Part shown: piece by piece, positions 1 through 48,304 of the stretch
How positions within the stretch are numbered: the first letter of the stretch is position 1
Layout of the letters: the number at the start of each line of letters is the position of its first letter
DNA from: Gordonia sp. (in: high G+C Gram-positive bacteria)
GTDB lineage: Bacteria > Actinomycetota > Actinomycetes > Mycobacteriales > Mycobacteriaceae
Direction: 5' to 3'
Assembly (NCBI RefSeq): GCF_020438995.1
Contig: NZ_JAGQTN010000265.1
Location: forward strand, 1-48,304
Length of the DNA: 48,304 nucleotides
Translations under genes and position numbers: made by a program
Notes under the pieces: generated by a model
Databases searched by the model: none
What the model was told of the DNA's origin: nothing
Seen by the model: only the letters and a program-made list of their open reading frames with translations

Positions 1-115
1 AAACCCCGCCCACCCGAACGGACCTCGGGAACATCGGCATGCCAAACACTGCTAAACACACTGTGCAACACGCAAATTCGCAGTCAGATCCGATACGCCA
101 CCGCTACTCGCGGAT

Positions 116-304
116 CTAGGTCAGATCCGGTCCCGGTGGCGGCCAGAAGCCGGCGAAGATCGCGAATCCGAGCAGTCCGAAGAAGGCGTAGCAGCCGACC
201 ATAAGCAACGCGATGCGGATGAGCCGGTAGTCCAGACGAATGCGATCGGCATCGGGTCCCGGTCCGGGAATCTGAACGCCTTGTCGCGGTGCGGTGAGTG
301 TCAT
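116..304 (-). CDS. Small single-span membrane protein, last gene of the dioxygenase operon
   Basis: A 62-residue protein of unknown function. Its ATG shares one base with the stop of the FAD oxidoreductase (TGATG), so translation is probably coupled. The frame stays open 21 codons further upstream, but that stretch is arginine-rich and overlaps the neighbour, so I chose the coupled ATG. About 30 polar residues are followed by one hydrophobic segment (around residues 30-52, with IALLMVGCYAFFGLLG) and a short proline-rich tail. This looks like a cytoplasmic N-terminus with a single membrane span. I recognise no family. It may anchor or partner a membrane step of the pathway; that is inference from position only. 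The 115 bases beyond it, to the window edge, show no gene. Confidence 0.6.
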   Translation of the reverse strand: MTLTAPRQGVQIPGPGPDADRIRLDYRLIRIALLMVGCYAFFGLLGFAIFAGFWPPPGPDLT

Positions 305-1635
305 CACGACTCCCGGGGGAACTCCGCGATGATTTCGCCGACGACGAGCTGGGCGGTTTCGGCGCACGCCGTGGTGCCGCCGTTGGCGTATTCCTTCACA
401 GCGTCACCGACATTCCACAAACCCTTGATGTCAGTGGTGTGCGGGAGGTCGAATCCGGCGACGGCACGCTGCGGCGGCCATCCGTCCCGGGTGATGACGG
501 TGCTCAGGATTCGTGCCTTCTCGTCGAATCCGGGGATCGTGTCGCGCAGATCGGCACGCAGCAGCTCGATTTCGGCGGCCTCGTCGAAATCGCCGATTGC
601 CGGTTCAGGCACCGAGGTCCCCACATACAGGTGCCAGCCTGCCGGCGCCATCTCGGGGCAGGAGTCGGTGAAATTGGCGATGTACGCCAGGCGGCGGCTG
701 CTGGAGAAGCTGAGCATGCCGGGGGCTTCGATCAACGGCTCCTGGCTCGCGAAATTGATCGTGAGCATCGCACACGGACGGTTGCGCTGATTGACCAGCT
801 TCACATAGTCGTCGTCGAACGCGTCCTCGCCGGCGAGTCCGATGGTCGCGAACGGGCCGACGTCACTGACGACGATCGGGGCGGTGACCGTCCGCTCCTG
901 GCCGTCACGGCTCAGCGTCACTCCAATGACCGCTCCGTCGTCGACGTTGATACTGGTCACCTCGGTGGACAGCTCGAGCACACCGCCATGTCCGATGAAT
1001 GCCTCCGCCAACGCTTTCCACACACCGATCGTTCCCTCGGGATGAAAACCGAACCGCTTGAACGCGCTCTTGCGGGTGAAATAGGTGAGGAAGACTCGCG
1101 CGGGCAGTTCCTCGGAACTGACGGCGAACACAGACGCGCACATATTGCGGAAGATGCCGTGCACACCGTCATTCTTGGTGTATTTGCGCACCCAATCGGC
1201 GGTGGACAGTTCGTCCTCCGGAAGTCCCGAATCGCTTCGGGCCGCGCCGATTCCCTTGGCGAGCTTGGCGCCCTGGCGGGTCAGTTTGCCCAGCAGCAGG
1301 CCCCACCCGCCGCGGGTGACGTCGACGTCCTTGCCTGCGACCCGATACAGGATGGGTGGTTGCGGTTCGCGGATGTCGAACTTGGCGCCGACCTCTGCGA
1401 AGGTCTGTTCGGTGATTCCGCCGACCTCAATGACGATCGCGCCGTCATTGACCTTGAAGCCGTCGACCTCGGTGGTCGAGGCACGCCCGCCCACCTTGTC
1501 CAGGCGTTCGACCACGAGAGTGCGATATCCCTGGTGCGCGAGTCGGGCCGCGGTGAACAGGCCACCGGCCCCGGCGCCGATGACGACCACGTCGTAGTCG
1601 TCGCCGGCCGTCGCGGATGATTCCTCTACAGTCAT
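304..1635 (-). CDS. FAD-dependent oxidoreductase, phytoene-desaturase-like
   Basis: 443 residues. The N-terminus carries a Rossmann FAD-binding motif (VIGAGAGGLFTAARL, about residues 17-31) followed by the ERLDKVGGRAST signature of the amine-oxidase/phytoene desaturase group. The C-terminus has the matching FAD-contact block (GLWNVGDAVKEYANGGTTA). Such enzymes oxidise C-C, C-N or ring bonds; the substrate cannot be read from sequence. An AAGGA ribosome site lies about 8 bases before the ATG. It follows an acyl-CoA dehydrogenase by 46 bases and is coupled to the small membrane protein. In this context it may dehydrogenate a ring or acyl-CoA intermediate (inference). It is not obviously a carotenoid enzyme, because no crtB- or crtE-type gene is nearby. 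Confidence 0.85.
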   Translation of the reverse strand: MTVEESSATAGDDYDVVVIGAGAGGLFTAARLAHQGYRTLVVERLDKVGGRASTTEVDGFKVNDGAIVIEVGGITEQTFAEVGAKFDIREPQPPILYRVAGKDVDVTRGGWGLLLGKLTRQGAKLAKGIGAARSDSGLPEDELSTADWVRKYTKNDGVHGIFRNMCASVFAVSSEELPARVFLTYFTRKSAFKRFGFHPEGTIGVWKALAEAFIGHGGVLELSTEVTSINVDDGAVIGVTLSRDGQERTVTAPIVVSDVGPFATIGLAGEDAFDDDYVKLVNQRNRPCAMLTINFASQEPLIEAPGMLSFSSSRRLAYIANFTDSCPEMAPAGWHLYVGTSVPEPAIGDFDEAAEIELLRADLRDTIPGFDEKARILSTVITRDGWPPQRAVAGFDLPHTTDIKGLWNVGDAVKEYANGGTTACAETAQLVVGEIIAEFPRES

Positions 1636-1681
1636 TGTTCTTGTCCTTCCATGTCTTTCGTGTCTCCTGCGCGAAGCAGAT

Positions 1682-2845
1682 TCAGTAGGAACGCGGCAGA
1701 CCCAGCGAGGTCTGCGCGACGAAGTTGAGGACCATCTCGCGACTGACCGGCGCGGTCCGCATCAGCCGGGTGACGAACCACAGCTCGGACAGTCCGTATT
1801 CATGCGACAGCCCATTGCCGCCGTGCACCTGAATCGCCTGATCGAGTGCTTTCAGCGCGGCCTCGGACGCGGCGTACTTCGCGATATTGGCCGCCTCCCC
1901 CACGCCCGCCGAGTCGCTGTCGGACAGTTCCGCCGACAATCGGGTCGCCAACCGGGCGACCTCGACATTGATGTGGCATTCGGCGAGCGGATGCGACACA
2001 CCCTGGTGCTGGCCGATGGGCGTGGACCAGACCTTGCGATTGCGCGCATAGTCGGTGGCCTTGGCCACCGCGTACCGTCCGATACCCCCGCACAGCGCGC
2101 CGACCAGAATCCGTTCCGGGTTGAGGCCGCTGAACACCTGACGCAGACCGTTACCGGTCTCCCCCACCAGGGCCTCGGGTCCGACACGCACCTCGTCGAG
2201 GAACACCGTGAACTGCTTGTCTGGCGAGACGATCGAGGTGGGAATCTGCTGGATCGTCAGGCCCGGACTGTCGGTGGGAACCACGAAGATGGACAGCTTC
2301 TTCTTCTCTTCGGTCGACAGATCGCCGTCGCGGGCGATGAGCAGCACCGCATCGGCCTGATCGATCGCCGAGATGTAGTACTTCTGGCCGGAAATCACCC
2401 ATCCGTCACCATCGCGACGTGCGGTGGTCTTCACGTTGTGGCTGTTGGAACCGGCGTCGGGCTCGGTCAGCCCGAACGCCATCTTGCGGGTGCCGTCGGC
2501 CAGCGACGGCAGCCATTCCCGTTTCATCGCGTCACTGCCGTGCGCGGCGATGATCGACCCACAGATCGCCGGGGAGATGACCCAGATCAGCAGCGGCATA
2601 CCTTCGGCCGCAAGCTCTTCCACGATGACGACGGCCTCGGCCATACCTCCGCCGCCGCCACCGTATTCTTCGGGGAGGTGCACACCGAGCAGGCCCGCAT
2701 CACCGAGATCGCGCCACAGCTCGGCGATATCGCCACCCGAGCGACCGCGTTCCAGAAAGTACTGCGCCCCATACTTCTTCGCGATGGCGCGGGTGCTCTC
2801 CCGGATCGCCCGGTGCTCGTCGTTATCGTGTATCAAACCGGCCAC
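1682..2845 (-). CDS. Acyl-CoA dehydrogenase, atypical C-terminus
   Basis: 387 residues, usual length for the family. The start is a GTG, with AGGT about 9 bases upstream. The FAD/substrate region LTEPDAGSN and the later HGGNGLSHEYG block identify the fold. At the C-terminus, where short-chain enzymes carry the catalytic Glu in YEGT, the sequence reads MRTAPVSREM, so that base is absent. Either the base lies elsewhere, as in isovaleryl-CoA dehydrogenase, or this is one half of a heteromer such as the alpha2beta2 steroid FadE enzymes. It would introduce an alpha,beta double bond into an acyl-CoA. It lies 6 bases downstream of the NTF2-crotonase gene in the same operon. Confidence 0.9.
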   Translation of the reverse strand: MAGLIHDNDEHRAIRESTRAIAKKYGAQYFLERGRSGGDIAELWRDLGDAGLLGVHLPEEYGGGGGGMAEAVVIVEELAAEGMPLLIWVISPAICGSIIAAHGSDAMKREWLPSLADGTRKMAFGLTEPDAGSNSHNVKTTARRDGDGWVISGQKYYISAIDQADAVLLIARDGDLSTEEKKKLSIFVVPTDSPGLTIQQIPTSIVSPDKQFTVFLDEVRVGPEALVGETGNGLRQVFSGLNPERILVGALCGGIGRYAVAKATDYARNRKVWSTPIGQHQGVSHPLAECHINVEVARLATRLSAELSDSDSAGVGEAANIAKYAASEAALKALDQAIQVHGGNGLSHEYGLSELWFVTRLMRTAPVSREMVLNFVAQTSLGLPRSY

Positions 2846-2851
2846 GTGCGG

Positions 2852-4099
2852 TTACCTGCCTTCAAAAGTCGGTGGCTTCTTGCTGATGAATGCCTCGATC
2901 GCCTGCTGCGCGTCGCGGGTCTTCCCGGACACCGCCAAACCGTCGGTTTCAGCTCGCAATTGCTCGGACAAGGTGTTACTCACACTCTCGCGCAGCAGTT
3001 TTCGTTGCAGCGCAAAGCCGCGAGTCGGACCGGCCGCCAGTTTCCGCGCCTTCGACAATGCGTACTCGCGCACCGTGTCGGCGTCGACGACCTCGGCGAC
3101 CAGCCCCCACTGTTCGGCCAGCTCCGCATCGACCCGAAGATTCTCGAGGTACATGCGCCGTGCGCGGACCGGGCCGATCAGCCGCGGCAACGACCACGTG
3201 CCACCGCCGTCGCCGGACAGGCCGATGGCACTGAACGCGGTACAGAAGACAGTGCCCGCGGCGGCCACCGTGATGTCGGCCGCGTAGACGAATCCCAAAC
3301 CGCCACCGGCCACCGATCCGTGCGCGGCCGTCACGATGGGCACGTCGAGGCGATCGAGGATGCGGAAACACTCGTGGAACGGCTCGGTCATCTTCGAGGT
3401 GAGGGCACCGATGGTACCGGGCAGCGCCGACGTGAAGTAGTCGATGTCGCCACCCACCGACAGCGCCTGGCCATTGCCCGCGATCAGCACGGCACGCACT
3501 CGTGGATCGGCCTCGATCGCACGCGCCACAGCCAGGGTCTCCTCCGCCATCCGGAGGTTGATCGCGTTGCGATGTTCGGGACGATTGATGATCACCTGGG
3601 CCACACCGTGTTCCACCGAATACTCGATCGTCTCGAGTTCGGTGATCGTCGGCATCGAGTACCCGGGGAAGGTGGTGACCTCGCCGCCGTCGAACGCGTC
3701 GCACCAGATCGCGGTGTCGGTCAATTGCCGTAGCCGGGTGATCTTTCCGGATTCGGCGAACGTCAGGATGTGAATGAACTCCGCGTTCAGTTCGCGTCCG
3801 GTCGGGCGACAGATTCCGCGATAGGTGCCGCACACCTGCAATCTGTTGTCCGGCAGGAGATCGAAGCTCTCCGGTTCCGCGCGGGCCCGGAAGGTACGGC
3901 CCAGCCGCCACCAGAAGTTGCCGATCATGTCGTCGGGACCGTGATAGGTGCCGCCGAGCCCGAGGGGCAGTCCGGGTGCGGTCCGGCCGACGAACTCCGT
4001 GTCGAGCAGGTCGCGGACCCGATCTGCGTCACCGCCGGCCAGCGCGGTGTACAGCGTCTGCGCCACCGAAACCTGTTGTGGCGCCACATCCCCGGCCAT
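2852..4099 (-). CDS. NTF2/SnoaL-like domain fused to an enoyl-CoA hydratase/isomerase
   Basis: 415 residues in two parts. Residues about 10-140 look like an NTF2/SnoaL cone fold: short helices, a WWRLGRTF segment, and GTYRGICRPTGREL typical of polyketide-cyclase-like proteins. Residues about 155-415 are a crotonase. I chose the ATG that overlaps the thiolase stop by one base (TGATG); the open frame extends 47 codons further but through the thiolase end. In the crotonase the first canonical Glu is lost (AGGGLGFVYA), and GLSGDGGGTW carries an Asp near residue 297, as in PaaG-type isomerases. I therefore expect isomerase or ring-directed chemistry rather than plain hydration. The fusion itself is unusual. 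The order of the two steps is unknown. Confidence 0.85.
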   Translation of the reverse strand: MAGDVAPQQVSVAQTLYTALAGGDADRVRDLLDTEFVGRTAPGLPLGLGGTYHGPDDMIGNFWWRLGRTFRARAEPESFDLLPDNRLQVCGTYRGICRPTGRELNAEFIHILTFAESGKITRLRQLTDTAIWCDAFDGGEVTTFPGYSMPTITELETIEYSVEHGVAQVIINRPEHRNAINLRMAEETLAVARAIEADPRVRAVLIAGNGQALSVGGDIDYFTSALPGTIGALTSKMTEPFHECFRILDRLDVPIVTAAHGSVAGGGLGFVYAADITVAAAGTVFCTAFSAIGLSGDGGGTWSLPRLIGPVRARRMYLENLRVDAELAEQWGLVAEVVDADTVREYALSKARKLAAGPTRGFALQRKLLRESVSNTLSEQLRAETDGLAVSGKTRDAQQAIEAFISKKPPTFEGR

Positions 4100-5298
4100 C
4101 AGCGGCCACCCGAGAGTTCGGAACCCACCAGCGCCACGAACGACACACAGGCTCCGGGCCTGCCACCAAGGTTGTGGGTCAATGCGATTCGTGGCTCGTC
4201 GAGTTGCCGGGGGCCCGCCTCGCCGCGCAGTTGCAGCCATGCCTCATACAGCATCCGCAGGCCGCTGGCACCGACCGGATGACCGAATGATTTCAGTCCG
4301 CCGTCGACGTTGACCGGTAGCCGCCCGTCTGCGTCGAATGCGCCCGACAGCGACTCCTTCCACGCCTGCCCGCGGTCACAGAATCCCAGATCCTCCATGA
4401 GGACGAGTTCGGTGGGTGTGAAGCAGTCGTGCACCTCGGCCAGCGAGATCTCCTGTTGCGGGTCGGTGATCCCGGCCTGCGCGTACGCGTCCTGCGCCGA
4501 TCGCACCACCTCCGGGAAGGTGGTGAAGTCGTAGCCGGGATCGACCGATCCCCGCGCCGGACCCGCCGCCAGCGCAAGCGCTTTGACGAAGATGGGCCGG
4601 TCGGTGTACTCGTAGGCGTCCTCGGCACGCACGATGAGCGCGCATGCGGCGCCGTCGGACACGCCTGAGCAGTCGAACACGCCAAGTCGTCCGGCCACCT
4701 TCGGCGCGGAGTCGATCTTCTGTTTGGAGACCTCGGAACGGAACTGTGCCTTGGGGTTGCGGGCACCGTTGACGTGGTTCTTCCAAGCGACGTGGGTCAT
4801 CGCCTCCCGCATCTGTCCGGCGTCCACGCCGTATTTGGCGCAGTAGGCCGGATCGAGCAGTGAGAACGCGGCGGGCGCGGTGACCGACAGTTCCGGCGCG
4901 GTCCCGTCTCCGGGCGGATCACCGCGCAGCAGACCGGAGAAGCCCGAATCCTTGAGCTTTTCCACACCGACCGCCATCACCCTGTCGTAGGCGCCGCAGG
5001 CGACGGCGTAGCAGGCGTTGCGGAAGGATTCCGATCCGGTGGCGCAGTAGTTCTCCACGCGGGTGACCGGCTTGTAGTCGGTGCCCAGCGCCCGCGACAG
5101 GACCAGTCCGGACTGCGCTGAGGCGAGGGTACCCAGCCAGAAGGCATCGATGTCGTCGCGCGCGAGCCGGGCCTGGCCGAGTGCTTCGTCGACGGCGGTG
5201 ATGATCATGTCTTCCTGGGATTGATCCCAGAGTTCCCCGAATCGGGTGCAACCCATCGCGACGATGGCGACCTTGTCGGCGATTCCCTTGCTGCCCAT
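4099..5298 (-). CDS. SCP2-type thiolase (acetyl-CoA C-acyltransferase family)
   Basis: 399 residues of the lipid-transfer-protein/SCP-x thiolase group. The nucleophile is Cys85 in VENYCATGSES; the AEVHDCFT and FGHPVGASGLRM blocks supply the other catalytic and CoA-binding features. Such proteins cleave beta-ketoacyl-CoA, or act as retro-aldolases when paired with a DUF35 protein (the Ltp2-ChsH2 arrangement of steroid side-chain loss). The upstream gene ends in exactly such a DUF35 module and overlaps it as TGATG, which strongly suggests a complex. The downstream crotonase also starts inside its stop. Substrate unknown. Confidence 0.9.
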   Translation of the reverse strand: MGSKGIADKVAIVAMGCTRFGELWDQSQEDMIITAVDEALGQARLARDDIDAFWLGTLASAQSGLVLSRALGTDYKPVTRVENYCATGSESFRNACYAVACGAYDRVMAVGVEKLKDSGFSGLLRGDPPGDGTAPELSVTAPAAFSLLDPAYCAKYGVDAGQMREAMTHVAWKNHVNGARNPKAQFRSEVSKQKIDSAPKVAGRLGVFDCSGVSDGAACALIVRAEDAYEYTDRPIFVKALALAAGPARGSVDPGYDFTTFPEVVRSAQDAYAQAGITDPQQEISLAEVHDCFTPTELVLMEDLGFCDRGQAWKESLSGAFDADGRLPVNVDGGLKSFGHPVGASGLRMLYEAWLQLRGEAGPRQLDEPRIALTHNLGGRPGACVSFVALVGSELSGGR

Positions 5299-6686
5299 CA
5301 GTTCTCCTCACCGGACGCGCGGGCGACCGCCGGTACTTGACGTGCTTTCCAGAAGTAGTTGTGCACGCCCCCGGCCGTGAACAGCCGGCGGAACACCATC
5401 GTGACCTCGCCACCGACGCCCAGCGTGTCGGGAACGGCGTCGGCGACCTCGAAAGTGGCCCGACCACCGCCGTCGAAATCGACGACGACGTCCACGACCG
5501 GCGGCGACGGCGAATACGCGAGCCGGTCGACGGTGAACGTGGCGATCCGGCCGCCGCTGTCGCGAACCGATACCGGTTCACTCTGATCGACCGCGCCGCA
5601 TGCCCGGCATACCCGCATGGGCGGAAGGTGCACGAATCCACATGCGGTGCAGCGGCTTCCGTTCAGACCGAACTTCCAGGAGGCGGCCCGGGCCGACGGT
5701 GGCCCGGCGGGGCGGTCCGGTTCGGGGCGGCGCGGCGGTTCCATGTCCAGCAGTCCGCGCCACGACAGGTAGGTGGGATAGGCCACCACTCGCCCGTCGG
5801 CCGCAGCTGCCGCGGCCACCGGATCGGGCTGGCGCCGGGACCCCAGTGCCCCGGTGGTACGCAACACCAGCGCGTCGACGCCGTCTGCCGCCGAGATCAG
5901 CAGGATCGTCTCATCGGGACCGGCCAGGTCGAGTACTGCTGCCAGACCCAGCAGCGGGTCGGCCGCGCCGGCGAACCCCACCGGCGATCCACCCGTGGAG
6001 TGGACGCCCTTGACCAGGGTCGACGCGCGTTTGGCGACGGCGCTGTTGGGGCTGGTCAGCACCACGTGATCGGCCTGCGCCACGCCCGCGTCGTCGAGTG
6101 CGGCGGTGGCCGCCTCCCGGATGAGTGGGGCGTACTGCTCGTACCCGAACCGCTCCTCCCAACTCGACGCCGACACTTCGGTGGGCAGGCGCCATCTGTC
6201 GAGGAACTCCTCGGTCAACGACACCGTCGCCAGCACATCGGCGATCGCGGGACGCTGCGGTGTCGGCGTGCCGATGAGCACAGCAGCGGCGGCGTCGCAC
6301 CCCGTGCGTTCGTCCGCCGATCCCGGGCGGCCGGTGCGTACGTCGGCCGCGACGATCAGGGAACCCCGACCGGCTACGGCCGCCCGGACTGCCGCGAGCG
6401 TCGACCGGGCCGTCCCGATCGCGTCGGATGCGGGCACCCGGCGGTCCAGGCCGAGCGCCGCATGCACCGTCGTCGCGTTGGTCTTGTCCAGGTAGGAAGG
6501 TGAACTTGTCACGAGCACAAGCGATTCCGCCGAATCAGGGCAGCCGGTCGATCGTGCGGCGGCCACCGACATCGTGATCGCGTCCTCGTCGAACGAGGCG
6601 ACGATACGCCCGGCCTTGCCCCTGCTTGCCGGATCAACCCGCCAGAACGGCAGGTAGGTGGCGTACGCGAGAACCGAATTGGTCAT
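5298..6686 (-). CDS. HMG-CoA-synthase-like thiolase fold fused to a DUF35 zinc-ribbon/OB domain
   Basis: 462 residues. Residues 1 to about 310 follow the ketoacyl synthase III/HMG-CoA synthase fold (YLPFWRVD start, SSPSYLDKTNATTVHAALGL, ERFGYEQYAPLI). Residues about 335-462 are a DUF35 module with four zinc-ribbon cysteines (346, 349, 360, 363) and an OB fold. Where active homologues have the nucleophilic Cys, this protein reads VPASDAIGTARS, so condensation chemistry is doubtful and a structural or acyl-CoA-binding role is likely. The ATG at 6686 overlaps the preceding thiolase stop by four bases, and the stop overlaps the next thiolase start, placing it between two thiolases. A partner role for one or both is inferred. 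Confidence 0.85.
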   Translation of the reverse strand: MTNSVLAYATYLPFWRVDPASRGKAGRIVASFDEDAITMSVAAARSTGCPDSAESLVLVTSSPSYLDKTNATTVHAALGLDRRVPASDAIGTARSTLAAVRAAVAGRGSLIVAADVRTGRPGSADERTGCDAAAAVLIGTPTPQRPAIADVLATVSLTEEFLDRWRLPTEVSASSWEERFGYEQYAPLIREAATAALDDAGVAQADHVVLTSPNSAVAKRASTLVKGVHSTGGSPVGFAGAADPLLGLAAVLDLAGPDETILLISAADGVDALVLRTTGALGSRRQPDPVAAAAAADGRVVAYPTYLSWRGLLDMEPPRRPEPDRPAGPPSARAASWKFGLNGSRCTACGFVHLPPMRVCRACGAVDQSEPVSVRDSGGRIATFTVDRLAYSPSPPVVDVVVDFDGGGRATFEVADAVPDTLGVGGEVTMVFRRLFTAGGVHNYFWKARQVPAVARASGEEN

Positions 6687-7894
6687 GCCGACGCCCCCCG
6701 GAAGAGGGCGGCGATACCCTGGCCGCCGCCGATACACATCGTCTCCAGTGCGAGTCCGCCTCCGCGGCGGTCGAGTTCACGCAGCATCGTCGCCAGGATC
6801 CGGCCGCCGGTGGCGCCGATGGGATGCCCGAGGGAGATCCCGGAGCCGTTGACATTGAGCCGGTCGGCCACCTCGCCGGAGGGCAGACCCCATTCGCGTA
6901 GCACCGCGAGCACCTGCACCGCGAATGCCTCGTTGATCTCGATCAGCGCCAGGTCGTCGAATCCGACGCCGGTGCGGCCGAACAGTTTGTTCACCGCGCC
7001 GACCGGGCCGATGCCCATCGTCGCGGGCTCGCAGCCCACCGCTGCCCACCCCTCGAACCAGGCCAGCGGTGTCAGCCCGAGCCGGTCGAGCTGGTCCTCG
7101 GCCACCACCAGACATGCGGCGGCGGCATCGTTCTGCTGCGCGGAATTGCCCGCGGTCACGGTTCCGCCGGGCATGATGGGACGCAGTGTGGCCAGCGTCT
7201 GCTCGGTGGTCTCCGGGCGGATTCCCTCGTCGCGGTCGAGAACGACCGGATCGCCGCGGCGCACCGGAACCTCCACGGGAACGATCTCGTCGGCGAACTT
7301 TCCGGATTCGGTTGCCGCCGCGGCATTCTGCTGACTGCGGGCGGCGAAACTGTCCGCCTCTTCCCTCCCGATACCGTATTTCTCGGCCAGATTCTCGGCG
7401 GTCTCGATCATTCCGCTGATCTTGCCGAAACGCCATTCCGGCTGGGAACGTTCGCGTCCCCGGTCGAGGCGGTCATAGAGCAGTTGATTACCCGACCGTG
7501 AGCCCCACCGCGCCGTTGTGGTGTAGTGCTCGATGTTGCTCATCGATTCGACACCACCGGCGACGACGACGTCGGCGACACCGGTCTGCACCATCATGGC
7601 CGCGGTCGCCACCGCCTGTAGACCACCGCCGCAGCGCCGGTCGGTCTGCGATCCGGGAACCTCGATCGGCAGGCCCGCCTCCAGCGCCGCCCACCGGCCG
7701 ATGCACGGCGCCTCGGAGTTGGCGTAGGACTGGGCGAACACCACTTCCTCGATGACCGCCGGATCGATCGCGGTCCGATCGATCAGCGCGGTCAGGACCT
7801 TCGCGGCCAGATCCACGGCCGGCAACGGTCGCAGTGTCTTGCCGAAGGCTCCGACAGCGGAACGCACCGGTTCCACTATCGCCACTCGTCTCAC
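6683..7894 (-). CDS. Thiolase, acetyl-CoA C-acetyltransferase family
   Basis: 403 residues with all classic thiolase marks: Cys88 in QTDRRCGGGLQA, NEAFAVQ, GHPIGATGGRI and the C-terminal MCIGGGQG loop. It should release acetyl-CoA or propionyl-CoA from a beta-ketoacyl-CoA. The start is a GTG preceded by AGGAG with 7-base spacing; a longer open frame begins at a TTG without a ribosome site and was not used. It follows the 88-residue small protein by 45 bases and overlaps the DUF35 fusion by four bases. It is one of three thiolases in the regulon, so at least two rounds or two distinct cleavages are likely. Confidence 0.92.
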   Translation of the reverse strand: MRRVAIVEPVRSAVGAFGKTLRPLPAVDLAAKVLTALIDRTAIDPAVIEEVVFAQSYANSEAPCIGRWAALEAGLPIEVPGSQTDRRCGGGLQAVATAAMMVQTGVADVVVAGGVESMSNIEHYTTTARWGSRSGNQLLYDRLDRGRERSQPEWRFGKISGMIETAENLAEKYGIGREEADSFAARSQQNAAAATESGKFADEIVPVEVPVRRGDPVVLDRDEGIRPETTEQTLATLRPIMPGGTVTAGNSAQQNDAAAACLVVAEDQLDRLGLTPLAWFEGWAAVGCEPATMGIGPVGAVNKLFGRTGVGFDDLALIEINEAFAVQVLAVLREWGLPSGEVADRLNVNGSGISLGHPIGATGGRILATMLRELDRRGGGLALETMCIGGGQGIAALFRGASA

Positions 7895-7939
7895 AGATTT
7901 TCTCCTCTTACACAAGCAGTTTCGGTTACCGGCCGACTG

Positions 7940-8206
7940 TCAGCGTTGCCCCGACGGGCCTTCCTTCCACCTGTCGGCGGAAGGATCGAGCAACTGGGTC
8001 AGGTGTCCCTCGGGCAGCCAGATGAGGGTTTCGAGCTCGAGCGCGTCGAGGTAGCGCACGCGTCCGGTGCGCAGGTCCTTGAGCCGTAGGCGCGGCGAAT
8101 TGCCCTCATTGTCAACATCCACGGTCACCTCGGCGAATTCGCTGCCCACCACCGGTCCGATGTCCGGAATGTCAAAGGGGCCACGGTCACCCATCTCGAT
8201 CGACAT
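7940..8206 (-). CDS. Small acidic protein encoded beside the ring-hydroxylating dioxygenase
   Basis: 88 residues, acidic and beta-rich in appearance (VGSEFAEVTVDVDNEG, LRLKDLRTGRVRYLDALELE), with no signal peptide, membrane span, cysteine cluster or recognised motif. It starts 12 bases after the dioxygenase beta-subunit stop and precedes a thiolase, so it is co-transcribed with the oxygenase. I have a faint memory of similar short proteins beside actinobacterial Rieske oxygenases, sometimes labelled dihydrodiol dehydrogenase, but it is far too short to be such an enzyme. An accessory or assembly role for the oxygenase is possible; function unknown. Confidence 0.7.
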   Translation of the reverse strand: MSIEMGDRGPFDIPDIGPVVGSEFAEVTVDVDNEGNSPRLRLKDLRTGRVRYLDALELETLIWLPEGHLTQLLDPSADRWKEGPSGQR

Positions 8207-8218
8207 CTCAACTCCGCA

Positions 8219-8761
8219 TCAGATGAGGAAGGCCAGTGTGGGCAGCGGCTTGTCGTTGTCGACCAGAACGACCTTCTTGTAGGCCAGTTTGATCTCGCCG
8301 TCGATCTTGCGGAGCCGGTAGGTTGTCCTGCCGCCCCAGAGCTGATTGCCCCGCGCCTTCGACTCGAAGGCCAGGAAGTTGGCGCCGACCTCGATATCGA
8401 CTGTGCCACAGTCATTCTCGCGGCCGCCGAGCAATTCGATGTTGCTGATCAGGCGCCGCAGGTCCGACGGAGGTGCCTGTGCGTAGCGGCGACCCGTCCT
8501 GACCTGCTTGAGGCGGGTGCGGATGCGGTTGCGGTTGTCATAGATCACCGAGACCGTGCGCATCGGGTCGATGTCGGCTCCGCCGGCCGGTACCCAGTAC
8601 AGCGCGTCGTCGGTCCAGAGCTCTTCCCAGTTGTCGTAGTCGTTCTCGTCCGCGAACCGGGCCTCCTTGTACAGGAACTGGCAGACCTCGTCGTAGGTCC
8701 ACCCCGATGGCACCGGGCCGAGTTGATCGGCCGCGTTCGGGGTCGATGTCGATGCCGTCAT
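8219..8761 (-). CDS. Aromatic-ring-hydroxylating dioxygenase, beta subunit
   Basis: 180 residues, the usual length for the small subunit of Rieske non-heme-iron oxygenases, which have an NTF2-like fold. Typical stretches are FLYKEARFADENDYDNWEEL near the N-terminus, DALYWVPA, and the central IYDNRNRIRTRL/RRYAQAPPSDLRRLI region. It starts one base after the alpha-subunit stop, so the two are made together. It has no metal site and stabilises the alpha3beta3 hexamer in characterised relatives. With the alpha subunit it should add dioxygen across a ring. No ferredoxin or reductase gene is present in the window, so electrons must come from elsewhere in the genome. Confidence 0.9.
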   Translation of the reverse strand: MTASTSTPNAADQLGPVPSGWTYDEVCQFLYKEARFADENDYDNWEELWTDDALYWVPAGGADIDPMRTVSVIYDNRNRIRTRLKQVRTGRRYAQAPPSDLRRLISNIELLGGRENDCGTVDIEVGANFLAFESKARGNQLWGGRTTYRLRKIDGEIKLAYKKVVLVDNDKPLPTLAFLI

Positions 8762-8762
8762 C

Positions 8763-10052
8763 TCAGGCCTCCATCAAAGTGCGGTAATGCTTCCAGAAGC
8801 CGCGCATACCGGTCTCGTCGGTGGCGCCGCCGATACGGAAACCGTTGTCGTCGATGTCTTCCCGGATCAGGCCGCGTCGTACGTCGAGCCACTCGGGGTC
8901 GAGCATGCTCACCCCGACCTGGTTGCGCTCGTACATTTCGGTGTCGTCGGCCAGCAACATGCCGGCCGGTCCGACAGAACCGATCGACTGCTGGATGAAC
9001 CGGCGATTGAGTTCTTCGGCGCCGTCGAGCTGGACCGCGGTCGCGTACGACACGCATTCACCGACCGCCACCGGCTGGATGTTGAACACCTGGATCTCGG
9101 CGATGAAGAGATTAGGGAAGATCATCACGTGCGGTGCACCTTCGATCATGCGCCGCCGGGCATCGTCGCCGTAGGCCGCCTGCATCGCCGCGGCGTACTT
9201 GGGGACCCGTTCGGGGGTGGTGGCGAACCAGCGCATCGGTTCGTCGAACTTGCGGAATTCGGGCCGCAGATCGTTCTCGCTGTGGCCGCCACCGAGCTCC
9301 CGGGTCACCGCCGTGGAGGAATCGCCGTACAGCGGGCCGATGGTGCTCCCGGTGACAGTGAAGATCGAACCGTGCACGAACTGCGGGTGGTAGCCGTCGG
9401 TCTCGTTCTCGGCCAGGAATTTCCAGTTCGACCGGGTGCGGTGGCCGAGCCACCCGACGTCGAGGGTGATGCTCTCGGTGGGCGAGAGCCCGGCGAGCCG
9501 GTCGATCTCGCCGGCCGCCGCGCCGAGGTGCTCCTCCAGCGAGGGTCCGTCATGAGCCATCGACCCGAAGACGAATCCCCGGTACGAGGCGACCCGCGGA
9601 ACGCGGCCCATGCTCAGGTCCAGTTCCTTGGACCCGCCGTACCCCTTGGCGAAGGGATACCCGATCAGCTTGCCGTCGTTGCGGAACGTCCAGCCGTGAT
9701 AGGGGCACCGGAACGCGCGTGAGTTGCCCTTGTCCGCATCGCACACCTGCAGCCCGCGGTGCGCGCACCGGTTGATCAGCAGGTGCACCTCGCCGCTCTT
9801 GTCCCGGGTCATCACCACGTCCTGGGTGGCCAGCTTCTTGCGGACGTAGTCGAACGGCTGCGGCACCTCGCTCTCGTGCCCGACGAATACCCAGGTTGTG
9901 AACCAGATCTTGCGCAGTTCCTCAGCGAAGATCTGCGGGTCGGTGTACAGCGAACCATGGACCTGGTCCGGCCTGATCAGATTGCTCACGATGCTCTTCG
10001 CTTCGCGCTGCGGATGCTCAAGTCCGGCGCCGGGGCCGACGACAGAGGTCAT
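8763..10052 (-). CDS. Aromatic-ring-hydroxylating dioxygenase, alpha subunit (Rieske)
   Basis: 429 residues. The Rieske [2Fe-2S] ligands are visible as C96-x-H98 (RCAHRG) and C116-x2-H119 (RCPYHGW). The mononuclear iron site is in ENETDGYHPQFVHG, with D219, H222 and H227 in the standard spacing. This is the catalytic subunit that dihydroxylates an aromatic ring using NADH-derived electrons. The ATG is preceded by GGGAGG-like sequence (AAGGGAG) at good spacing; an in-frame GTG two codons upstream lacks that spacing. It is the first gene of the ten-gene minus-strand operon, with a shared operator-like motif 56 bases upstream. The nearest substrate class cannot be assigned by eye. Confidence 0.93.
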   Translation of the reverse strand: MTSVVGPGAGLEHPQREAKSIVSNLIRPDQVHGSLYTDPQIFAEELRKIWFTTWVFVGHESEVPQPFDYVRKKLATQDVVMTRDKSGEVHLLINRCAHRGLQVCDADKGNSRAFRCPYHGWTFRNDGKLIGYPFAKGYGGSKELDLSMGRVPRVASYRGFVFGSMAHDGPSLEEHLGAAAGEIDRLAGLSPTESITLDVGWLGHRTRSNWKFLAENETDGYHPQFVHGSIFTVTGSTIGPLYGDSSTAVTRELGGGHSENDLRPEFRKFDEPMRWFATTPERVPKYAAAMQAAYGDDARRRMIEGAPHVMIFPNLFIAEIQVFNIQPVAVGECVSYATAVQLDGAEELNRRFIQQSIGSVGPAGMLLADDTEMYERNQVGVSMLDPEWLDVRRGLIREDIDDNGFRIGGATDETGMRGFWKHYRTLMEA

Positions 10053-10107
10053 GACCACTCCCTTCTAATGATCGATCCGTACCGATGCTTACCGTACCGA
10101 TGCTTAA

Positions 10108-10125
10108 TCTGTATTAAACACTATT
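10108..10125. promoter_or_regulatory. Operator-like motif, site 1 (dioxygenase operon promoter)
   Basis: TCTGTATTAAACACTATT aligns with four other sites in this window (13588, 15085, 18439, 22133). It overlaps a perfect inverted repeat TTAAT-CTGT-ATTAA at 10104-10117, the only site of the five with an obvious palindrome. It lies 56 bases before the dioxygenase alpha start. Just beside it is a tandem GTACCGATGCTTA-like pair (about 10080-10106). Probably bound by the TetR protein encoded at 14435 (inference). Confidence 0.55.
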
Positions 10126-10143
10126 TCTAACGCATATTCGAGA

Positions 10144-10263
10144 CTATCGCGGGGTGAGCTCGCGCAGGTGAGCCGAGCTGATCTGATCGCGCACCGCGAA
10201 CTTGCGGACCTTGCCGGTCGGCGTGGCGGGGAAGGCGTCGGCCACGAACCATCGGGCGGGGCA
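10144..10263 (-). pseudogene. Remnant of an acyl-CoA synthetase, last 39 codons
   Basis: The minus strand encodes CPARWFVADAFPATPTGKVR followed by KFAVRDQ and a short tail ending in TAG. This is the C-terminal A10 motif of the ANL family (acyl-CoA ligases), in which the PTGKVRK lysine is catalytic. Nothing upstream encodes the other roughly 500 residues: the fragment begins within about 15 bases of the preceding crotonase stop. A ligase gene appears to have been removed by an internal deletion that left its 3' end. It has no start of its own and is not expected to make a functional protein. Confidence 0.75.
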
Positions 10264-10276
10264 CCGGTGCCAGTGG

Positions 10277-11059
10277 TCAGCTCGGCTGTTGCCCGAACCG
10301 GGGTTGACGGCGTTCGGCGAATGCGGCGACACCTTCGGCGAAATCATCACTGGCGAACAGCTGAATCTGTTGAGCCAGCTCGCGATCCAGGATTTCCGGA
10401 ACCGTACCGACAGGCTCGGCGAGCATCGCCTTGATCGCCCCGTAGGCGCGCAGAGGTCCGCCGGCGAGGATTGCCGCGTCATCGAGCGCCTTGGCCAGGA
10501 CTTCTCCGTCGGGCACCACCTCGTCGGCCATACCCAGCTGCAGTGCTTCGGCGGCCGCGACGACCCGGGGAAGCAGCAGGAGCTGTTTGGCGCGGGCCGG
10601 ACCGACGCGGGCGGGCAGGCTGGCGAAGATGCCCATGTCACCGGCCAGCCCCACCCCGGTGAAGGCCATCGACATCCGCACCGTGTCGCCGATGATGACC
10701 CGGTCACAGGCCAGGGCCAGCGACACCCCGGCACCGTAGGCGGCGCCCTCCACCGCCGCGATCACCGGTTTCGGTGTCCCCCAGATGGCGCGAATCACCC
10801 GCTGGGCGGCCTCGGTGCGTGGGCGGGCTTCCTCTGGTGTCACCCGCTTCATCGTCGAGATGTCTCCACCCGAGCAGAACATCTTGCCCGCACCGGTGAT
10901 GACGATCGACCGGATCGCATCGTCGGCCGCGGCCGCTTCGAGGATCTCGGCGAGCTCGACACGCAGTCGCAGGTCGATGGCGTTTCGCCGTTCGGGCCGG
11001 TTGAGCGTCACCAGTTCGACCGCGCCGCGGCGTTCGGTGTGCACCGTCGCGGCGGTCAT
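10277..11059 (-). CDS. Enoyl-CoA hydratase/isomerase family protein, third crotonase of operon
   Basis: 260 residues with the crotonase fold (LNRPERRNAIDL, MFCSGGDIS oxyanion-hole region). Both glutamates of classical hydratases are missing: the first position reads GAGVSLALAC (residues 109-118) and the second region reads GVGLAGDMG, with Asp141. This fits a delta-isomerase, hydrolase or other non-hydratase crotonase. The ATG overlaps the previous crotonase stop by four bases (ATGA). It is the last intact gene of the minus-strand operon starting at 13447, and is followed directly by the acyl-CoA ligase remnant. Confidence 0.88.
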   Translation of the reverse strand: MTAATVHTERRGAVELVTLNRPERRNAIDLRLRVELAEILEAAAADDAIRSIVITGAGKMFCSGGDISTMKRVTPEEARPRTEAAQRVIRAIWGTPKPVIAAVEGAAYGAGVSLALACDRVIIGDTVRMSMAFTGVGLAGDMGIFASLPARVGPARAKQLLLLPRVVAAAEALQLGMADEVVPDGEVLAKALDDAAILAGGPLRAYGAIKAMLAEPVGTVPEILDRELAQQIQLFASDDFAEGVAAFAERRQPRFGQQPS

Positions 11060-11874
11060 GATCCTACGAACTTCGGTGCGCGCTTTTCGATGACTGCGGC
11101 CAGCCCTTCGAGCGAATCGGCCGTGCCCGACAGCGCGGACACGACGCGCGCCTCCTCACCCAGCCGCGCTTCCACCGACGACCCGATACCGTCCCAGACG
11201 AGCCGTTTGGTCGCGGCGACCGCGAGCGGTGCCATGGCAGCCAGTTGCCGCGCCAGTTCGGACACCCGATCGGTCAGCGCGTCGTCGTCGACGACCTCGG
11301 TGACCAGGCCGATGTCCTTGGCGTCCTGGGCCGTCAGCGTCGGATTGGTCAGCAGGATCTCCAGCGCCTTACGCAATCCGACCAGCTGGGTCAGCGTGAC
11401 GGTGGTGCCGCCATCCGGTGCCATACCGACGCGCACCGCACCCGAGAAGAGCTTGGTCGAGCGAGCGGCCACCACGATGTCGGAGGCGCACACCAGCCCC
11501 AGGCCGCCGCCGCCGGCGGCGAAGCCATGGATGCCGGTGACCACCGGCGCCTTGAGCCGCAGCAGCGAGGCCGTGGCGATCTGCAGCCACGCGGTGGCCT
11601 CCCGCAGATAGTCCGGGAGCTGCTCGCCTTTCGAGGCGAAGGTCTTCACGTCGCCGCCGGCGCAGAAGATCTTGCCCTCGCCGGTCAGCACGACGACCCG
11701 CACCGACGGATCTCCGTGACAGGTGAGTACGGCGTCGTTGAGCGCGCGCAGCAACTCGACGTCGAGACCGTTGGCCGCGGCCGGGCGATTCAGACGTATC
11801 CAGCCGATACCGTCGGCGATATCGAGCAAAACGGGAGGTGCGCCGTCCGCACCTGCTTCCGAGGCCTCACTCAT
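11056..11874 (-). CDS. Enoyl-CoA hydratase/isomerase family protein, second crotonase of operon
   Basis: 272 residues. I chose the ATG at 11874 because AGGAG lies 6 bases before it; an in-frame GTG at 11916 overlaps the preceding stop but would add 14 odd residues (MIQPHNHLKNQEQP). The oxyanion-hole segment is IFCAGGDVKTF. The first catalytic Glu is replaced (GGGGLGLVC, residues 121-129), while MAPDGGTT places Asp154 where PaaG-like isomerases have theirs. It therefore may shift a double bond or open a ring rather than hydrate. It is preceded by another crotonase and overlaps the next by four bases. Confidence 0.88.
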   Translation of the reverse strand: MSEASEAGADGAPPVLLDIADGIGWIRLNRPAAANGLDVELLRALNDAVLTCHGDPSVRVVVLTGEGKIFCAGGDVKTFASKGEQLPDYLREATAWLQIATASLLRLKAPVVTGIHGFAAGGGGLGLVCASDIVVAARSTKLFSGAVRVGMAPDGGTTVTLTQLVGLRKALEILLTNPTLTAQDAKDIGLVTEVVDDDALTDRVSELARQLAAMAPLAVAATKRLVWDGIGSSVEARLGEEARVVSALSGTADSLEGLAAVIEKRAPKFVGS

Positions 11875-11912
11875 GGGCTGCTCCTGATTCTTCAAGTGAT
11901 TGTGGGGTTGGA

Positions 11913-12716
11913 TCACCGGTTGCCGGCAGTCGCGCGCGACCCGAACGCACTCACGCCATCGGCCCCGGCGTCGCCGCCGATATGGGCCACCACGGCGTCG
12001 AGTTCGGCGGCCAGTCCGGTGTCGAGATCTGTGGTCATCGCGTGTTGGACAAGTCGTTTGATGCCGATGACGGCATCCCGCTTGCGGCCGGCCAGTGTCC
12101 GGATGAAGGCGGTGGTCTCGTCCTCGAAGGTCTCGGCCGGCCAGGATGCGTAGGCGAGGCCCTGTTCGACTGCTTCGGCGCCGGAGAGCCGGACCCCCGA
12201 CAGCAGCAGTCCCAGCGCACGCTGGCGGCCGACGATCCGGGGCAGCCGCTGGGTGCTTCCGCCACCGGGGAGCTGCCCGAAGCGGATGTGATTGTCGGCG
12301 ATCCTCGCGTCGTCACGAACGAGAACGATGTCGGCGGCCTGCATGAATTCGAACCCGCCCGCCATCGCGACGCCCTCGACCACCGCGACCACCGGCACCG
12401 GACTGTCGGCGACCGCCGCGCAAGCACGTGAGAAGTTGACGAACAGCTCCCGCAGCCCGTCCGCACCGACGGCACGCAAGCGTTCAACTTCCGCGAAATC
12501 ACCTCCGGCACAGAAGTTTCCACCCGATCCGCGAACCACGACGACGTTGACGTCCGAACGTGCCGACGAGTCGGCGATGGCGGCCCGCAATTGTTCGCCG
12601 AGTTCTACGGTGATCGCGTTCATCTGTTCCGGGCGATTGAGCGTGACGGTGGCGATCGCGTCGGCGACCACCACCTCGACAACCCGGTTCCGGTCTCCGG
12701 TGACGTCGGTACTCAC
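11913..12716 (-). CDS. Enoyl-CoA hydratase/isomerase family protein, first crotonase of operon
   Basis: 267 residues, GTG start overlapping the SDR stop by four bases. Crotonase marks are LNRPEQMNAITVEL, NFCAGGDFAEVERL and LPGGGSTQRLPR. The first catalytic Glu is kept (Glu123 in AGGFEFMQA), but the second position reads ADNHIRFGQ instead of PEI, so only one of the two hydratase acids is present. It could be a hydratase with altered specificity or a dehydratase/isomerase. It sits between a FabG-like reductase and two further crotonases that each lack a different acid, so the three are unlikely to be redundant. Confidence 0.88.
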   Translation of the reverse strand: MSTDVTGDRNRVVEVVVADAIATVTLNRPEQMNAITVELGEQLRAAIADSSARSDVNVVVVRGSGGNFCAGGDFAEVERLRAVGADGLRELFVNFSRACAAVADSPVPVVAVVEGVAMAGGFEFMQAADIVLVRDDARIADNHIRFGQLPGGGSTQRLPRIVGRQRALGLLLSGVRLSGAEAVEQGLAYASWPAETFEDETTAFIRTLAGRKRDAVIGIKRLVQHAMTTDLDTGLAAELDAVVAHIGGDAGADGVSAFGSRATAGNR

Positions 12717-13447
12717 ATTCCCCGCCCGCCGCTGACCTCGGTCACGGTTCCGGTGACATAACTGGCCAGATCCGATGCCAGGAAGGTGACCACGCCGGCG
12801 ACCTCACGCGGCTCGCCGGCGCGGCGCATCGGGATGGTGGCCTCGGTCGCGGCGAATGCCTCCGCGCTCATGGCCGCGGTCATCGGGGTCTTGATGAGGC
12901 CCGGCGCGACGGCGTTCACCCGCACGCCGTGGTGGGCCAGTTCCTTGGCGGCCGCCTTGGTCAGGCCCACGATCCCGGCTTTGGCCGCGCTGTAGTTGGT
13001 CTGCCCCGGATTGCCGATCTTTCCCGACATCGACGACAGATTGATGATGCTGCCGCCCTTGCCGCGCATGATCGCCGCGGCCTCCCGGACACCGAGCCAG
13101 CTGCCCCGCAGGTGCACGTCGATGACGAGTTGGAAGTCGGCAAGTGTCATATTGCGCAGCGACGCGTCCCGGGTGACCCCGGCGTTGTTGACCCAGATAT
13201 CGAGTCCGCCCCACGCCTGCACGACGGCGCTCGCGGCGGCGCGCATATCGTCTTCGGAGGTCACGTCGGCGCCGATGCCGATCGCGTCCGGTCCGAGCTG
13301 TGCGGCCGCTTCGGCGGCGCGCCGCGCGTCGAGGTCGATGAGGGCGACCTTGGCTCCGTGCGCGGCCAGCTCGGTGGCGATGGCCAACCCGATACCCTGG
13401 GCCGCACCGGTCACCACCGCCCTCTTGTCCGCCAGTAGTTCACCCAT
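12713..13447 (-). CDS. Short-chain dehydrogenase/reductase, FabG-like
   Basis: 244 residues, classical SDR. It shows TGAAQGIG (NAD(P) binding), a DLD segment after the second strand that favours NAD(H), NNAG, and the catalytic Ser (NLSSMSG, near 138), Tyr152 and Lys156 (YSAAK). The ATG at 13447 has a GGAAGGTG ribosome site; a TTG one codon upstream was not used. First gene of the SDR-crotonase operon. It could oxidise a beta-hydroxyacyl-CoA made by the crotonases, or a cis-dihydrodiol made by the Rieske dioxygenase; sequence alone does not decide. Confidence 0.9.
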   Translation of the reverse strand: MGELLADKRAVVTGAAQGIGLAIATELAAHGAKVALIDLDARRAAEAAAQLGPDAIGIGADVTSEDDMRAAASAVVQAWGGLDIWVNNAGVTRDASLRNMTLADFQLVIDVHLRGSWLGVREAAAIMRGKGGSIINLSSMSGKIGNPGQTNYSAAKAGIVGLTKAAAKELAHHGVRVNAVAPGLIKTPMTAAMSAEAFAATEATIPMRRAGEPREVAGVVTFLASDLASYVTGTVTEVSGGRGM

Positions 13448-13587
13448 CAAATCACCTTCCGCACAATATATTCAGCGCAGCCACACGCGGTGGCCGATCG
13501 TTCGTGGCGGCGATCGCCGCTCCCGAGCCGACCGCCGCCGGGCCGTGCGCCTATCACCACCGGTACTGGACGCATTACAAAATTGAA

Positions 13588-13605
13588 GCTAGATTAAGTC
13601 ACTGA
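13588..13605. promoter_or_regulatory. Operator-like motif, site 2 (SDR/SDR-tetR divergent promoter)
   Basis: GCTAGATTAAGTCACTGA matches the shared motif best in its left and middle part (CTAGATTAAGT); the right half is degenerate. It lies in the 187-base divergent region between the minus-strand SDR-crotonase operon and the plus-strand SDR-tetR operon, and could control both. The rest of the gap holds no gene. Confidence 0.5.
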
Positions 13606-13634
13606 TCAAGTCAATGAAGGCGAATTGGTGGAAT

Positions 13635-14438
13635 ATGGATCTGGGATTGGACAACGCGAGGGTTGTCATCACCGGCGGCGCTTCCAACATCGGTCGCGGC
13701 ATCGTCCACGGCTACGCCGCCGAGCACTCGCGCATCCTGCTCTGCGACATCGATGAGCAGCAGGCCCGCCGCGTCGAACGCGAGGCGCTCGAGAAGGGCG
13801 CGGCCCAGGTTCTGGTCGTCGTCGCCGATCTGACCGAACCCGGTGCGGGCGAGCACGTCATCGCCGAGGCCGTCCGGGCCTGGGGCGGCGTGGACGTCCT
13901 GGTCAACAACGCGGGCTGGAGTATCGGCGAGTTCGTCGCACGCGATCACGATCGGGACCGCTGGCACAAGCTGGTCGACATCAACCTGTTCGCGACGATC
14001 GAGGCCACCCAGGCGGCGATCGCCGCGATGCGCGCCGACGATACGGCCGGCGGCTCGATCGTGACCGTGGCCAGCGAGGCCGCTTTCGGCCAGATCCGCC
14101 AAGGCGTCTACGGTGCGACCAAAGCCGCCCAGGTCGCACTGGCGCGCACCGTCGCCCGCGAACACGGCCGGCACGGCATCCGCTCCAATGTCGTCTGCCC
14201 CGGTCTGGTGATCCCCGACGGACCGGAGGCCGTCGGGGAGAAGAGCCTGTGGGCGGGCGGCACCGACGCCGTCTTCAACGACAACCAGATCGGCTACCTT
14301 CTCAAAGACACTCCGTTGCAACGGCTGACACTCGCCGACGACATCGCCAACGCGACCCTGTGGCTCAGTTCGGATATCGCTGCCCGGCAGGTGACTGGAC
14401 AGCTGATCTCGGTCAGCGGAGGCTATACGATGCCATGA
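13635..14438 (+). CDS. Short-chain dehydrogenase/reductase, co-transcribed with tetR
   Basis: 267 residues from the ATG at 13635. An in-frame ATG seven codons upstream (13614) sits 8 bases after the operator-like motif with no ribosome site, so I prefer the internal one, moderately. It has TGGASNIG for cofactor binding, CDID after the second strand, NNAG, Ser147, Tyr159 and Lys163 (YGATK). The C-terminus keeps the QLISVSGGYTMP ending of the family. It overlaps the TetR gene by four bases. Likely an NAD-dependent alcohol or hydroxyacyl-CoA dehydrogenase of the same pathway. Confidence 0.87.
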   Translation: MDLGLDNARVVITGGASNIGRGIVHGYAAEHSRILLCDIDEQQARRVEREALEKGAAQVLVVVADLTEPGAGEHVIAEAVRAWGGVDVLVNNAGWSIGEFVARDHDRDRWHKLVDINLFATIEATQAAIAAMRADDTAGGSIVTVASEAAFGQIRQGVYGATKAAQVALARTVAREHGRHGIRSNVVCPGLVIPDGPEAVGEKSLWAGGTDAVFNDNQIGYLLKDTPLQRLTLADDIANATLWLSSDIAARQVTGQLISVSGGYTMP

Positions 14439-15040
14439 CCGCCGATTCGCATCGCGCCGGCAACATGGGTAGCGGCCTCGACACCAGGGACCGGCTCCTT
14501 CGCTGCACGGCGACGATTCTCGCCTCGAAGGGGTACGGGCAGACCCGTCTGCGAGACATCGCAGCCCTGGCCGGCGTCCGCAGTCCGGCCATCTACTACC
14601 ACTTCGCCTCACGCGACGAGCTCGTGGCCGCGACGCTCTGCGTGGGCCAGCAGCGGCTCCGGCAGCGGGTGCAGGCGGCCATCCACGCAACCGGCGGACC
14701 GTGGCACAAGCAACTGGCCGCCGCGGTGACCGCACACCTGGACGTCCAATTGGAGATGGCCGATTTCGCCCGGGCGGTGAGCCGCAACGCCGGCCACGGA
14801 CCCGCCGTCGCACAGGAACGGATCCAGGCAGAGAACGACGCGTACCACGACGTGTGGCGCGCGCTTCTGCAACGTGGTCGCGAGTCGGGCGACATCCGTG
14901 ACGATCTCGATCTGTCCGTCGCCCGGATGCTCGTGATCGGCGCACTGAACTGGGCCGTCGAATGGTGGACACCCGACAGACCGTTCGACGAACTCGCGGC
15001 CACCTCGATCGCTGTCATCACCGCTGCCCTGAGCGCCTGA
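14435..15040 (+). CDS. TetR/AcrR-family transcriptional regulator
   Basis: 201 residues. The N-terminal helix-turn-helix covers about residues 20-65 (TRLRDIAALAGV, SPAIYYHFASRDELVA), typical of TetR proteins; the rest is the helical ligand-binding half. Its ATG overlaps the SDR stop. It is the only regulator gene in the 0.1-23 kb catabolic region, and five promoters there share an 18-bp motif, so it is the natural candidate repressor, releasing DNA when a pathway acyl-CoA binds. That pairing is inference. The motif differs from the KstR and KstR2 operators I remember. Confidence 0.92.
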   Translation: MTADSHRAGNMGSGLDTRDRLLRCTATILASKGYGQTRLRDIAALAGVRSPAIYYHFASRDELVAATLCVGQQRLRQRVQAAIHATGGPWHKQLAAAVTAHLDVQLEMADFARAVSRNAGHGPAVAQERIQAENDAYHDVWRALLQRGRESGDIRDDLDLSVARMLVIGALNWAVEWWTPDRPFDELAATSIAVITAALSA

Positions 15041-15084
15041 CCCACGCCGGGCCCCACAGCGAAACCCATACCACTAGTTTTGAG

Positions 15085-15102
15085 TCTATGTTAAATTCAA
15101 CT
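15085..15102. promoter_or_regulatory. Operator-like motif, site 3 (thiolase/acyl-CoA dehydrogenase promoter)
   Basis: TCTATGTTAAATTCAACT aligns closely with site 5 (TCTACATTAAACTCAAAC). It sits 24 bases before the thiolase ATG and just upstream of an AAGGAGG ribosome site, so a bound protein would block transcription start. The flanking TTGA and TCAA form a loose inverted pair. Confidence 0.55.
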
Positions 15103-15126
15103 GGACATCATCCATAAGGAGGATCA

Positions 15127-16278
15127 ATGCCTGAGGCATATATCGTCGACGCGGCACGTACGGCCGTCGGCAGGCGCGGAGGTGGCTTCGCCGATTCGCA
15201 TCCGGCCGACATGGCCGCGCACGTCATCAAGACCGTCACCGGCAGGCACGACTTCGACCCTGCCGACATCGACGACGTCATCCTCGGCTGCCTGGACAAC
15301 ATCGGTTCACAGGCCGGAGACATCGCCCGCACGTCCGCTCTGGCGGCGGGACTGCCCGAAAGCGTGCCGGGCGTGACCATCGACCGGCAGTGCGGATCGG
15401 CACAGCAGGCGGTGTCGTTCGCCGCGCAGGCCGTGATGAGCGGCACCTCCGACATCATCGTGGCCGGTGGCGTGCAGAAGATGAGTCAGTATCCGATCCT
15501 GTCGGCGTTCGGCGCCGGTGAGCCGTTCGGTTCGGCCGACCCCTGGACCGGCTGCAAAGGCTGGTTCGAACGCTACGGCGACCAGGAGATCTCGCAGTTC
15601 CGCGGTGCCGAGATGATCGCCGACCAGTGGGGCCTCTCGCGCGAGGACAACGAGCGCTTCGCCCTCGAAAGCCACCGGCGCGCACTGCATGCGATCGACA
15701 ACGGATACTTCGAAAAGGAGATCACCGAGTTCGAGGGCATCACCACCGACGAAGGGCCGCGCCGCGACACCTCAGCCGAAAGGCTCGCCGGCCTGAAGAC
15801 GCTGATCCCCGACGGTGTGCTGACCGCTGGTGTGGCCAGCCAGATCTCCGACGGCGCGGCCGCGCTGCTGGTCGTCTCCGAGGCCGCCGTCGAGCGCTAC
15901 GGATTCACTCCCCGTGCGCGCGTGCACCACATCTCCGCCCGCGGTGCCGATCCCGTCATGATGCTGTCGGCACCGATTCCCGCGACCCAGCACGCGCTCA
16001 AGCGCGCCGGACTGTCGATCGAGGATATCGACACCGTCGAGATCAACGAGGCATTCGCACCGGTTGCACTCGCCTGGATCGCCGAGATCGGCGCGGACCC
16101 GGCGAAGGTCAATCCGAACGGCGGCGCTATCGCCCTGGGCCATCCCATCGGCTGCACCGGCGCCCGGCTGATGACCTCGATGCTGCACGAACTCGAGCGC
16201 ACCGGCGGCCGGTACGGACTGCAGACCATGTGCGAGGGCGGCGGTCAGGCGAACGTCACCATCATCGAAAGGCTGTGA
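15127..16278 (+). CDS. Thiolase, acetyl-CoA C-acyltransferase family
   Basis: 383 residues. Cys89 lies in TIDRQCGSAQQA, with NEAFAPVA, GHPIGCTGARL and MCEGGGQAN completing the thiolase set. It should cleave a beta-ketoacyl-CoA. A near-perfect AAGGAGG lies 6 bases before the ATG, so strong translation is expected. It has its own operator-like motif and is followed after four bases by an acyl-CoA dehydrogenase. It is a different subfamily from both thiolases of the dioxygenase operon (Cys loop DRQCG versus DRRCG and ENYCATG). Confidence 0.93.
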   Translation: MPEAYIVDAARTAVGRRGGGFADSHPADMAAHVIKTVTGRHDFDPADIDDVILGCLDNIGSQAGDIARTSALAAGLPESVPGVTIDRQCGSAQQAVSFAAQAVMSGTSDIIVAGGVQKMSQYPILSAFGAGEPFGSADPWTGCKGWFERYGDQEISQFRGAEMIADQWGLSREDNERFALESHRRALHAIDNGYFEKEITEFEGITTDEGPRRDTSAERLAGLKTLIPDGVLTAGVASQISDGAAALLVVSEAAVERYGFTPRARVHHISARGADPVMMLSAPIPATQHALKRAGLSIEDIDTVEINEAFAPVALAWIAEIGADPAKVNPNGGAIALGHPIGCTGARLMTSMLHELERTGGRYGLQTMCEGGGQANVTIIERL

Positions 16279-16282
16279 CCCC

Positions 16283-17431
16283 ATGGAGCGTTCACTGTAC
16301 GAGGCCGACCATGAGGCCTACCGGGAGACAGTTCGCGAGTTCCTGGCGCGGGAGGTCGAACCCCACAAGGACAAGTGGGACGACGAGAAGTGGATCGACC
16401 GCGAGGTATTCGCCCGGGCCGCCAAGACCGGTATCTACGCGCTACAGGTTCCCGAGCAGTACGGCGGTTCGGGCGAATCCGACTACCGGTACCGAATGGT
16501 GGTGTGCGAGGAGATCGCACGGATCAACGCGTTGTCGTTCGGGCTGACGATCAGTCTGCAGGACGACCTGGTCCTGCACTATCTCCTCGATCTCCCGAAC
16601 GACGATCAGAAGCAGCGCTGGCTGCCGGGATTCGCCGCGGGCGAGACCATCGGCGCACTGGCGATGACCGAACCGGGCACCGGCAGCGACCTGCGTGGTA
16701 TCCGCACCAGTGCGCGCCGCGACGGCGACCACTGGATTCTGAACGGGCAGAAGACATTCATCTCCAGCGGCATCATGGCCGATCTGGTGGTGGTCGCGGC
16801 CTGTACCGACCCCGATGCCGGTTCGCGTGGCCTGAGCCTGTTCGTGGTGGAACGTGACACCCCCGGGTTCGTGCGCGGCCGTCAGCTCGACAAGATCGGA
16901 CTACCCGCGCAGGACACCGCGGAACTGTTCTTCGATGACGCCCGGATTCCCGCGGCGAATCTGCTCGGCGAGGAAGGCCGCGGACTGCAGTATCTGATGG
17001 GTCATCTGCCACGCGAACGGCTCGGGGTGTCCGCCAAGGCGATGGCGACCACGCGCGCCATCTACGAACTGACCGTGGAGTACTGCAAGGACCGCAAGGC
17101 CTACGGCAAACCGATCATCGATCTGCAGCACACCCGGTTCGAACTGGCCGAGATGTCCACCGAAATCGACATCGCGACAGCATATGTCGACGCAAGTGTG
17201 CTCGCCTACAACGCGGGCAATCTCTCCCCCGTCGACGCCGCCAAGGGCAAGTGGTACATCAGCGAGCTACAGAAACGGGTCATCGACCGTTGTCTGCAAC
17301 TGCACGGTGGTTACGGATATATGCGTGAATACGCCGTCGGCAAGGCGTATATCGACACCCGTATCCAGACCATTTACGGCGGAACCACCGAGGTGATGAA
17401 GGAGATCATCGGGCGCGATATCGCCCGTTGA
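16283..17431 (+). CDS. Acyl-CoA dehydrogenase
   Basis: 382 residues. Flavin and substrate regions are clear (AMTEPGTGSDLRGI, WILNGQKTFISSG, HGGYGYMREY). At the usual catalytic spot it reads IYGGTTEVMK, so the Glu of YEGT is a Gly; the base may be elsewhere, as in isovaleryl- and long-chain enzymes. It starts four bases after the thiolase stop and ends just before a strong terminator. It would carry out the first oxidation of a beta-oxidation round whose last step is the thiolase upstream. Confidence 0.92.
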   Translation: MERSLYEADHEAYRETVREFLAREVEPHKDKWDDEKWIDREVFARAAKTGIYALQVPEQYGGSGESDYRYRMVVCEEIARINALSFGLTISLQDDLVLHYLLDLPNDDQKQRWLPGFAAGETIGALAMTEPGTGSDLRGIRTSARRDGDHWILNGQKTFISSGIMADLVVVAACTDPDAGSRGLSLFVVERDTPGFVRGRQLDKIGLPAQDTAELFFDDARIPAANLLGEEGRGLQYLMGHLPRERLGVSAKAMATTRAIYELTVEYCKDRKAYGKPIIDLQHTRFELAEMSTEIDIATAYVDASVLAYNAGNLSPVDAAKGKWYISELQKRVIDRCLQLHGGYGYMREYAVGKAYIDTRIQTIYGGTTEVMKEIIGRDIAR

Positions 17432-17463
17432 CGAATACCGGACAATGTGGCGACGCCGGTCGC

Positions 17464-17502
17464 AAAAGGGGCCGGGACGGCATTGCCGTCCCGGCCCCTT
17501 TT
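17464..17502. terminator. Bidirectional intrinsic terminator
   Basis: A perfect inverted repeat of 19-base arms (AAAAGGGGCCGGGACGGCA and its complement) separated by one base. It has A-tract and T-tract ends, so it can stop transcription in both directions. It sits between the convergent acyl-CoA dehydrogenase (+) and SDR (-) genes. Confidence 0.9.
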
Positions 17503-17512
17503 GGCGCTTGCT

Positions 17513-18376
17513 TCAGCCGACCGGATTGACGCCGGCCACCGCGCCGGTCATGTCGGTGATCTCGGCCCAGCGTTCGGCCACCACCTCCGGGGCGGGCGGT
17601 TCGGCGAATGTGACTCCGGCATTGGCGAATTGCTGCACCCGCTGCACCTGACCACCGCCGACGACGAACACCGAACCGGTGTCGGTCAGCTCCTCGGTCA
17701 GCAATTGCGTCACGACGGGGGCGACGAACGCAGGCGGCAACTTGGCCAGCAATTCCTCGGGTGCCACATCCTCGGTCATGCGGGTGGCCGCGATCGGCGC
17801 GACCGCATTGGCCCTGATGTCGTGTTTCGCGCCCTCGATGGCCAGGGTGTTGATGAGCCCGACCAGGCCGAGTTTGGCAGCGCCGTAGTTGGCCTGCCCG
17901 AAGTTGCCGTACAGGCCGGTCGTCGACGTCGCCACGACGATCCGCCCGAACTGCTGCTCACGAAAGTGCGGCCACAGTGCCCGGGTGATGTGATAGCCGC
18001 CGTACAGGTGCACCTGGAGCACCGCGTCCCACTGCTCGTCGGTCATCTTCGCGAAGGTGGTGTCGCGCAGGATGCCGGCGTTGCTCACCACACCGTGGAC
18101 CGCTCCGAAGGCGTCCAGCGCGGTGCTCACGATCGATGCCGCGCCCTCTGCGGTGGCGACGGAGTCGTAGTTGGCCACGGCCTGCCCGCCCGCCTCGATG
18201 ATCTCGGCAACCACACCGTCGGCGGCGGCCGAACCCGATCCCGAACCGTCCCTGGCCCCACCGAGGTCGTTGACCACCACGCGCGCGCCCCGCGATGCCA
18301 GCAACTTCGCGTATTCGCGTCCCAGACCGCCACCGGCCCCGGTCACGATGACCACCCGCTGATCCACACCAGCCAC
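17513..18376 (-). CDS. SDR-family 3-hydroxyacyl-CoA dehydrogenase (MFE-2-like)
   Basis: 287 residues from the GTG at 18376, which has AGGAG with 7-base spacing; the open frame extends 29 codons further without a ribosome site. TGAGGGLG near residue 12 and the VVVNDLGG segment are typical of the dehydrogenase part of peroxisomal multifunctional enzyme 2. The Ser-Tyr-Lys triad appears in VVATSTTG and NYGAAKLG. It likely oxidises a (3R)-hydroxyacyl-CoA to the ketoacyl-CoA used by a thiolase. It is divergent from the carboxyltransferase, with an operator-like motif between them, and therefore likely in the same regulon. Confidence 0.88.
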   Translation of the reverse strand: MAGVDQRVVIVTGAGGGLGREYAKLLASRGARVVVNDLGGARDGSGSGSAAADGVVAEIIEAGGQAVANYDSVATAEGAASIVSTALDAFGAVHGVVSNAGILRDTTFAKMTDEQWDAVLQVHLYGGYHITRALWPHFREQQFGRIVVATSTTGLYGNFGQANYGAAKLGLVGLINTLAIEGAKHDIRANAVAPIAATRMTEDVAPEELLAKLPPAFVAPVVTQLLTEELTDTGSVFVVGGGQVQRVQQFANAGVTFAEPPAPEVVAERWAEITDMTGAVAGVNPVG

Positions 18377-18438
18377 GATTGCACTCCTCACTCCGGCCAC
18401 GTCGTCATGGCCCGTCGATGAAACTGTATAGATTCGAA

Positions 18439-18456
18439 TGTAGATTAAGTTAAACT
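18439..18456. promoter_or_regulatory. Operator-like motif, site 4 (SDR/carboxyltransferase divergent promoter)
   Basis: TGTAGATTAAGTTAAACT is one of the best matches to the shared motif. It lies 62 bases from the SDR start and 77 from the carboxyltransferase start, in position to control both directions. Confidence 0.55.
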
Positions 18457-18533
18457 CTGACACAACGACCAGCCCGGCCGGCCGGCGATCGTCGCAACCG
18501 ACGGCCGCGTTCCACAGTCAGGAGACCGCGCCC

Positions 18534-20075
18534 GTGCCAACGAGTTCCGAACAGATCGCCGCCGCCTACGCCGCCACCGGCGACCAGGCGCGCCCCGACG
18601 CGCTCGCCGCCCAGCACAGCCGGGGCAAACTGACCGCGCGGGAACGGATCGCCCTGCTGTGCGGCGACGACTTCGCCGAGTTCGGCGCGCTGGCCACACC
18701 CGACCTCATCGCCGGACATCAGGTTGCCCCGAACTCACATCTCTACGGCGACGGCGTCGTGACCGGGACCGGATTCATCGACGGCAGACCGGTGACGATC
18801 GCAGCCTTCGACTTCACCGTTCTGGGCGGCAGCAACGGCGATGTCGGCATGCGCAAGATCGGTCGCTGCATCCAGGCATCGCTCGACGACCGGATACCGC
18901 TGGTGCTGCTCTGCGACGGCGGCGGCCACCGCATCCAGGAGGGACTCGATTCCCGGCTCGCGGCAATCGGATCGACGATGCTCACCCGCCTGGTCGATCT
19001 GTCCGGGCTGGTGCCGACCGTCACGGTGATGATGGGCCCGGGGTTCGGCCTGGCGACCAATCTCGCCGCCCTCTGCGACTTCGTGGTGATGGTCCGTGGT
19101 ACCTCGACGATGGGGATGTCGGCGGCACCGTTCGTCAAGGCCGGCACCGGCGAAGACCTCACCAACGAGCAGATCGGCGGAGCCGATGTCCAGGCCTGCA
19201 ACGGCATCGCCGACCTCGCCGCCGACGACGAACACGAGGCACTCGACGCGGTACGCGCCTACCTCAGCTACCTGCCGTCATCGGCCGACGAGGATATCCC
19301 CATCGGCAGCGGCCTCGAGTCGGGGTTCGACGCCGACGCACTGATCCCGGACTCCCCGCGGCGCGCCTACGACGTGCGCGACGTCATCGAAGCGATCTCG
19401 GATGCGGACTCCCTGTTCGAGGTCCGGGGTGCCGCGGCACCCAATATCGTCACCTGTTTCGCCCGGCTCGGCGGCAGGGCGGTCGGCGTGGTGGCCAATC
19501 AGCCGGCTCACCTGGGTGGCTCCCTCGACAGCGGCGCCTGCGAGAAGGCTGCGCATTTCATCGCCGTGTGCGACGCGTTCGGCCTGCCGCTGGTGATCAT
19601 GATCGACCTGCCCGGTTTCCTGATCGGCACGGCCGCCGAGTCCGCCCAACTCGGTCGCCGCAGCGGACGCCTCATGTACGAACTCGCCCTGGCCACCGTG
19701 CCGCGCTATGTGATCGTGATGCGCAAGGCCTACGGCGCGGCTTATGTCGCGATGGGCGGCGGCCGCAGCATCGACGCCGATCTCGTCGTCGCCTGGCCGA
19801 CCGCCGAGATCTGCGCGATGCCCATCGACAGCGCCGTCGACATCGCCTATCGGCGCCAGATCCAGGCGGCCGAGGATCCCGCCACCCACCGCGAGGCCGT
19901 GATCGACAGACTGCGCGCGGACGTGAACCCACTACGTGCGGCATCGGGCTTCGGCATCGACGACATCATCACCCCCGGCCAGACCAGAGCGGCTCTGATC
20001 CAGGCCCTCCGGCGCGCCCGGAGGCGGCGTGCCGATCGGGTTCCCGGAAAGCGTCGCTCGATCTCGCCGATCTGA
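18534..20075 (+). CDS. Acyl-CoA carboxylase carboxyltransferase (beta) subunit
   Basis: 513 residues, GTG start with AGGAG nine bases upstream. Both crotonase-like halves of a biotin-dependent carboxyltransferase are visible: HSRGKLTARERIALL at the start, LLCDGGGHRIQEG in the N-domain, and ANQPAHLGGSLDSGACEKA, IDLPGFLIGTAAES and KAYGAAYVAMGG in the C-domain. These enzymes move CO2 between carboxybiotin and an acyl-CoA. No biotin carboxylase or biotin carrier gene is in the window, so it must borrow an alpha subunit or work in reverse as a decarboxylase. It is the only gene of its transcript. The last residues are Arg-rich. Confidence 0.9.
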   Translation: MPTSSEQIAAAYAATGDQARPDALAAQHSRGKLTARERIALLCGDDFAEFGALATPDLIAGHQVAPNSHLYGDGVVTGTGFIDGRPVTIAAFDFTVLGGSNGDVGMRKIGRCIQASLDDRIPLVLLCDGGGHRIQEGLDSRLAAIGSTMLTRLVDLSGLVPTVTVMMGPGFGLATNLAALCDFVVMVRGTSTMGMSAAPFVKAGTGEDLTNEQIGGADVQACNGIADLAADDEHEALDAVRAYLSYLPSSADEDIPIGSGLESGFDADALIPDSPRRAYDVRDVIEAISDADSLFEVRGAAAPNIVTCFARLGGRAVGVVANQPAHLGGSLDSGACEKAAHFIAVCDAFGLPLVIMIDLPGFLIGTAAESAQLGRRSGRLMYELALATVPRYVIVMRKAYGAAYVAMGGGRSIDADLVVAWPTAEICAMPIDSAVDIAYRRQIQAAEDPATHREAVIDRLRADVNPLRAASGFGIDDIITPGQTRAALIQALRRARRRRADRVPGKRRSISPI

Positions 20076-20100
20076 TCCTCACGCCCGTCTGATCCTCACG

Positions 20101-20125
20101 GCCGGTCGCCGCCACGGCGACCGGC
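20101..20125. terminator. Hairpin after the carboxyltransferase gene
   Basis: GCCGGTCGCC-gccac-GGCGACCGGC, perfect 10-base arms, 25 bases after the stop. There is no T-tract, so it may act with the second hairpin at 20145-20200. Confidence 0.55.
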
Positions 20126-20144
20126 ACCATGCGCGCACGACAAA

Positions 20145-20200
20145 GCCGCCGCACCAAGGGGATTCGTCACGTCGGGGACGATCCTCCCAGGTGCGGCGGC
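20145..20200. terminator. Probable bidirectional terminator between convergent genes
   Basis: Arms GCCGCCGCACC and GGTGCGGCGGC (11 bp, extended by AAA and TTT outside) enclose a 34-base loop. It lies between the carboxyltransferase (+) and the small coiled-coil protein gene (-). Confidence 0.6.
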
Positions 20201-20226
20201 CTTTGAGCCTGCCGTAGCGGGCAAGA

Positions 20227-20481
20227 CTACTTCGCGCCGGCCTTGACTGCGGCAAGCTGGTCGACCTTGGCGGTCAGTTCGCTGAGGGCCTGCTTCAGGG
20301 TGGCGACCTCGTCAGCACTGGGCGAATCGGCGTCATCGTCGCCCAGCGCCGAAGTCGCGGCGTCGCGAGCCTTCTCCTCGAACTCCTGAGCCCGGTCGAT
20401 CAGGTCGTCGACGAGCGCCTTGCTGTCGTCGATGACGTCGCTCAGGAAGGTGGTGAAGGTGTTCTTGCGTCGAGCTCCCAT
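20227..20481 (-). CDS. Small coiled-coil protein, unknown function
   Basis: 84 residues with AGGAG seven bases before the ATG. The protein is highly charged and helical: a basic start (MGARRKN), an acidic centre (DDDADS), and a heptad-like end (ATLKQALSELTAKVDQLAAV). This resembles the layout of phasins and other small granule or envelope coiled-coil proteins, but I cannot assign it. It is monocistronic between a terminator and a 172-base upstream gap. That gap contains an AT-rich stretch, a GCGTAATACGC palindrome (20554-20564) and no other gene. It is probably not part of the catabolic regulon, since its promoter lacks the shared motif. Confidence 0.75.
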   Translation of the reverse strand: MGARRKNTFTTFLSDVIDDSKALVDDLIDRAQEFEEKARDAATSALGDDDADSPSADEVATLKQALSELTAKVDQLAAVKAGAK

Positions 20482-20653
20482 GGGAGGTCTCCTATCTTTG
20501 AGGCTTCCCTCTTGCGAGGTGTTCCGGTCGGGTTCCGAGCTAATCTATGCTCTGCGTAATACGCTACACGGTGCGTAAACTTTCGTCAACACTTTTCTAG
20601 TTTCTGATAAATATGCTGGTCACCTGGCCGAACACGCCGTACCGAGACCTCGG

Positions 20654-22030
20654 TCAGTGCGTCAAGTGCTCCACCAGGACGACCTGAAGCTCACCGACCA
20701 TGAACCCGAGAAGCGCCCCCACGGCGATCAAGGTCTTCTCATCGGCGCGGAAGGCCGGCCGCAGTACTCCTTCGAACTCCTCCGGAGTCATCGCGGCCAT
20801 CTTCTCCGACATCGTGCCTTCGATGTCCAGCGTGTCGGTCAGGTATCGCTCCGCCGATCCGAGCATCAGATCGGGCAAGACTCTCACGGCCTCCTCGGCG
20901 AATGCGGTGCACATCGGTTCCACCTGAGTCAGATCGAGGCCGACGCTGGCAATTCCCTTGGTCGGTCCGCTCAGCACATCCAGAAATCCGCCGAGCACCT
21001 TGCCCGGCGACACACCGGCGATCTGCAATTTGCCGAAGTCCAACTCGCGGAACAGCGGCAGGTCACGCAGGTCCACGTCGACGTAGCGATTCAGATCGCC
21101 GATCTCCTCCCGCAATTCGGCCTCGAGCACCTCGGCCACCACCTTCACCACGCCGGAGGTGTCCTCGCCGCCGCAGATGCCACGCAGGAGCCTGTCGGGT
21201 GTGAGAACCCTTGTCGCGATGAGTGAGCCGTACTCCCTGGCCACCGGAACACGATGCTGCTGGAACAAGCCCTGCCACTTGATGAATCCGAGGTACTTCT
21301 TCGGTTCCCGGGGGTAGAAGATCAGGCGAAGTGCGGCCCAGTCGGTGAACCAGCCGGTGAATAGGCCGAACAACGGCATGACCCAGGGATTGTGGGTGAG
21401 CGCCCACACCGCGACCTGTACCAATCCGATGAAGAATCCGAAGACCAACCCGCTGCGCCGGATGAATGCGAACTCTCGCCGCCCGACGTCCCGGAACATC
21501 GATTCCAGGGTGGTCGGATCGTCCAGAAACTCCTTGGTCGCCATCGTCTGCAGATCGAAGATGTCATCGATTCGGTCGACGACCCCGTCGACCAGCGCTA
21601 CGACGGCATCAGGTGCCGACCGCTGCACCCGTTCGATCAGGAAGTCCTGCGCGACCGACGGGAGTAGGCCCCAGAGCGTCGGCTGGTACTCCGCCAGGAC
21701 CTTACGCGTAATCCGTGCGACCTCGGCACGCAGCGGGCGATCGATCAGCGCGGCAAGCTCCGCGGCGTCGATTCGCTCGGCGATCTCCTTGGCGTTAACC
21801 AGGCGCGGCGTGAGGGTTTCACACAGAATCGTCACCATCTGCGGCGCACGCTTGGGGATGATGCCCTGCCAGCCCAGCGGCCCGATGCCCTTGAACGTAT
21901 ACGGCCGGAACATCATCTTGATCGCCACGATCTTGGTGACCCAGCCGATCAGCGCCGCCACGAACGGCATCGCCACATAGATCGGCCAGTTCCGGTGGAA
22001 ATCTTCGGTGATCTGCGCCCAAGTCTGCAC
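20654..22030 (-). CDS. DUF445 family membrane protein
   Basis: 458 residues, GTG start. A first membrane span covers about residues 15-36 (IYVAMPFVAALIGWVTKIVA) and is followed by the family hallmark IKMMFRPY and GIGPLGWQGIIPKRA. Further hydrophobic stretches lie in the middle (VFGFFIGLVQVAVWALT, MPLFGLFTGWFTDWAALR) and at the C-terminus. DUF445 proteins are inner-membrane proteins of unknown role. The gene is divergent from the thioesterase across a 161-base region that carries operator-like site 5, so it may belong to the regulon by position, although its role in catabolism is not evident. Confidence 0.88.
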   Translation of the reverse strand: MQTWAQITEDFHRNWPIYVAMPFVAALIGWVTKIVAIKMMFRPYTFKGIGPLGWQGIIPKRAPQMVTILCETLTPRLVNAKEIAERIDAAELAALIDRPLRAEVARITRKVLAEYQPTLWGLLPSVAQDFLIERVQRSAPDAVVALVDGVVDRIDDIFDLQTMATKEFLDDPTTLESMFRDVGRREFAFIRRSGLVFGFFIGLVQVAVWALTHNPWVMPLFGLFTGWFTDWAALRLIFYPREPKKYLGFIKWQGLFQQHRVPVAREYGSLIATRVLTPDRLLRGICGGEDTSGVVKVVAEVLEAELREEIGDLNRYVDVDLRDLPLFRELDFGKLQIAGVSPGKVLGGFLDVLSGPTKGIASVGLDLTQVEPMCTAFAEEAVRVLPDLMLGSAERYLTDTLDIEGTMSEKMAAMTPEEFEGVLRPAFRADEKTLIAVGALLGFMVGELQVVLVEHLTH

Positions 22031-22132
22031 TGCTCTTCAATCTCCTACATCACGACGTCGAGCTCATGTCCTGCCGATGCGGGAGCCGTTGACGCACTTT
22101 CCATGCCAGGATGGCGAACCTGCAAAATGTAT

Positions 22133-22150
22133 TCTACATTAAACTCAAAC
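22133..22150. promoter_or_regulatory. Operator-like motif, site 5 (DUF445/thioesterase divergent promoter)
   Basis: TCTACATTAAACTCAAAC is nearly the consensus of the five sites. It is 42 bases before the thioesterase GTG and 103 before the DUF445 start. Confidence 0.55.
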
Positions 22151-22191
22151 TGTGATGCAACTCTCAGGCCTTCGGTTGCTACCGTCACTCT

Positions 22192-23094
22192 GTGCGCAAT
22201 TTTCCGACAAGCGAAGGCGATACCGCTCGCCCCGATCCGCGAACGCTTCCCGGCACACTGCTGGCAAAATTCACCACGGACCCGGCCGCGAACACGATCG
22301 GCGTCCGGCTCACCGAAGCGGCCGAACCCGGCGAGGTCGCCTTCGTCCAGTCGGTGCAGGGATGGCAGCGCGATCGCCGCGGCCGTGCGGGACTCGCATC
22401 GCTCGGTATCCTCCTCGACGTGGCCGCCGGCTCGGGCATCTACCTGCTTCGCCCCGAGAATGAATACGTCGTTTCGCACATATCGGTGTCGATGGTCCCG
22501 TGGGCGGTCATCGGGGACGAGGTGACCGCATCATCGTCGCCGCTCGCGGTGGACGACCACACCGGCACCGGTCTGGCCACCGCACGCATGGAGTCCGGCG
22601 GGGCACTCATCGCGAGCGCACGCTGCCGCTCGGCGCAGACGGTGCGCCCCAATCTCCCCGAGGACATGCTCACCGGTTTCCGGACCGACCCCGCGGCATT
22701 CGATGCCGGGCAGCCGCTGACCACCCACCTCGGACTCGCCAGGGTCGATGACGGCTCTGCGCCCGACCGGTTCCGAATCCGCTGGCAGGTGCCCGAATGG
22801 GCACTCAACTCACTCGGCACCGCACAGGGCGGGAGCATTCTCAGCGCCGCCGCCGCGGTCACGGACATCATCGGGGACACCCTGCTCGGGGACGGCTCCG
22901 ACGACTACGCGCTGACCGACCTCGGCATCGAGCTGATGAGATCACCGGGTGCGTCGGCCGACGGGTACGAGTTCTCCGCCGAGATCATCCGGCGCGGCAG
23001 GCGATTGGTGGTGATGACCACCGATCTGCGCGACGGTTCGGGAAAACTGTTCACCCGCAGCACCGCCACGCTCGCCATAAAGTCACATTCCTGA
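22192..23094 (+). CDS. Two-hotdog acyl-CoA thioesterase-like protein
   Basis: 300 residues, GTG start. Two PaaI-type hotdog repeats are visible: an N-terminal one around residues 60-150 (RAGLASLGILLDVAAGSGIY) and a C-terminal one around 190-300 (WALNSLGTAQGGSILSAAAAV). The acid/amide motif before the long helix matches PaaI and acyl-CoA thioesterase folds. It likely hydrolyses a pathway acyl-CoA to free CoA when intermediates build up (inference). It sits alone after operator-like site 5 and is the last gene of the regulon on this side. Confidence 0.82.
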   Translation: MRNFPTSEGDTARPDPRTLPGTLLAKFTTDPAANTIGVRLTEAAEPGEVAFVQSVQGWQRDRRGRAGLASLGILLDVAAGSGIYLLRPENEYVVSHISVSMVPWAVIGDEVTASSSPLAVDDHTGTGLATARMESGGALIASARCRSAQTVRPNLPEDMLTGFRTDPAAFDAGQPLTTHLGLARVDDGSAPDRFRIRWQVPEWALNSLGTAQGGSILSAAAAVTDIIGDTLLGDGSDDYALTDLGIELMRSPGASADGYEFSAEIIRRGRRLVVMTTDLRDGSGKLFTRSTATLAIKSHS

Positions 23095-23112
23095 ATACCT
23101 GCGGCACAGCGT

Positions 23113-23176
23113 CGTTCACGACGACCCTGTATCTGCCGTTCACGGCGACCCTGTATCTGCCGTTCACGACCACCCG
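23113..23176. repeat. 24-bp tandem repeat, two full copies and one partial
   Basis: The unit CGTTCACGACGACCCTGT plus ATCTGC occurs at 23113-23136 and 23137-23160 with one difference, and a third partial copy starts at 23161. The third copy overlaps the last codons and stop of the CoA-transferase gene. Confidence 0.85.
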
Positions 23177-24309
23177 GTGTGTGTTCCGAGGACCGGAGCT
23201 GGTCCGGTGCGATAGTGCTCGCCGTCGAATGCGGCGGGCAATCCGGCGGCGAGATACTCGCCGATGCCGGGCTGATCGAGCGGAGCGAACAGCGGATTGC
23301 CCGTCAGATCGGTACCGGCGACCTCGGTGAAGTCGCGGTAGCGCTGCGAAAGCACCGACGACTGTGCGAGCGCCTGGTCGACCTCGGCGGTCGTGTGGCG
23401 GGCGAACCACGCCGCGAACAGAGGGTTGAGAACCCCGCGATGATTGAATCGGTCTGTGTCGGTAGAGAAGTCAGCGCCCAGCGACTTCTCGACCGCATCG
23501 ACGGCTTCGGTGGTTTCGGTGAGCCGCACCAGATCCCGGAAATGCCGTGGGGTGAGGGCGACGATCATGAAACGTCCACCGTCGCAGGTCTGGAAATCGG
23601 AGCCGTAGGTTCCGTAAACGTCGTTGCCGGTGGCCGGCCGCGAGTCACCGTTCACCTGGGGTTCGGTCAGATACCCCAGGGTGCCCGCGATGGCCAGTGC
23701 GGTGTCCTCCAGCGGCAGGGTGATACGCGCACCAGCCCCCGTCTGGTCGCGGCGACGCACCGCCGCCGTGATCGCCAGCGCCGCATAGATTCCGCAGACG
23801 ACATCCCATGCGGGCAGAACATGATTCACCACACCGGCCGGTTCGCCGTTCTCATCGAGCGGGCCGGTGATCGAGGGAAAGCCGAGGCCCGCGTTGACGG
23901 TGTAGTCGACGCCGGGTGTGCCGTCGGTGCGGCCGAGCAGTTCCAGGGTGATCACATCGGGCCGTAACGCGGCCAGGGTGTCGTGACTCATCCATTGCCG
24001 CCCACCGGCATTGGTGACCAGGATGCCGCCACCGGGACCTGACTCGGTGACCAGGTCCTGCACCAGTTTCTGGCCTTCGGGCGAACGCAGATCGGCGGTG
24101 ACCGACTTCTTGCCCCTGTTCAGTCCGGTCCAGTAGATGGAATGACCGTCGGCAGTCAGCGGCCAGCGATTGACGTCGGCCGCACCACCTGCCGGATCCA
24201 CACGGATCACCTCGGCCCCGAGCTGAGCCAAAGTCAGGCCGCACAGCGGCGAGGCGACGAAACTCGACACCTCCACCACCCGGACACCGTCGAGCGGTCG
24301 GGCACTCAT
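23164..24309 (-). CDS. CaiB/BaiF family III CoA-transferase
   Basis: 381 residues with the family start (PLDGVRVVEVSSFVASPLCG), AQLGAEVIRVDP and the GLNRGKKSVTADL block. These enzymes move CoA between carboxylic acids, within or between molecules. Members near MaoC-type mesaconyl-CoA hydratases can shift CoA within C5 dicarboxylates (2-methylfumaryl-CoA isomerase); whether this one does is inference from its neighbour. It overlaps the MaoC stop by four bases (ATGA), so the two are coupled. Its 3' end lies in a 24-bp tandem repeat. Confidence 0.88.
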   Translation of the reverse strand: MSARPLDGVRVVEVSSFVASPLCGLTLAQLGAEVIRVDPAGGAADVNRWPLTADGHSIYWTGLNRGKKSVTADLRSPEGQKLVQDLVTESGPGGGILVTNAGGRQWMSHDTLAALRPDVITLELLGRTDGTPGVDYTVNAGLGFPSITGPLDENGEPAGVVNHVLPAWDVVCGIYAALAITAAVRRRDQTGAGARITLPLEDTALAIAGTLGYLTEPQVNGDSRPATGNDVYGTYGSDFQTCDGGRFMIVALTPRHFRDLVRLTETTEAVDAVEKSLGADFSTDTDRFNHRGVLNPLFAAWFARHTTAEVDQALAQSSVLSQRYRDFTEVAGTDLTGNPLFAPLDQPGIGEYLAAGLPAAFDGEHYRTGPAPVLGTHTGWS

Positions 24310-25301
24310 GCCATCACCGCCCGGAAGCGCCAGTCCAGCACATCCCTTGTGCTGCCGTCAGATTCGTCGGCGAACACGCGTGAACGCAGCGTGAGGACGC
24401 CCCCGGATGCGGCTTCCGTGGCCGCTTCCACCTGAAGTTCACTGGACAAGGTGTCCCCTTCGTGGACGGGGCCGGTGTGGTCGCAGGAATCCCACGAGAC
24501 CACGGTGACCAGATTGGGCAGTGCGCGCGTGGCCTGGGCAAGGGCCAGGCCGATGGTGTGACCACCGTAGACCAGTCGTTGTCCGGCCACCCGCTCGTCG
24601 TGGTGGGTGGCCGCGATATTGAGCGAGAGCCGGGCCAGCTCGGGTGCGCTGGACACGACATCACCGCTCGACACATAGGTGTTTCCGACGAGGTCGCCGC
24701 TGAAGTGCTGTCCCGGGACCAGCTCCCGATAGCGCGCCAGATCCCACTGCGGAAGGACCGGTTCGGGTGCTTCGGACGGGCCGATCGCCGACAGATCATC
24801 GGCGTGCACCACCCGGCCCGGATCGGCGTCCGGCGAGAGCGCGATCATGGCGCAGCGGTAGAAGTCGAGCACCGCATCGCCGCGCTGGTCGACCGTCACC
24901 ATGTGCAATGCCGCCAATCCTGTTGCGGCACGGCCGGGTTTGGCCTTGTTTTCCTTGAGGCCCACCACCTCGGTGGTGGTGGTGAGGGTGTCGCCGATGA
25001 CCGGGTACCGCAGGAACCGCAACCCCCGGTAGAACAGATTCGCCTTCACATGGTGGGTGACCAGCGTCGACTGCCCGATCGCGAGATCGGACACGAGACC
25101 CGGATGCGCGGGAGTTCCGCCGCCGGTAACCTGACGTGCCAGCTCCGAGTCGAGCGGCAGCCGGAACCGGTCGCCGAGGATCGCCTGATGGCTCGCGGCC
25201 AGTCCGTCGGTCAGCGTGATCGACGGTGCGCCGTCGAACACCTGCCCGTGCGAGAGGTCGTCGAAGTACGGTCCGCCGACGTGTATTCGCTTGTCGCTCA
25301 T
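24306..25301 (-). CDS. MaoC-like hydratase, mesaconyl-CoA hydratase type
   Basis: 331 residues from the ATG at 25301, preceded by GGAAG. The open frame runs 58 codons further, through the divergent promoter, and is not used. GGPYFDDLSHGQVF, LRYPVIGDTLTTTTEVVGLK and ENKAKPGR match what I recall of mesaconyl-CoA (2-methylfumaryl-CoA) hydratase, a double-hotdog MaoC protein. It would interconvert an enoyl-CoA and a 3-hydroxyacyl-CoA, perhaps mesaconyl-CoA and beta-methylmalyl-CoA. No citE-type lyase is in the window, so the pathway is incomplete here. It is translationally coupled to the CaiB gene. Confidence 0.83.
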   Translation of the reverse strand: MSDKRIHVGGPYFDDLSHGQVFDGAPSITLTDGLAASHQAILGDRFRLPLDSELARQVTGGGTPAHPGLVSDLAIGQSTLVTHHVKANLFYRGLRFLRYPVIGDTLTTTTEVVGLKENKAKPGRAATGLAALHMVTVDQRGDAVLDFYRCAMIALSPDADPGRVVHADDLSAIGPSEAPEPVLPQWDLARYRELVPGQHFSGDLVGNTYVSSGDVVSSAPELARLSLNIAATHHDERVAGQRLVYGGHTIGLALAQATRALPNLVTVVSWDSCDHTGPVHEGDTLSSELQVEAATEAASGGVLTLRSRVFADESDGSTRDVLDWRFRAVMA

Positions 25302-25375
25302 CGTCTTCCGTTCAGTCGAGGCCACCCGCCCGATGGAGGTGGTCTGATTGCCGGACACAGTCGCACCCGAGCAAA

Positions 25376-25398
25376 TGTACGGCCAATAGTTCCGTACA
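25376..25398. promoter_or_regulatory. Inverted repeat, probable GntR operator near the MaoC start
   Basis: TGTACGG-CCAATAGTT-CCGTACA, perfect 7-base arms. The left end (TGTACGGCCA) recurs inverted as TGGCCGTACA at 25465-25474, beside the other inverted repeat. It lies about 75 bases before the MaoC ATG. Confidence 0.6.
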
Positions 25399-25453
25399 TG
25401 TCTAGCAGATCGAGCCGGGTCCGGGAAGACTCGCCTTGACAGGTGGCCGAAGT

Positions 25454-25484
25454 TGCCAACAAAATGGCCGTACAAATGTTGGCA
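25454..25484. promoter_or_regulatory. Inverted repeat, probable operator before acyl-CoA dehydrogenase
   Basis: TGCCAACA and TGTTGGCA (perfect 8-base arms, 15-base spacer) end 19 bases before the dehydrogenase ATG. The spacer holds the TGGCCGTACA element shared with the first repeat, so one regulator could bridge both. The GntR protein encoded at 26713 is the likely binder. Confidence 0.6.
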
Positions 25485-25503
25485 GTGTGATGCGAGGTGT
25501 CAG

Positions 25504-26664
25504 ATGACCGTAACCGAAGACCTGAATGCCGAAGAGACGATGCTGGTCGAGACGGTGCGCGCGTTCATCGACCGCGACGTCAAGCCGACGGTGCAGGAGA
25601 TCGAACACGCCAACACCTACCCCGAGGCGTGGATCGAGCAGATGAAACAGCTCGGGATCTACGGTCTCGCCGTACCCGAGGAGTACGGCGGTGCACCGGT
25701 ATCGATGCCGTGCTATGCGCAAGTGACCCAGGAACTTTCGCGCGGCTGGATGAGTCTTGCCGGGGCGATGGGCGGGCACACAGTGGTCGCCAAGCTCATC
25801 ACCACATTCGGCACCGAGGAGCAGAAGCAGAAGTACCTGCCGCGCATGGCGACCGGTGAGCTGCGCGCGACGATGGCACTCACCGAGCCTGGTGGCGGCT
25901 CGGATCTGCAGAACATGGCGACGGTCGCCCGCACGGACGGCGACGATCTGGTGATCAACGGCTCCAAGACGTGGATCTCCAACGCCCGCCGCTCCGGTCT
26001 GATCGCGTTGCTCTGCAAGACCGATCCGAAGGCGCAGCCGCGGCATCGCGGTATCTCAATCGTGCTGGCCGAGCACGGTCCGGGCCTGACCGTGTCCCGC
26101 GATCTTCCCAAGCTGGGGTACAAGGGGGTCGAGTCGTGCGAGTTGTCGTTCGACGACTACCGCGTTCCCGCGTCGGCGATCCTGGGCGAGGTGCCGGGAA
26201 AGGGCTTCGCGCAGATGATGAAGGGCCTGGAGACGGGCCGTATCCAGGTCGCTTCCCGCGCGCTCGGTGTCGCGACCGCGGCCCTCGAAGACGCACTGCG
26301 CTACTCACAGGAACGCGAATCTTTCGGGCAACCGATCTGGAAGCACCAGTCCGTGGGCAACTATCTGGCCGACATGGCCACCAAACTGACCGCCGCCCGG
26401 CAGCTCACCTGGCATGCGGCGCGCCGCTTCGACAGCGGCGACCGTTGCGATATGGAAGCCGGTATGGCCAAACTGTTCGCCTCGGAGGTGGCGATGGAGA
26501 TCGCGCTCAATGCGGTCCGGATTCACGGCGGCTACGGATATTCCACGGAGTTCGACGTCGAGCGCTATTTCCGGGACGCGCCGCTGATGATCGTCGGCGA
26601 GGGCACCAACGAGATTCAGCGGACGGTGATCGCCGGGCAGTTGGTCGCCCGCGGCGGCATCTGA
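25504..26664 (+). CDS. Acyl-CoA dehydrogenase
   Basis: 386 residues; the ATG at 25504 has GAGG about 9 bases upstream, and 17 upstream codons were rejected because they lie in the inverted repeat. All standard features are intact: ALTEPGGGSDLQNM, KTWISNARRSG, HGGYGYSTEFDVERYFRD and the catalytic Glu in VGEGTNEIQR. It is divergent from maoC-caiB and 48 bases ahead of the GntR gene. It could dehydrogenate a short branched or dicarboxylic acyl-CoA for the MaoC hydratase to hydrate. It is shorter than known methylsuccinyl-CoA dehydrogenases. Confidence 0.92.
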   Translation: MTVTEDLNAEETMLVETVRAFIDRDVKPTVQEIEHANTYPEAWIEQMKQLGIYGLAVPEEYGGAPVSMPCYAQVTQELSRGWMSLAGAMGGHTVVAKLITTFGTEEQKQKYLPRMATGELRATMALTEPGGGSDLQNMATVARTDGDDLVINGSKTWISNARRSGLIALLCKTDPKAQPRHRGISIVLAEHGPGLTVSRDLPKLGYKGVESCELSFDDYRVPASAILGEVPGKGFAQMMKGLETGRIQVASRALGVATAALEDALRYSQERESFGQPIWKHQSVGNYLADMATKLTAARQLTWHAARRFDSGDRCDMEAGMAKLFASEVAMEIALNAVRIHGGYGYSTEFDVERYFRDAPLMIVGEGTNEIQRTVIAGQLVARGGI

Positions 26665-26712
26665 CGCCACCATCGTGACGGCGACCGGTCACCGGTGGCA
26701 GGATTGGCGTCG

Positions 26713-27468
26713 ATGAACGCGCCCGAACAGTCCGAACCGGCCTACCGCACCCTGGCGGCCGAACTGCGCGCACGAATCGCCGCCGGCCTGTACCCGGACG
26801 GCGTGCGCCTACCCACCGAGGCCGAACTCGCCACCGAATTCGGGTTGAGCCGGCAAACGGTGCGCCGGGCATTCTTGGAACTCGTCGGTGAGGGTGCCGT
26901 TTACCGGATTCCCGGCCGCGGTACCTTCGCCAGCGAGAACGCCGGCCGGTACCTGCGACAACTCGGGTCTATCGAGGACCTGATGAATCTGTCGGCCGAC
27001 ACCGAGATGCGGGTGGTCGAAGCGCCGACACGGCAGGTGGACCTCGCCGCCGCCGGCCGCCTGCGCCTGGACACCGACGTCGTCTACCGGATTGTCTTCA
27101 CCCGATCCCACGACGCGGTCCCCTTCGTCCTGACGACGGTGTGGTGGCCCGCGCCGGTGGCCGAACTGATCGCCGACAGACCGGAGGTGGCGGCGGGCGC
27201 GGTCAGCGAACACACCATGATCGGCCTGCTCGAACCCCACCTCACCGAACCGATCACCGAATGCGTGCAGTCGATCACCGCGAGCACAGCCGACGCACGC
27301 GTCTCGGAAGTACTCGGCTGCCCAGTGGGGCATCCGGTCCTGCGGGTGGACCGGCTGTACAACAACTCCCGCGGCGCGAGCGTCGAACTGGCGATCAGCT
27401 ACTTCCTGCCCGAGCACTACACCTACCGAGTCACTCTGCGCCGCTCCTCGGGCCGCCCCGCCCCCTAA
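26713..27468 (+). CDS. GntR-family regulator with UTRA domain (HutC/FarR type)
   Basis: 251 residues. I chose the ATG at 26713, with AGGA nine bases upstream, over an in-frame GTG six codons earlier. The winged helix spans about residues 10-75 (RLPTEAELATEFGLSRQTVR, GRGTFASE). The UTRA ligand domain follows, ending in RVDRLYNNSRGASVELAISY. It is placed after the acyl-CoA dehydrogenase, whose promoter region carries two perfect inverted repeats, so self-control and control of the divergent maoC-caiB pair are likely. The stop overlaps the convergent methyltransferase stop (CTAA). Confidence 0.92.
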   Translation: MNAPEQSEPAYRTLAAELRARIAAGLYPDGVRLPTEAELATEFGLSRQTVRRAFLELVGEGAVYRIPGRGTFASENAGRYLRQLGSIEDLMNLSADTEMRVVEAPTRQVDLAAAGRLRLDTDVVYRIVFTRSHDAVPFVLTTVWWPAPVAELIADRPEVAAGAVSEHTMIGLLEPHLTEPITECVQSITASTADARVSEVLGCPVGHPVLRVDRLYNNSRGASVELAISYFLPEHYTYRVTLRRSSGRPAP

Positions 27469-28694
27469 GCCGCGAGCTGTCCGCCGCGCACGCCCGGTTC
27501 GCAGATGAAGGCGACGCCTTTTCGGCCGATGCGGGTCAGGACCAGCGACAGCGGTCGGGTTCCCTTGGGTTTGAGTCGCTTTCGCAGGGCATCGGGGTCG
27601 ACGTCGAGGCCGCGGACGAGGATTTCCAGTGTGCCGCAGTCAAGTGCATGCAGGGCTTTGCGTAAAGCCTTGTCCGACACTGTGGTCTGCTCGATGATCT
27701 TGAATCCTCGTCCGGCCTCGGGTACGGAATCGCCGGTGAGGTAGGCGATCTGCGGGTCGAGCTGCCATAGGCTGTGGCGGTGTGCGTAGTTCCGTACGAG
27801 GCCGGCACGGACGATTGCGCCGTCGGGGTCGACGATCCACTCCCCCGGTTCCGCGGCCGGGACGTCGTCGTCGGTGTCGTCGGTGATCTCGTAGCTCGAC
27901 ACCTTGCGTTCGTGGGTCCGCAGGACGGTGGCCCGGCGCAGTGGGCGGGCGTGCGGTCCCGACCACAGGCAGGTTTCGCGGACGCCGCCGTCAAGCGAGG
28001 TGACCTGTACCTCGCCGTCGAAACCGAACTTGTCGCGTAGGTTTTGATGATCAAGTCCCGGAGCACATTTGACGATCAGCGGACGCCCCGCGTACACGGT
28101 GATCAGTTCGAACAGCGGTGGGGTGAGCTGGTCGGGCCGGAACACCCGGCCGGACCCGGTGCGCCGGGCCGGGTCGGCGAGTATCACATCGGCCGTCGAC
28201 GTCGGGGTGAGCGCATCGGCACGCAACAGTACCGTCGGCGCAGACAACTCGACCGTCGTCGCGTTGTGCGCTGCCATCGCCACCCGCACCGGATCGATGT
28301 CGCTGCCGATCACCCCGGTCACGCCGAGGCGCAGCGACAACTCCATCAGTTCGGCACCCACCGAGCAGGTGACATCGTGCACCACCGAATCCGGGTAGCG
28401 CCGGATGATCTCCCACGCGCGTGCCTGCGCCACCGGCCACGCCGTCGCCTGCTGCACCGCATCATCGGTCAGCAGCAGGTCCTCGGCATGACGGAACTTG
28501 GTGCGGGCCTTACGTCGGCAGGTCACCGTCTCGATGATCGCCGCATCGAAAGGTGCATACGTACCCCGTAGTTCACCGATGTCGGCAATCATCGACGCCG
28601 GACTCAATGCCAGCGTCGAGGCCACCTCCAGTGCCGCACGTCCCGCCACCGAACGCAGAAAAGCGACATCGCCAGCCGCAAAAGAGTAACCCAT
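27465..28694 (-). CDS. Class I SAM-methyltransferase with C-terminal THUMP-like domain
   Basis: 409 residues. The N-terminal two thirds hold a methyltransferase fold (HDVTCSVGAELMEL as the SAM loop, GSDIDPVRVAMA for the acidic residue, ILADPARRTG at the DPPY position). The last third matches THUMP-like RNA-binding modules (LDCGTLEILVRGLDVDPDAL). An RNA substrate is likely but unproven. I believe it corresponds to Rv3037c of M. tuberculosis, the start of a conserved block that here is interrupted directly upstream by a lower-GC insertion. Confidence 0.85.
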   Translation of the reverse strand: MGYSFAAGDVAFLRSVAGRAALEVASTLALSPASMIADIGELRGTYAPFDAAIIETVTCRRKARTKFRHAEDLLLTDDAVQQATAWPVAQARAWEIIRRYPDSVVHDVTCSVGAELMELSLRLGVTGVIGSDIDPVRVAMAAHNATTVELSAPTVLLRADALTPTSTADVILADPARRTGSGRVFRPDQLTPPLFELITVYAGRPLIVKCAPGLDHQNLRDKFGFDGEVQVTSLDGGVRETCLWSGPHARPLRRATVLRTHERKVSSYEITDDTDDDVPAAEPGEWIVDPDGAIVRAGLVRNYAHRHSLWQLDPQIAYLTGDSVPEAGRGFKIIEQTTVSDKALRKALHALDCGTLEILVRGLDVDPDALRKRLKPKGTRPLSLVLTRIGRKGVAFICEPGVRGGQLAA

Positions 28695-28874
28695 TGCTCA
28701 CCTATCCCATGTCGAGCGACACGGCTCGACCACATCAAGAGGTTCAGCGGGATGGCTCCGCTCAACACCAAGCACGTTTGATACATGTTCGTACTTCAGA
28801 ATCATGCGACCGCCTGCTTCGAACTCGCGCCCAACCTAACAACCACGCCTATCGTGTCTAGCCAGCTGCAAGAA

Positions 28875-29141
28875 TCAATCGTATCGACCTGAATGAAAAT
28901 AGGTCTCTTCGTCGACTATCTCAATACCGAAACGTTTCTTCAGAATCGGCACGGCCCGTTCAGCGAACGCTAGCGCGTCGGCGCCCTCGAACACGAGTCT
29001 CGTGGGATAGGCAACGGAGTGAACAGTGTGGAAGCACCATGCCCACGCGTCTCCCAGCGGTCGGATCTCTGACACCGCTTCCTCCACCTGCTCGGCGGTC
29101 GGACCGGACGCAACTGCATACACGTACTCATTGCTACCCAC
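28875..29141 (-). CDS. Small protein encoded with the nuclease-like protein, possible immunity factor
   Basis: About 88 residues from a GTG at 29141 that lies before the stop of the upstream gene (8-base overlap, GGGTGG just ahead). A longer frame begins at a TTG without a ribosome site. The sequence (YVYAVASGPTAEQVEEAV, WAWCFHTVHSV, PILKKRFGIEIVDEETYFHS) matches no family I know; it looks like a compact alpha/beta protein. Tight coupling to a nuclease-like gene suggests a cognate immunity or antitoxin protein, purely from context. Confidence 0.6.
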   Translation of the reverse strand: MGSNEYVYAVASGPTAEQVEEAVSEIRPLGDAWAWCFHTVHSVAYPTRLVFEGADALAFAERAVPILKKRFGIEIVDEETYFHSGRYD

Positions 29142-29925
29142 GTGACCACCCGACCGAGACAATCTGTTGATGTGATCCGTTTACGATGAACACCAGCTCG
29201 TCAAGATTGACACCGTGCTCCACCACGGCGTCCACCATCGCACGTTCAGCCCTCACAATCGACGCATCAGTTCCACGCAGGTCAACGATGCCGCGCCGAC
29301 ATTTGAGGGCGATCAGTTCGACGTTCTCGACGCACTGCAGGTGGCTGAACGATCCGGACTTCGGCTGCATGATCTTGAATTCGGCCGGCGGAAGATCGTC
29401 GACCTTGACGATGGCATCTGGCGTAGGGCGCCCTGGACTCTTGAACGTGTCTACAGACAGAACAGACACACCTCGTGATTCCAACCAACGCGCCACGCCC
29501 AGCTCCTTCGGAAGAAAATGCTTCCACCGCTCTTCATCATTGTCTGGAGCAATCTTGCCAAAATACTCGAGCGTCGGTGTTGGGAGGACCTTCATTCCCA
29601 AAACCCGATCAGCAAACGGATCTGGGGTTACAGGTACCGGCACGTCAATCGGCAGGGTATGCCCGGCCGGAATACCCAAACGCTGCTTACCCTTGATTGG
29701 CTCACCATAGAAGGCAACCCGCCCCCAACGGTCGGTCCAATACTGAACATTTCGCACGGTTCCGGCAGCGGCAGTGAGCGCCCTACGTCGTTCCCGTTCC
29801 ACCGCGAGAGCAACATAGAGACCAAATCCTCCGACATCTAGTGCGAGAGTCACCAAGTCGCTCAGACCGGAATCGTCAAGTTCACCCAGGTGCGGACCTA
29901 TACGGCATGCACAGAGGGCAGTCAT
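29134..29925 (-). CDS. Putative toxin with CdiA-C-like PD-(D/E)XK nuclease domain
   Basis: 263 residues from the ATG at 29925, which has GGGAGG six bases upstream; an ATG six codons earlier lacks one. The first 130 residues are unfamiliar. The C-terminal half follows the pattern of CdiA-C tRNA nucleases: a helix with WLESRGVSVLSVD, then RPTPDAIVKV and AEFKIM supplying the Asp and Glu-x-Lys of a PD-(D/E)XK site, then VDLRGTD. It has no secretion signal, so it is more likely an intracellular toxin-antitoxin or phage-defence effector than a secreted one. The small gene overlapping its 3' end and the divergent XRE gene support this. The nuclease call is inferred from motifs. Confidence 0.6.
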   Translation of the reverse strand: MTALCACRIGPHLGELDDSGLSDLVTLALDVGGFGLYVALAVERERRRALTAAAGTVRNVQYWTDRWGRVAFYGEPIKGKQRLGIPAGHTLPIDVPVPVTPDPFADRVLGMKVLPTPTLEYFGKIAPDNDEERWKHFLPKELGVARWLESRGVSVLSVDTFKSPGRPTPDAIVKVDDLPPAEFKIMQPKSGSFSHLQCVENVELIALKCRRGIVDLRGTDASIVRAERAMVDAVVEHGVNLDELVFIVNGSHQQIVSVGWSRG

Positions 29926-30035
29926 GTCAAACCTCCCGTGCATGCAGAAGGCATCCTATGCACGATCACACCCGTCGACTGGATATGCGTCACGTCACCC
30001 TCCTCCGGAACCTTGATGCGACAAGGTCACCTCGA

Positions 30036-30099
30036 TGTGATTATCGCACCACCGTAGCACAGCACTGCCAAACTGCACTAGAATGTGATTTATGCACCA
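30036..30099. promoter_or_regulatory. Repeated operator-like sequence upstream of the XRE gene
   Basis: TGTGATTATCGCACCA (30036-30051) and TGTGATTTATGCACCA (30084-30099) differ at three of 16 bases. A related inverted form, TATGCACGATCACA, lies at 29957-29970 nearer the toxin gene. The second copy overlaps the XRE start codon. A TAGAAT -10-like box eight bases before the ATG suggests a leaderless, self-repressed transcript. Confidence 0.5.
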
Positions 30100-30619
30100 G
30101 GAAGGCAAGTCAAACGCGGACCGCTCAGTCGACCCCGATCTTGCGGCGACTGCTGCAAGGTCCACCTCAGCAACCGACTACTTCAGAAGTTGCATGAAGG
30201 CACGGCGCGAGTCCCTCGAATGGAGTCAACGCCGCCTGGCGAAGGAGATTCACGAACGTTTTGGGATCACGCTGGATCCGTCCGCCATCACGCGGATTGA
30301 GAATGGCCAACGAGAGCCCAAATACGCTGAATCAGTAGCAATTTCAGAGCTACTGGGTGTGCCCCTCAGGCCCGTGTCCGAGACGAGCGACGACGTCTTG
30401 AAGCAACTGCTGGACTGGTACAACCATCTCTCGCGCGAGGTTCGTCGCGGCGTGGAACTTCGCGACCGACTTCACGAAGTCGGCGGGGCCGCAAACGGAC
30501 TCGACCACGTAATCGCGAATTTATGGGCTGCGCTTGGGGCAATGCAGTCGAAAACGCGTAACGGACGGTTGGTCATAGACTTCGATCCACTGCAGGTGTG
30601 GAGCGACTCGCAGCAGTAG
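30092..30619 (+). CDS. XRE-family helix-turn-helix regulator
   Basis: 175 residues. The HTH region spans about residues 30-92 (WSQRRLAKEI, DPSAITRIENGQREPKYAES), clearly of the Cro/CI type. The C-terminal part is helical (LLDWYNHLSREVRRGVELRD) and may mediate dimerisation. It is divergent from the putative toxin gene and starts within a repeated operator-like sequence, as expected for a regulator that controls itself and the toxin pair. It has no peptidase or antitoxin domain. Confidence 0.85.
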   Translation: MHQEGKSNADRSVDPDLAATAARSTSATDYFRSCMKARRESLEWSQRRLAKEIHERFGITLDPSAITRIENGQREPKYAESVAISELLGVPLRPVSETSDDVLKQLLDWYNHLSREVRRGVELRDRLHEVGGAANGLDHVIANLWAALGAMQSKTRNGRLVIDFDPLQVWSDSQQ

Positions 30620-30693
30620 CAACCCGATCCTCGTGCGAACACCGACAACTGACGAAGGCCGGCAGACTCTGACGAGCCCTGCCGGCCCTTCTG

Positions 30694-31662
30694 TCACTCG
30701 GGCTTCACACCCGTAACTACGACGTTGTAGAAGAATTTCTGGGGAACGACCTTGCGCAGGACATTCTCGTCGAGCCAGGTCATCTTCTTCCAGCCGCCGA
30801 AGGCGAATCCCGCCCAGCCCCAGCCGAGCTTGTCGGCGGGAACAGCGGCCTCGAAGGTGCGTACCGGCCAGCCGAGCATGGCTGCGGCCAGCTCCTCGGT
30901 GGCCGTCTTGACCTCGGTGGCGCCAGCGCTGCGGGCGATACCGGCGAGTTCGTCGGGATCGAAGGTGTGGATGTCGACCACGGCCTCCAACGCCGCCGCA
31001 CGTGAGGACTCGTCGAGCTCTTCCTGCGGACGGCGCCACGACTGCAGCGGGCCGAACTTGGTGATGTTGGTGGTGGCCCACCAGGTGGCCCGGCTCATCC
31101 AGCGGGCGTAGAAGTCGCCGATGGTGGACGGTTCACCGGCGAACACGAACCGGCCGCCCGGCTTGAGTACCCGCAGGACTTCGCGCAACGACAGCTCGAC
31201 ATCCGGGATGTGGTGCAGCACAGCGTGTCCGACGACCAGGTCGAAGGTGTTGTCCTCGTAGGGGATCTTCTCGGCGTCGGCGACGCGGCCGTCGACGTCC
31301 AGACCCAGGTTCTCGGCGTTACGCAGCGCGACCTTCACCATGCCCGGCGACAGGTCGGTCACCGATCCCTTCTCTGCCACGCCCGACTGCATCAGGTTGA
31401 GCAGGAAGAACCCCGTGCCACAACCCAATTCCATCGCCCGGCCGTACGGCAGCGGAGCGTCGGTGATCGCCGCGTCGAAACGTCCACGCGCGTAGTCGAT
31501 GCACCGCTCGTCGAAGCTGATCGACCACTTCTCGTCGTAGGTTTCGGCCTCCCAGTCGTGGTAGAGCACCTGGGCGAGTTTGGTGTCCTTGAGCGCCGCC
31601 TGCACCTGCTCCTCGGTGGCGTGCGGATTGGGTTCGGGATCGATGGTGGGTTCGGTCGACAT
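30694..31662 (-). CDS. SAM-dependent methyltransferase (Rv3038c-like)
   Basis: 322 residues. Motif I is AMELGCGTGFFLLNL, with VTDLSPGMVKVA and LVVGHAVLHHIPD following in the order of Methyltransf_11/UbiE-type enzymes. The acidic N-terminus (STEPTIDPEPNPHATEEQ) is not part of the fold. The substrate is unknown; the mycobacterial homologue, as I recall it, is next to echA17, exactly as here. It follows the EchA17-like gene on the same strand after 34 bases, so the two are probably one operon. Confidence 0.88.
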   Translation of the reverse strand: MSTEPTIDPEPNPHATEEQVQAALKDTKLAQVLYHDWEAETYDEKWSISFDERCIDYARGRFDAAITDAPLPYGRAMELGCGTGFFLLNLMQSGVAEKGSVTDLSPGMVKVALRNAENLGLDVDGRVADAEKIPYEDNTFDLVVGHAVLHHIPDVELSLREVLRVLKPGGRFVFAGEPSTIGDFYARWMSRATWWATTNITKFGPLQSWRRPQEELDESSRAAALEAVVDIHTFDPDELAGIARSAGATEVKTATEELAAAMLGWPVRTFEAAVPADKLGWGWAGFAFGGWKKMTWLDENVLRKVVPQKFFYNVVVTGVKPE

Positions 31663-31696
31663 CGTCTCAGCTTTCTTGATGGGGTACTACAAGTCT

Positions 31697-32485
31697 CTAG
31701 CGGCCGACGAATTCGGCCTTGCCGGGGCCGTTCTCGACGAACGAGGCCATCCCGATGGTGCGGTCCTCGGTGGTGAACAGGGCAGTGAACTGCTGTTCTT
31801 CGATCTTGAGGCCGGTCGCGAGATCGGTTTCGATGCCCTGATCGATTGCCGCCTTCGCCGCGGCGATCGCCACCGATGCCGACCGCGTGAACTGGCCCGC
31901 CCACTTCAGCGCCGCGCTGTACACGTCGTCGGGGGCCACCACTTCGTCGACCAGGCCGATGGCGAGCGCCTCCTCGGCGTCGACGAAGCGGCCGGTGAAG
32001 ATCAGGTCCTTGGCCTTGGCCGGGCCGATGAGCCGGGCCAGCCGCTGGGTGCCGCCGCCGCCGGGAATAACGCCGAGCAGGATCTCCGGCAGCCCGAGCT
32101 TGACGTTGTCGCCGGCGATCCGCCGGTCGGCGCTCAGCGCCACCTCGAGCCCGCCGCCGAGGGCGTACCCGGTGATCGCTGCGACCGTCGGCTTGGGGAT
32201 GTTCGCGACGGCTCCGAGATTCGCCTGCAGAGCGCCGGCGACCTTCTTCATCTCCGTGTAGCTCAAGTCATTCATCTCTTTGATGTCGGCGCCCGCGGCC
32301 AGCACCTTGGGTCCGCCGTAGACGACGACGGCCTTGATGTCGTCGCGCACCGTCGCCTCACGCGCCGCGGCCGCCAGTTCGGCCTGCACCTGCCGGTTCA
32401 GCGCGTTCATCGGCGGTCGGCTCAGCAGGATCGTGCCCACACCGGGGTGATCCGCAGAGGTTTCGAGGGTGACAAACTCGGCCAT
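31697..32485 (-). CDS. Enoyl-CoA hydratase, EchA17-like
   Basis: 262 residues from the ATG at 32485 (12 upstream codons rejected). LLSRPPMNALNRQV, AAGADIKEMN and IPKPTVAAITGYALGGGLEV resemble M. tuberculosis EchA17. Unlike the four crotonases of the catabolic cluster, both catalytic glutamates are present (GGGLEVAL and LPEILLG), so this is a genuine hydratase of 2-trans-enoyl-CoA. The neighbouring methyltransferase and downstream Nudix gene keep the mycobacterial order. Confidence 0.92.
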   Translation of the reverse strand: MAEFVTLETSADHPGVGTILLSRPPMNALNRQVQAELAAAAREATVRDDIKAVVVYGGPKVLAAGADIKEMNDLSYTEMKKVAGALQANLGAVANIPKPTVAAITGYALGGGLEVALSADRRIAGDNVKLGLPEILLGVIPGGGGTQRLARLIGPAKAKDLIFTGRFVDAEEALAIGLVDEVVAPDDVYSAALKWAGQFTRSASVAIAAAKAAIDQGIETDLATGLKIEEQQFTALFTTEDRTIGMASFVENGPGKAEFVGR

Positions 32486-32628
32486 GATCTCCGAGGCTAC
32501 CGGTCCGGCGGCGTGAAGCAACCTTCGGGTTAGCCTGCACTTGCCTTATCGAATGGCTTACGGGATCGATTCAGGCAGCTGGTGCCACTCACGCGCCTCC
32601 ACCCCCACCGGCCACTACAGTTGAGCAG

Positions 32629-33594
32629 GTGGGAGCGCAGGCAGGCGATGCCGTCGAGCTCGTCGTCGGCGAACGGACCGTCCGGCTGTCGAGCCCTGAC
32701 CGCACGTACTTCTCCGAACGCGGCGAAACCAAACTCGACCTGGCCAACTACTACCTGTCCGTCGGCGACGGCATCGTCCGCGCCCTGCGCGACCGACCCT
32801 GCATGCTGCACCGCTTCCCCAAGGGCGTCGGCGGCCCGGACGGTTTCGGCGGCCCGAAGGTCCACCAGAAACGCATCCCCGCCGGAGCCCCGGACTGGCT
32901 GGACACCGTGCAACTGTGGTTCCCGCGGTACGGGCGCACCGCCGACGAACTGTGCGTCACCGAACTCGCCTCCGTGATCTGGGCCGTCCAGATGTCGACG
33001 GTCGAGTTCCATCCGTGGAACTCGCGCCGCGCCGACACCGAAGCGCCCGACGAATGGCGCATCGACCTCGACCCCATGCCCGGCTGCGACTGGGCCCGTA
33101 TCCGGCGGGTCGCGCATGTCGTGGGTGAGGTGCTCGACGACCTCGGCATGCGCGGCTTCCCCAAGACGTCCGGCGGGCGCGGCATGCACATCTACGTCCG
33201 CATCGAACCGGCATGGGGATTCGCCGACGTCCGGCGCGCGGCCCACGCGTTCGCGCTCGAAGTCCAGCGCCGCGCCCCCGCCGACGTGACGACGGCGTGG
33301 TGGCGCAAGGACCGCGACCAGTCGGCGGTGTTCGTCGACTACAACCAGAACACCCGCGACCACACGATGGCCGCCGCATACTCGGTGCGCGGCAATCCCC
33401 GCGGAACCGTGTCGGCACCGATCACCTGGGACGAGATCTACTCCTGCGAACCCGACGATTTCACCATCGCGACCATGCCCGAACGCTTCGCCCGCCTCGG
33501 CGACCTGCACGCCGGGATCGACGACGCCGCCCACCGCATCGACCAACTCCTCGACTGGGCCGAAGGGTCCGGTGACGTCGGGCTCCCAATGTGA
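32629..33594 (+). CDS. Stand-alone LigD-type primase-polymerase
   Basis: 321 residues, GTG start. It matches the polymerase domain of bacterial NHEJ ligase LigD: metal-binding IDLDPMPG (Asp146, Asp148), TSGGRGMHIYV nucleotide-binding loop, and a third acidic site in AVFVDYNQN. The ligase and nuclease domains are absent. In mycobacteria such separate PolDom/Prim-Pol proteins act in gap filling and repair. It stands alone, with no Ku or ligase gene nearby, and interrupts the mycobacterial echA17-Nudix order. Downstream lies the dispersed repeat cluster. Confidence 0.92.
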   Translation: MGAQAGDAVELVVGERTVRLSSPDRTYFSERGETKLDLANYYLSVGDGIVRALRDRPCMLHRFPKGVGGPDGFGGPKVHQKRIPAGAPDWLDTVQLWFPRYGRTADELCVTELASVIWAVQMSTVEFHPWNSRRADTEAPDEWRIDLDPMPGCDWARIRRVAHVVGEVLDDLGMRGFPKTSGGRGMHIYVRIEPAWGFADVRRAAHAFALEVQRRAPADVTTAWWRKDRDQSAVFVDYNQNTRDHTMAAAYSVRGNPRGTVSAPITWDEIYSCEPDDFTIATMPERFARLGDLHAGIDDAAHRIDQLLDWAEGSGDVGLPM

Positions 33595-33620
33595 GTCCGA
33601 GGTGGTGACCTCAGGCGGTC

Positions 33621-33889
33621 GTCTCGCCTGACCCTTCGTGACCCTCGCTCCTGCGTCGCATCGGCCTCAGGGATCAAGAAGGTTTGGTCGCTTTGGGTCA
33701 GCCCTCAGGGATCAAGATGCGTCCCACGGTTGTCCGGCGACCAGTATGACGCCGGTGCCCAAGCGCGCGACAGCCCTCAGTGGATCAAGATGTGTCCCAC
33801 CGACCCGGCTCAACTCGGCGAGGTAGTCGTCGGACCCTTCGAGACGCGGCCGGCTCGCGAGCTCGCCTGACAGCCTTCAGGGATCAAGA
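33621..33889. repeat. Cluster of dispersed CCTCAGGGATCAAG repeats
   Basis: Four copies of the core occur at about 33665, 33703, 33775 (one extra base) and 33874 (one substitution). The first belongs to a 58-bp element (33621-33678) that recurs inverted at 46458-46515 with 52 of 58 bases identical. The last copy supplies the final codons and stop of the Nudix gene (LDP-stop). The gap 33595-33876 holds no gene. Confidence 0.85.
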
Positions 33890-34722
33890 TGCATTCTGCT
33901 GAACGCGGCGAAGTAGTCGTCGGCGCCGTCGAACTTCATGCCGTACGGGTCATCGGCCTCGTCCTCGCCCACCACCTCGATGACGCGGTCGGTGGCGAGG
34001 GCATCGGCGACCGTGGGGTACCGGCTCAGTTCCCGCAGTCGTGCCCACGTGGGTGGCAACAGCGAATGGACGCCGCGCGACCAGGCGTCAAGGGCGTCGG
34101 CGGGACGGGCCCACGCCGACGTCGACGCCTCGGAGGTGGAGCCGTCGGCCTCCTGACCGTCGGGTAGCGCGGCGAGGAAGAAGTGGGTGCTGTAGCGTCG
34201 CTCGGAGATCGGCGGAGTAATCCAATGTGCCAGCGGCGCAAGCCAATCCGAACGTAACGCAAGACCTCGCCGATGCATGAAAGTGCCGAACGACTGTTCC
34301 TTGGCGACGAGCGCGGCCCGGTCGTCGGCGACCAGTTCACGCGCGGGGGTCCGGCCGTCGGCCGCAGTCGCGAGCAGTACCCCGCATTCTTCGAACGTTT
34401 CCCGGACGGCCGCGACCACCAGCATCCGGGCGGCCACCGGGCTGGTGGCGTACTTCTCGGCCCACCAATCGGCACCCGGTCCCACCCACCGCAGGTCGGT
34501 GTCGTCGGCGCCGTCCACGCCCCCGCCGGGAAACACGGTCATTCCCGCGGCGAACGCCATCTCGGGAACCCTGCGCAGCAGGAACACCTCGAGTCCCGAC
34601 GCCCCGTCGCGCACGAGCGCCACGGTCGCCGCATCGCGGGGCGTGGCGATCACCTCCGGCAGCGGGATCGTCTGCTTTCCCGCCTCGACGAGCCACCTGT
34701 CGAGGGATTGGTCGTCATCCAT
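33877..34722 (-). CDS. Nudix hydrolase, Rv3040c-like, first of a tandem pair
   Basis: 281 residues. The Nudix box is split: PGGGVD (about residues 65-70) is separated from RETFEECG (107-114) by some 37 residues, as in NUDT19-type CoA diphosphatases, where the same kind of insertion occurs. The protein likely hydrolyses a nucleoside-diphosphate-linked compound, possibly a CoA ester; this is family inference. It follows a close paralogue by 15 bases. Its last three codons and stop come from a dispersed repeat, so the original C-terminus may have been altered. Confidence 0.88.
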   Translation of the reverse strand: MDDDQSLDRWLVEAGKQTIPLPEVIATPRDAATVALVRDGASGLEVFLLRRVPEMAFAAGMTVFPGGGVDGADDTDLRWVGPGADWWAEKYATSPVAARMLVVAAVRETFEECGVLLATAADGRTPARELVADDRAALVAKEQSFGTFMHRRGLALRSDWLAPLAHWITPPISERRYSTHFFLAALPDGQEADGSTSEASTSAWARPADALDAWSRGVHSLLPPTWARLRELSRYPTVADALATDRVIEVVGEDEADDPYGMKFDGADDYFAAFSRMHLDP

Positions 34723-34737
34723 CGTCGAGACCCGCGG

Positions 34738-35601
34738 TCAGCGTTTGGCGTCGGACGGCAGGCGACCGTCGAGCTCGACGAAGTACTCGTCCGAATTCGG
34801 AAATCGCAGACCCGACATCATCGGGGTGGTGGCCTCCGGCATGACGGTGGTGATCTCGCGGGGCTCACCCAGTAGGTCGGCGACGGTGTCGTAGCGGGCG
34901 ATCTCCCGGAGCTGCGACCACGTGGGCGGCAGTAGAAAATGCTGCCGGTCGACCCAGCGGGCCAGCGCCTGCCGCGCCGACAACCAGCCGGCCACCGACA
35001 CCTCGGAGGTCTCGCCGTCGGCATGCTGCCCCTCGGGGAGTGCGGCGACAAAGAAGCGGGTGTCATAGCGCCGCTTCTCGATCACCGGCGCGATCCAATG
35101 TGCCAGTGGCGCAATGAGATCAGCCCTCAGCGTCAGTCCGCGGTCGGCCAGGAACCCGGCCAGGGACAGCGACTTGTCCACCAGCTGTGCCCGTTCGTCA
35201 GCCAGCGTCCCGGGTTCGGGAAACCGCCCGTCGGCGTCGGTCGCGAACAGCACGCCGCATTCCTCGAACGTCTCGCGCACCGCCGCGCACACCAGGGACT
35301 GCGCGATCGGTTCGGTGGCCCCGAGCGTCCGCGCCCACCAGGCGGCACCGGGTCCGGTCCACGAGAAGTGTGCCTCGGCGTCACGGGCATCGACACCGCC
35401 ACCGGGGAACACCGTCATACCGCCGGCGAACGCCATGGTGTTCACCCGCCGCTGCAGGAACACCTCCACACCGTCGGCGCCGTCACGGATCAGTACGACG
35501 GTGGAGGCGTCGCGCGGCAGCGCGGGCTGCGCGGGAATCGACGCACCTGTGTCGGGGTCGACTTGCGGCGACGACTGCTCTGCCCCAGATTGATCTGCCA
35601 C
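34738..35601 (-). CDS. Nudix hydrolase, second of a tandem pair
   Basis: 287 residues from a GTG at 35601 that has AGGAGG seven bases upstream. A TTG 34 codons earlier gives a longer, low-complexity N-terminus (Ser/Ala/Gly-rich) and is less likely. It has the same split Nudix box as its neighbour (PGGGVD, then RETFEECG), and long stretches align, so the pair arose by duplication. The mycobacterial block has only one copy, as I recall. The substrates may differ. It precedes the other Nudix gene in one operon. Confidence 0.87.
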   Translation of the reverse strand: MADQSGAEQSSPQVDPDTGASIPAQPALPRDASTVVLIRDGADGVEVFLQRRVNTMAFAGGMTVFPGGGVDARDAEAHFSWTGPGAAWWARTLGATEPIAQSLVCAAVRETFEECGVLFATDADGRFPEPGTLADERAQLVDKSLSLAGFLADRGLTLRADLIAPLAHWIAPVIEKRRYDTRFFVAALPEGQHADGETSEVSVAGWLSARQALARWVDRQHFLLPPTWSQLREIARYDTVADLLGEPREITTVMPEATTPMMSGLRFPNSDEYFVELDGRLPSDAKR

Positions 35602-35715
35602 GACCGAACCTCCTGCACTCGCCGCCACACCTGTCCCCGACGGCGGGGACGTTGCCTCGACACTATCGGGCCGACCGAACGCACGATCGGTGGAGGTCGG
35701 CAAACGCCGGCGGTG

Positions 35716-36591
35716 TCAGGCCCGGCGGTGCCCGCCCGCCCGCCTGCTGCGCCGGGCGAAGAACCGGGCACCGGACTTGGTCAGGGTGATCTGCTGCCGG
35801 AAGGCCATCGACAGGTTCCTGCTCGTCACCACCTCCGGCAGCAGACCCATCGCGACCACACCACCCTCCGACAACAGCAGCGCGTGGGTGAAGCCCTCGG
35901 GGATCTCCTCGACGTGGTGGGTGATCAGCACGATCGCGGGAGCATCGGCGTCCTTGGCCAGATCGGACAACCGGGCGACCAACTCTTCCCGGCCGCCCAG
36001 GTCCAGACCCGCGGCAGGCTCATCCAGCAATAGCATCTCGGGGTCGGTCATCAGTGCCCGCGCGATGACCACGCGCTTGCGCTCCCCCTCCGACAGGGTG
36101 CCGAATACCCGGTCGGCGAGATGCTCGGCGCCCATCGACTCCAACGACTCCAGCGCGCGCTCACGGTCGACGTCGTCGTACTGTTCCCGCCACCGGCCGA
36201 GCACCGAGTACCCCGCGGACACCACCACGTCGCGGACCAACTCGTCGTCGGGAATCCGGTCGAGGAGACCGGGACCGGCCATACCGATCCGGGTGGTCAA
36301 CTCACGCAATTCGACCCGGCCGAGCTTCTCGTTGAGCACGAAGGCCTCGCCCGTCGTCGGATACAGCTCTCCCGCGGCCAGCCGCATCAGGGTGGTCTTG
36401 CCCGCCCCGTTGGGTCCGATGATCACCCAGCGCTCGTCGAGTTCGACCTGCCAGGACACCGGGCCGACAAGCGTTTTCCCAGAACGGACCACCGCCACGT
36501 CACGAAAGTCGATGAGCAGATCGGGATCCGACTCCGGAATCGGGTCGGGTTCGGGGGCGGCGGGGCGGAAGGGAAATGTCACGGTGTCCAT
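35716..36591 (-). CDS. ABC transporter ATP-binding protein (Rv3041c-like)
   Basis: 291 residues. Walker A is IIGPNGAGKTT (59-66 core), the signature LSEGERKRV, and Walker B LLLDEPAAGLD with the switch His in LITHHVEEIP. It is a single-domain ATPase; no permease gene is adjacent, so it could pair with a distant membrane protein or be a non-transport ABC protein. The Arg-rich C-terminal tail (ARFFARRSRRAGGHRRA) is unusual. It lies upstream of the Nudix pair on the same strand and is syntenic with mycobacteria. Confidence 0.92.
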   Translation of the reverse strand: MDTVTFPFRPAAPEPDPIPESDPDLLIDFRDVAVVRSGKTLVGPVSWQVELDERWVIIGPNGAGKTTLMRLAAGELYPTTGEAFVLNEKLGRVELRELTTRIGMAGPGLLDRIPDDELVRDVVVSAGYSVLGRWREQYDDVDRERALESLESMGAEHLADRVFGTLSEGERKRVVIARALMTDPEMLLLDEPAAGLDLGGREELVARLSDLAKDADAPAIVLITHHVEEIPEGFTHALLLSEGGVVAMGLLPEVVTSRNLSMAFRQQITLTKSGARFFARRSRRAGGHRRA

Positions 36592-36716
36592 CGTGCACTA
36601 CCGCGCGGTCCTGTGGGCCCCGGCACGCGGAATGCCTTTCGACCGGTCGCCGCATATGCCCGGCGACATCCAGTCCCGACGGAATACCGGGGCACCGGTT
36701 CCCCTTTGACCTGTGT

Positions 36717-37703
36717 ATGCCCGTTGATCTTTCGATTCTCGATCTTGCACAAGTAGGACGATCCGAAACCGTCGCGTCCAGTTTCGCCGCAAGCGTCGAC
36801 CTCGCCCAGCGTGCCGAGCAGTGGGGCTACTCCCGCATCTGGTACGCCGAGCACCACAATATGGCGACCATCGCGTCGTCGGCGCCGGCGGTGCTCGTCG
36901 CGCACGTGGCGGCGCACACCAGCACCATCCGCCTCGGCGCCGGCGGCGTGATGCTGCCCAACCACGCTCCGCTCACCATCGCCGAACAATTCGGGACGCT
37001 CGCCGAACTACACCCCGGCCGCATCGACCTCGGGTTGGGCCGGGCGCCCGGCAGCGACCAGAAGACGTTCGCCGCGCTGCGCCGGACCATCGCCGATGCC
37101 GAACGCTTTCCCCAGGACGTCCTGGAACTGCAGGGCTACCTGACCGGGCAGTCCCGCGTCGACGGGGTCGCCGCCACTCCAGGCACCGGCACCGATGTTC
37201 CGCTCTATATCCTGGGCTCGTCGTTGTTCGGTGCCCAAGTGGCCGCGGCGCTCGGACTTCCGTACGCGTTCGCCTCGCATTTCGCGCCGCAGGCTCTCAC
37301 CGATGCGGTGGCCCTGTACCGACGTGAGTTCAGGCCGTCGGCCGCGCTTGCCGAGCCGTACGTCATCGCCGGTGTCGGGGTGATCGCCGACGACGACGCC
37401 GAGCGCGCGGCCGCACAGCTGCACGCCGCCAAACGGGCCCGGGTGAACGCCCTCTTCAAACGCGAGCGGACCTTCACCGACGAGGAATGCGACGCCGTCC
37501 TGACGATGCCGCCGGGACAGCAGATCGAACAGATGATGACCTACTGCGGTGTGGGCACACCTGGGCAGGTGCGCGACTACCTCGACTGGTTCGCCGGTCA
37601 CGCCGACGCCGACGAGCTGATACTCGCCTCCTTCGCCCCGGATCGCGAGGTTTGGCGCAACACGTTTGCGCACCTCGCTCCGCAGGCGGCGCCGGTCGGC
37701 TGA
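36717..37703 (+). CDS. LLM-class flavin-dependent oxidoreductase (luciferase-like)
   Basis: 328 residues; the ATG at 36717 begins MPVDLSILDLAQVG, typical of the MsnO8-type subfamily, and 47 upstream in-frame codons are ignored because they overlap the ABC gene promoter. IWYAEHHNMATIASSAPAVL and HPGRIDLGLGRAPGSD are hallmark stretches of the alpha/beta barrel. It would use FMNH2 or F420H2 to oxidise an unknown substrate. No clear ribosome site is visible, so leaderless translation is possible. It is an addition to the mycobacterial gene order and convergent with serB. Confidence 0.9.
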   Translation: MPVDLSILDLAQVGRSETVASSFAASVDLAQRAEQWGYSRIWYAEHHNMATIASSAPAVLVAHVAAHTSTIRLGAGGVMLPNHAPLTIAEQFGTLAELHPGRIDLGLGRAPGSDQKTFAALRRTIADAERFPQDVLELQGYLTGQSRVDGVAATPGTGTDVPLYILGSSLFGAQVAAALGLPYAFASHFAPQALTDAVALYRREFRPSAALAEPYVIAGVGVIADDDAERAAAQLHAAKRARVNALFKRERTFTDEECDAVLTMPPGQQIEQMMTYCGVGTPGQVRDYLDWFAGHADADELILASFAPDREVWRNTFAHLAPQAAPVG

Positions 37704-37723
37704 ATCCCTGGGGCGTATCGGCC

Positions 37724-40767
<3,044 letters not shown>

Positions 40768-41108
40768 AGATCCTCCTCTAGCGCGACCTTTTGTCGTGGG
40801 CGACGGACTATCGGCACCCTGGGTCGGCACATGACGTTACCGAGCGCTTGTAGTGATCCTAAACCCTTCCGGGCGCCTCGACAGAGCGGGTCCTACGAAC
40901 TGTCGTAATTGATAGTCACATGTACCTATACCAGCAGGTCAGAATGCCCGAGGGACCTTCGCCCCGAGTATCCGGCGCGGCGTGTTCGACGCCCATGCGG
41001 CGGGCCGGTCCCCGATCGCGGCGGCCGGCACCGCCGGCGACGATCAGACCATCCGGTGCCGGGTCCGGCCGGTTGCCGGTCCCGGAGTCGGGCAACTAGG
41101 TTGATCGG
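40768..41108. promoter_or_regulatory. Divergent ctaD/fecB promoter region
   Basis: 341 bases without a gene. The middle is AT-richer (about 40905-40940, with TAATTGATAGTCACATGTACC and TATACC), a likely promoter area for ctaD or both genes. I see no strong palindrome or riboswitch-like structure. Confidence 0.4.
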
Positions 41109-42167
41109 GTGCGATTCGGCTCCGGAACCAGCAATCCCCGCCCGCGACTGCGGCGGACGTCGATCGGCGCGGTACTGGCCGCGACGATGATGCTCCTCGG
41201 CGCGTGTGCGGGTGATGAGCAAGACCTGACCACGCCGGACGGCTCCCCCATCTCCATTCCGACCACGCGACTGGCCGAGGTCAACATCGTGGGCGCCGAA
41301 CGCGACTACACCAAGACCTGTTTTGCACCCACCGCGCCGGACGCCGGTAAACTGGATGTCGGCCGGATCGTCGTCACCGATCCACTGCTTCTCGATGACC
41401 TCTGCGCGCTCGGGATCGGGTCCAAGGTCACCGCGGTCACCGTGCCCGAGGATGCCGTCCCCCGCTACCTCGGCCCGCAGCTCACCTCCGTTCCCGCGAT
41501 CGGCGAATCCCCCGGATCATCCGCGGTCGCCACCGCCGACGCCGATATCGTGCTGACCACCCCGGCCACCGCCGTGCGCGCCGCGGCGTTCTCCGGCACC
41601 AAGGTCGTGACGATCGACCCCACCGACGATCCCGCGGCCAACTGGACCGAGCGGTACCGGTCGGTCGCCGCCGCTCTTAACCGGACCGCCGCCGCGACGG
41701 ACCTGCTGGCCCGGTTCACCAGAGAGGCGGCCCGAACGGGCAGGCGTAAGGACGCCGCGCATACCGAGGTGTCCCTCGTCCGGTTCAGCGCCGACGGCCA
41801 GACCGCCGAGGGCACCGATTCGTTCGCCGCTCAGGTCCTCGCCGCTATCGGCGTCCAGCGGCCGGCAAGCCAGCGCGAGGCCGGCAGTACGAAACTGACC
41901 GACGACAATCTCACCGTCGCCGACGGCGACCTCATCTATGTCAGCTATCGCGACTCCGGAGACGTGACCGGCCCCTCCGTCGAGGACAGCGCGTCGTTCA
42001 GGCATGCCCGGACCGTCCTGGAGAGCGACCGCTGGCTCGATATGGGTGCACCCACCTGGAAGCGCGTGCTGGCAGTCGACGACACCGTCTGGTACTCGAC
42101 ATCGGGCCTGGCCGCGGCCTGGCTGGTGCTCAACGACGTGAAGGGATCGCTGGACTCCAACTCCTGA
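41109..42167 (+). CDS. fecB: FecB-like periplasmic substrate-binding lipoprotein
   Basis: 352 residues, GTG start. A twin-basic N-terminus (PRLRRTS) and hydrophobic core end in the lipobox LLGAC, so the mature protein is anchored through Cys33 or so. The body has the two-lobed pattern of iron-siderophore binding proteins (VVTDPLLLDDLCALGIGSKV, DADIVLTTP). It lies next to ctaD as M. tuberculosis FecB does. The binding function is inferred from family and position; no permease is adjacent. Confidence 0.85.
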   Translation: MRFGSGTSNPRPRLRRTSIGAVLAATMMLLGACAGDEQDLTTPDGSPISIPTTRLAEVNIVGAERDYTKTCFAPTAPDAGKLDVGRIVVTDPLLLDDLCALGIGSKVTAVTVPEDAVPRYLGPQLTSVPAIGESPGSSAVATADADIVLTTPATAVRAAAFSGTKVVTIDPTDDPAANWTERYRSVAAALNRTAAATDLLARFTREAARTGRRKDAAHTEVSLVRFSADGQTAEGTDSFAAQVLAAIGVQRPASQREAGSTKLTDDNLTVADGDLIYVSYRDSGDVTGPSVEDSASFRHARTVLESDRWLDMGAPTWKRVLAVDDTVWYSTSGLAAAWLVLNDVKGSLDSNS

Positions 42168-42215
42168 ACCCCGTTACGGGAATGCCTACCGAAAGGTTTT
42201 CAATATCGGACTCGG

Positions 42216-42662
42216 ATGGCTACGATCGACCCCATGATCCATACACTGCCCGACGAGTACCGGGACCTGCTTGAGCGTCCGCTCATCGGGATACTCGCCA
42301 CCGTCGCCCCCGACGGGCGACCGGCGCAGCAGCCGATGCGATTCACCTGGGACGGCGCCCACCTACGGATGAGCCAGACCATTCCGCGCCGCAAATTCGT
42401 GCCACTGCAGGCCAACCCCAACTATTCGTTCATCATCACCGACCCCGACGACCCCGCGCGGGTATTGGAGATCACCGGCTGGCTGGTCACCGTCGGCGGC
42501 GACCCGGACGGCGACTTCTACCGGCAACTCGGCCGCCGCTACGGCAACCCCGACGAACCGGTCCCCGCCGACGTCGACGACCGGGTGGTGCTGATCCTCG
42601 ACGCCCAGCACTTCATCCCGAAGACGGCACCACAGCCCACAGCGACAACCCCCGCGGGCTGA
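42216..42662 (+). CDS. PPOX-class F420-dependent protein
   Basis: 148 residues with the split-barrel start (LPDEYRDLLERPLIGILATV, GRPAQQPMRFTWDG) and the RRKFVPLQANPNYSFIITD cofactor-binding stretch of F420-dependent flavin/deazaflavin proteins. An internal ATG six codons in is an alternative start. These enzymes reduce diverse substrates with F420H2 or hold flavin; the substrate is unknown. It follows fecB by 48 bases on the same strand and precedes the helicase. Confidence 0.87.
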   Translation: MATIDPMIHTLPDEYRDLLERPLIGILATVAPDGRPAQQPMRFTWDGAHLRMSQTIPRRKFVPLQANPNYSFIITDPDDPARVLEITGWLVTVGGDPDGDFYRQLGRRYGNPDEPVPADVDDRVVLILDAQHFIPKTAPQPTATTPAG

Positions 42663-42744
42663 GGCCCGGCGGTGAGCAGTATTCGGTTGTCACAGGCGAC
42701 CGATAAAGTGTTCGACCATCGCCACCGCACCTGACCCGCCCCGC

Positions 42745-45618
42745 ATGCTCGGCCTCCACGCCCTCTGGCGTCCGGGGGCCGGTCTGTCGTTGTGGCACGA
42801 CACACTCGCTCCCGAACCGGAACTGCCCGGACCGGTCGCCGCACTGCTGGCCGGCCGCCGGTTCAGTACGCGTGTGGCCGTCATCGATTCCGACGGCCGC
42901 CGGGACTTCGCGGCCACCGCCACCCTCGGCGTCACGGCCGCGGTCGTCCTTCTCGACGCCACCCGGTCGCTGCCGGCGCACCCCGAGATCGCCTGGTATC
43001 GCCATCTGCTCGACGGCGTGCGACGTCTGGTCGCCGCCGGCGCCGTCACGCCCACGGTCACGTCGGCGGGCGGCGCGTCGCTGGTGCGCTGGCAGCCCGT
43101 CGCCACCCCGGTGTGGCGTAGTTGGTCGGCGGTGATGTGGGGTGCCGCGCCCGAGATAGTCACCATGAACAATCCCGACCCCCGTGCCGCCGTGGACGAT
43201 CTGGTCGCCGAACTCACCGACCATCTGTGCCGCGCTCGCCTGGCCGGTGTCCGCGCCGACGCACACCGGTTCGGCTTCATCGGGGACCTGCTCCCCGGAT
43301 CGTCCGGCGACACCGTGTCGCCGAGTAGGGCGGGGGCCGCGTCGGCGGCGTGGCTGACCTGGCAGGCGAGCGCCGGCGGCGACGAGACGACCGTCGTGTT
43401 CCGGCTGCACGAACCCGATGAGACCGACGAGTTCCCCGGTACGCATGCACTGTGGCGATTCCAGGTGTGTCTGCGCAACGTCGAGGGTCATCTGGAACCG
43501 GTGGCGCCGCATCGACTCGATCCTGCACAACTCGACCGGGTGACCACCGACCTGGCCAACGCGGTCAGCGCGTTCGGGCCGCTGCGGCAGGCCGAACCCG
43601 ACCGCACGAGCCTGGACTATCTGCTCACCACCGACACGGTCGCCGAACTCCTCTCCGACGGCGTCTCCGCGCTCGGCCGCGCCGGATTCGCGGTCCTGTT
43701 GCCACGCACCATCGCCGACGTCCGGCCCGCACTCTCGCTCACCGGGCGCCCGGTGGTGGGCAGCCCCCGGCGCAACGCGATGGTCGGGCTCGGTGCGGTA
43801 CGGGATTTCCAGTGGCGGCTCGCGCTCGGCACCGGCGGCGACGCAGTTGCGCTCACCGACGCCGACATCGACGAATTGGCGCGGCAGAAGGGTGATCTGG
43901 TCCGGGTTCGCGGTATCTGGATGCGCGCCGAGGGTGCCGCACTGACCCGTGCGGCAGGGTTCATCGCCGCGCAGCGTGTCGCCGCCGCAGCCGGCACCCC
44001 ACCCGACATGGGCGAGTTGCTCGACCTGGTGACCGGCGACACCGAACGCACCGGAATCCCGGTCACCGCGGTGTCGGGCATGTCCTGGCTCGACGACATC
44101 GCCGACGCGGGTTCGCTTCGCCCACCGGTACTTCCGGGTGCGGTCCTGGCCGATGCGACGTTGCGCCCGTACCAGCAGCGCGGATTTGAGTGGCTGACCC
44201 ATCTCGGCGGGCTCGGGGTGGGTGCGGTACTCGCCGACGACATGGGCTTGGGCAAGACCGTCCAGGTGATCGCGGTCCTCGCCCACGAGCGTCGCAACGC
44301 CCACGAGTCCGCGGAGGACCGGCTGCCCACGCTCGTGATCTGCCCGATGTCGGTGATCGGTAACTGGCAACGCGAGATCGCCCGATTCGCACCGGAACTC
44401 ACCGTCACCATGCATCACGGCCACCAACGCGCAACGGGCAAGGCGTTCGCCGCCCGGCGCCGCGATACCGACGTGGTCATCACGACCTTCGCGACGGCCA
44501 CCCGCGACCGTGAGCTCCTCTCCTCGCATTCTTGGCGGCGCATAGTCGTCGACGAGGCCCAGCATGTCAAGAACGTGAATACTGCTGCGGCCAAGGCGAT
44601 CCGCACGATTCCCACCGAGCACCGAGTCGCCCTGACCGGCACCCCGGTGGAGAATCGTCTGGAAGACCTACGTGCGGTCATCGACTTCGTGAACCCGGGA
44701 CTGCTCGGTTCGGCGTCGGTGTTCCGCGCCAGATTCGCCGAGCCGATCGAACGCGAACGTGATCCGGCGGCGCTGCGGCACCTGACCAGATTGACCCGGC
44801 CATTCATCCTGCGCCGCGAAAAGACCGATCCGTCAATCATTTCCGACCTTCCCGCCAAAGATGAGCTGACGGTCCGGGCAAATCTGACCGTCGAGCAGGC
44901 GGCCCTGTACCGGGCCGTCGTCGACGAGTTGATGGAAGCACTCAAGGACAAAGAGCAGCGGGTGCTGCGCAGGCGGACGGTGCTCGCCGCACTGACCAGA
45001 CTCAAGCAGATCTGCAATCATCCCGCGCACTACCTCGGTGACGGTTCACCGATCACCCGGCGCAGCGGCCACCGGTCGGGCAAGGTCGAGTTGCTGGCCG
45101 ACATCGCGACAACCCTTGTCGACGAAGGAGACCGGGCATTGGTGTTCACCCAGTTCGCGGCGTTCGGGGAGATGCTCACCGGCTGGCTCGGCGAGTTGCT
45201 CGACGCCGATGTCCCCCTATTGCACGGTGGACTGTCCCGCACCGATCGCGATGCGATGGTGGCGCGCTTCCAGACCGGCGACGACGCGCCGCCCGTACTG
45301 GTGGCCACACTCAAGGCAGGCGGCACCGGACTCAACCTGACGGCCGCCAATCATGTTATCCACGTAGACCGTTGGTGGAATCCGGCCGTCGAGGACCAGG
45401 CCACCGACCGCGCCTACCGAATCGGTCAGCGGCGCGACGTGCACGTGCGCCGCTTCGTGTGCGTGGGCACTCTGGAGGAACGGATCGACGACATGATCGG
45501 AAGCAAACGCGAACTGTCGGCGCTCACCGTCGCGACAGGCGAGAGCTGGCTCGGCGACTTCGGCAACGACGAGTTGTACGAACTGTTCGCATTGCGCGAT
45601 GAGGCGGTCAGCGAATGA
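42745..45618 (+). CDS. SNF2-family DNA helicase/ATPase (HelZ-like)
   Basis: 957 residues. The N-terminal half (to about 470) is the SNF2-associated region with repeated (W/R)-rich stretches. The motor follows: Walker A LADDMGLGKTVQ (about 496), VVDEAQHVKN (about 600), ALTGTPVENRLEDL, and the C-terminal lobe with TDRAYRIGQRRDVHVRRF. It should translocate on double-stranded DNA and remodel DNA-protein complexes. The mycobacterial counterpart is probably HelZ (Rv2101). The stop overlaps the SWIM-protein start by four bases, and the two are expected to work together. Confidence 0.93.
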   Translation: MLGLHALWRPGAGLSLWHDTLAPEPELPGPVAALLAGRRFSTRVAVIDSDGRRDFAATATLGVTAAVVLLDATRSLPAHPEIAWYRHLLDGVRRLVAAGAVTPTVTSAGGASLVRWQPVATPVWRSWSAVMWGAAPEIVTMNNPDPRAAVDDLVAELTDHLCRARLAGVRADAHRFGFIGDLLPGSSGDTVSPSRAGAASAAWLTWQASAGGDETTVVFRLHEPDETDEFPGTHALWRFQVCLRNVEGHLEPVAPHRLDPAQLDRVTTDLANAVSAFGPLRQAEPDRTSLDYLLTTDTVAELLSDGVSALGRAGFAVLLPRTIADVRPALSLTGRPVVGSPRRNAMVGLGAVRDFQWRLALGTGGDAVALTDADIDELARQKGDLVRVRGIWMRAEGAALTRAAGFIAAQRVAAAAGTPPDMGELLDLVTGDTERTGIPVTAVSGMSWLDDIADAGSLRPPVLPGAVLADATLRPYQQRGFEWLTHLGGLGVGAVLADDMGLGKTVQVIAVLAHERRNAHESAEDRLPTLVICPMSVIGNWQREIARFAPELTVTMHHGHQRATGKAFAARRRDTDVVITTFATATRDRELLSSHSWRRIVVDEAQHVKNVNTAAAKAIRTIPTEHRVALTGTPVENRLEDLRAVIDFVNPGLLGSASVFRARFAEPIERERDPAALRHLTRLTRPFILRREKTDPSIISDLPAKDELTVRANLTVEQAALYRAVVDELMEALKDKEQRVLRRRTVLAALTRLKQICNHPAHYLGDGSPITRRSGHRSGKVELLADIATTLVDEGDRALVFTQFAAFGEMLTGWLGELLDADVPLLHGGLSRTDRDAMVARFQTGDDAPPVLVATLKAGGTGLNLTAANHVIHVDRWWNPAVEDQATDRAYRIGQRRDVHVRRFVCVGTLEERIDDMIGSKRELSALTVATGESWLGDFGNDELYELFALRDEAVSE

Positions 45619-46379
45619 GCCCGCGAGGTGCGGACCGGAAGGCGACCCGCGGCTACGGCGTGACTCCGTGGTCGCGGGCCGTCTGCGATGTCGTGGAGGG
45701 CCGCGATACCGGTCCGGTCGACTCCCGACGGATCACCAAGGCCCGCAGCTACTTCCGCGACCGCAACGTGCGGCAGCTGTCGATCGGCAGCGGGCGGGTC
45801 ACCGCTCTCGTCGACGGTAGTCAGCTCGACCCGTTCGAGGTGACGGTCACTATGCGCCCGGTCCACACGCCGACGGTCGCGTCGTTATTGCGGTCCCGGA
45901 ACGCCGTCGACGACCTGCTTGCGCTGACCCGCGGCACGCAGCCGAATGTACTGGGCGAGCTACTACTGCCCACCGAATCCGCCGACATCGCCTCAGAATG
46001 CAGCTGTCCCGACGAGACGGTCCGCTGCATCCACGTTCTCGCCGTCATCTACGAGGTGGCCGCTGACATCGACAGGCACGCAACCACTCTGCTCACGCTG
46101 ATGGGCACCGACCTGACCCAACTCCTGTCGGCAGTCGAATCACTCAGCGGCGCAACATCTACCGACCCTGACGAGGTACCGACCCCACTGGTGCCGACCG
46201 CCGCGCCGGCACTCCCCCCGCTACCCGATCCGCCGCGGATGACCCCGATCATGGATCTCGACATCAAATCCCTGCACGCGGCGCTGCGCGCCTCCGGAAT
46301 CCCGGCCGGCGACGTCGGCGAGGCCGTCGACCAACTCGCCGAACTCTACGACGCCCTTCTTGACCCCAAACAAAAGTAG
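45615..46379 (+). CDS. SWIM zinc-finger protein, partner of the SNF2 helicase
   Basis: 254 residues. The SWIM motif is CSCPDETVRCIHVLAVIYEVA-like (CxC-x6-CxH, near residues 133-142), a DNA- or protein-binding zinc site. The N-terminus is basic (KATRGYGVTPWSRAV, RRITKARSYFRDR). It begins inside the helicase stop (ATGA), a pairing common in actinobacteria. The C-terminus runs into a 32-bp direct repeat that contains the TAG stop, so the last few codons (DPKQK) belong to the repeat. Confidence 0.9.
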   Translation: MSPRGADRKATRGYGVTPWSRAVCDVVEGRDTGPVDSRRITKARSYFRDRNVRQLSIGSGRVTALVDGSQLDPFEVTVTMRPVHTPTVASLLRSRNAVDDLLALTRGTQPNVLGELLLPTESADIASECSCPDETVRCIHVLAVIYEVAADIDRHATTLLTLMGTDLTQLLSAVESLSGATSTDPDEVPTPLVPTAAPALPPLPDPPRMTPIMDLDIKSLHAALRASGIPAGDVGEAVDQLAELYDALLDPKQK

Positions 46380-46515
46380 CCCCCTCTTGATCCCTGAGGC
46401 CAGGCAATCATCGTTACCTCGGTCATGATGATGATCCCCGAACAAAAGTAGCCCCCTCTTGATCCCTGAGGCTGAAGCGACGAAGGAGCGAAGGTCACGA
46501 AGGGTCCGGTGAGAC
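46369..46515. repeat. 32-bp direct repeat and inverted copy of the 33.6-kb element
   Basis: An identical 32-base sequence, beginning AACAAAAGTAGCCCCC, occurs at 46369-46400 and 46441-46472. Both contain TTGATCCCTGAGG, the complement of the core at 33.6 kb. The stretch 46458-46515 is the inverted 58-bp partner of 33621-33678. The 279-base gap before the flotillin gene holds these repeats and a terminator but no gene. Confidence 0.9.
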
Positions 46516-46571
46516 GCGAATCCTGACGGAACCACCGGCTCAGTGGCCACCAGTACGCCGATCAGATACGA

Positions 46572-46611
46572 CAATGTCCGCAACCACCGGTGAAAGTGGT
46601 TGCGGACATTG
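46572..46611. terminator. Intrinsic terminator between SWIM and flotillin genes
   Basis: CAATGTCCGCAACCAC and its exact complement (16-bp arms) flank an 8-base loop. It lies between convergent genes and may serve both. Confidence 0.85.
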
Positions 46612-46658
46612 CTATCTCACCAGGTTTCGAGGCTCATCGCCTAGCGGCTCTTCTTCCC

Positions 46659-48218
46659 TCAACCATCGAGTTGGACCGCATCGGCGTCGCCAGAGGCGAC
46701 AACCCCACCCGACTTCGCGGCACCCCGCCCGTTGACCAGACCGGTGACGTCGATTCCGGAGTCTTCGAGAGTCGATATGACCCCGGCGATCGTCTGCGGC
46801 GAGATTCCGAGCAGTCCGGTGAGCGACGACTTTGCCTCCGACGATCCTCCGATGATCGAGATCTTGTCGATGTTGCCGAGTTGCTCGGCCGACTTGCCGG
46901 TCGCCTCGACGAGCGCCTTCAGCACGGCCGGCAGGATCTCCATCCGCACCGCCTGGTCGCTGAACGCGTTGAGCGAGTCGGCGATCTGGCGTTTACCGGT
47001 GGCCTCGGCCTCCAGTTTCGCCTTCAGACCATCGGCCTCGGCCTGCTGCTCGGCGCGCAGCGCTTCGGCGGCCAGCTTTCGGGCGTCGGCCTCAGCCGTG
47101 CGGTTGGCCAGCAGACCGTCGGCTTCTGCCTGGGCCTCCGCACGCCGGGCGTCGGCGGCGAGCTTGCGTGCGTCGGCGGTCGCCGCACCGGTCTGCCGGG
47201 CGGTTTCAGCCTGTGCCTGGGCGTGCAGAATGGCTGCCTGCCGTTCACCTTCGGCTCGGGCCACCGATGCCTGCCGTTCGGCCTCCGCGGGCGCGATCAC
47301 ATCCGCTTCGAGCGAGGCCTGCGATTGCAGAGTGCGCTTGCGTTCCACCTCGGTCCGCGCCTCAACGCGGGCGGCCTCCGCCTCTTCCCTGGCGATACCG
47401 ACGGCCTTCTCCGCGCGCGCCCGGGCGAGCGGACCGGCCTGGTCGGCCTCGGCGTTCTCGGCTTCGGTCTGCGCACGCAGCCGAGCCAGTTCGACGTCGC
47501 GACGCTGGTTGGCGGTCGCGATGGCGGTGTCGGCCTGCGCCTGGGCCGTCGAACCTTCCTGCCGCGCCTTGGCGGAGAAGATCTGCGAATCGCGTTCGGC
47601 CTCGGCGGTACCGACGGCGGCGTCGCGCTTGACCTCGGCGATGCGCCGCTGACCGAGCGATTCGAGGTAGCCGTTACGGTCGGAGATACCGGCGATCTTG
47701 AGGACGTCGACCTCCATACCGATGCGGGCGAGGTCACTGCCCGCTTCCTCGACGACGCTGCGGGCGAGGGTGTCACGGTTGGAGTTGAGGTCCTCGACCG
47801 TCATCGTGGCGGTGATGCCACGCAGGCTGCCGGCGAGGATCTCGTTGATCTGTCGCTGCAGTTCGTTGCTGTCGGAGGTGAGGAATCGCTGCACGGCGGT
47901 CTGCACCGCCTCGTCGGCCGATCCGATCCGCACCAGGCCGACTGCTTCGACGTTGACGGGAACACCGTTGTTGGACAACGCATTCTGCAGGTTGATGTTC
48001 ACGTTGAACGGTTCGAGCGACATGACGTCGACGCGTTCGATGCCCGGAATCCGGAAGCGGGCTCCGCCCCGGACCACCTTGGGCGCGCCGCGGCCGGTGA
48101 AAACGGCGACCTCGTTGGGTGGGACTTTGATGTAGTTCCGGACGTAGATCACCGGAATGAGAATGAACACCACGAATGCTACGACGGCGACCACTGCGAT
48201 GATCGTAATCATATGCAC
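46659..48218 (-). CDS. Flotillin-like SPFH-domain membrane protein
   Basis: 519 residues. A single N-terminal membrane span (residues about 4-26, IIAVVAVVAFVVFILIPV) precedes the SPFH domain (VPPNEVAVFTGRGAPKV, RFRIPGIERVDVMSLEPF) and a very long Ala/Glu/Arg coiled coil with repeats such as AEADARKLAAEALRAEQQAE (about 200-430). The GTG at 48218 has AAGGG seven bases upstream; an ATG two codons later is the alternative. It probably scaffolds membrane microdomains. No NfeD-type partner is seen in the window; the 86 bases beyond hold no gene. Confidence 0.92.
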   Translation of the reverse strand: MHMITIIAVVAVVAFVVFILIPVIYVRNYIKVPPNEVAVFTGRGAPKVVRGGARFRIPGIERVDVMSLEPFNVNINLQNALSNNGVPVNVEAVGLVRIGSADEAVQTAVQRFLTSDSNELQRQINEILAGSLRGITATMTVEDLNSNRDTLARSVVEEAGSDLARIGMEVDVLKIAGISDRNGYLESLGQRRIAEVKRDAAVGTAEAERDSQIFSAKARQEGSTAQAQADTAIATANQRRDVELARLRAQTEAENAEADQAGPLARARAEKAVGIAREEAEAARVEARTEVERKRTLQSQASLEADVIAPAEAERQASVARAEGERQAAILHAQAQAETARQTGAATADARKLAADARRAEAQAEADGLLANRTAEADARKLAAEALRAEQQAEADGLKAKLEAEATGKRQIADSLNAFSDQAVRMEILPAVLKALVEATGKSAEQLGNIDKISIIGGSSEAKSSLTGLLGISPQTIAGVISTLEDSGIDVTGLVNGRGAAKSGGVVASGDADAVQLDG

Positions 48219-48304
48219 CCCGTTTCCCTTGTTGTGTTGTCAGGTCTTTTGTGGCACTGAGACTTCCGTCAGTCCAGTGCCGGAATCGCCACCACCCGTA
48301 CGTA

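Follow-up and report, generated by a model that had tools for sequence, protein, structure and literature searches.

Several described systems come close to the locus we present here. KstR2 is a TetR repressor in cholesterol use whose 14-bp operator reads AnCAAGnnCTTGnT in the excerpted text of PMC3068626. Mce3R, as an extract of PMC11667970 has it, exerts TetR-type control over an mce importer and lipid-metabolism genes, is autoregulated, and is a double TetR of about 400 aa with asymmetric 25-bp sites. BkaR is a mycobacterial TetR with a palindromic motif (PMC3920632, in part), and a set of 30 brings in other mycobacterial TetRs with palindromic motifs (PMC4482099, in part). The ipfABDEF upper pathway for ibuprofen includes the thiolase ipfDE, according to the available extract of PMC9195938.

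The window, by which we mean the whole 48,304-bp stretch of DNA analysed, holds a cluster of catabolic genes and five copies of one 21-bp inverted repeat, TTKAATYTANNNTARATTMAA, starting at 10103, 13583, 15080, 18434 and 22128. Judged from sequence, the motif is very probably the operator at which a TetR repressor from one subfamily controls one catabolic regulon; the likeliest candidate is the protein encoded at 14435-15040. The original prediction had aligned five strings at these places; all are there, and the motif is real and stronger than could be shown at that point. Its one-sided consensus was over-fitted: even when up to three mismatches are allowed, the 22133 site is its sole match in the window. 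The element is the palindrome. The candidate operators are as follows.

10103..10123, no strand: candidate operator 1, CTTAATCTGTATTAAACACTA, upstream of the leftward Rieske oxygenase operon; the weakest taken singly
13583..13603, no strand: candidate operator 2, TTGAAGCTAGATTAAGTCACT, between the SDR/enoyl-CoA hydratase operon (minus) and the SDR-TetR operon (plus)
15080..15100, no strand: candidate operator 3, TTGAGTCTATGTTAAATTCAA, upstream of thiolase and acyl-CoA dehydrogenase; 16/16 constrained positions matched
18434..18454, no strand: candidate operator 4, TCGAATGTAGATTAAGTTAAA, at the divergent promoter of an SDR gene (minus) and a carboxyltransferase gene (plus)
22128..22148, no strand: candidate operator 5, TGTATTCTACATTAAACTCAA, between a DUF445 gene (minus) and a gene without known function (plus)

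From site edge to annotated start the gaps are 44 bp (10103 to 10058), 10 bp (13583 to 13614), 26 bp (15080 to 15127), 79 bp (18434 to 18534) and 43 bp (22128 to 22192). The genes of the cluster are these.

304..4240, minus strand: amine-oxidase-like flavoprotein, acyl-CoA dehydrogenase and SnoaL-enoyl-CoA hydratase
4099..5298, minus strand: thiolase-like protein (NF004810 above cut-off)
5298..6737, minus strand: HMG-CoA-synthase-like protein, ChsH2-type zinc ribbon and OB fold
6683..7915, minus strand: thiolase (NF004853 above cut-off)
8219..8761, minus strand: Rieske oxygenase beta subunit
8763..10058, minus strand: Rieske oxygenase alpha subunit (benzoate/3-phenylpropionate dioxygenase-like)
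10277..13450, minus strand: leftward operon of a FabG-like SDR (12713-13450) and three enoyl-CoA hydratases (11913-12716, 11056-11916 and 10277-11059)
13614..14438, plus strand: SDR oxidoreductase, first gene in the SDR-TetR operon
14435..15040, plus strand: TetR-family regulator, 201 aa, TetR_N and TetR_C_24; its start overlaps the SDR stop (ATGA)
15127..17431, plus strand: thiolase (NF005865 above cut-off) and acyl-CoA dehydrogenase
17513..18400, minus strand: SDR oxidoreductase, start uncertain (GTG at 18400, 18391 or 18376)
18534..20075, plus strand: carboxyltransferase (acyl-CoA carboxylase beta-like)
20654..22030, minus strand: DUF445 protein
22192..23094, plus strand: protein without assigned function; its 77% identical counterpart in G021 likewise follows a site

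A plus-strand ORF at 17447-18421 is spurious, the real gene there being the SDR at 17513..18400; because that gene lies on the minus strand, 18434 is a divergent promoter. Eight transcripts are predicted to start beside the five sites, within the six to eight originally forecast.

How does this compare with what has been described? With KstR2 the locus has in common a TetR repressor (predicted here), a catabolic cluster, a palindromic operator and a motif that few promoters of mycobacteria and rhodococcus carry. KstR2 also appears among the solved relatives (E 2e-12). Against the extract on KstR2, the operator here is longer, at 21 bp, with other half-sites and other target genes. Its consensus differs from the AnCAAGnnCTTGnT of the excerpted PMC3068626, so we rejected membership in the KstR2 regulon and agree with the earlier view that the motif is unlike a KstR2 site. 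KstR membership was likewise rejected, NF033703 giving 19.1 bits against a 280-bit cut-off with the longer ORF 14249-15040 scanned. The likeness to Mce3R, as far as its extract goes, lies in control of an mce importer along with lipid-metabolism genes and in autoregulation (both predicted here), and in a match of the helix-turn-helix part; membership was rejected because our regulator has 201 aa and one TetR_N match and the operator is palindromic. BkaR and the other mycobacterial TetRs, on the excerpted accounts, resemble our case in having a palindrome close to the gene of the regulator itself and to metabolic genes next to it. We liken the ibuprofen pathway by description only, as an analogy: the cluster here also has a thiolase and a Rieske pair. 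In ibuprofen degradation, ipfA and ipfB form the Rieske pair, the DUF35 protein is ipfE and the CoA ligase is ipfF. What sets our case apart is an mce importer, a large number of hydratases and the absence of any ring-cleavage enzyme from the proteins scanned. As in a TetR regulon, the regulator combines a TetR_N helix-turn-helix with a TetR-type C-terminal domain (PF00440 at E 6e-12 and PF17932 at E 4e-18, both exceeding the gathering score), and a two-fold symmetric site stands at its own and its predicted target promoters. The mechanism would be ordinary. The regulon is apparently undescribed: titles and abstract starts among the matches listed from the open-access PMC literature describe neither operator nor regulon, and no CoA-linked Rieske system was found in that literature.

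With a 21-bp matrix that includes these sites, the five are the best positions in the window and, overlapping registers merged, the only ones to score at least 15, a threshold set, like our other score thresholds, after the data had been seen. The region from 23 to 48 kb, whose inspected promoters were said at the outset to be free of the motif, indeed holds nothing that scores 15; its best position is 30079 at 14.3. When each site is left out in turn and the training sites are masked, 10103, 15080, 18434 and 22128 each rank best in the window, and 13583 ranks below both its own overlapping register, 13578, and position 30079. Dinucleotide shuffles, 1000 per intergenic stretch, reached the observed best not once for 15080, 18434 and 22128, once for the 13583 stretch (register 13578) and 43 times for 10103, the weakest of the five.

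Could the five simply be chance resemblances among many intergenic regions? The sites were originally picked by eye, the one-sided consensus fails and 10103 taken singly is near chance, yet we put the probability close to nil. In loci outside the original choice, the matrix places sites ahead of the same genes, and because of those predictions chance is refuted for the set as a whole and stands only for 10103 singly. Even that site is less doubtful because G021 has a better palindrome (score 22.0) at the same place.

A weight matrix from the five window sites alone, as had been proposed, finds 19 sites in 219,555 bp from five relatives, namely those with orthologous genes and with the near-identical G021 left out; mirror-permuted matrices average 1.27 with a maximum of 11, and 0/300 give as many as 19. 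The same matrix finds 14 sites in two Rhodococcus plasmid clusters, where 200 permutations average 0.92 with a maximum of 11, and at least one site scoring 19 or more in 6/9 further short TetR loci (L028-L036). Alignment of orthologous promoters, another of the proposed checks, came out in the motif's favour: against G021, whose TetR is 82% identical to ours, the sites are near-identical blocks inside diverged spacers, and the SDR-TetR operon is preceded by a site in 11/12 loci, L030 having the operon with no site of 13 or more. The thiolase gene is preceded by a site in all seven loci where its protein is more than 80% identical; copies 44-72% identical (G028, L005, L006, L011, L030, L095) lack a strong site immediately upstream. 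Further afield, subfamily TetR genes in Mycolicibacter (L008-L010) are preceded by a matching site, with the orthologous cluster absent from the stretch examined. An M. avium plasmid (L096) carries one strong site scoring 31.3 and a weak one scoring 17.3 before its SDR despite no close TetR within the stretch examined. Neither Variovorax (L097) nor Sulfitobacter (L098), both of which have a related Rieske enzyme, shows a site scoring at least 19 or a close TetR within the stretches examined.

Back in the genome of origin, a loose pattern with overlapping registers merged matches eight places, five in C134 or C116 and three elsewhere; the reversed control gives 4+4 matches. A sequence-only model from relatives, R1, matches at just two places up to E 10, and these two lie in the window. 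Its training set was 23 of 47 sites (from G025, G028, G001, G022, L007 and L005), chosen by the window matrix at a score of 17 or more. In the genome scan first suggested, the best matches fall in this cluster. A single operator-linked set remains the best explanation, as originally supposed, though it extends beyond the window: contig C116 carries two sites, and the regulon reaches two operons there, one for mce-type import and one with a CoA ligase.

Across 59 genomes of the genus, the motif occurs in 7/10 with a close TetR versus 1/49 of the others (p 2.7e-6), with limits of E 1e-30 for a close TetR and E 0.5 for a motif match both chosen after the data had been seen and genomes without a listed TetR match counted as negative. 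Without four training genomes the counts are 3/6 versus 1/49 (p 0.003). The scan used stricter filters, at which weak matches are lost; under them the TetR-positive G016, G040 and G053 yielded no site. In another scan G088 gave no match at E 1. These counts bear on the idea that the common element is a promoter, or general AT-richness, and no operator at all. The core does resemble a -10 box (TAnnnT), which the operator may overlap, and the sites are AT-rich, the window as a whole having 66% G+C. We nevertheless find this reading highly improbable: the two-fold symmetry spans 21 bp, the motif is rare in its own genome, mirror-permuted matrices with the same columns fail, and 48/49 genus genomes without a close TetR give no match at E 0.5.

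Which TetR reads the sites is a finer question. The gene at 14435 does lie amid them, as had been pointed out, but it is not the only one: the genome has two further subfamily TetRs on contig C200, which adjoins this cluster by synteny. The sites could be operators of one of these paralogs, or be common to all three, with 14435 one of several; we think this rather unlikely. It draws on the paralogs sharing one syntenic region, on a site of 18.0 close upstream of the C200 506 paralog and likewise of some others, and on R. qingshengii and R. opacus, each with two subfamily TetRs that each adjoin a strong site (L093 14930 and 29037; L094 14916 and 29398). L094 comes from a plasmid of R. opacus PD630 that bears a related cluster, and it has a further site at 24704. 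Against it, a site stands before the SDR-TetR operon itself in those 11 of 12 loci, and many paralog promoters score low or are differently arranged. Among subfamily TetRs, 11 of the 37 rows listed have a site of at least 15 within about 400 bp upstream; for SDR-operon TetRs this upstream stretch consists largely of the SDR gene. The TetR tree leaves out L006 and L012. Given the two C200 paralogs, control by the product of 14435 alone is no more than likely.

In the mechanism we favour, a TetR dimer would bind TTKAATYTANNNTARATTMAA close upstream of start codons and so silence about eight transcripts that would serve the CoA-linked breakdown of some hydrophobic or cyclic acid. Among them would be the repressor's own operon with the SDR gene, by predicted autoregulation through operator 2, and the C116 mce-type importer and CoA-ligase operon would also be held down. 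Release of TetR from the DNA would come from an intermediate of the pathway, perhaps an acyl-CoA. What matters is a precise predicted operator for a regulon that joins an mce importer to CoA-dependent catabolism and has relatives on plasmids. Its sites can reveal further genes of the pathway, narrowing the substrate, and the TetR could serve as a sensor in finding it. More tentatively, it is possible that this is a travelling regulon by which an undescribed hydrophobic substrate is taken up, activated and attacked at its ring, present on both plasmids and chromosomes of several actinobacterial families, with several paralogous TetRs reading a common 21-bp operator. If so, different intermediates could open overlapping gene sets.

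One small observation concerns the geometry of the palindrome. We examined an arrangement of two offset dimers on one operator, as with QacR, with a 5-bp shift. The sites still score well 5 bp away, but a 5-bp repeat is inherent in the palindrome: with flanks shuffled, the mean is about +7 at a shift of 5 bp in both directions. Offsets other than 5 bp show an excess over flank shuffles too.

The window is the entire contig C134, from a draft genome of 4.81 Mb in 325 contigs; its genes and its relatives point to a mycobacterium. Proteins were annotated up to about 25.5 kb, and the left half is a catabolic cluster. The cluster encodes acyl-CoA dehydrogenases, enoyl-CoA hydratases, thiolases and SDRs, together with an amine-oxidase-like flavoprotein, an HMG-CoA-synthase-like protein whose OB fold is of the ChsH2 type, a Rieske oxygenase of two subunits, a carboxyltransferase and a TetR. 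Five of its promoters had been predicted to share an operator-like motif. All five strings of that prediction were found in place and the motif is common to the sites, but alignment shows the strings to be parts of a 21-bp inverted repeat.

Predicted operator sites in the window (start of each 21-bp site, then sequence)
10103, operator site, CTTAATCTGTATTAAACACTA
13583, operator site, TTGAAGCTAGATTAAGTCACT
15080, operator site, TTGAGTCTATGTTAAATTCAA
18434, operator site, TCGAATGTAGATTAAGTTAAA
22128, operator site, TGTATTCTACATTAAACTCAA

The initial pattern was modelled on site 15080, which fits each of its 16 constrained positions; of these, 22128 and 18434 match 13 each, 10103 matches 11 and 13583 matches 10. 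Symmetric frequencies from 47 sites in eleven stretches give the consensus TTKAATYTANNNTARATTMAA. Four window sites score far above local dinucleotide shuffles; 10103 by itself does not, its observed best being reached in 43 of 1000. The surroundings of 18434 depend on a gene model. The plus-strand ORF at 17447-18421 has no family match, the frame opposite on the minus strand is an SDR (PF00106, E 4e-39), and identity in the close relative G021 is 89% for the minus frame versus 69% for the plus. We rejected the plus-strand ORF as an antisense artefact of the conserved minus-strand SDR gene. That gene probably starts at GTG 18400, 18391 or 18376, which would therefore place site 18434 between divergent genes. 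Near 10103, at 10144-10277, the window lacks about 2.8 kb with two AMP-binding CoA-ligase genes that G021 has between its Rieske and hydratase genes; the missing stretch falls into two gaps separated by a remnant of about 116 bp.

A weight matrix trained on the five window sites only was set against matrices with permuted half-positions that retained mirror symmetry. Across the loci of five relatives (219,555 bp) it gives 19 places scoring at least 19; the permuted matrices yield 1.27 on average and 11 at most, and not one of the 300 gives as many as 19. Two Rhodococcus plasmid clusters, fetched after training and mutually related, so that not all matches are independent, contain 14 places (permuted mean 0.92, maximum 11, n=200). 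Pseudonocardia and Mycobacterium avium plasmid stretches yield four (mean 0.30, maximum 3), and Variovorax and Sulfitobacter stretches none (mean 0.04, maximum 1). Among nine short TetR loci, L028-L036, six have at least one site scoring 19 or more, and the other three (L030, L035, L036) lack any that scores 13 or above. Of the 30 positions scoring at least 19 in the five relatives (overlapping registers counted apart), 26 lie outside rough gene calls that span 89-97% of the loci. The figures are 3/7 in G021 and 4/5 in the window; the window's in-gene exception, 18434, and at least some of those in G021 fall inside over-long starts of calls. A weak match (14.3) at 30079-30099, just before an ORF at 30092, is below the threshold used.

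The same genes carry the sites in relatives. An operon of SDR and TetR genes, which in the window overlap as ATGA at the SDR stop and the TetR start at 14435, is preceded by a site in 11 of 12 loci (window, G021, G025, G028, G022, G001, L007 from Marmoricola, L093, L094, L029 and L032; scores 17.2-28.6), L030 being the sole exception. All seven loci with a thiolase more than 80% identical to that at 15127-16278 have a site (window, G021, G025, G001, G022, L007, L093); copies 44-72% identical (G028, L005, L006, L011, L030, L095) lack a site scoring at least 15 immediately before them. Orthologs in G021 and the window are mostly 84-97% identical (lowest 77%), and the comparison shows near-identical blocks at the sites and diverged spacers. 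L029 has tandem sites, 2919 and 2973, before its operon, scoring 22.4 and 28.6.

A single stretch of the G021 genome, itself one contig, is collinear with contigs C200, C116 and C134, and G021 proteins supplied the families of the C116 operons. Two further sites lie on C116. Aligned to G021, the site at 6858 falls immediately upstream of an mce-type operon (YrbE/MlaE-MlaD), and the one at 11536 upstream of an operon that includes a FadD4-like CoA ligase, a match below the NCBIfam cut-off. The predicted regulon therefore includes uptake and activation. Judging by its mce-type importer, its CoA ligases, its Rieske enzyme and its thiolases, the pathway may act on a hydrophobic acid that is cyclic or aromatic.

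Searched with the loose pattern TNNAATYTANNNTANATTNNA at two mismatches, the window's own genome gives 17 strand matches at 9 places, two of which are overlapping registers of 22128; of the 8 left, 5 are in C134 or C116. The reversed pattern gives 4 forward and 4 reverse matches. A model built from sequence alone on 23 sites of relatives finds two matches there up to E 10 (15077-15100 and 18429-18450), the weaker window sites going unreported. Among ten chosen genomes it has matches up to E 1 in G021, G028 and G022, and none in G088 or in the six genus genomes that lack a TetR match. Eight of 59 genus genomes match at E <=0.5, comprising 7/10 that have a close TetR (E <1e-30) versus 1/49 others (G043, E 0.45; Fisher p 2.7e-6); with the four training genomes excluded this becomes 3/6 versus 1/49 (p 0.003).

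This co-occurrence, like the palindromic sites, their positions and their conservation, can be read from sequence, and the 14435 protein (TetR_N and TetR_C_24 domains) is the leading candidate regulator. In three Mycolicibacter loci (L008-L010), at around position 9.8 kb, one operator-like site lies between a divergent pair of TetR genes of its subfamily, with no orthologous cluster in the stretches compared; the TetRs of L028 and L034 also have a matching site. The main rival is that paralogous TetRs share use of the sites. Overall, a site of at least 15 lies within about 400 bp upstream in 11 of 37 TetR rows. Two paralogs on C200, 36-40% identical, are placed in other clades of the tree. SDR-operon TetRs themselves fall in two sets. 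One holds those of the window, G021, G025, G028, G022, G001 and L007, with L028-L030 beside them; the second holds those of the Rhodococcus pair (L093, L094) and L032. Operon position and descent agree imperfectly. If the 14435 protein behaves as its family does, a dimer would bind the palindrome and repress near the -10 region until released by a ligand, perhaps an acyl-CoA.

Repressors of this kind are already known in mycobacteria, with palindromic operators described for KstR2 (PMC3068626) and in a survey of mycobacterial TetRs (PMC4482099). Mce3R controls an mce operon from an asymmetric site (PMC11667970), whereas the sites here are palindromic. Among the matches listed in open PMC text, with PMC4482099 compared by its text rather than its logos, none describes this regulon or its operator. 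A 410-aa TetR in the Pseudonocardia plasmid cluster (L095, 31051-32283, minus strand), both halves of which weakly match the window TetR, resembles an Mce3R-type double TetR. Plasmids of R. qingshengii (L093), R. opacus PD630 (L094) and M. avium (L096) carry related Rieske catabolic clusters, and the cluster may therefore move between genera. The HMG-CoA-synthase/OB protein of L094 (22094-23477) appears as two overlapping ORFs in CP003957.1 and as one gene in another PD630 record.
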